A stretch of 22,553 nucleotides of DNA, taken from the IMG/VR virus record IMGVR_UViG_3300027971_000239, positions 1-22,553 of that record; one strand, written 5' to 3'. A model generated the notes under the pieces. The model was not told where the DNA came from, did not search any database, and was given only the letters and a program-made list of their open reading frames with translations. This stretch comes from a virus. Positions 1-22,553 of this stretch are shown one piece after another. The translations under genes and the position numbers were made by a program. The first letter of the stretch is position 1. The number at the start of each line of letters is the position of its first letter.

Positions 1-684
1 GGCGCTCACGATCTGCTGCGAGCTTGCGCGGCCAGAGAAGCCGGAGATGACCTGCTTGACCCAAGGGCCGACGACCGCAGTGGTCGGCTCGCTGCCGTTG
101 CCGTAGCACTGCGCCAGCGATGCCTTCAGGATCGTCTCGGTAATCGCACGCTGAGTACCGTCGGTCATGGCGGCAGTCGGCGAGGCAGCAGCAGCACCAG
201 ACGCACCGCGCGAGGTGTTGGTCGTCAGCCAGTGCTCGAAGCCACGAGTGGTACGTGCGGTCGTGGTATTACCGACGTTGATCGCCTGGTTCTGGCACAG
301 GATCGACTCCATGTCGCGCTTCAGGGCCTTGCTCGACAGGCTCATCTGGCGAGCCATCTCGGAAGCCTTGCCGGCTGCGTCAGCGCTTTGCTGGGTGCCG
401 GAGACGGTGGCGTCTCGCTTGCTGATCTGGCAGACGTTCGACGCACGCACGGTCGGCGTGGCGGTCGTGCGGCTGAGTTCAAAACCCTCTTCCATCGCGT
501 TGCTCAGGTTCACTGAGGGCAGCGATTCGGTCTGCCAGTCGAACGTCGGGTTCGTCGCATTGCGACGGCCCAGCATCGACATGACCGGCGTATCAAATGG
601 GTCGATGTTATAGATGACGTTGCTCAAGTCCTCACGATTGCCTTTCGCATCGTATGTGAGGAACGCGTTAGTAACTTTTGCCAT
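1..684 (-). CDS. Major capsid protein, SU10/DUF5309-like (partial, C-terminus beyond window)
   Basis: Forms the icosahedral head shell. Translating the minus strand from the ATG at 684 gives 228 residues with no stop before the window edge. The N-terminus reads MAKVTNAFLTYDAKGNRE, followed by DLSNVIYNIDP and DTPVMSMLGRR. This 'TYDAKGNREDLSNVIYNIDPFDTP' type of opening is the hallmark of the DUF5309 (SU10-type HK97-fold) major capsid family as I know it. AAGGA lies 7 nt before the ATG, a good ribosome binding site. It follows the acidic scaffold gene by 10 nt, the usual scaffold-capsid order, in the leftward late operon. The family call rests on motif recognition, not a search. Confidence 0.88.
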   Translation of the reverse strand, partial: MAKVTNAFLTYDAKGNREDLSNVIYNIDPFDTPVMSMLGRRNATNPTFDWQTESLPSVNLSNAMEEGFELSRTTATPTVRASNVCQISKRDATVSGTQQSADAAGKASEMARQMSLSSKALKRDMESILCQNQAINVGNTTTARTTRGFEHWLTTNTSRGASGAAAASPTAAMTDGTQRAITETILKASLAQCYGNGSEPTTAVVGPWVKQVISGFSGRASSQQIVSA

Positions 685-694
685 GATTGAGTCC

Positions 695-1723
695 TTATCG
701 GGTAAGCATTCGCTCAAAGACGGCCTGCGCATCGCGCACCGTGCCTGTCTTGGCGAGGCGTTGTTTTGCTCGTGTGAGTTCGCTTGTGGGCCGGCTCTGT
801 GCGCGTGAGGCGCCAGGCGCGAGCGTCGGAGCGGTTGCCGTTTTGACCGGCTTGACCTGATCCTTTTTGCTCATCATCTGGTCGTACTTCCACGCCTTGC
901 GCAGCGTCGCCACCGCCCGGTGGTCATAGATGTGGGAGAGTTCTTCGCGGTCGTAACCGAGCTTGTTCTGCGCGTATTCGAGGATTTCTCGACGCTCAGA
1001 TTCGGCGACCTTTCCGTCACTCCAACTGGGGATCGCGCTGATCAGGCGCTCGCCCTCTTCTTGCAAACGAAGACCCATCGACTGCTCGTATTGCTGCTTC
1101 TGGATCTCGTTGATTCGCGCCTGCTCGGACTCGACGTCTTGGAGCTGGCGCTGCCTGACGTCCCACCGTGCGCGCTCGCGCATGTAGGCGTCTGGATCTG
1201 TTTGGCTAAGCTCGAGCCAGTTGGGCTCCTGCTCGGCTTGCTGCTGAATCTTTTCGCGCAGGATCGGCAGGATCTGCGCGTACTCCTCGTGCTGCCGATA
1301 GAGATCAGCCGCGCGGGCCTCGATCTCCTTACGTGCGGCAGCATTCGCCTGGGACTTGCGCGTGTAGTCGGCCGTGCGCATGTAGCCCGACAGAAGCTCA
1401 GGCAACTCGACGTCGACCTTCGCGCCGTCGATCGTCACCGTGAACTTCTGCTGCGCGGGCTCTTCGTCTTCGTCTTCGTCGTCTTCGACTTCGTCGGCGT
1501 CGTCGGTAGCGTCTTCGTCGTCGGGCGCGTCTTCGCCCTCGACTTGCTGCTCGTCGTCGGTTGCGACGTCGTCAGCCGCGTCCTGCTCGGGCGCGGCCTG
1601 CTCTTGAGCGCTTTCCTCGTCGTCAGGCTTGCCCGACAGGATCGCTTCGAAAGCGGTAGTAGCGGCTTGGATACTGCCGCTGTCGCCAGCCCCGTCGAGG
1701 GGGTTATTGGCCTGAACTTCCAT
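695..1723 (-). CDS. Capsid scaffolding-like protein, acidic and coiled-coil
   Basis: 342 residues. Residues about 30-95 are extremely acidic (long Asp/Glu runs). After a short ordered patch (FTVTIDGAKVDVELPELLSG, about 94-113) the rest is charged and Gln/Glu/Arg-rich, predicted helical and coiled-coil (about 120-260), with a basic C-terminal tail. Lying directly before the capsid gene and having this composition are typical of phage scaffolds, which template procapsid assembly and are then removed. The ATG at 1723 has AGAGGT upstream, and only 3 nt separate it from the preceding stop, so translation is probably coupled. No protease signature was seen, so a scaffold-protease fusion is unlikely. 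The function is inferred from position and composition. Confidence 0.7.
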   Translation of the reverse strand: MEVQANNPLDGAGDSGSIQAATTAFEAILSGKPDDEESAQEQAAPEQDAADDVATDDEQQVEGEDAPDDEDATDDADEVEDDEDEDEEPAQQKFTVTIDGAKVDVELPELLSGYMRTADYTRKSQANAAARKEIEARAADLYRQHEEYAQILPILREKIQQQAEQEPNWLELSQTDPDAYMRERARWDVRQRQLQDVESEQARINEIQKQQYEQSMGLRLQEEGERLISAIPSWSDGKVAESERREILEYAQNKLGYDREELSHIYDHRAVATLRKAWKYDQMMSKKDQVKPVKTATAPTLAPGASRAQSRPTSELTRAKQRLAKTGTVRDAQAVFERMLTR

Positions 1724-1726
1724 GCG

Positions 1727-2623
1727 TTATGACCTCTGCTGGGCTGCTGCGACGAATGCCTGAACCGTCGTTGTGCGGATCAGTGCGGAATCGAGTGCCG
1801 CGCGCTCGCGCTTAATCGAGAGCGAGTGATTCGAGAGAATCGCGACGTACTCGGAGTAGTCGTTCTGCGGGTTCGACGCGGCGTGATTTGCGACGTCTTT
1901 GAGCAGTGCCTCGTGCTGCTGGTCGTACTTGCCCAGCTCGGCCTGCACGTGCGCAACCAGCAAGGCGTCGTCACCAGGCGACGGTGGCTCGATCGGGTCC
2001 TCAAGGACTGCGGTCACCGGAGGCGCAGGCGCAGGCTCAGCAACCGCAGGCTCTTCAGCAACCGGCTCAGCGACTGCTGCAGGCTCTTCAGCAGCCGCTG
2101 CCGGCTCTTCAGCAACAGGCTCGACGACAGGCGCGGGCTCTTCTGCTACCGGCTCGGCCACGGGCTCTGCGACCGCTGCAGGCTCAGCAACCGGCTCGAC
2201 GGCAGCCGCAGGCTCGACCGCTGCAGGCTCTTCTGCAACAGGATCGACCGCTGCAGGCTCAGCAACCGGCTCGACGGCAGCCACAGGCTCGACCGCTGCA
2301 GGCTCTTCTGCAACAGGATCGACAACCGTCTCAGCAACGGCGACCGGATCGGCCGTCACAGGCTCGACCGCTGCAGGCTCTTCAGCAACCGGCTCGACCG
2401 CTGCAGGCTCGGCCGTCACAGGCTCAGCAGCAGCAACGTCTTCTGCCACAGGATCGCCACCCACAGTATCGTCAGCGACAGCACCAGTAGCATCAGCAGG
2501 CGCGGCAACGTCAGCCGCAGCAACCGGCTCAGGCTCAGCCACAACAGGCTCAGCGGGAGCAGCATCCACAACATCCACGGGCGCCGCATCAACAGGCACC
2601 TCGGGGTTCAGTTCATCGGCCAT
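1727..2623 (-). CDS. Ala/Val/Pro/Glu-repeat phage protein of unknown function
   Basis: 298 residues. Residues about 1-215 are low-complexity, built from irregular units such as VAEEPAAVEPV, and should be disordered, extended and strongly acidic. Residues about 216-298 are different: a charged helical domain beginning near DDALLVAHVQAELGKYDQ and ending FVAAAQQRS, presumably the conserved functional part. The ATG at 2623 has GAGGGTG upstream. It sits between the 77-residue protein and the scaffold in the late operon, so a head-assembly or virion role is likely but not shown. The underlying DNA carries an almost perfect 75-bp tandem duplication, so repeat number probably varies between isolates. 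No known family was recognised. Confidence 0.65.
   Translation of the reverse strand: MADELNPEVPVDAAPVDVVDAAPAEPVVAEPEPVAAADVAAPADATGAVADDTVGGDPVAEDVAAAEPVTAEPAAVEPVAEEPAAVEPVTADPVAVAETVVDPVAEEPAAVEPVAAVEPVAEPAAVDPVAEEPAAVEPAAAVEPVAEPAAVAEPVAEPVAEEPAPVVEPVAEEPAAAAEEPAAVAEPVAEEPAVAEPAPAPPVTAVLEDPIEPPSPGDDALLVAHVQAELGKYDQQHEALLKDVANHAASNPQNDYSEYVAILSNHSLSIKRERAALDSALIRTTTVQAFVAAAQQRS
2171..2320. repeat. 75-bp tandem duplication inside the AVPE-repeat gene
   Basis: Bases 2171-2245 and 2246-2320 are identical except for one substitution (G at 2208, A at 2283). Because 75 is a multiple of three, copy-number change adds or removes 25 residues in frame. The near identity implies a recent duplication, or homogenisation, within a region already made of shorter degenerate repeats. 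Confidence 0.9.
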
Positions 2624-2692
2624 TTCGCACCCTCAATCGTTGGATTTGAGACTTCAGGAAAACAATCTTTTCTGCGATCAGTCGCCAGATCC

Positions 2693-2926
2693 TCATCCTC
2701 GCCACCCCTGCTCAATCTGGCCGTCCTGAAGCCACGTCCTAAGCGCGCGCTGCGCCTCGCCCAGGCAGGCATACGTCGACCAAATCTGCTCTCTGAGCTG
2801 TGTCTCGCCAGGTGCAGTCGACTGCCAGCGCATCATCAAATCTGCACCGACCTGGTCGAACGCCTGCGCAAGCAAGGGGTCCTCGAGCAGCCGACGCGCA
2901 TGGTTGCCACGCTCGATATCGCTCAC
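2693..2926 (-). CDS. Small conserved head-module protein of unknown function
   Basis: 77 residues, helical and Arg/Gln-rich, with the core DLMMRWQSTAPGETQLREQIW. Small proteins with an LLxxPLxxxAFxxxxxxxxxxW(Q/R)xT pattern are common beside portal genes of podoviruses, but I know no assigned function. The start codon is GTG at 2926-2924, overlapping the portal stop as GTGA, so it should be translated by ribosomes finishing the portal gene. That coupling makes it a real gene despite its size. It is followed by a 69-bp gap before the AVPE-repeat gene. Confidence 0.7.
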   Translation of the reverse strand: MSDIERGNHARRLLEDPLLAQAFDQVGADLMMRWQSTAPGETQLREQIWSTYACLGEAQRALRTWLQDGQIEQGWRG

Positions 2927-5019
2927 TGGTAGGCCCCCGGATCAACCTGCTGCTGCATCGCCTGCTGCTGCTCGCGGTCGCGGTCCATCATTGCCTTGAT
3001 CTGCGCCGTGTCGACCGTGGCCGCGTACTTCAGCTCGATCTCACGCGCTCGCAGCGCCGTGTCGGCCTCGATCCGGTCACGCTCACGGTCGTCTGCGGCA
3101 CGCGCCTTGTCGCGCTCCAGCTCAAGCTTCGCGGCATTGATCGCGATGTCAGCCTTGATCTTCTCGGCCTCGACCTGCGCCAGGATCTGCGCGGGATCAG
3201 GCTGCGGCTGAGATTGCGGGGGCTGCCAATCCGGCGGCACCGCCGTGAAGAATTGGCTCGCGTCTCGGAAGCCGCTGAGTTCGACGATCTTGGCTAACGT
3301 CGTGCGGTACTGCGCGAGGCTCACCATAGGATTGCCTGGCCCCATCTGCGCAAGGATCTGCTCTTGCTTCTGCGAGATAGCCGTCAGCACCGCGATGCGC
3401 TCTTCGTTGCTTGTAGCGCTAAGCGCCACATTCACGTCGACGTCCATGTCGGCATTCCAGACGCGGGGATCGACCTGCACGAACTGCCCGCGCATGCGGA
3501 TCATCATCGGGCGGTCCTGGTGCTGAACGAACATGCGCAGCATGCCCCTGAAGAGCCGCTTCAGACCCGTCTCGGCGAATATGCGCGCGACCAGCTCAAT
3601 GCGGCCCTGCGCCGCACTGATCGTGGCCGCCACCGCAGCACGCGTGCTGGACTGCAAGGCATCCGCGTTCAAGCCTTGGCTCGCGCGAGACATGCCGGTG
3701 CGCGTCTCTTTGAGTGTGTCCAGGTACTCGATAAGCGGGAACGCGGCCTGCCCCACAAATGGCGTCGTGAGCGGCTGCACCATTCCAGGCGCACGCATCC
3801 GCACGATGCCACCGGTCTGGACATTCATGACGTCGGCAATGTTCACCTGGCCGTCGACGACTGCCGTCCGTGGGTGGATGCTCTGACTGAGGCTGTCCAG
3901 GACGTCGCGGAACAGTTGGCTCTTAACACGCTGAATGTCCATCAGCTTGTCGGCCTCGGACTGGCCGACAAACGTGTGCGGCTCGGGGTCCGGACAGAAC
4001 GCCGCGAACGGGATCTCGCTTGCGCCCTCGACGGCGACGACGTTGTACGCGCCGCCGATCGTGCAGACCTTCAGCAGCTCCGCGATGCCGTCGCCGTCCC
4101 GGTCGAACCGGATATAAGACTCAACATACGTCACACGCTGCGAGGCGTCGTCCCGGCGGTCTGCTTGCGGCCACAGGAGCGGGTTACGGACCTGCGCCTG
4201 AAGCGAGTATTCAAGTTCGTCCTCGTCGCCGCCCGCGTGCTCCCTGACCTCTTCCTCGTCATACCCCATCGCGACCAGGTCGCTGACCGTGAGCGATTGA
4301 CGGTGAGCAACCAGGCTGGCGCTATCCAGGTCTCGTGCGCGACGGTCGACCAGGAATTCCTCGGACGGGACGGCAGCGACACGGTACCTCGTCGATTCAT
4401 CGACCTTTCTAATTCTGAGGTCGAACGTGATCTGGCCGGTCTCGTCTTGCTTTTCCTGGAGGCTCGTGACCTCGACGCCCGGCTCGTTGAGAAGGACCGC
4501 AACGCTTTGCTCGTCCAGTTGCGTGTAGGCGTACTCGCTGATCTTGCGGTCGGTCTCGTGCCACCACTTGACGACGCCAGTCTTGCGTAGGAGAGCGTCC
4601 TTGAAGACGTCCCAGAGCACGCTGAAGCCCGGGTTCTGCTTCGTGAAGACGTAGTGCGCAAGCTCGGTGGCCTGCTCGGCGAACTGGACATCTTCGGGGC
4701 CGATAGGTACGTACTCAGCGATGCGCTCGGCGCCCATAAAAATCCGCATCAGCGGCGGCATCATGCCGATCACCGCATCTCTCACGTCGGTGCTGACGTG
4801 CAGGCTACGCCCGGCTTCGGTGTCGTCGCCCTCAAATAGCTCGCCACGGTAGTACCGAGTGGCTTTGACGCGGTCCTTGGAGACCTGCTCCTCAAACTCG
4901 ATCGCGTCCCGGATCTCGGCAGCAACAGCAGCCTGAAGCGCTCCCGACGCGGCGGCATCGCTTACGTCGTCATCTCTGACGGCGTATTCGTCGCTCTCGT
5001 CGAAATCGCTGATATCCAT
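2923..5019 (-). CDS. Portal protein, P22-like podoviral family
   Basis: 698 residues, close to the usual size of P22-type portals (about 700-725). It forms the dodecameric ring at the unique head vertex through which DNA enters and leaves. The N-terminus is acidic. The core contains RVKATRYYRGE, the patch DVRDAVIGMMPPLMRIF and later a VVKWWHE segment, all typical of the family. The C-terminal 100 residues form a long Gln/Glu/Arg-rich helix (barrel-like region). It is the first gene of the leftward structural operon, with a good promoter just upstream (TTGCGA and TATAAG, 17-bp spacing). The start at 5019 has only a weak ribosome binding site. The large terminase gene, normally its upstream partner on the same strand, diverges from it here. 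Confidence 0.87.
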   Translation of the reverse strand: MDISDFDESDEYAVRDDDVSDAAASGALQAAVAAEIRDAIEFEEQVSKDRVKATRYYRGELFEGDDTEAGRSLHVSTDVRDAVIGMMPPLMRIFMGAERIAEYVPIGPEDVQFAEQATELAHYVFTKQNPGFSVLWDVFKDALLRKTGVVKWWHETDRKISEYAYTQLDEQSVAVLLNEPGVEVTSLQEKQDETGQITFDLRIRKVDESTRYRVAAVPSEEFLVDRRARDLDSASLVAHRQSLTVSDLVAMGYDEEEVREHAGGDEDELEYSLQAQVRNPLLWPQADRRDDASQRVTYVESYIRFDRDGDGIAELLKVCTIGGAYNVVAVEGASEIPFAAFCPDPEPHTFVGQSEADKLMDIQRVKSQLFRDVLDSLSQSIHPRTAVVDGQVNIADVMNVQTGGIVRMRAPGMVQPLTTPFVGQAAFPLIEYLDTLKETRTGMSRASQGLNADALQSSTRAAVAATISAAQGRIELVARIFAETGLKRLFRGMLRMFVQHQDRPMMIRMRGQFVQVDPRVWNADMDVDVNVALSATSNEERIAVLTAISQKQEQILAQMGPGNPMVSLAQYRTTLAKIVELSGFRDASQFFTAVPPDWQPPQSQPQPDPAQILAQVEAEKIKADIAINAAKLELERDKARAADDRERDRIEADTALRAREIELKYAATVDTAQIKAMMDRDREQQQAMQQQVDPGAYQ

Positions 5020-5047
5020 AGGGTAAGCGCATCTATCTACGCCGGCA

Positions 5048-5076
5048 CTTATATCAGTAGAATGTTTCTATCGCAA
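5048..5076 (-). promoter_or_regulatory. Predicted sigma-70 promoter for the portal/head operon
   Basis: On the minus strand, TTGCGA (5076-5071) and TATAAG (5053-5048) are separated by 17 bp, giving 4/6 and 5/6 matches to consensus. Transcription would begin near 5041, about 20 nt before the portal start at 5019. The -35 lies inside a hairpin/palindrome (5068-5091), so it may be regulated. Confidence 0.55.
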
Positions 5077-5091
5077 GTCTCGCTTCGATAG
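5068..5091. other. Palindrome in the portal/large-terminase divergent region
   Basis: CTATCG (5068-5073) and CGATAG (5086-5091) are exact inverted repeats. The stem extends inward by AAG/CTT past one bulged C, leaving a 5-nt loop. It overlaps the predicted -35 of the leftward promoter and ends 10 bp before the terminase ATG. It could be an operator, or a hairpin in the terminase leader. Confidence 0.5.
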
Positions 5092-5101
5092 GTTCACTCT
5101 A

Positions 5102-6517
5102 ATGGCATCTCAGGCACCGCAGGACAGCCCGTTTCACGACTTCCTGAAGCGCTACCTGCACGACCCCTCAGGCTTTGTCTCGGACATCCTGAAGGTGGAG
5201 CCGGATGCCTGGCAGCGCGAACTGATGGACGCGGTCGCCCGGGGCGAGCGCAAAATCTCAGTGCGATCCGGTCACGGCGTAGGCAAGTCAACCGTGACGT
5301 CGTGGGTGCTTTTGTGGCATATCCTCTTCAGGTACCCATCGAAGGCAGTCGTCACCGCGCCCACCAGCGCCCAGTTGTTCGACGCCCTGTTCGCCGAACT
5401 GAAGGGCGTCATCAACAACCTGCCCCCGGTCTTGCGCGAGCTGCTTGAGGTCAAGCAGGACCGCATCGAGCTAAAAGCTGCGCCAACCGAGTCCTTCATC
5501 TCAGCGCGTACGTCTCGCGCCGAACAGCCAGAAGCGTTGGCCGGCGTCCACTCTGAGTATGTTTTGCTGATCGCCGACGAGGCGTCCGGTATCCCGGAGT
5601 CGGTCTTCGAGGCCGCCTCGGGCTCGATGTCGGGTCACTCCGCGACGACAATCTTGCTCGGCAACCCGACGCGGTCATCTGGCTACTTCTACGACACGCA
5701 CAACCGCCTCAGAGATCATTGGTGGACCCGCAAGGTCTCCTGTTTGGACTCGAAGCGGGTCTCGGCCGAATACGTCGCCGAAATGGGCGTGCGCTACGGC
5801 GAAGAGTCCAACGCCTACCGTATCCGCGTGCTCGGGGAGTTCCCGCTCGCCGACAACGACACCATGATCCCGATCGATCTGATCGATTCGGCGGTCAATC
5901 GAGACGTCTCCTCATCGCCAACAGCGCCCATCGTTTGGGGTCTAGACGTGGCGCGGTTTGGATCCGACTCGTCGGTCTTATGCAAACGGCAATCGAATGT
6001 GGTGCTGTCGGTTCAAAGCTACCGCAATCTGGACCTGATGGCTCTGTGCGGAGTCGTCGTCAATGAGTTCGAGTCATCTTCCGTTCGCCCCGCAGAGATC
6101 CTGATCGACTCCATCGGCCTAGGGGCCGGCGTCGTCGACCGACTGCGCGAGTTGGGGCTGCCAGTGCGCGGCATCAACGTATCCGAATCGCCGTCGATGG
6201 CCGGCACCTACCTCAACCTGCGCGCCGAACTATGGGGCAAAGCAAAAGACTGGCTATCTAAGCGTGATTGCAAGCTGCCGCGCGACGATCGCCTGTCATC
6301 CGAGCTTGCGACAGTGAAATATCACTTCTCCAGCTCGGGCCGCCTCCAGGTCGAGGGGAAGCAGTCCATCAAAAGTCGCGGCCTACCCTCGCCAGACGTT
6401 GCCGACGCATTTGTGCTGACATTCGCCTCAGACGCGGCCACCATCGTCCACGGCTCGGCGTGGGGCGCAGGGTCGTGGAACAAGCCGCTCGTGCGGGCGA
6501 TTCCCAGGATCGTCTAG
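5102..6517 (+). CDS. terL: Terminase large subunit (ATPase and nuclease)
   Basis: 471 residues, normal length. This is the packaging motor that translocates DNA into the procapsid and cuts concatemers. ATPase domain: Walker A SGHGVGKS (56-63), then VVTAPTSAQ (83-91) and Walker B VLLIADE (154-160). RNase H-like nuclease domain: Asp282 in WGLDVARFG, Asp336 in ILIDS, and Asp432/Asp435 in SPDVADAF, so all expected acidic residues are present. The ATG at 5102 is preceded by TAGG at a workable distance. It is on the plus strand while the small terminase and portal are on the minus strand, which is unusual. A TAGAAT box (5058-5063) could be its -10, but no good -35 is visible. The gene ends 10 bp from the convergent recombinase gene. 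Confidence 0.95.
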   Translation: MASQAPQDSPFHDFLKRYLHDPSGFVSDILKVEPDAWQRELMDAVARGERKISVRSGHGVGKSTVTSWVLLWHILFRYPSKAVVTAPTSAQLFDALFAELKGVINNLPPVLRELLEVKQDRIELKAAPTESFISARTSRAEQPEALAGVHSEYVLLIADEASGIPESVFEAASGSMSGHSATTILLGNPTRSSGYFYDTHNRLRDHWWTRKVSCLDSKRVSAEYVAEMGVRYGEESNAYRIRVLGEFPLADNDTMIPIDLIDSAVNRDVSSSPTAPIVWGLDVARFGSDSSVLCKRQSNVVLSVQSYRNLDLMALCGVVVNEFESSSVRPAEILIDSIGLGAGVVDRLRELGLPVRGINVSESPSMAGTYLNLRAELWGKAKDWLSKRDCKLPRDDRLSSELATVKYHFSSSGRLQVEGKQSIKSRGLPSPDVADAFVLTFASDAATIVHGSAWGAGSWNKPLVRAIPRIV

Positions 6518-6527
6518 AGCGCTGTCA

Positions 6528-7208
6528 TTAAGCTTGCGCCTGGTGACGGTTGATCACTCGGCAGACCGCCACGTGGCTTAACTTGAAGCCGAAGTACGTC
6601 TCCAAGTCCGCGCTGATCTTGCGTGACGCCACGCCTTGGGCGCCCTGCTCCAAGATCCACTTAGTCGCCGTCTGCTCGGCATAATCCTCGACCAGCACAG
6701 CCTCCTTGCCAATGCCCTCCTTGCGGTACCCGAAAGGCGTCACGCCGCCAGTGTGGCCGCCGCGCGCCTTCTTGGCCTTGCGGCCCTCCTGCGTGCGCTC
6801 CCTGATCCTCGTGCGCTCAAACTCAGCCATTGCCGCCAAGATCGTGAAGAACACCTTGCCTGTGCCCTCGCCAGTCACCGGGTCCACACCAATGTCAGCC
6901 ACGATCAGCTTCACCCCAGCCTCGCGCAGCATCCTCGAGGTGGCCAGTGCGTCTTCCGTATCGCGAAACGCCCTGTCCAACTTACTCACGATCAGCGTGT
7001 CGTCTTTGGTCAGCTTGGCGAAGAGCACACCGCCAGCCTGACGCCTTGCAAACGGCACACTACCGCTCACGGCCGGTTCGACCGCCATCTCGTCAAGCTC
7101 AACGCCGTGGTAGTCAGCGATCGCCCTGACCTTGCGCTCCTGCTCGGCCAGGCTCTGACCGGACTCCTGCTCCTGCGTGCTCACCCTGCAATATCCGTAC
7201 GTGCTCAT
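6528..7208 (-). CDS. Serine recombinase (resolvase/invertase family)
   Basis: 226 residues. The N-terminal catalytic domain opens YGYCRVST with the nucleophile Ser10, followed by SKLDRAFRD (75-83) and the helix MAEFERTRIRERT (127-139), all standard for resolvases and invertases. The C-terminal part (about 195-222) contains a helix-turn-helix. It would cut and rejoin DNA at a dyad site through a 5'-phosphoserine intermediate. It lies between the two terminase genes, tail-to-tail with the large subunit. Its promoter region carries a 30-bp dyad (7221-7250) overlapping the -10, plausibly its own binding or crossover site. It could be an invertase, a resolvase or a captured transposon-type gene. 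The target cannot be determined here. Confidence 0.9.
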   Translation of the reverse strand: MSTYGYCRVSTQEQESGQSLAEQERKVRAIADYHGVELDEMAVEPAVSGSVPFARRQAGGVLFAKLTKDDTLIVSKLDRAFRDTEDALATSRMLREAGVKLIVADIGVDPVTGEGTGKVFFTILAAMAEFERTRIRERTQEGRKAKKARGGHTGGVTPFGYRKEGIGKEAVLVEDYAEQTATKWILEQGAQGVASRKISADLETYFGFKLSHVAVCRVINRHQAQA

Positions 7209-7220
7209 TGCTGATCATCC

Positions 7221-7250
7221 TGTTACAAACGTCCTAGGACAATCATAACA
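7221..7250. promoter_or_regulatory. 30-bp dyad, candidate recombinase binding site or operator
   Basis: The perfect 10-bp palindrome GTCCTAGGAC (7231-7240) is flanked symmetrically by TGTTA (7221-7225) and TAACA (7246-7250), with 22 of 30 positions symmetric. Its size and layout resemble serine-recombinase crossover or resolution sites. It begins 13 bp upstream of the recombinase start and covers that gene's predicted -10. Confidence 0.55.
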
Positions 7251-7271
7251 GATTGATTTGCGCACACCCAA
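7242..7271 (-). promoter_or_regulatory. Predicted promoter of the serine recombinase
   Basis: On the minus strand a TATGAT -10 (7247-7242, 5/6) lies 18 bp from TTGGGT (7271-7266, a weak -35), with an A/T tract just upstream. The rest of the gap to the small terminase (7272-7418) is very GC-rich, includes the palindrome CCCCCGGGGG (7339-7348), and shows no gene. Confidence 0.4.
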
Positions 7272-7418
7272 AATTTTTTTGACGGGTGGATTCGGTGAGC
7301 GTGGGGGTGCGCGCACGCATCCGCCCCCCTATCGCCGGCCCCCGGGGGGGCTCGCGGCCGACGGCCAGCAGGCCGGCGACCGCGACTGCGCCGTTGTGCA
7401 GCGCAGCAACAGCCTCTG

Positions 7419-7916
7419 TTACGTCTTCTTAACGCTTGAAACAGATATTGCAGGCTGATCACCCTGCATTGACGCATCGTTTATTACTACTGCGTCACTC
7501 ACGTCGAGCGCCTGCTGAGCCTGTTGTGCAGCCACCAGCAAGCCTCGCAGGTCGGTCAGGTGCGCGGCAGCGATGTTGACTGTCAGGCTTGGTCGATGGT
7601 CGCCGTACGTGCCAGGCAGTCTCTTGCTTGCGATCCATCGGCGCGTGTCGACCCGCAGCCGCGCGTCGTTGGACTCGTCGGCGATGTCGATGATGTCGTC
7701 GACCATCAGCTCGGCGGCGTCCTCGCGGGCGCGCGCGAAACGAGCCGCCCGCTCGGGCGTCTCATTGATCCACAAGCTCACCATCGACGTCGCTACGCCG
7801 AACTCAGCCGAGATCCTTCTTTGACTCCAGCCCTCAGCCATTCGCTCCAGCAGGTACTCCTCGCCGGCCTCTTGCAGACGGGCGAAGTTGGCACGCTTCT
7901 TTGGCGAACCAGCCAT
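7419..7916 (-). CDS. terS: Terminase small subunit, Sf6-like
   Basis: 165 residues. The small subunit binds phage DNA and hands it to the large subunit for the first cut. An N-terminal helix-turn-helix occupies about 29-52 (GWSQRRISAEFGVATSMVSLW). It is followed by the RAREDAAELMVDDIIDIAD region and RVDTRRWIASKRLPGTYGD (88-106), whose 'R.R(V/T)D.RKW...K..P..YGD' signature is diagnostic of Sf6-type small terminases as I know them. The C-terminal 50 residues are probably the portal/large-subunit interaction tail. It is on the minus strand, whereas its partner large subunit is on the plus strand 0.9 kb away. The start at 7916 lacks a strong Shine-Dalgarno (TAAGGAGT-like bases lie a few nt upstream). 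Confidence 0.85.
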   Translation of the reverse strand: MAGSPKKRANFARLQEAGEEYLLERMAEGWSQRRISAEFGVATSMVSLWINETPERAARFARAREDAAELMVDDIIDIADESNDARLRVDTRRWIASKRLPGTYGDHRPSLTVNIAAAHLTDLRGLLVAAQQAQQALDVSDAVVINDASMQGDQPAISVSSVKKT

Positions 7917-7952
7917 ATCTAACTCCTTGATTTCGTTAAGCGTAGTTTTGCT

Positions 7953-8309
7953 TTACATCGAGCAATCGTCAATTGCATCGCGCGACAGCTTCGATTCCTT
8001 CCAGACGACCGGGTCTTCCCCCTGACGCTGCACCAGCCACGACGACGTGCCAGCGATATGGCTGATCAGCAGCCAGTGCATCCGCTTGCGAGCCGCCTGC
8101 TCCATCGCCTGCTTGCGGTGCGCCGACGTGATCGCTGCCGTGTTCTTGACCTCGACGAGCCATATCTTTCCGTCCGGGTCGCCAGCCAAGAAGTCGGCGA
8201 CGGCCGTCCCGGCATTCAGCTCGTGCACCTGCCAGTCGCGATCCGCGAACAGTCGCTGCGCCGTTTGCTGACCGCGCCTGCCCTTCGACCTTGCTGCCTT
8301 TCCACCCAT
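7953..8309 (-). CDS. Holliday-junction-resolvase-like PD-(D/E)XK nuclease
   Basis: 118 residues. The motif set is that of the Hjc/VRR-NUC-type PD-(D/E)XK fold: Glu30, Asp39 (AVADFLAG), then Glu53-Val-Lys55 (WLVEVKNT), followed by a helix with Gln67 (HRKQAME). It would cleave branched DNA made during phage replication or packaging, which fits its place immediately upstream of the terminase genes on the same strand. The frame is also open from an ATG at 8324, but GGAGGT (8321-8316) lies 6 nt before the ATG at 8309. The internal ATG is therefore the likely start and the first five codons of the longer form are leader. It could also be a restriction-type nuclease. Confidence 0.75.
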   Translation of the reverse strand: MGGKAARSKGRRGQQTAQRLFADRDWQVHELNAGTAVADFLAGDPDGKIWLVEVKNTAAITSAHRKQAMEQAARKRMHWLLISHIAGTSSWLVQRQGEDPVVWKESKLSRDAIDDCSM

Positions 8310-8440
8310 GCTCTTACCTCCCATGCCTCTGCGGCTTGCGTACAGCCTGCGTGAGGCGTTGTTTATCGTGCCTTGCTACGAGGGTAGCTTAGATTGCCTT
8401 TCAATCGATTCCAGAGGCTCCGACGATTCCAGCACCTTCC

Positions 8441-8544
8441 GACACGCGGACACGCGGGACACGCGGGTCCCCCTAAACTCCCAGATAAAATAAAATTCAC
8501 TTTGAACTCTAAGGAGGTCCGCGTGTCGCGCGTGTCCGCGTGTC
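8441..8544. other. Candidate replication origin: inverted triplets of GACACGCG around an AT-rich core
   Basis: The left arm (8441-8470) has three consecutive GACACGCG boxes starting at 8441, 8449 and 8458. The right arm (8516-8544) has three CGCGTGTC boxes, at 8520, 8529 and 8537. The arms form a nearly complete 29-30-bp inverted repeat around a 45-bp AT-rich stretch (8471-8515). Iterons plus an AT-rich unwinding element, beside a primase-helicase gene, is the layout of a phage or plasmid origin. The right arm contains the primase stop codon. An operator or a recombination site are alternatives. The rest of 8310-8440 shows no gene. Confidence 0.6.
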
Positions 8545-10948
8545 AGCGGAATGACTCGTTGCTACCTCTCATGACCTCTGACCTGATGCGTTCCGCTTCG
8601 ACGCCTTCCCACTTGTCGTGGTTGCGCAGGCTCCAGACCCGGTAGCGCTTAGAGCCGATCTCGATCGTTCGCCCCTTCCCTGACGAATCCCGAAGCACCT
8701 GGGCGCCGGCGTCTGTCATGGCGTGGCGCACGGCGTTGGCGGCGAGCTTCCCGCATTGCTCCTCGAGGTACTGGACGGCATCGGCTGGTGTGATCAGGTC
8801 GCTTCGCCAGTCCTCGATGAGCTGGTCGGCTGCACGCCTGACGCCTGACTTGCTGGCGTCGACGGCCACTGACTTAGCGGCGCTCATGGGCGGGCGCTCG
8901 CCGGGCTTGAAGGCTGAGATGTCGCGCACCCGCAGCCAGTGGGCGATCGCTGCGATGAATGCCGGGTCGGCCAGCGCCTGGTACAGCCGTTCGTAGTCGG
9001 CTGCTGGCCTCGGTGGCTCGTTGTGCACGACGACCCGCCAGCGCCGGTCGTTGTCGGCCATTGGGATCGCGTTCTCGTGGTTGCTGAACACGAGCCAGCG
9101 GCAGACGTTCTTCTCGAGCACGGTGCGCCCGTACTTGGGGTTGATAGCACGCACCTCGGCGTTCAGGAGTGACTTGAGCCTGTTGATGTGCCGGTAGCCG
9201 GCCTCGCCGCCTTCCTGGATCTCGTCGACCATCGCCAGCATGGCCTCGGAGAGCTGGCCGTTGAATTGCGACTCCAGCAGGGACGCCAGGTCGACGTTGG
9301 GTGCGACGTGCCCACGCCAGACGCGGGCCAGGACAGACGCCAGCCAGTTGCGCCCGGTGCCGGTGTGGCGAGCGATCATGAGCCAGCCGAAGTGCGGCAG
9401 CACGCCGGGCTGCTGCTCGATGTGGGCGAGCCAGTCGAGGAAGACTGCGCGCTCGGTCTCGTCGGCGATCAGGTACGCGACGTGCTCAAGGAACACGCCG
9501 ACCGCCAGGGCCGAGTTGGCTACGGGTGCCCGCTTGAAGTCGCGCCAGGTGTTGATCGATGGGTGCCCTTCCGGTCCCATGCAAAAGACGTCCTCGCCCG
9601 GCATGAAGGTGCGCCGTGCGACCGTAAGCCGTGACGGGTCGGCCAGCCAGCCGTTGATGGCCGGGCGCATCTTCTTGCCGTCGGCTGAGGCTGTGACGCT
9701 GGCTGCGAACGTGTTGCGGGCGTCGGACAGTGGCAGGGAGAGCCTTGGGTTGTCCAGTGCGCAGACCTGGGAGCCGTCCTGCACGAAGACCAGCTTGCGC
9801 AGCATGTCGTCTTGGCTCATGACCGTAGGCAGCGGGTCGATGCTGAGCCGCTGGATGTCGGCGTTGGCGTCTTTCTGTTCCTGCCGGCGGGCTTGTCTGA
9901 GGGCGTTTGCCGTGGCCTGGGACTTCGAGGCGCGTGCGTCTGTGGTGACCTGCGCCTCAAACGCCCCAAAGCCGTCAGGCGGCTCCCATCCTGATTCTCT
10001 GGCCGTCATCTTGAGCGTTCCCAGTGTCACCCCGCCGGGCTTGTCGGTGAAGCTGCGCCACTTGTAGAAGAAGTCGCGCTCGTTGTGCTTGGGGCTGGTG
10101 GCTGACCATGCGGACACGGTCTCGAATGAGCCACCGGAACTCTTGGCGGCCATGCAGATGCGCAGCCAGTCGTCGTAGCCCAGGTCGGCGTTGACGATAT
10201 GGCGCAGCATCTCCTCGACCTGGTTGTCCGCGACCTTCTCGTGCGCGGTCATCGGGCGCTCGACCTCGACCTCATGCGAATCGACCGGGGTCTCGATGCC
10301 CGCCGACGCCAGGAGTTCGCGCAGGGACCGCACGCCAATCAGGTTCCCGCTGATCTCGGTGCCTGTCAGCATGACGCTGGTGCGTCTGGAGCGTGGCATC
10401 CCGAAGATTTCGATCTCTTGGCCGTTGCCCAGGTCGATCTTGGGCGGCATGGTGGCGTCTGCTGGCGCCATGACCCAGATGTGCGCGCCCTTCAGCGAGT
10501 GGGACCGCTCGTACAGGTGCCCTGCGGCCTTGGCGATCTCGATCAAGCGCTTGATGCGGATATCGGCCGGGCCGCCTGAGCGCTTCATGTCAAGGTCGAT
10601 GCCAACCAGGACCAATCCTCGTTGCTCGATGGGGCGGTGCATGACGACGCCCCAGTAATCACCTGGCGGGGCCTTGCCGACCATCACCGCTACCGCGTTC
10701 AGCAAATCGCTCAACGGCGTGCCGGCCGAGACGCCGCTGGCCTTGATTGACTGCGGCACCTTGTCCATCTCGCCCGGCTTGTTGGCTTTCGGCGCCAGCC
10801 TGAAGCCGCAGAACATCGCATCTGCGGCGAGCTTGGCGATTGCAAGCGCCGTGGCGTATGAGGCCGTTGTGGCCTTGCCTGGGAAGGCAGCTTCCATCGT
10901 AGAATCCATGTGTTGATCGCGGCTGTACCCGCGTTTAGCATTGCTCAC
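8543..10948 (-). CDS. Primase-helicase (AEP-like primase, PriCT-2, SF3-like ATPase)
   Basis: 801 residues. N-terminal primase-polymerase features: GIDLDMK with Asp118/Asp120, SLKGAHIWV (His156) and EIEIFG (178-183). A PriCT-2-type domain covers about 244-320. The C-terminal helicase has a Walker A-like RHTGTGRNW (527-535), Walker B LAMVDE (571-576) and a sensor strand FSNHENAIP (621-629). Arg replaces the usual Lys in the P-loop. It should unwind and prime phage DNA at a nearby origin. It follows the Cro-like gene by 28 nt in the leftward early operon. The GTG at 10948 lacks a properly spaced Shine-Dalgarno. An ATG at 10909 (788 residues) is an equally plausible start. Confidence 0.85.
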   Translation of the reverse strand: MSNAKRGYSRDQHMDSTMEAAFPGKATTASYATALAIAKLAADAMFCGFRLAPKANKPGEMDKVPQSIKASGVSAGTPLSDLLNAVAVMVGKAPPGDYWGVVMHRPIEQRGLVLVGIDLDMKRSGGPADIRIKRLIEIAKAAGHLYERSHSLKGAHIWVMAPADATMPPKIDLGNGQEIEIFGMPRSRRTSVMLTGTEISGNLIGVRSLRELLASAGIETPVDSHEVEVERPMTAHEKVADNQVEEMLRHIVNADLGYDDWLRICMAAKSSGGSFETVSAWSATSPKHNERDFFYKWRSFTDKPGGVTLGTLKMTARESGWEPPDGFGAFEAQVTTDARASKSQATANALRQARRQEQKDANADIQRLSIDPLPTVMSQDDMLRKLVFVQDGSQVCALDNPRLSLPLSDARNTFAASVTASADGKKMRPAINGWLADPSRLTVARRTFMPGEDVFCMGPEGHPSINTWRDFKRAPVANSALAVGVFLEHVAYLIADETERAVFLDWLAHIEQQPGVLPHFGWLMIARHTGTGRNWLASVLARVWRGHVAPNVDLASLLESQFNGQLSEAMLAMVDEIQEGGEAGYRHINRLKSLLNAEVRAINPKYGRTVLEKNVCRWLVFSNHENAIPMADNDRRWRVVVHNEPPRPAADYERLYQALADPAFIAAIAHWLRVRDISAFKPGERPPMSAAKSVAVDASKSGVRRAADQLIEDWRSDLITPADAVQYLEEQCGKLAANAVRHAMTDAGAQVLRDSSGKGRTIEIGSKRYRVWSLRNHDKWEGVEAERIRSEVMRGSNESFR

Positions 10949-10976
10949 CCTTGCAGGCGAACGGAAGCGGGCCGGC

Positions 10977-11240
10977 TCATGCCGGCTCGCGACTCATCGG
11001 TCGGTAAACCCTCAGGCCTACAAAGAGGTGCGGCACCAGCCGCTCACGCTGAACCCCGGTCGCCCGCTCGATCTCCACCGCCATCGCTGGCGAGATCCCC
11101 TTTGCACCCGTGACCCACGCACTGACGGCCTGGCGCGTCACGTCAAGCGCTTCAGCTAAGGCCGACTGGTTGCCGGCGATCTCGATTGCCTCTTGCAAAG
11201 CCTCAAGGGCAAGCCGCTGTTGAGTGTCAGAAATCGACAT
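10977..11240 (-). CDS. Cro/YdaS-like transcriptional regulator
   Basis: 87 residues. A single helix-turn-helix occupies about 24-45 (NQSALAEALDVTRQAVSAW), followed by GAKGISPAMAVEIERATGV, the arrangement of YdaS/Cro-type phage repressors. It is divergent from the CI-like gene across a 161-bp region rich in TGTCA half-sites. It is also the first gene of the leftward operon leading to the primase-helicase, so it most likely plays the Cro role: repressing CI and tuning early transcription during lytic growth. The ATG at 11240 is preceded by GGACAG. No toxin partner is visible next to it, so a toxin-antitoxin role is unlikely. Confidence 0.8.
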   Translation of the reverse strand: MSISDTQQRLALEALQEAIEIAGNQSALAEALDVTRQAVSAWVTGAKGISPAMAVEIERATGVQRERLVPHLFVGLRVYRPMSREPA

Positions 11241-11401
11241 TTTCGCTGTCCAAAAAGCGAACGATGACAGTAGCGCTTATCCACAGTCAACTCCCCGAAG
11301 CACTCCTGTCAGAGATAGCCTGGCTGTCACCGTTTGTCGGTTGACAACCACAGGTTGCAGATGCACAGTCACTGCTCACCAAATAAGCAGACGGCGGCAT
11401 C
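11241..11401. promoter_or_regulatory. Immunity (cI/cro) operator-promoter region
   Basis: This divergent spacer between the two regulators has a dyad TTGTC-GGTT-GACAA (11335-11346 core) and separate TGACAG/CTGTCA half-sites near 11266, 11306 and 11323. TTGACA at 11341-11346 with CACAGT 17 bp later (3/6) may be the CI promoter. Leftward, TTGACT (11290-11285) is a possible -35 for the Cro gene, with no clear -10. The half-sites match those in the operator at 11928-11943, suggesting one repressor acts at both places. Confidence 0.55.
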
Positions 11402-11854
11402 ATGGCTAGCATCACCCCACTCGAGCGCGAGGCACTCGCGCGACGCATCAGAGACGCCCGGATTGACGCTCGGCTGACGCAGGCGGGGCTCGCAAAGCGT
11501 CTGGGCATCACCCGTTCAGCGGTCAGTCAGTTCGAGTCCGGGCGCAACCAGCCTGAAATCAAGAACTTGCACGCGATTGCTGCGGTGACTGACAAGCCCT
11601 TGAACTGGTTCATGATTGCCGACGATCAGACCGCGATGCGGGCAGCAGACGGTGCGCTGTCTGATGCGGCCGTGACGGCCTTGCGCGCCCTGCCCCCGCT
11701 GGTGCTGGCGGTGTTTGAGCGCGAGATCCTGCGGGCGCATGCCTACGTCGCGGCCCTGCCCGCGTACCTGTCCAGCATTCCCTTGCCGCCCGCTGGCCCT
11801 GCCAGGGATGCGTTGCTGGATCAGGTCAAGGCCGACATGGCGTCACTGCGCTGA
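11402..11854 (+). CDS. CI-like repressor, XRE helix-turn-helix, lacking a peptidase domain
   Basis: 150 residues. The XRE domain spans about 12-68 (RRIRDARIDARLTQAGLAKRLG, then SAVSQFESGRNQPEI), with recognition helix near 38-46. The remaining 80 residues are Ala/Leu/Pro-rich and show no LexA-type Ser/Lys autocleavage site, so induction would need another route (for example an antirepressor or loss of oligomerisation). As the divergent partner of the Cro-like gene it is the probable lysogeny repressor. A strong intrinsic terminator follows 24 bp after the stop, isolating it from the rightward early genes. The ribosome binding site is weak. Confidence 0.8.
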   Translation: MASITPLEREALARRIRDARIDARLTQAGLAKRLGITRSAVSQFESGRNQPEIKNLHAIAAVTDKPLNWFMIADDQTAMRAADGALSDAAVTALRALPPLVLAVFEREILRAHAYVAALPAYLSSIPLPPAGPARDALLDQVKADMASLR

Positions 11855-11878
11855 CGTATTGCCGACGAGCGGCGACCA

Positions 11879-11905
11879 GACACGCACCCCGCGTGTCATT
11901 TTTTT
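11879..11905 (+). terminator. Intrinsic terminator after the CI-like gene
   Basis: GACACGC (11879-11885), loop ACCCC, and GCGTGTC (11891-11897) form a perfect 7-bp GC-rich stem, followed by ATTTTTTT. This is a textbook rho-independent terminator. Confidence 0.9.
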
Positions 11906-11919
11906 GCCATCTTTGGCAA
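11904..11919. other. Small palindrome after the terminator
   Basis: TTGCCA and TGGCAA are separated by TCTT, giving a perfect 6-bp dyad between the terminator T-run and the rightward promoter. It could be a regulator site or a secondary hairpin. No partner is evident. Confidence 0.35.
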
Positions 11920-11926
11920 TTACAGC

Positions 11927-11955
11927 TTGACATCTAGCTGTCATCAATCCACCAT
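11927..11955 (+). promoter_or_regulatory. Rightward early promoter with operator over the -35
   Basis: TTGACA (11927-11932, perfect -35) is followed 17 bp later by CACCAT (3/6). Overlapping it, TGACA (11928-11932) and TGTCA (11938-11942) form a dyad with a CTAG centre, 14 of 16 positions symmetric. The same half-sites occur in the cI/cro spacer, so CI or Cro probably represses this promoter in the lysogen. Confidence 0.55.
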
Positions 11956-12057
11956 TCGTCCATGCCGTACAGCTTAGCTGACCAGCTAATCATTTCGGGT
12001 CGGTTGATAGCCGGGTCAGATGGCCGTCAAATGGTTAATTCTTTCGGAGTGGGTGGA

Positions 12058-12258
12058 ATGGTTGACGTGGTCGTAATTGAGCATCCGTATGAAAAATGGC
12101 ACGACTGTTATACGGTCGTGCCGACCACAGAGGCTGGCGAGCGGATCGCCGCCACCGTTTCTGGCGAGCGCAAGCGCATTGGGTTGCGCGAGTATTTGAC
12201 GCTGCAAGCGATTGCGGCGCTCGACGGCCTTGAGGTCCGTCAAGTCACGGCGCACTGA
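12058..12258 (+). CDS. Small early protein of unknown function
   Basis: 66 residues from the ATG at 12058: a beta-rich start (MVDVVVIEHPYEKWHDCYTVV) and a helical, Arg/Glu/Leu-rich end. I chose this ATG because GGAG lies 8 nt upstream. The frame is open back to an ATG at 11962 (98 residues), but no ribosome binding site precedes that codon and it would sit at the predicted transcription start. It is the first gene after the rightward operator-promoter, so it should be repressor-controlled and expressed early. It overlaps the next frame. No family recognised. Confidence 0.5.
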   Translation: MVDVVVIEHPYEKWHDCYTVVPTTEAGERIAATVSGERKRIGLREYLTLQAIAALDGLEVRQVTAH

Positions 12259-12802
12259 GGATCTCCTCGACTGGTCGACCTTCAAGGACGACCTGCCGTG
12301 GGAGCAGCCGCTCAAGCGCGAGCGCAAGAGTAAGGGCCGTGCGCCTGCGAAGCGCACGATCTTGGAGCAGTTGGAGTCGCCAGCAGTGGCGGCATTTTTT
12401 TCGGCTGATGTAGTTAGCACTGCTAACCAGTCGGCCAGCGTTGATGGAGAGGTACTGATGGACGAACTCACTCGATTGCTTGCAGCAGTCAAGGCAGCGA
12501 ACGAGGCGCAGGCCGCGATGGCGGCAGCGCTTGAAGCATTTAGCAAGCGTGTCGGCCTGGTCGACACGCTGACAGCTTTCCCGGACCCGCCGCTTGAGGA
12601 GCGCGGCACGCCCCCGCCGACAGTGGGTGCGCTGCGTATTGCGCTGTCTGGTGCGGCCGAGCGCCACGGCAAGGACGCGATCAAGGCGATCGTGCTGGCC
12701 GAGGCTGATGGCAAGCCGATCGGCGAGATGAGCGAAGACCAGCGACTGATGGTGCTGATCGCAATCAATGCGGCCGACGCGCTGAAGGCCGTCAATGGCT
12801 AA
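12212..12802 (+). CDS. Phage early protein of unknown function, start uncertain
   Basis: 196 residues if begun at the TTG at 12212. The C-terminal 60 residues (GALRIALSGAAERHGKDAIKAI, then a short loop and helix) resemble a short helical domain often seen at the end of phage recombination-module proteins. That is a resemblance only. An ATG at 12458 has GGAGAGG 5 nt upstream and gives a 115-residue product beginning MDELTRLLAAVKAANEAQ. The upstream stretch (DDLPWEQPLKRERKSKGRAP) also looks like protein, so the longer form, possibly coupled to the preceding gene, cannot be excluded. The hairpin GTTAGC/GCTAAC at 12413-12427 precedes the internal start. Its stop overlaps the next ATG by 8 nt. Confidence 0.6.
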   Translation: MRRSTALRSVKSRRTEDLLDWSTFKDDLPWEQPLKRERKSKGRAPAKRTILEQLESPAVAAFFSADVVSTANQSASVDGEVLMDELTRLLAAVKAANEAQAAMAAALEAFSKRVGLVDTLTAFPDPPLEERGTPPPTVGALRIALSGAAERHGKDAIKAIVLAEADGKPIGEMSEDQRLMVLIAINAADALKAVNG

Positions 12803-13847
12803 GCACTCTAAGTTCAGCCCGTCCGGCGCTTCCCGTTGGATTCGCTGCCCGGCCAGCATCCGGCTCTCCGAAGGCTTTCAGGACACGACGAACCCGGCCA
12901 GCCAGCGCGGAACCGACATCCATGCTCAGGCCGAGCACGTCTTGCTTGGCGAGGACGGCCCCGGCCCCTTCCCGGAACACCAGGAATATGCGGTCAGCTA
13001 CGCCGATTACGTGAGCGCGCTGATCGGCGAGGACGACGAACTGTATGTCGAGAAGTGCCTGAGCTTTAAGACCTGGGCGCCTGAGGGTTTCGGCACGGCC
13101 GACGTCGTGATCGTCCCGCGTGTCACAGGCGTGGCTCGCATCGTCGACTTGAAGACCGGGCGCATCCCGGTATCGGCGACAACCGAGCAACTCTTGGTCT
13201 ATGCCTGCGCACTGCTGGAGACGTTCCCCGACCGGATGATCACCTCGGTTGAGGTGCATGTCTGGCAGAACGGTCGCACCGACAAAATTTCGTATTGCCG
13301 GGTCGAGCTGCTCGAGTTCGCGGTCAAGGTTCTGGCGCCTGCCGCGAAGGCTGCCCTAGACCCAGAGACGCGTCCAGTTCCCGGAGCTGAGCAATGCACC
13401 TGGTGCAAGGCCAGGTTCACGTGCACGGCGCGTGCAATTGATGCGCTGCAAGGTGCGGGCGAGTTGATGGGTAGTGCAGACCTGGCTCGCGTGCTGCCGG
13501 TCGCCAAGAAGTTCGACTCGTGGCTGAAAGATCTTGAGTCGGTCGCAATGGACCGACTGGTCAACGGTGGCTCGATCGCTGGTTACAAGCTGGTCGAGGG
13601 CCAGACCCGCAGGCGTTGGCGCGATGACGCACTGGAGATGATTGAGCAGGCCGGCATGGCTGACCTGCTGACCGAGCGAAAGCTCGTGACTGTCACTGCT
13701 GCCGAGAAGTTGCTCGGCAAGCGTGAAGCCGCACCGCTTATGGATGCGGCGACTGAACGTCCAGCCGGCTCGCCCGTGCTGGTAACTGAAGACGACCCAA
13801 GGCCCGGCATTGCGGCAGGCGGTCACAACCTGGAAGACTTCACATGA
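12795..13847 (+). CDS. DUF2800 Cas4/RecB-like exonuclease with Fe-S motif
   Basis: 350 residues. The order of motifs matches the RecB/Cas4-type PD-(D/E)XK nucleases annotated DUF2800: SGASRWIRCPAS near the N-terminus, RGTDIHAQAE (His43), FGTADVV (Asp103), IVDLKTGR (Asp118, Lys120) and EQLLVYA (Gln132). Cys18 plus CTWCKARFTC (Cys201, Cys204, Cys210) is the four-cysteine pattern that holds a 4Fe-4S cluster in Cas4 and AddB. It should resect DNA ends for phage recombination. The next gene, a ssDNA-binding protein, starts at an ATGA overlap, so the two are translated together. The C-terminal third is variable. Confidence 0.88.
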   Translation: MAKHSKFSPSGASRWIRCPASIRLSEGFQDTTNPASQRGTDIHAQAEHVLLGEDGPGPFPEHQEYAVSYADYVSALIGEDDELYVEKCLSFKTWAPEGFGTADVVIVPRVTGVARIVDLKTGRIPVSATTEQLLVYACALLETFPDRMITSVEVHVWQNGRTDKISYCRVELLEFAVKVLAPAAKAALDPETRPVPGAEQCTWCKARFTCTARAIDALQGAGELMGSADLARVLPVAKKFDSWLKDLESVAMDRLVNGGSIAGYKLVEGQTRRRWRDDALEMIEQAGMADLLTERKLVTVTAAEKLLGKREAAPLMDAATERPAGSPVLVTEDDPRPGIAAGGHNLEDFT

Positions 13848-14428
13848 AACTCACACTTAAATCGACAGACCAGCACCCGATCATCCTCGGCTCGTTTCCA
13901 GACCTGTGGCGCCCCGGCGAGTTCAAGGGCGAGCCGACTAACTACAGCGTGCAGTTGCTGATCCCGAAGGGCTCGCCAGCGCTGGCCGAGCTTGAGGCGG
14001 CGATCAAGTCGTTTGCCAAGGACCAGTGGGGCGACGCCGCGAAGATGGCTGTCGAGAAGCAAAACGCCAGCAATACGAAGGTCTTGCGCGATGGCGACGG
14101 CATTGACGGCATGACCGCCAGCGGCTCGGCTAAGCCTGGCTGGGCCGGCCACATGCGGATCAAGGCGTCAAGCAAGTTCGCACCGAAGGTCGTGGACCGT
14201 GCGTTGCAGGAGCTGACCGAGGCGAGCGGCAAGCCGTATGCAGGATGCGCCGTCAGTGCGCAGATCGAGCTGTACGCCTTCAAGGACAAGAAGGAGATGG
14301 GCACCCGCCTGTCAGCCGTCCAGTTCTACGCAGACGGCGAGCCGTTTGCAGGCGGCGCCGGTGGTGGCGTTGACCTTGATGCGTTTGGGCCTGCGGTTGT
14401 GGTGGCAGCCGACAGCGACTGGGGTTGA
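13844..14428 (+). CDS. DUF2815 phage single-stranded DNA-binding protein
   Basis: 194 residues. The beta-rich opening (KLTLKSTDQHPIILGSFPDLWRP) and the segments NYSVQLLIPKGSP, AGHMRIKASSKFAPKVVD and AGCAVSAQIELYAF are characteristic of DUF2815, a family with an OB-fold related to phage ssDNA-binding proteins of the T7 gp2.5/Enc34 type. It would coat ssDNA produced by the adjacent DUF2800 nuclease or at the replication fork. The C-terminus is acidic (ending ADSDWG), like other phage SSBs that recruit partners through acidic tails. It starts at an ATGA overlap with the nuclease gene. Confidence 0.88.
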   Translation: MKLTLKSTDQHPIILGSFPDLWRPGEFKGEPTNYSVQLLIPKGSPALAELEAAIKSFAKDQWGDAAKMAVEKQNASNTKVLRDGDGIDGMTASGSAKPGWAGHMRIKASSKFAPKVVDRALQELTEASGKPYAGCAVSAQIELYAFKDKKEMGTRLSAVQFYADGEPFAGGAGGGVDLDAFGPAVVVAADSDWG

Positions 14429-14509
14429 GCCAGGCCACCGTGCTGAACGGAGCCAGCCTGGGCGTCGTTACCAGACTCATGCCTCTCCGCGACGTGACCA
14501 GGCCGCTTT

Positions 14510-14531
14510 GCCGGTGGGCGTTATCACCGGC
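14510..14531 (+). other. Stable hairpin in the spacer after the SSB gene
   Basis: GCCGGTG (14510-14516) and CACCGGC (14525-14531) form a perfect 7-bp stem with an 8-nt loop. The following ACCTAATTCTT is too poor in T for a confident terminator. It may stabilise or process the mRNA 27 nt before the next start. The remaining spacer 14429-14509 shows nothing else. Confidence 0.4.
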
Positions 14532-14557
14532 ACCTAATTCTTGATTGGAGAGATTCG

Positions 14558-14767
14558 ATGAAACAGCAAGACAGATTCAGGCGCTCCACGACCACGGGTT
14601 ATGTGGGCGCACCAGGCAACTGGACCGGCACGCCCCGGACCTTTACCGATCGCTGGTCGGCGATTCACCAGGAAGAGCAGAACCGCCTGCCGACGGGGAT
14701 CATCGTCGGCTCACTGCTCGGGGCGGCGGCCTGGCTGTCGCTCGTGCTGCTTGTGCTGAGCTGGTGA
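14558..14767 (+). CDS. Small single-span membrane protein
   Basis: 69 residues. The N-terminal 45 are polar and Arg/Thr-rich (MKQQDRFRRSTTTGYVG). The C-terminal 22 (IIVGSLLGAAAWLSLVLLVLSW) form one hydrophobic helix ending at the stop, a tail-anchor-like layout. The ATG has GGAGAG 8 nt upstream. It lies between the SSB and an unknown protein in the early operon, well away from visible lysis genes, so a holin role is doubtful. A membrane-located exclusion or host-takeover function is equally possible. No family recognised. Confidence 0.6.
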   Translation: MKQQDRFRRSTTTGYVGAPGNWTGTPRTFTDRWSAIHQEEQNRLPTGIIVGSLLGAAAWLSLVLLVLSW

Positions 14768-14830
14768 GACAGCAGGGCTTACTTTTAAGACATCAGTGAT
14801 TTCAACAAATACCGAGAGAGAGAACAAATC

Positions 14831-15430
14831 ATGACCATGCAAACAGCCCGCGTTGTCGTTAAAGGCATCGCACCCTTGCTTACGAACAACCCGCAGACGG
14901 TTGATCGATTCAATACCTACGCCCGCAAGATGAAGGCCATCAACGACAAGAAGACCCGTCGCACTGATGACGATTACCTCGAACTGCGCGACCTTGAACT
15001 GGCGTCGAAGATTTACTTCGATGACGAGATCGGCGCATACATCCCGTCGACATGGGTCAGCGAAGGCATTGCTGGCAGTGCGTTCTCAACGATCAAGGTC
15101 GGTCGCGACAAGATTCGCGGCAGCCTGTTCGTGATCGACCAGAAGATCAAGCTCGAATATCAGGACATGGGCAAGGTCAAGGCGGCGGCAGACATCATCG
15201 CTAACCCGCAATTCCGGCACACGATCGCGCTGCCGCAGGGTCAGGTTCGCGTCGTCAAGTGCTTCCCGATCTTCCACAAGTGGTCGTTCACCGCGAACGT
15301 CGAATTCGACGACTCGGTGCTGGATCGTCAGATGCTCACGCGCGTCTGCCAGTCGGCCGGCAAGTACGTCGGATTCGGCGACCTGCGCCCGACGTTTGGT
15401 CGCGCAGAAGTCGAGGTGAAGAATGGCTGA
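14831..15430 (+). CDS. Conserved-looking early phage protein; RAMP/Cas7-like fold possible but unproven
   Basis: 199 residues. It begins with a beta-strand/turn (ARVVVKGIAPLLTNNPQTVD), has a basic helical stretch (25-45), a central KIRGSLFV strand, and ends with a Gly-rich motif, KYVGFGDLRPTFGRAEVEV. The alternation of strands and Gly-rich loops reminds me of RAMP-type RNA-binding proteins, but this is an impression from sequence style. GAGAGAGA precedes the ATG. It overlaps the next gene by 8 nt, and the unusual structured array lies just downstream of that gene, so an RNA-binding role is worth testing. It could instead be a recombination accessory protein. Confidence 0.65.
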   Translation: MTMQTARVVVKGIAPLLTNNPQTVDRFNTYARKMKAINDKKTRRTDDDYLELRDLELASKIYFDDEIGAYIPSTWVSEGIAGSAFSTIKVGRDKIRGSLFVIDQKIKLEYQDMGKVKAAADIIANPQFRHTIALPQGQVRVVKCFPIFHKWSFTANVEFDDSVLDRQMLTRVCQSAGKYVGFGDLRPTFGRAEVEVKNG

Positions 15431-15884
15431 GCGCGGCGAGGCGATGTCCGAGTTCTTCGACGAGCTTGATGCGCGAGGGTTGCTGGACTATGGCGCGGTG
15501 ATCGAGGGCCCGCTCGTGCGCGAGTTACTCGACATTGAGTTGCCCGAGATCGGCCGCAAGGCCGACTTCGACCGGGCCGCCCTGGCCGAGCTTTCGGCGA
15601 TCGGATATGTGCGCGATCAGCTGCTGAAGAACGGCAAGTACCTGGCCGGCACGGCTGGCGGGTATCGGGTGCTGCTGCCGTCTGAGAACGCCAAGCAGGT
15701 TGATGCGTTGATGGAGGCGGCCGCCCGCAAGTTGTCGCGTGCTCGTGTTCTGAACGCGTCGACTCCGAGTGAGTTTCGCGGGCAGATCGACCAGCAGGAG
15801 GCGCGTATCTCGATGAACCGCAGCGGGATGTTGAGCCGGTTCCGGCCCGGCGGTTCTGCTGGCGATCAGCCTGCTGCGAACTAA
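15423..15884 (+). CDS. Unknown phage protein coupled to the preceding gene
   Basis: 153 residues. An acidic, helical N-terminus (FFDELDARGLLDYGAVIEG) leads into REL-rich helices and a short middle domain (YVRDQLLKNGKYLAGTAGGYRVLLPSENAKQ) with a basic, Arg-rich C-terminal half (about 98-143). The middle part resembles the 'wing' of a small nucleic-acid-binding domain, but no family was recognised. GAGGTG lies 6 nt before the ATG at 15423. A second ATG at 15444 is less likely. It overlaps the 199-residue gene by 8 nt, and the hairpin/pentamer array starts 13 nt after its stop, so it is the gene physically closest to the array's 5' end. Confidence 0.65.
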   Translation: MAERGEAMSEFFDELDARGLLDYGAVIEGPLVRELLDIELPEIGRKADFDRAALAELSAIGYVRDQLLKNGKYLAGTAGGYRVLLPSENAKQVDALMEAAARKLSRARVLNASTPSEFRGQIDQQEARISMNRSGMLSRFRPGGSAGDQPAAN

Positions 15885-15971
15885 CGAACTAATGATTGTG
15901 CATGGCGGCGCATTGGAGCGCACAGCATTGCAGCGCAAGTCACAGCATCGCAAGGCAGCGCAGCGCATTTC

Positions 15972-16024
15972 AAAGCAACGCGGCAAGCCCGTCATGCGGG
16001 TTTGTCGAGTCGTTTTGGCTCAAG
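15972..16024 (+). repeat. Array module core 1
   Basis: AAAGCAACGCGG at 15972-15983. Hairpin 1 arms CAAGCCCG (15984-15991) and CGGGTTTG (15997-16004), loop TCATG, with one G-U pair. Hairpin 2 GAGTC/GGCTC with loop GTTTT (16007-16021), one U-G pair. Confidence 0.88.
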
Positions 16025-16087
16025 GACAGGGCAGTGCATGGCAGCGCAAGGAAGCGATTGGCGTCGCAGCGCAGCGCATCGCAACTC

Positions 16088-16140
16088 AAAGCAACGCGGG
16101 TTATCCGTTATGCGGATATCCCGAGTCGTTTTGGCTCAAG
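16088..16140 (+). repeat. Array module core 2
   Basis: AAAGCAACGCGG at 16088-16099. Hairpin 1 arms GTTATCCG (16100-16107) and CGGATATC (16113-16120), loop TTATG, one mismatch. The closing pair changes to GG/CC (others GG/TC). Hairpin 2 is the same as core 1. Confidence 0.88.
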
Positions 16141-16223
16141 GGCATGGCAATGAAGGGCACCGCAGTACATCGCATAGAAGCGCAGCGGACAGCACCGAGC
16201 GGCAAGCCAGTGAATGGCATCGA

Positions 16224-16276
16224 AAAGCAACGCGGCAAGCCCGTTATGCGGGTTTGTCGAGTCGTTTTGGCTCAAG
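16224..16276 (+). repeat. Array module core 3
   Basis: AAAGCAACGCGG at 16224-16235. Hairpin 1 arms CAAGCCCG (16236-16243) and CGGGTTTG (16249-16256), loop TTATG. It is identical to core 1 except for one loop base. Hairpin 2 is the same. Confidence 0.88.
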
Positions 16277-16344
16277 GGCAACGCATGTCAAGGCATAGCA
16301 AGGCACCGCACCGCACCGCATCGAAATGCGTAGCACGGCACCGC

Positions 16345-16401
16345 AAAGCAACGCGGACAGTCTGTTCAAGCAGCAGATTGTTCGAGTCGTTTTGGCTCAA
16401 G
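16345..16401 (+). repeat. Array module core 4
   Basis: AAAGCAACGCGG at 16345-16356. Hairpin 1 arms ACAGTCTG (16357-16364) and CAGATTGT (16374-16381) around a 9-nt loop, entirely different stem bases yet all paired (one G-U). Hairpin 2 is the same as in the other cores. Confidence 0.88.
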
Positions 16402-16474
16402 TGCATTGCACCGCAATGCAGTGCTGCGCACTGCGGCGCAATGCAGCGCATCGCAATTCACAGCTTGGCAATGC

Positions 16475-16530
16475 AAAGCAACGCGGTCAGTTCATTCGGT
16501 GAACTGATCAAGTCGTTTTGACTTTTTGAC
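16475..16530 (+). repeat. Array module core 5, with terminator-like second hairpin
   Basis: AAAGCAACGCGG at 16475-16486. Hairpin 1 arms TCAGTTCA (16487-16494) and TGAACTGA (16500-16507), loop TTCGG, perfect. Hairpin 2 changes on both sides to AAGTC/GACTT, keeping the GTTTT loop and pairing, and runs into TTTTT. It could act as a weak terminator or attenuator 13 nt before the DUF3310 start. Confidence 0.85.
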
Positions 16531-16542
16531 AGAAGGAAAATC

Positions 16543-16830
16543 ATGACGAAACCATTTGATCCAATTAATCCGCAGCATTACAGGCAAGGCGACATCGAGG
16601 CCATCGATTGCATCGCAGCAGCAACTGCCAACAAGTCCGGCATCGAGGCGGTCTGTGTTGCGAACGTCGTGAAATATTTATATCGCTACGAAATGAAGGG
16701 CGGTCTGGAATCCGTAAAAAAGGCGCAGTGGTACTTGAGTCATCTGGTCGCCCACCTCGAAGAACGCGAAGAGCCTGAAGACCAAGATCCGCGCTCGATG
16801 GGCTGGATCGGCGATGACGGGCGGCCCTGA
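16543..16830 (+). CDS. DUF3310 protein, T7 gp1.7-like nucleotide kinase family
   Basis: 95 residues. The family signature is clear: DPINPQHYRQGDIEAIDCIAA (5-25), then CVANVVKYLYRYEMKGG (38-54) and the helix ESVKKAQWYLSHLV. DUF3310 includes T7 gp1.7, a small nucleotide kinase that phosphorylates dGMP and dTMP for phage DNA synthesis. Whether this short member is active cannot be judged. AGAAGGA lies 6 nt upstream of the ATG. The gene starts directly after the last hairpin of the array, so its translation or transcription could respond to that structure. Its stop overlaps the next ATG as TGATG. Confidence 0.87.
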   Translation: MTKPFDPINPQHYRQGDIEAIDCIAAATANKSGIEAVCVANVVKYLYRYEMKGGLESVKKAQWYLSHLVAHLEEREEPEDQDPRSMGWIGDDGRP

Positions 16831-17060
16831 TGACCCGCGCCGACCAGATCCGCCAGACCGTCGAGCACGTCCCGCTAACCGGCGCGCAGATCCGCGAGCA
16901 GGTCGGCGGGACGGCTACCCGGGTGCACCGTTATCTGTGCGAGCTGCGCAGGCGCGGTCAGCTCTTCGCAACCCGCAGGGCCGGCACGCTGATCTATTCC
17001 GTGCGGCCGTTTCGCGCTGACGAGCCGGTCGTGCTGGGCTGGAGGCGTGATGTTCGTTGA
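16830..17060 (+). CDS. Small winged-helix-like DNA-binding protein
   Basis: 76 residues. Helix-loop-helix residues (TRADQIRQTVEHVPLTGAQI, REQVGGTATRVHRYLCELR) are followed by a short beta-wing (GQLFATRRAGTLIYSV), the layout of minimal winged-helix domains in phage replication and regulatory proteins. It probably binds DNA, but its target is unknown. The ATG at 16830 shares one base with the DUF3310 stop (TGATG), indicating coupled translation. The next gene begins inside its 3' end, placing it in the same compact early operon. Confidence 0.65.
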   Translation: MTRADQIRQTVEHVPLTGAQIREQVGGTATRVHRYLCELRRRGQLFATRRAGTLIYSVRPFRADEPVVLGWRRDVR

Positions 17061-17286
17061 CGACCCGACAGCGCTTGCGGTGCATGCGGCATGGCCGACG
17101 GGCAAGGTGCACCGCCCGCTCGCTGATGAGCAGCCTACCAATTCCACGCTGAAAGAGCGCAAGCGTGCGCGTGACAAGAAGCGCCAGGCGTTGATCCGCG
17201 AATACGCCAGGCAGCACGGCGTCTCGGACCTCGTGGCCCGCAAACACTTCAAGGACCAGGCTAAGGCCCAGGCTAATGAGCGATAA
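17050..17286 (+). CDS. Small basic protein of unknown function
   Basis: 78 residues from the ATG at 17050 (a GTG at 17047 is only 1 nt from the GGAGG and less likely). The N-terminal half is ordinary (MFVDDPTALAVHAAWPTGK). The C-terminal half is strongly basic and helical (TLKERKRARDKKRQALIREY, then ARQHGVSDLVARKHFKDQAK), compatible with RNA or DNA binding through a helix-turn-helix-like end. It overlaps the winged-helix gene by 11 nt and the next small gene by 11 nt. No family recognised. Confidence 0.6.
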   Translation: MFVDDPTALAVHAAWPTGKVHRPLADEQPTNSTLKERKRARDKKRQALIREYARQHGVSDLVARKHFKDQAKAQANER

Positions 17287-17434
17287 CAGCAACCTGAAAA
17301 TTTACAAGCAGTGCGAGAAGAAATGCGGCAAATGCGCGAGATGTCGTTCATTCGCCGCCGTGCTGCGCCAACTGCAGCCGCATGACGTTCAGTCGAAGTT
17401 GAAGCGAACAGCGTTTGAGTGGAGAGAGAAATGA
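17276..17434 (+). CDS. Very small Cys-rich protein (zinc-knuckle-like)
   Basis: 52 residues. Four cysteines, at positions 13, 17, 20 and 23 (CEKKCGKCARC), could hold one zinc ion. The rest is basic and helical (VLRQLQPHDVQSKLKR, ending FEWREK). It is supported by context: it overlaps the preceding gene by 11 nt and its stop overlaps the methyltransferase ATG as ATGA, so it fills what would otherwise be a 144-nt gap in an operon with no other gaps. No strong Shine-Dalgarno precedes it. Function unknown. Confidence 0.6.
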   Translation: MSDNSNLKIYKQCEKKCGKCARCRSFAAVLRQLQPHDVQSKLKRTAFEWREK

Positions 17435-18897
17435 TTTTCGGCTCACTGTGCAGCGGGATCGAAGCCGCGTCCGTCGCATGGTCGCCTCTTGGCTGGCAGT
17501 CCGCTTTCTTTTCTGAGATCGAAGCGTTTCCGAGCGCCGTTCTTTCTCACCGGCACCCCGACACGCCCAACCTGGGCGACATGACCAAGTTCAAGGAATG
17601 GCCTGATGCAGCTATCGATGTTCTCGTCGGAGGAACCCCATGCCAGTCGTTCAGCGTCGCAGGACTCAGAAAAGGACTGGACGATCCGCGTGGCAACCTC
17701 ATGCTCACCTATCTTGCCATTGCTGACGGATATCGGCCCAGCTGGCTGGTTTGGGAGAACGTCCCCGGTGTGCTTTCAAGCAACGCAGGACGGGACTTTG
17801 CCGCCTTCCTTTTTGGGCTGGGCGAGTGCGGGTATGGGTGGGCCTACAGAATTCTCGACGCTCAGTATTTCGGACTGGCACAGCGACGCAAACGTGTGTT
17901 CGTTGTCGCAAGTTCTAGAGGTTGGCAGTCTGCCGCAGCAGTACTTTTTGAGCGGGCAAGCCTGTCGGGGAATCCTGCGCCGCGCAGAGAATCGGGGAAA
18001 GTCGCTCCCACCATCCCTTCACGCAGCACTGCGGGCGGCGGCCTCGGCACCGACTTCGACCTTGACGGAGGGCTGATCCCCGAGGTCATAGCGATGGCGC
18101 ACGGACAAGGCGGCGCAGAGATTGCAAGTGAGCGTAGTCCTACGCTCACTTGCAATCACGAGGCTCCGATCGTCTTCCACCCCACGCAAGAACCGATCAA
18201 CAGCGTCGATATCTGCCACGCACTGAACGCGAATGCGAATGCGACGGCGGCAGTGATGCAGCCTTACACACTAGCTATTCGCGGACGCGGTGATGGACAC
18301 AGGCTGGAGTATCGCCAAGACGGGGTTGCTAATGCGCTTTTGACTCCCAACGGCGGGCGGGCAGGGATCGGCGTTGGAGCGACTGCCTTTGACACAACGC
18401 AAATCACCAGCAAGGGCAACGTTAGCAACCCAAAGCCTGGCGACCCATGCCATCCGCTTGCTTCGGGAGCGCATGCGCCTGCGGTGGCGGTGGCGGTGGC
18501 CTTGCGTGGCCGTGAAGACGGTGCGACCGCCGAACTGGGCGACGAAGTAGGTCACTGCCTAAGAGCATCCAGCGGCGGCGGGGATAAGCCGCATGTGCTG
18601 GCATCAGTTGCTCCGACCCTAAAACGTGACTACGGCAAGGGTTACGGAGACGGCGAAATGGATCCCGGCGGCACTGTTATGCACGCCATGCAAGTCCGTC
18701 GCCTCACCCCGCGCGAGTGCGAGCGCTTGCAAGGATTTCCCGACGACTACACCGCCATTCCCTGGCGCAAGAAATCTGCCGATCAGTGCCCAGACGGCCC
18801 GCGATACAAGGCGTTAGGTAACTCAATGGCGGTGCCGGTCATGCGATGGATCGGCGAGCGCATTGATCTTGTTGAAGAAGTAAGGAGAACTCAATGA
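17431..18897 (+). CDS. DNA (cytosine-5) methyltransferase
   Basis: 488 residues. Motif I GSLCSGIEAAS (4-14), motif IV GGTPCQSFSVAG with catalytic Cys71, motif VI ENVPGV (109-114), motif VIII QRRKRVF (151-157), motif IX RLTPRECERLQGFPDDY (424-440) and motif X ALGNSMAVPV (461-470) are all present, so it should be active. It methylates C5 of cytosine, probably protecting phage DNA from host restriction. The long variable region (about 175-420) contains three degenerate copies of an (A/I)xRGRxDG...E...GG...V unit. The true start is the ATG at 17431, with GGAGAG upstream, not the earlier in-frame GTG. A 38-bp palindrome lies inside the gene. No cognate restriction enzyme is nearby. Confidence 0.92.
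   Translation: MIFGSLCSGIEAASVAWSPLGWQSAFFSEIEAFPSAVLSHRHPDTPNLGDMTKFKEWPDAAIDVLVGGTPCQSFSVAGLRKGLDDPRGNLMLTYLAIADGYRPSWLVWENVPGVLSSNAGRDFAAFLFGLGECGYGWAYRILDAQYFGLAQRRKRVFVVASSRGWQSAAAVLFERASLSGNPAPRRESGKVAPTIPSRSTAGGGLGTDFDLDGGLIPEVIAMAHGQGGAEIASERSPTLTCNHEAPIVFHPTQEPINSVDICHALNANANATAAVMQPYTLAIRGRGDGHRLEYRQDGVANALLTPNGGRAGIGVGATAFDTTQITSKGNVSNPKPGDPCHPLASGAHAPAVAVAVALRGREDGATAELGDEVGHCLRASSGGGDKPHVLASVAPTLKRDYGKGYGDGEMDPGGTVMHAMQVRRLTPRECERLQGFPDDYTAIPWRKKSADQCPDGPRYKALGNSMAVPVMRWIGERIDLVEEVRRTQ
18120..18157. repeat. 38-bp near-perfect palindrome within the methyltransferase gene
   Basis: Bases 18120-18137 (GATTGCAAGTGAGCGTAG) are the exact reverse complement of 18140-18157, with only TC between. 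It encodes part of the variable region (IASERSPTLTCN, about 231-242). The RNA would form an 18-bp hairpin and the DNA a cruciform. Confidence 0.95.
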
Positions 18898-19115
18898 AGC
18901 ACGACACGTACACCGAGTTGCAGATCGCGCAGTTCGAGATCGCTGCACTCAAGCAAGCCGCAACCGCGGCGCTCGACGTGATGATCTGCATCGACGAAGA
19001 CCTGCGACTTCAATCTGACTGCGAAGAGCCAGAGTGCGCGCACTGCGCACCCTGGCGGGCGATGTGGTCGGCGACCGAGCAGCTCAAGCGAGTACTCAGG
19101 GAGACGACGAAGTGA
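18894..19115 (+). CDS. Small phage protein of unknown function with a Cys pair motif
   Basis: 73 residues. A helical N-terminus (TYTELQIAQFEIAALKQAA) precedes a segment with Cys32, Cys43, Cys48 and Cys51 (CEEPECAHCAPW), possibly a small metal-binding loop, then a charged helix. It starts at an ATGA overlap with the methyltransferase stop and has the strong ribosome binding site AAGGAGA, so it is well expressed from the same mRNA. The next gene begins at a GTGA overlap. No family recognised. Confidence 0.6.
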   Translation: MKHDTYTELQIAQFEIAALKQAATAALDVMICIDEDLRLQSDCEEPECAHCAPWRAMWSATEQLKRVLRETTK

Positions 19116-19348
19116 GCCTGATGCTGACCTGCAAAGACATCGCCGCTCGGCTCCAGATGAACGAAGTCTACGTGCGCGACGTGCTCTCGAAGCGTTCAGA
19201 CTTCCCGCCGGCGTACCGGATTGGCGGTGCGCTGCGGTGGGTCGAACTGGACTTCGACGAATGGCTGGCTAGTAAGCAGCTCAAGCCTGCGGTGCGAAAG
19301 CGTCGTCAACCTAAGCGCACTGCAATCGACTCGGCCGGCTCCCTGTAG
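19112..19348 (+). CDS. Excisionase-like (AlpA/HTH_17-type) DNA-binding protein
   Basis: 78 residues from the GTG at 19112, which overlaps the preceding stop as GTGA. An ATG three codons later is an alternative. LTCKDIAARLQMNEVYVRDVL (5-25) is a MerR-type helix-turn-helix, followed by the wing and motif FPPAYRIGGALRWVELDFDEWL (31-52), diagnostic of the AlpA/excisionase group. The basic tail (KPAVRKRRQPKR) would add DNA contact. It lies next to and tail-to-tail with the integrase (43-bp overlap), so it most likely directs integrase toward excision. Transcription of one gene would produce antisense RNA to the end of the other. Confidence 0.8.
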   Translation: MSLMLTCKDIAARLQMNEVYVRDVLSKRSDFPPAYRIGGALRWVELDFDEWLASKQLKPAVRKRRQPKRTAIDSAGSL

Positions 19349-20289
19349 TACACAAGCAGCGAATTCAGATCACGGTGCCCGATCATGCGTGCAAGATCGT
19401 GGATCGACAGGATGCGAGCGAGCCTTGTAACAGCGGTGGCTCGCCCGTCGTGGAATCGAAAGCCCGACAGCCCTGCCGCATCACGCGCACGACGAAAGAT
19501 GGTCGACAGCTCGTCAGCGTCAATGTGAAACACCCTGCCCTGCTTGATGGGCCTGCGCACCTGGAGCAAGCGCTTCTTGCGCAGCACGTCGAGCAACTCG
19601 ACGGCCTTGGTTGAGAGCGGCACCGACCGGCTAGAACCGTTCTTCGTTTTCGGAAGATGCGCTACCCTGCCGGTGATATCGGTCCACCGCAGGCCGGTTA
19701 GCTCGCCGGCACGCATTCCGGTTTCAAGCGTGAGCAGCAGCGCGACCGCAACCTCATGGCCGACGGTCGTCACCTCGCCAGCGTAGCCAAGCTGCGCCAG
19801 CATTGCGTCGACTTCAGCGGCTGAGATCAAGCGTTCACGGTGCGGCGCGTCTGACGGCTTTTTGACGTCGGCCAGCGGGTCGCGCGAGATCCAGCCCCAT
19901 TCGAGCCGGGCGCGCTTCAGCACCGAAGCGATAAAGTTCATCTCGCGCCGCACGGTGGATGCTGAGACCTCCTGCATCCGCTGATCACGCCAGGCAGCGA
20001 TCACGGCCGGAGTGACCTGATCTAGCCGGGTGTTCGCCCAAGAGTAGCGCCTTGCGATCCTTGCTCGCGTCGCATCGCCCTTGGTTCTCGGCTCGAGCGC
20101 ATCGAGCGCATCAAGCGCATCTGAAAGCGTCTGTCGGGTACGCTGGTGCTCGCCAGACAGGATCTCAGCCTCGCGTGCGATCGCCCAATCCTCTGCCTCT
20201 CTGCGGGTCGGAAAGCGCTTCGATTCACGCACGCCTGCACGCGCAATCTCAGCACGCCACAGATCGCCAACCTTCCTGATCGATGCCAC
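19306..20289 (-). CDS. int: Tyrosine integrase
   Basis: 327 residues from the GTG at 20289, chosen because GGGGGAA lies about 7 nt upstream. An ATG at 20331 adds 14 residues without a good ribosome binding site. The N-terminal domain opens VASIRKVGDLWRAEI (arm-binding type), followed by a SAM-like core-binding domain. Catalytic residues are Arg193 (ETGMRAGEL), Lys216 (PKTKNG), His280/Arg283 (FHDGRATA), His305 (MIGHRD) and Tyr314 (LLVYYRE), a complete set. It joins attP to the host attB. The upstream spacer carries repeated TGGCGTAA boxes likely to be its arm sites. It overlaps the excisionase at the 3' end. Confidence 0.93.
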   Translation of the reverse strand: MASIRKVGDLWRAEIARAGVRESKRFPTRREAEDWAIAREAEILSGEHQRTRQTLSDALDALDALEPRTKGDATRARIARRYSWANTRLDQVTPAVIAAWRDQRMQEVSASTVRREMNFIASVLKRARLEWGWISRDPLADVKKPSDAPHRERLISAAEVDAMLAQLGYAGEVTTVGHEVAVALLLTLETGMRAGELTGLRWTDITGRVAHLPKTKNGSSRSVPLSTKAVELLDVLRKKRLLQVRRPIKQGRVFHIDADELSTIFRRARDAAGLSGFRFHDGRATAVTRLARILSIHDLARMIGHRDLNSLLVYYREPAESIAVRLG

Positions 20290-20557
20290 TGTTCGGTTCC
20301 CCCGGCGTAAATTCTGGCGTAATGCCAGCATGCGCCGGATTGTAAGTGCTTGTTTTTTATAGCGCCAGATTGTTACGCCAAACTGTGCGAATCTGGCCTA
20401 AGACGTTGATTTACAAGGGGAATATTGGCCTTTGCTGGTGCCCCGAGCGGGCACTGGATACCAAGCCTAGAGCCAGTCTTCAGGCGATTGGCGTAATTTC
20501 GACGGCACTCAGCTTGTACAGTCCCACACAATTTTTCGCATTATTTTCGATAAACGC
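20290..20557. other. Candidate attP region with integrase arm-type boxes
   Basis: This non-coding stretch between the integrase and the next promoter holds GGCGTAA at 20304-20310, TGGCGTAAT at 20315-20323, its inverse TTACGCCA at 20373-20380, and TGGCGTAAT again at 20489-20497. GCCAGATT (20364-20371) and AATCTGGC (20390-20397) are inverted repeats around the third box. A GC hairpin GTGCCC/GGGCAC lies at 20438-20454. Repeated boxes on both sides of a core are what tyrosine integrases use. The crossover core itself cannot be placed without the host site. Confidence 0.55.
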
Positions 20558-20586
20558 TTGACAGGTTACTAGTAGCCATCTATTAT
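20558..20586 (+). promoter_or_regulatory. Strong sigma-70 promoter
   Basis: TTGACA (20558-20563, 6/6) and TATTAT (20581-20586, 5/6) are separated by exactly 17 bp. Transcription would start near 20593, about 40 nt before the first ATG. No operator like the TGACA/TGTCA dyads is evident, so expression may be constitutive, including in the lysogen. Confidence 0.82.
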
Positions 20587-20631
20587 TCGTTCATGCACTG
20601 CACATCGCGGTGCGCAAAACGGAGAGAAACC

Positions 20632-20877
20632 ATGAGCATCGAATCGAATCAAACAGCCGCCGCAGAAGCAATCGCAAATGCCGACGCGCATCTGAGCAAC
20701 GCCGGTCTGCCGAGTTACACCGAGGTAGCGGCACTGCTGTTTGCTGCGCAGCGACTGGGCCTCGATTTCGCGTGTGGCACGGCTTACATTCGGCGCAGCT
20801 ACATCGATAAGCAAGATGAACTAAACGAACCAATCGACGCGCTGCGCAAGCAGATCAACGAAGCCACCGCCGCCTAA
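20632..20877 (+). CDS. Small phage protein of unknown function, first gene after a strong promoter
   Basis: 81 residues from the ATG at 20632, which has GGAGAG 6 nt upstream. An ATG at 20593 sits at the predicted transcription start and is unlikely. Acidic and helical: TAAAEAIANADAHLSNAG, then EVAALLFAAQRLGLDFACG and a Tyr/Ile/Asp stretch, ending in a helix. No domain recognised. It is followed by a 41-nt spacer containing a GC hairpin and a second gene with an almost identical ribosome binding site. Expression from a near-consensus promoter suggests an early takeover or lysogenic function. Confidence 0.65.
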   Translation: MSIESNQTAAAEAIANADAHLSNAGLPSYTEVAALLFAAQRLGLDFACGTAYIRRSYIDKQDELNEPIDALRKQINEATAA

Positions 20878-20885
20878 ACCCACCC

Positions 20886-20903
20886 GCCCGGCTCCGGCCG
20901 GGC
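20886..20903 (+). other. GC-rich hairpin between small genes
   Basis: GCCCGGC (20886-20892) and GCCGGGC (20897-20903) form a perfect 7-bp stem with a TCCG tetraloop, 15 nt before the next ATG. No T-run follows, so it is not a complete intrinsic terminator. It may reduce read-through or affect translation. Confidence 0.5.
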
Positions 20904-20918
20904 AGCCAGGAGAGAAAC

Positions 20919-21188
20919 ATGATCTACGTCGTCACCTACACAGGCAGCAATGGTTTCATCGGATTTTTGGGCGGCCGGCACACCAGTAAACGGGACGCAG
21001 ACCGCACGATCAAACAATTGCAGCGGTCTGCTGAAAGGATGGGTCGGTCGAATATCACCCTGCGCGAGTTCAAAAACATGAAAGAGGCATTCGATTGGCG
21101 GGATGTGCATTCCGTAAAACTCGCACCACCCCCGGTCGCGATCGACGCGAGCAAGGTGCGGGAAGCCTTTGCCAAGACCGCAGCATGA
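20919..21188 (+). CDS. Small phage protein of unknown function
   Basis: 89 residues. It starts with a beta-hairpin-like MIYVVTYTGSNGFIGFLGG, followed by a basic helix (RHTSKRDADRTIKQLQRSAE), a strand and a Pro-rich linker, then a final helix (ASKVREAFAKTAA). AGGAGAGAAAC precedes the ATG, the same ribosome-binding block as the gene before. The next gene starts at an ATGA overlap, so the three are one transcript. No family recognised. Confidence 0.65.
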   Translation: MIYVVTYTGSNGFIGFLGGRHTSKRDADRTIKQLQRSAERMGRSNITLREFKNMKEAFDWRDVHSVKLAPPPVAIDASKVREAFAKTAA

Positions 21189-21397
21189 AGCGCGACACCC
21201 GCGACTCAAAGGCCCGCGTCGCCGCTCACCGCGCGCGGCTGCGCGAGCAGGGCCTGCGCCCCATAGAAGTCTGGGCGTACCCAGAGCATCATCAAGCCAT
21301 CAGGGAGTTCGTCGCCCATGTTCAAAGACAACCCAGCGTGGCCGTTCGGCCGGATGCGCCCGGCCAAGCAGACCCGCCGCAAGCGCTATCCGGCTGA
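21185..21397 (+). CDS. MazE-antitoxin-like (DUF3018-like) small protein
   Basis: 70 residues from the ATG at 21185, which overlaps the preceding stop as ATGA. The frame is open further upstream but that part duplicates another gene's DNA. The core, KARVAAHRARLREQGLRPIE then VWAYPEHHQAIREF, follows the 'RV..HR..LR..GLRP(I/V)..WV' pattern of MazE-like ribbon-helix-helix antitoxins. No MazF-type toxin is adjacent, so it may be a stand-alone DNA-binding regulator, or an antidote to host toxins. The C-terminal 20 residues are Pro/Ala-rich and probably disordered. Confidence 0.6.
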   Translation: MKRDTRDSKARVAAHRARLREQGLRPIEVWAYPEHHQAIREFVAHVQRQPSVAVRPDAPGQADPPQALSG

Positions 21398-21419
21398 TCT
21401 GCCGCCTGCGAAGTTTTAG
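21318..21419 (+). CDS. Very small phage ORF, basic (33 residues)
   Basis: Starts MFKDNPAWPFGRMRPAK and ends PADLPPAKF. GGAG lies about 10 nt before the ATG at 21318. Short basic 'M.KDNP.WPF' peptides recur at operon ends in phages of this type in my memory, but I cannot cite a family. It overlaps the preceding gene in another frame and ends 1-4 nt into the convergent ART gene. Treat as probable, not certain. Confidence 0.42.
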   Translation: MFKDNPAWPFGRMRPAKQTRRKRYPADLPPAKF

Positions 21420-22408
21420 CGGATCGGCTGGCCGTTGCGCTCTAGGATGTTCAGCAGGCCCTCGTTGCCGGGGAAGACGACGAAGTTGCTGGTGCCTGAC
21501 CCTGCGCTGCGCGAGCCGCCGTCCAGGTAGCGGATGCCGGGGATGCCTTTGGCTCTCAGTGCCTCGGAAATAGCTGAGTTGTCCATACTATCCAGCATGT
21601 CGTTTTGCAGGGTTCGCATATCTGGGCGAGCTGCTTTTACCCATTGCGCATATGTACCGGGCTGCGTTTTTTCGTCAACCAGTTCTCGCACCGCTTTCCT
21701 CACCTCTGGTTTTTGCCTGTATAGCGGCTTGTCCCAGTCCAGCATCTTGGCGATCTGGTCGTCGGGCAGGTCGACTTTGTAGAGGTTGCCGATGCCTTCG
21801 TTTAGCAATCCGTCGTAATGCTTCCACTCAGCGCTGCCAACGGGCGCGCTATCCCGTAGCCTCTGCAAGGACAACGGCTTGGGTGCGGATTTGTTAAACA
21901 TGGTCGCGTATTGGTTTGCAACGTCAGGTGCCTCAGCCAAATACAGCCCATGCCCATAAGCCTGCGCACCTTCGCCCGTGCCGATCTTGCTGGCGTCGAA
22001 CCTGTCGAACTTGTGCGGCGAGCCGTGCCACACAATTGCGCCGGCCTGATTGCGAGTGGCCGCATTCATTGGCGCTTTAGCTGACGCATTCTCGCCTGCC
22101 TTTAGCAAGGCATTGGCAATCTGCGGAGCCTTTGCAGCCGCCACGATAGGCAGCACATTTCCAATGGACTCGCCGATCACATTGGCAACGGGCGATTGCA
22201 CGTCGCGCATCAGCCCTTGCGCCTTCATCCAGTCGGAGCCGCCAAACGGTGCCTGCGGGATCGGTACGCCAGCCTTGCGCAGCGCCCATGCAAGCGCATC
22301 TACCGGCGCGGAGACGGTAGATGCTGCGCTATTGCTTGCGGCTTGCGTTGCGTCTAGCAGCCCGCGAGAAAACGTCCGCCTGTTTTCTGGCGACAGAAGC
22401 CCACCCAT
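21416..22408 (-). CDS. Phage ADP-ribosyltransferase-like protein (ART-PolyVal domain)
   Basis: 330 residues. The N-terminal 120 are helical, Ala-rich and weakly hydrophobic (NVIGESIGNVLPIVAAAKAP), perhaps a membrane- or virion-associated segment. From 125 on the ART-PolyVal pattern is clear: IVWHGSPHKFDRFD (125-138), KIGTGEGAQAYGHGLYLAE (141-159), then a C-terminal GIPGIRYLDG with SNFVVF. Such domains transfer ADP-ribose from NAD to targets and occur in phage proteins that may be delivered with the DNA. Here it is a short, single-domain version. AGGAG precedes the ATG. It ends tail-to-tail with the rightward small genes and follows a lipoprotein gene, consistent with the end of the late operon. 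The substrate is unknown. Confidence 0.8.
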   Translation of the reverse strand: MGGLLSPENRRTFSRGLLDATQAASNSAASTVSAPVDALAWALRKAGVPIPQAPFGGSDWMKAQGLMRDVQSPVANVIGESIGNVLPIVAAAKAPQIANALLKAGENASAKAPMNAATRNQAGAIVWHGSPHKFDRFDASKIGTGEGAQAYGHGLYLAEAPDVANQYATMFNKSAPKPLSLQRLRDSAPVGSAEWKHYDGLLNEGIGNLYKVDLPDDQIAKMLDWDKPLYRQKPEVRKAVRELVDEKTQPGTYAQWVKAARPDMRTLQNDMLDSMDNSAISEALRAKGIPGIRYLDGGSRSAGSGTSNFVVFPGNEGLLNILERNGQPIR

Positions 22409-22423
22409 CAGTCTTCTCCTGAC

Positions 22424-22553
22424 TTATTGCTGTTCTTTTGTCTTGACTTGCAAGACGATTGGCGACGTGCCCTCGACTGTCACCCTTACTTCGACCGGCT
22501 CGACTCGGATTGGCTCACCATCAGCGCCACCGCATGCGGCCAGCAGAAACAGG
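22424..22553 (-). CDS. Small lipoprotein, C-terminal part (partial; start beyond window)
   Basis: The visible 43 residues read LFLLAACGG, then ADGEPIRVEPVEVRVTVEG, ending VKTKEQQ. LAAC is a perfect lipobox after a hydrophobic stretch, so Cys would be lipidated and the mature protein would be only about 37 residues. The stop is 15 nt before the ART start. A short lipoprotein at the end of a late operon may be an Rz1-like outer-membrane spanin, but the low Pro content and the missing upstream Rz make that uncertain. Superinfection exclusion is an alternative. Confidence 0.65.
   Translation of the reverse strand, partial: LFLLAACGGADGEPIRVEPVEVRVTVEGTSPIVLQVKTKEQQ

Follow-up and report, generated by a model that had tools for sequence, protein, structure and literature searches.

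The locus described here, two overlapping genes followed by an array of structured repeats, is very probably a phage VIPR (Viral Interference Programmable Repeat) system, in which Vipr-bound guide RNAs would read a target spelled by their variable NN dinucleotides and repress a competing element with the help of an accessory protein. It lies in a 22,553-nucleotide stretch of viral DNA (IMG/VR virus record IMGVR_UViG_3300027971_000239), the whole of which is called the window below. VIPR systems were described in a recent preprint (doi 10.64898/2026.04.26.720920; PMC13142463), the only paper on them that literature searches returned, as consisting of Vipr, an ancestral RAMP protein, together with vap genes and vrRNAs; the latter are phage-encoded RNAs of ~100 nt in which 9 to 16 YNNGG repeats precede a structured 3' tail, and their intergenic flanks are long (PMC13142463). 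All of the corresponding parts were present in the window: a Vipr-family RAMP protein, tandem pentamers made of a triplet and an NN dinucleotide, a structured 3' tail, and an adjoining vap gene. The features of the locus, all on the plus strand, are as follows.

14831 to 15430, plus strand: vipr homolog, 199 aa; predicted RAMP (Cas7-like) fold, with a G-loop, GFGDLRPTFGR, near the C terminus (phrog_4652, profile match to PDB 36pp, AlphaFold)
15423 to 15884, plus strand: vap-like accessory gene, 153 aa; predicted winged helix (residues 1 to 84) and long helices (AlphaFold, profile match to SUSP1 gp038)
15898 to 15977, plus strand: guide-like linker 1, 16 NNGCA pentamers, the last of which, AAGCA, is constant
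15978 to 16021, plus strand: tail 1, ACGCGG, hairpin 1 (15982 to 16006) and hairpin 2 (GAGTC-GTTTT-GGCTC, 16007 to 16021); supported by covariation
16029 to 16093, plus strand: guide-like linker 2, 13 pentamers
16094 to 16137, plus strand: tail 2, hairpin 1 (16098 to 16122) and hairpin 2 (16123 to 16137)
16140 to 16229, plus strand: guide-like linker 3, 18 pentamers with the most degenerate triplets; 5' end uncertain
16230 to 16273, plus strand: tail 3, hairpin 1 (16234 to 16258) and hairpin 2 (16259 to 16273); near-copy of tail 1
16276 to 16350, plus strand: guide-like linker 4, 15 pentamers
16351 to 16398, plus strand: tail 4, hairpin 1 (16355 to 16383) and hairpin 2 (16384 to 16398)
16401 to 16480, plus strand: guide-like linker 5, 16 pentamers
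16481 to 16524, plus strand: tail 5, hairpin 1 (16485 to 16509) and hairpin 2 (AAGTC-GTTTT-GACTT, 16510 to 16524), both arms of which differ from those of tails 1 to 4

A preliminary description of this DNA had placed the 199- and 153-residue reading frames, overlapping by 8 nt, directly 5' of the array, and these coordinates were confirmed. The array (15898 to 16524) comprises five guide-RNA-like units, each a linker of NNGCA pentamers (16, 13, 18, 15, and 16 in units 1 to 5) with a two-hairpin 3' tail. All five linkers stop exactly at the junction AAGCA/ACGCGG, after which the two hairpins follow. Within the 75 nt ahead of each tail, every GCA triplet (51/51) fell in one of the five possible registers (11, 9, 8, 12, and 11 in units 1 to 5; 0 in the other four registers), and the best pentamer run scored 22.5, compared to a maximum of 10.0 in 1,000 dinucleotide-preserving shuffles. 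Across the window linkers, the two NN positions were near random (entropies of 1.97 and 1.89 bits), in contrast to the GCA positions (0.58 to 0.74 bits). An Rfam scan of the window returned no family at its gathering score; the weak matches to the array were almost all to microRNA families, lay far below the cutoff, and were set aside. No sigma-70-like promoter was found within 14400 to 16700. By Pfam and PHROGs annotation, the array sits inside a replication/early operon, adjoining exonuclease and single-stranded-DNA-binding genes. Elsewhere in the window, the gene at 19306 to 20331, judged by its sequence, is presumably integrase-like, and the terminase and portal proteins resemble those of phages from Manatee Spring and of Sinorhizobium phage phiM5. 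A gap at 8440 to 8545, beside an 801-aa reading frame, holds three direct copies of ACACGCGG with inverted copies ~70 nt away, possibly an operator or an origin.

The 199-aa protein is, by profile match and predicted fold, homologous to Vipr, the RAMP component of VIPR systems. Its sole Pfam or PHROGs match was phrog_4652 (unknown function; 4e-54); the protein itself occurs in 129 of 50,697 phage records, chiefly those of Felix O1-like coliphages. When a profile of 30 relatives was searched against PDB sequences, a single entry was returned, 36pp ("SUSP1 Vipr protein"; E 2.2e-33; residues 3 to 197), which was identified by sequence only; the window and SUSP1 proteins share 25.5% identity over 192 columns. 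The preliminary description had called this protein RAMP-like in style, and the predicted structure bears this out: the AlphaFold model (pLDDT 92.3) matched Cas7/Csm3-type and other RAMP subunits in Foldseek, in a fold library reaching to April 2026 (41 chains at E ≤ 0.001, the best of them at 4e-5), and aligned to Cas7/Csm3-type RAMPs in VIA-align with Z of 9.4 to 11.7 in all 50 of the matches listed. The glycine-rich C-terminal stretch, GFGDLRPTFGR, is also as described there, and within it G181, G183, R186, and G190 were invariant across the 30 relatives. Among bacterial genomes, a pattern-based scan of 84,980 species gave 2 relatives, both in metagenome-assembled genomes, and 369 genomes of a single class, searched by profile, gave none beyond the search's own center genome.

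The 153-aa protein likewise appears, from its profile and model, to be a winged-helix-like relative of the SUSP1 accessory gene. Its profile matched SUSP1 gp038 at 1.2e-10 in a 12-sequence set and at 5e-9 among 548 frames; in the latter search, it picked out the vipr-adjacent gene of SUSP1, VpaE1, FSL SP-107, and LESphi2 (E 3.6e-9 to 2.6e-7), with a weaker match in Gordonia phage Trine. This likeness is visible by profile only, as direct pairwise BLASTP of the protein against vap genes returned nothing. Half of its aligned relatives (14/28) matched phrog_5926 (unknown function). The AlphaFold model (pLDDT 87.3) shows a winged helix and then long helices; since Foldseek found no match to it at E ≤ 0.001 and its best VIA Z was 8.0, to an Smc5/6 subunit, the winged-helix assignment is a weak call. 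Thus, of the fold searches proposed in the preliminary description, that with the larger protein recovered Cas7/RAMP structures, and that with the smaller gave weak matches only.

Co-occurrence of genes and array, which had also been proposed as a check, was evident across relatives. A sense-strand period-5 array (run score of at least 9, at most 1.5 kb from vipr) lay beside vipr in 36 of 42 loci, compared to 0 of 398 control strand-windows from other parts of the same records. The 42 loci were dereplicated from 55, with two truncated vipr genes (L129 and L130) excluded. The controls did not include the final partial window of any piece; of these ends, one (L153:15226-16110) has arrays and is the far end of the record that starts with the vipr gene of L110. 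Six loci had no scored sense array (L019, L092, L093, L099, L104, and L141); in all of these except L141, tails or hairpins were visible by eye with degenerate triplets. In L093, for example, hairpin units lie upstream of vipr (3351 to 4000), their pentamer triplets too degenerate for scoring. Antisense runs were seen at three loci, two being echoes inside sense arrays (the window and L018) and one a GGC run (L119). The GCA arrays were on the vipr sense strand in every locus with a clear array. Among homologs in viral contigs and phage records, arrays lay upstream of the gene pair, between the genes, or downstream, and array size and position varied between close relatives. Taken with the predicted fold and the SUSP1 Vipr homology, this linkage lends support to the earlier suggestion that the two proteins and the array would act as one ribonucleoprotein system.

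Several individual loci depart from the window layout. One contig (L117:4585-5071) has the order vipr, arrays of 20 to 27 pentamers, vap, with longer and different tails. In phiHSIC (L132) and LittleE (L134), vipr lies among structural genes but in the opposite orientation, as though it had entered as a mobile cassette, and in LittleE vap is directly behind it. Pseudomonas phage LESphi2 (L139; OQ594955.1), which is LES prophage 2 of P. aeruginosa, has vipr, a vap-like gene, and an array of the GGC type next to its CI repressor (2830 to 4076). Azospirillum and Bradyrhizobium plasmids (L141, L142, and L144) encode Vipr homologs with short GGC pentamer runs, those of L142 and L144 above the array threshold and that of L141 below it.

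The tails supported the view that the array is read, in sense orientation, as a structured RNA. The five window tails fold better than shuffles (z of −3.2 to −4.0); hairpin 1 has 10 to 12 bp, and hairpin 2 is GAGTC-GTTTT-GGCTC in four units and AAGTC-GTTTT-GACTT in the fifth. In 48 tails from 16 loci, 91.2% of hairpin 1 cells were paired, a percentage inflated because the tails were picked by requiring the stem (48 from 61, of which 51 were unique and 3 more were removed as near-copies of L094). The same set had 125 double-sided changes, compared to a shuffled mean of 40, and a hairpin 1 covariation of 0.741, compared to 0.261 when shuffled and at most 0.211 when slid; RNAalifold agreed. When tails were picked by pentamer register alone, the stem was present in 31 of 34, compared to 2% of shuffles. 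Arms of hairpin 2 were tabulated in 42 of the 48 tails. Four of the five window tails were flagged as terminator-like, with a hairpin followed by AGTCGTTTTG or AAGTCGTTTT. The exact 15-mer of hairpin 2 matched 11 viral stretches, all of them lacking a GCA array, and the gapped tail pattern matched 69, of which only six had arrays, as judged from the GCA-run scan and from identity to known records (L046, L054, L067, L070, L074, and L080). Both vipr and vap are encoded by all of the six except L070, a contig of 12.5 kb whose end comes ~0.95 kb after its array; this array has the same NN letters as an array of another record that lies 2.9 kb upstream of the vipr gene there. The hairpins, which the preliminary description had taken for caps or cut sites of a protein filament, would instead form the 3' tail of each guide.

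The dominant triplet was GCA in relatives of the window and GGT in SUSP1 and Felix-type phages; for the latter, the same pentamer scan returned GGT arrays in agreement with the publication. GGC was dominant in LESphi2, LittleE, Trine, and the Azospirillum plasmids. One locus (L127:5200-5424) has arrays of NNAGC pentamers, possibly a third dialect, and the most divergent Vipr (27.5% identity to that of the window). We set L119 aside as odd, since its upstream run is GCA but a stronger, GCC-like run lies downstream. A maximum-likelihood tree was built from 44 Vipr sequences; in it, the 32 GCA rows and L119 were split off by a 100/99 branch (length 2.35), with the ten GGY rows on the opposite side together with L127, whose branch was very long. 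Three positions (116 V/P, 143 K/R, and 192 A/F) separated the 33 GCA-clade from the 9 GGY-clade sequences almost completely. The triplet thus tracks the Vipr clade while the 5-nt step is unchanged, and therefore the constant letters follow the protein. Comparison across these loci reveals a structured repeat RNA that is coupled to a RAMP protein, on one strand, with a clade-specific triplet. A further, tentative proposal, to which we give somewhat less than an even chance, is that the constant triplet is an evolvable VIPR dialect, with a large and mostly uncultivated clade of NNGCA phages whose Vipr would be orthogonal to GGY and with NNAGC as a third dialect. The window and its kin in the NNGCA clade have guide-like RNAs with a two-hairpin tail, and the number of skipped target bases could differ between dialects.

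By the published account, the VIPR type is assigned from Vipr phylogeny, vrRNA architecture, and vap, and all seven types have GGY/NN "or a related consensus" according to the main text, which points to fig. S17 (PMC13142463). That related consensus may include other triplets, but "GCA" itself occurs 0 times in the main text. Going by the main text, then, the window locus looks like a VIPR system set apart by GCA in place of GGU/GGC. With the VIPR of Escherichia phage SUSP1 it shares a homologous RAMP protein, an accessory gene homologous by profile, pentamers with hypervariable NN letters, a structured 3' tail, and the placement of arrays next to the gene pair; both are carried by phages. It differs from that system in its triplet (GCA rather than GGY), in its tail of two consecutive hairpins (ACGCGG, hairpin 1, GAGTC, hairpin 2; the SUSP1 tail is reported to have a pseudoknot), in having five units all downstream of the genes, and in a Vipr from a separate clade; linker 3, with 18 pentamers, exceeds the published range of 9 to 16. 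On type II traits, the window vap resembles that of SUSP1, but in the Vipr tree the GCA clade is separate from the GGY sequences. Class 1 CRISPR-Cas Cas7/Csm3 filaments have in common with the locus the protein fold and subunits spaced along RNA; however, the units here are pentamer tracts and hairpins of varying stem sequence rather than near-identical repeats with unique spacers, the protein is small and single-domain (199 aa), and no cas genes were found by Pfam and PHROGs among 10 neighboring proteins. The guide-binding domain of Tas proteins is Nop-like, of another kind than the RAMP fold predicted here. Phage-associated tandem guide arrays and a single protein are features shared with TIGR-Tas (PMC12045711).

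By analogy with the published VIPR homologs, the window RNAs may have guide function, a one-base skip, double-stranded-DNA targeting, and repression. In published VIPR systems, the NN letters are reported to recognize double-stranded DNA with a one-base skip, and targets to lie in satellites and prophages (PMC13142463). Co-purification of protein and array RNA, proposed in the preliminary description, has been reported for the homologous SUSP1 Vipr and its repeat RNAs (PMC13142463; PDB 36pp). In the window, Vipr would bind each of the five guide RNAs, probably through one subunit at each constant GCA triplet, with the two-hairpin tail marking the RNA's 3' end. The variable NN letters are probably the guide sequence, a role that the preliminary description had not foreseen; jointly, the dinucleotides would spell a DNA target read noncontiguously, with one base skipped between them as in SUSP1, and pair with double-stranded DNA of a rival element. 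The ribonucleoprotein would then repress a gene in a competitor, whether phage, prophage, or satellite, assisted by the putative winged-helix accessory protein.

Searches for a natural target of the guides found none under any skip tried, which is unsurprising because the host is uncultivated. In viral contigs, there were 0 matches to the one-skip pattern of a Vibrio phage guide (20 letters) or to that of window guide 1 (18 letters). Patterns of 16 letters had 21 matches for window guide 5 and 5 for guide 3, but the best extended to only 9 of 14 further letters (25/30 in total) and was judged to be chance; the gene with this match has as its only relatives in the phage collection two Roseobacter phages. 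Guide 1 (30 letters, at most 3 mismatches) was matched in 0 of 399 genomes from the order of genome G034. When 155 guides were scanned against both strands of 3.9 Mb with skips of 0 to 3, there was no excess at skip 1 and no skip-1 match under E 0.01, the window and its relatives included. The strongest skip-3 match was an identical unmasked array, not a target, and a match of guide 2 (24/30; E ~0.02 before correction for 155 guides) was unconvincing. Comparing guides with each other for shared targets gave 0 matches at any skip. A codon-phase likelihood test preferred a constant phase, yet shuffled guides did equally well, in GGY systems too, and the test therefore has no power.

These searches bear on an improbable alternative, that the locus derives from VIPR but has been repurposed so that its RNAs control genes of the phage itself or one fixed gene of the host, not those of competing phages. 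Such a role would fit both the failure to find a foreign target and the placement of the array in a replication/early operon. However, the one-skip scan, in which the window and its relatives were included, returned no match under E 0.01, and the nearly maximal variability of the NN letters, together with the shifting size and position of the array among close relatives, is as expected for changing targets.

The preliminary description had listed three further readings, a sponge for a host regulator, an origin or packaging element, and an attenuator, each of which is now disfavored. Sponges usually consist of a repeated short motif with hairpins, as this array does, but that it titrates a host RNA-binding regulator is quite unlikely: the triplet varies with the Vipr clade (GCA, GGY, or AGC) at a constant period of 5, which points to the neighboring protein as the reader, and the array loci recovered by the tail pattern all hold vipr and vap, apart from the contig that ends soon after its array. 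Iteron-like repeats of a replication origin, centromere, or packaging site might be looked for among replication genes, and the ~5-bp period would suit half-turn spacing. Nevertheless, a DNA element would hardly account for GCA arrays that are sense to vipr in every locus with a clear array or for the varied position of arrays around the gene pair, and the covarying stem includes G-U pairs and therefore favors RNA, making this reading highly improbable. The terminator-like character of four of five tails is what a series of attenuators or terminators acting on the downstream operon would have, but an attenuator would need neither 13 to 18 in-register pentamers nor five units, and arrays frequently precede or separate the two genes; we consider its probability very low. 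We favor a VIPR system directed at a competing element.

VIPR is a newly reported form of RNA-guided DNA recognition, published only in 2026, proposed to be older than CRISPR, and probably used against competing phages (PMC13142463). A clade with another triplet means that the way a RAMP subunit grips its RNA can change without any change in the pentamer step, and residues 116, 143, and 192 are the protein changes to examine for triplet choice. The pairing of triplet and clade is a natural experiment in RNA selection by Cas7-like subunits. Should the dialects prove orthogonal, one cell could host several VIPRs without crosstalk.

Follow-up and report, generated by a model that had tools for sequence, protein, structure and literature searches.

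The locus analysed here raises the question of what kind of element is formed by five tandem copies of a double hairpin in a viral contig, and whether they constitute a new structured RNA of no known family, as a first-pass annotation had proposed. The window, meaning the whole stretch of DNA that was analysed, is 22,553 nucleotides long (IMG/VR record IMGVR_UViG_3300027971_000239). All five copies are present where that annotation had placed them, on the + strand, with hairpin 1 at 15982-16006, 16098-16122, 16234-16258, 16355-16383 and 16485-16509 and hairpin 2 at 16007-16021, 16123-16137, 16259-16273, 16384-16398 and 16510-16524. AAAGCAACGCGG was likewise described as preceding each copy and does so in 5/5; it comprises the final two pentamers of a repeat tract, described below, and the start of the hairpin tail. 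The hairpin-1 arms had been quoted correctly, but the pairing of GTTATCCG with CGGATATC in copy 2 contains one T-T mismatch. Copies 1 and 3 are near-identical in the hairpin-1 region, and the window therefore holds only four independent hairpin-1 versions. The five tails fold at -17.6 to -23 kcal/mol (z -3.1 to -3.8) on the + strand, whereas the complementary strands of the two tails folded in this orientation give weaker structures (z -1.7 and -0.1). The Rfam check that the annotation had proposed matched no family: there were 0 matches at gathering score in the window and its relatives, and a permissive search returned only chance microRNA-like matches.

The array sits after two genes, and each tail is preceded at its 5' side by a pentamer tract that the annotation had overlooked. 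The first gene, vipr (14831..15430, +), encodes a 199-aa RAMP/Cas7-like RNA-binding protein (PHROG 4652), an assignment based on homology and a predicted model. Its product matches phrog_4652 (E 4e-54) and, over the full length, the PDB entry 36pp_D, 'SUSP1 Vipr protein' (phmmer E 9.5e-18; hmmsearch profile E 9.2e-22), and is about 30% identical to a Felixounavirus protein. It models as a single-domain Csm3/Cas7-like RAMP, the low-confidence prediction (mean pLDDT 52) aligning along its length with Csm3 and further RAMPs (Z up to 6.0). The second gene, vap (VIPR accessory protein; 15423..15884, +), overlaps the 3' end of vipr and encodes a 153-aa protein predicted to be a winged helix from its AlphaFold2 model and synteny. 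This model (mean pLDDT 73) yields matches to winged-helix proteins, among them PurR (Z 7.0). Homologues of vap were found in phiHSIC (ORF20, E 7e-12) and, only weakly related but in the same slot, in Felixounavirus (E 1.4e-4), and one occupies this slot in 4/4 viral relatives; a tblastn search of the protein against phage records gave no match. The predicted winged-helix protein is fitting for the 'vap' slot.

These genes and repeats recall VIPR (Viral Interference Programmable Repeat), a CRISPR-like system of RNA-guided DNA recognition that a 2026 preprint was the first to describe, with characterisation in phage SUSP1 and in a prophage of Pseudomonas fulva (bioRxiv 2026.04.26.720920, PMC13142463). 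In the plan set out there, a vipr and a vap gene accompany vrRNAs in which GGY and NN, or 'a related consensus', alternate ahead of a structured 3' tail. These vrRNAs recognise double-stranded DNA, each NN pairing with two target bases while one is skipped, and hammerhead-interspersed arrays are also reported (bioRxiv 2026.04.26.720920). VIPR is possibly a pre-CRISPR form of RNA-guided DNA recognition, newly reported and working with a gapped code. Because vipr and vap adjoin the array and a pentamer tract is present, we identify the locus as VIPR, and the double hairpins, rather than representing an RNA without a family, form the 3' tails of its guide RNAs (vrRNAs). We are highly confident that the array is a VIPR guide-RNA array with five guides, located in a temperate-type phage contig; the locus is possibly of the SUSP1-like type II, types being assigned by Vipr phylogeny and vap1.

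The sequence between the hairpins keeps a strict 5-base phase of GCA followed by two free bases, with 13-18 units per copy, and within the window this tract is confined to 15890-16493. Across 288 units from 7 loci, the entropy is 0.46, 0.83 and 0.46 bits at triplet positions 1-3 and 1.97 and 1.93 bits at the two NN positions. Parsing the + strand in this phase delimits five vrRNAs, whose tails are defined by folding and covariation. vrRNA 1 consists of 16 GCA/NN pentamers (15900..15979) and a tail of GCGG, hairpin 1 and hairpin 2 (15980..16021, fold z -3.4); vrRNA 2 of 13-14 pentamers (16026..16095) and a double-hairpin tail (16096..16137, z -3.1); and vrRNA 3 of 18 pentamers (16142..16231) and a double-hairpin tail (16232..16273, z -3.4). 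In vrRNA 4, 15 pentamers (16278..16352), of which 13 variable NN were decoded, precede a double-hairpin tail (16353..16398, z -3.8), and in vrRNA 5 the tail (16483..16524, also a double hairpin, z -3.8) follows 16 pentamers (16403..16482). Hairpin 2 of vrRNA 5 is AAGTC/GACTT followed by TTT, and may possibly serve as an additional weak terminator. A 209-aa open reading frame (15892-16521) runs across the array; we rejected a coding role because most of the unit spacings (116, 136, 125 and 126) cannot be divided by three. CTGATG-like strings in the related contigs L028 and L072 raised the idea of a hammerhead ribozyme, which was discarded, with no Rfam match in the window or among its relatives. 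Also rejected was an AACG/CGTT pseudoknot, considered by eye, that would join the start of the tail to the loop of hairpin 2, as it is missing in several relatives and competes with the stem.

The annotation had argued from covariation that the hairpin structure is selected. Within the window alone, hairpin pairing reaches 97%, a value equalled by 69/2000 whole-arm shuffles, which is suggestive and lends the claim modest support. Adding relatives gives 15 distinct versions of hairpin 1 from five phages, which are 95% paired over 10 positions when the arms are anchored at the outer pair, with changes on both sides in 7/10 pairs (37 cells). None of the 2000 whole-arm shuffles (0/2000) reaches 95%, and the covariation claim is therefore right once relatives are included. 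Hairpin 2, in 8 distinct versions, is 100% paired, as equalled by 18/2000 shuffles. Many stem pairs are G-U and valid on the + strand only. An RNA structure under selection is thus supported by compensatory changes across phages, by the strand-specific G-U pairs and by conserved place and orientation.

Pattern scans of viral contigs recovered the same array and gene pair in the IMG/VR contigs L005/L010, L028, L072 and L007, and in L072 arrays flank the vipr/vap pair on both sides. Among annotated phages, Vibrio phage 1.266.O and phiHSIC share the first gene and a GCA/NN array, while homologues of this gene accompany a GGC/NN array in Mycobacterium phage LittleE and a GGT/NN array in Felixounavirus allfine; in Gordonia phage Trine this gene is present, with no tract seen in the short gaps around it. 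The array lies on the strand of the gene pair in every relative, and in phiHSIC and LittleE the pair opposes the structural genes around it, in the manner of a movable cassette. In 11/398 Pseudomonadota genomes we found 12 vipr-like loci, 11 of them with an adjacent 5-base array. One of these genomes (G275) has two separate vipr homologues, L080 and L091, and no 5-base array was detected near L091. L006 and L008 were discarded as chance matches, as were the hits of a blastn search of the array against phage records, all of 23 bases only. A pattern scan of the genome_contigs set gave 9 matches, none with a pentamer array, which we therefore attribute to chance.

Near-identical tails (GGTCAGGCTCTTGATTCGTCAGGGGTCTGATCGAGTTCTGATGGGACTC) recur with different guides on either side of vipr/vap in L072:4930-6590, and the TCAGTTCA tail type is common to copy 5 of the window and L005; this sharing among L072, L005 and the window suggests that guides and tails have been duplicated and exchanged. 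The elements between the GGC/NN tracts of LittleE (L077:5140-5520) resemble tRNA acceptor plus T-arm minihelices, for example CCGGC...CGATGG TTCGAGT CCATCG GCCGG, a tail very unlike that of the window. L007 (IMGVR_UViG_3300020043_005257, positions 1-6639) carries microvirus-like replication and major capsid reading frames (4807-6638) in addition to a VIPR array and genes, and is probably an assembly chimera; otherwise it would be a remarkable hybrid.

Elsewhere in the window, the nearest relative of the terminase, 65% identical, comes from a Manatee Spring metagenomic phage, and a megablast search with positions 1-12000 gave no match. The 22.5-kb contig encodes both a resolvase-family serine recombinase (6528-7208, -; Pfam Resolvase) and a tyrosine integrase (19306-20331, -). 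A 298-aa protein with long Ala/Glu/Pro/Val-rich repeats lies near the portal gene (1727-2623, -), and a 330-aa reading frame (21416-22408, -) contains IVWHGSPHKFDRFDASKIGTGEGAQAYGHGLYLAE, which we take to resemble an ADP-ribosyltransferase-like phage domain.

To which DNA might such guides be directed? Read with a one-base skip on the complementary strand, guide 4 gives GGx CGx TAx ATx GAx GGx GGx GGx CTx TAx CTx CAx GT, which translates to G-R-Y-(I/M)-(D/E)-G-G-G-L-Y-L-(H/Q)-V; GRY[IM]DGGGLYL[HQ]V is the arm-domain motif of P4-type integrases. At most 3 mismatches of 26 were found in 2/398 Pseudomonadota genomes (2 and 3 mismatches), against a rough chance expectation of 0.05 that assumes equal base frequencies, and the backward-pattern control gave 0. 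Both matches sit in full Arm-DNA-bind_3/Phage_integrase proteins. Two further matches came from viral contigs, with GRYxDGGGLYL[HQ]V in the reading frame; the pattern used there covered 22 positions, omitted the mismatched unit and was chosen after the genome matches had been seen. All four matches fall in integrase-type reading frames. At these loci guide 4 agrees at 23-24 of 26 positions with a one-base skip, versus 15-17 with skips of 0, 2 or 3 and at most 18 when the order of its units is scrambled; the best match within the window outside the array is 17/26, and the window's own integrase (19306-20331) has no Arm-DNA-bind_3 domain. Every match carries 2 or 3 mismatches of 26, mostly in the AT unit, and no exact target is known. 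The search beyond the window covered guides 3, 4 and 5, with guides 1 and 2 searched within the window only: for guides 3 and 4, exact patterns of 10 units gave 0 matches in viral contigs, and for guides 3 and 5, patterns of 13 units gave 0 in 289 genomes each. Judged from the guide-4 matches, the most likely target of vrRNA 4 is the integrase gene carried by P4-type integrating elements. As the motif is widely conserved, these matches could reflect the integrase family as a whole and not a particular rival.

Other readings of the array have to be set against this evidence. The hairpins are strong and covarying, and the periodic tract could serve an RNA-binding protein as a binding array, as might be expected of a stand-alone structured phage RNA, a protein sponge or regulator built from repeated double hairpins and unrelated to the neighbouring genes. 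We consider this very improbable, because the tract adjoins vipr homologues in unrelated phages and at 11/12 homologous genomic loci, GCA is fixed while NN is near-random, and guide 4 spells an integrase motif. Even less credible is a role as DNA rather than RNA, whether as an iteron, a replication or recombination site or a single-strand hairpin site. Both the replication/recombination surroundings, near genes for an ssDNA-binding protein and an exonuclease, and the 5-base spacing, half a helical turn, would suit such an element, but orientation to the vipr genes is kept in every relative, even where the pair opposes structural genes, and the stems need G-U pairs that are valid on the + strand only, the complementary strands folding poorly.

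The reading to which we give the least credence, regarding it as next to negligible, is that of a CRISPR-like array whose spacers are contiguous. In its favour are the repeat units, with their structured ends and variable parts, and the presence of a RAMP protein; against it, no Cas genes were recognised, the variable part is non-contiguous, with three of five bases fixed, and Vipr is one 199-aa protein that matches SUSP1 Vipr by sequence. The array's anatomy already contradicts this reading. Given the VIPR anatomy and the guide-4 match, the double hairpins are therefore not a new RNA class: they belong to a VIPR member with a GCA scaffold instead of GGY and a double-hairpin tail.

By analogy with the published systems, Vipr would assemble on each vrRNA with one subunit per GCA/NN unit, the GCA triplets forming a fixed scaffold gripped by successive subunits and the two bases after each GCA acting as guide. 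The double hairpin would be a constant 3' tail, a handle that binds or caps the RNP. Under the published VIPR rule each NN would pair with two bases of the target and the one after them would be skipped, so guides would read the first two positions of each codon and disregard the wobble base. The RNP may then bind rival mobile elements at their double-stranded DNA and repress their genes, with an integrase among its targets. We infer transcription, processing, RNP formation, DNA binding and repression from the preprint on the SUSP1 and P. fulva systems. This analysis itself yielded the homology of Vipr, the anatomy of the array, the structure of the tails, the synteny across phages and the guide-4 integrase match. 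More tentatively, and at somewhat below an even chance in our view, a VIPR branch reading a GCA triplet with a different tail could constitute an orthogonal code, one guide of which silences a rival integrase and so blocks or destabilises lysogeny.

The locus thus adds a GCA-scaffold VIPR member from an uncultivated phage, a guide decoded to an integrase motif, by which the one-base-skip rule appears sensible for another triplet, and covariation of the tail among five related viral sequences. It also offers a concrete way to find out whether the code can persist when the scaffold triplet changes, a question relevant to guide recognition by Vipr.

VIPR as a kind has been known since April 2026, and what differs here is the GCA triplet and the double-hairpin tail. 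Like VIPR, the locus combines vipr with one vap gene of predicted DNA-binding type and an adjoining array, has three fixed and two hypervariable bases per pentamer followed by a structured 3' tail, and, for guide 4, gives an apparently sensible mobile-element target when read with a one-base skip. The vrRNAs hold 13-18 pentamers, compared with 9-16 in VIPR as described. Unlike in the studied systems, the fixed triplet is GCA and not GGY, although GCA may be among the 'related consensus' types; because the preprint mentions related consensus motifs, we do not claim newness for GCA. The tail also differs in consisting of two adjacent hairpins, with a pseudoknot sought by eye only. With the Cas7/Csm3 RAMP effectors of class 1 CRISPR the locus shares a modelled RAMP-like fold, a glycine-rich C terminus and expected multimeric RNA binding, but it has no Cas operon, no contiguous spacers and a single small protein, and its period is 5 bases instead of 6. 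TIGR-Tas probably uses a different protein, and its array plan differs from that of the VIPR locus. The locus resembles TIGR-Tas in its tandem guide array and in its presumed phage-borne RNA-guided DNA targeting (PMC12045711).
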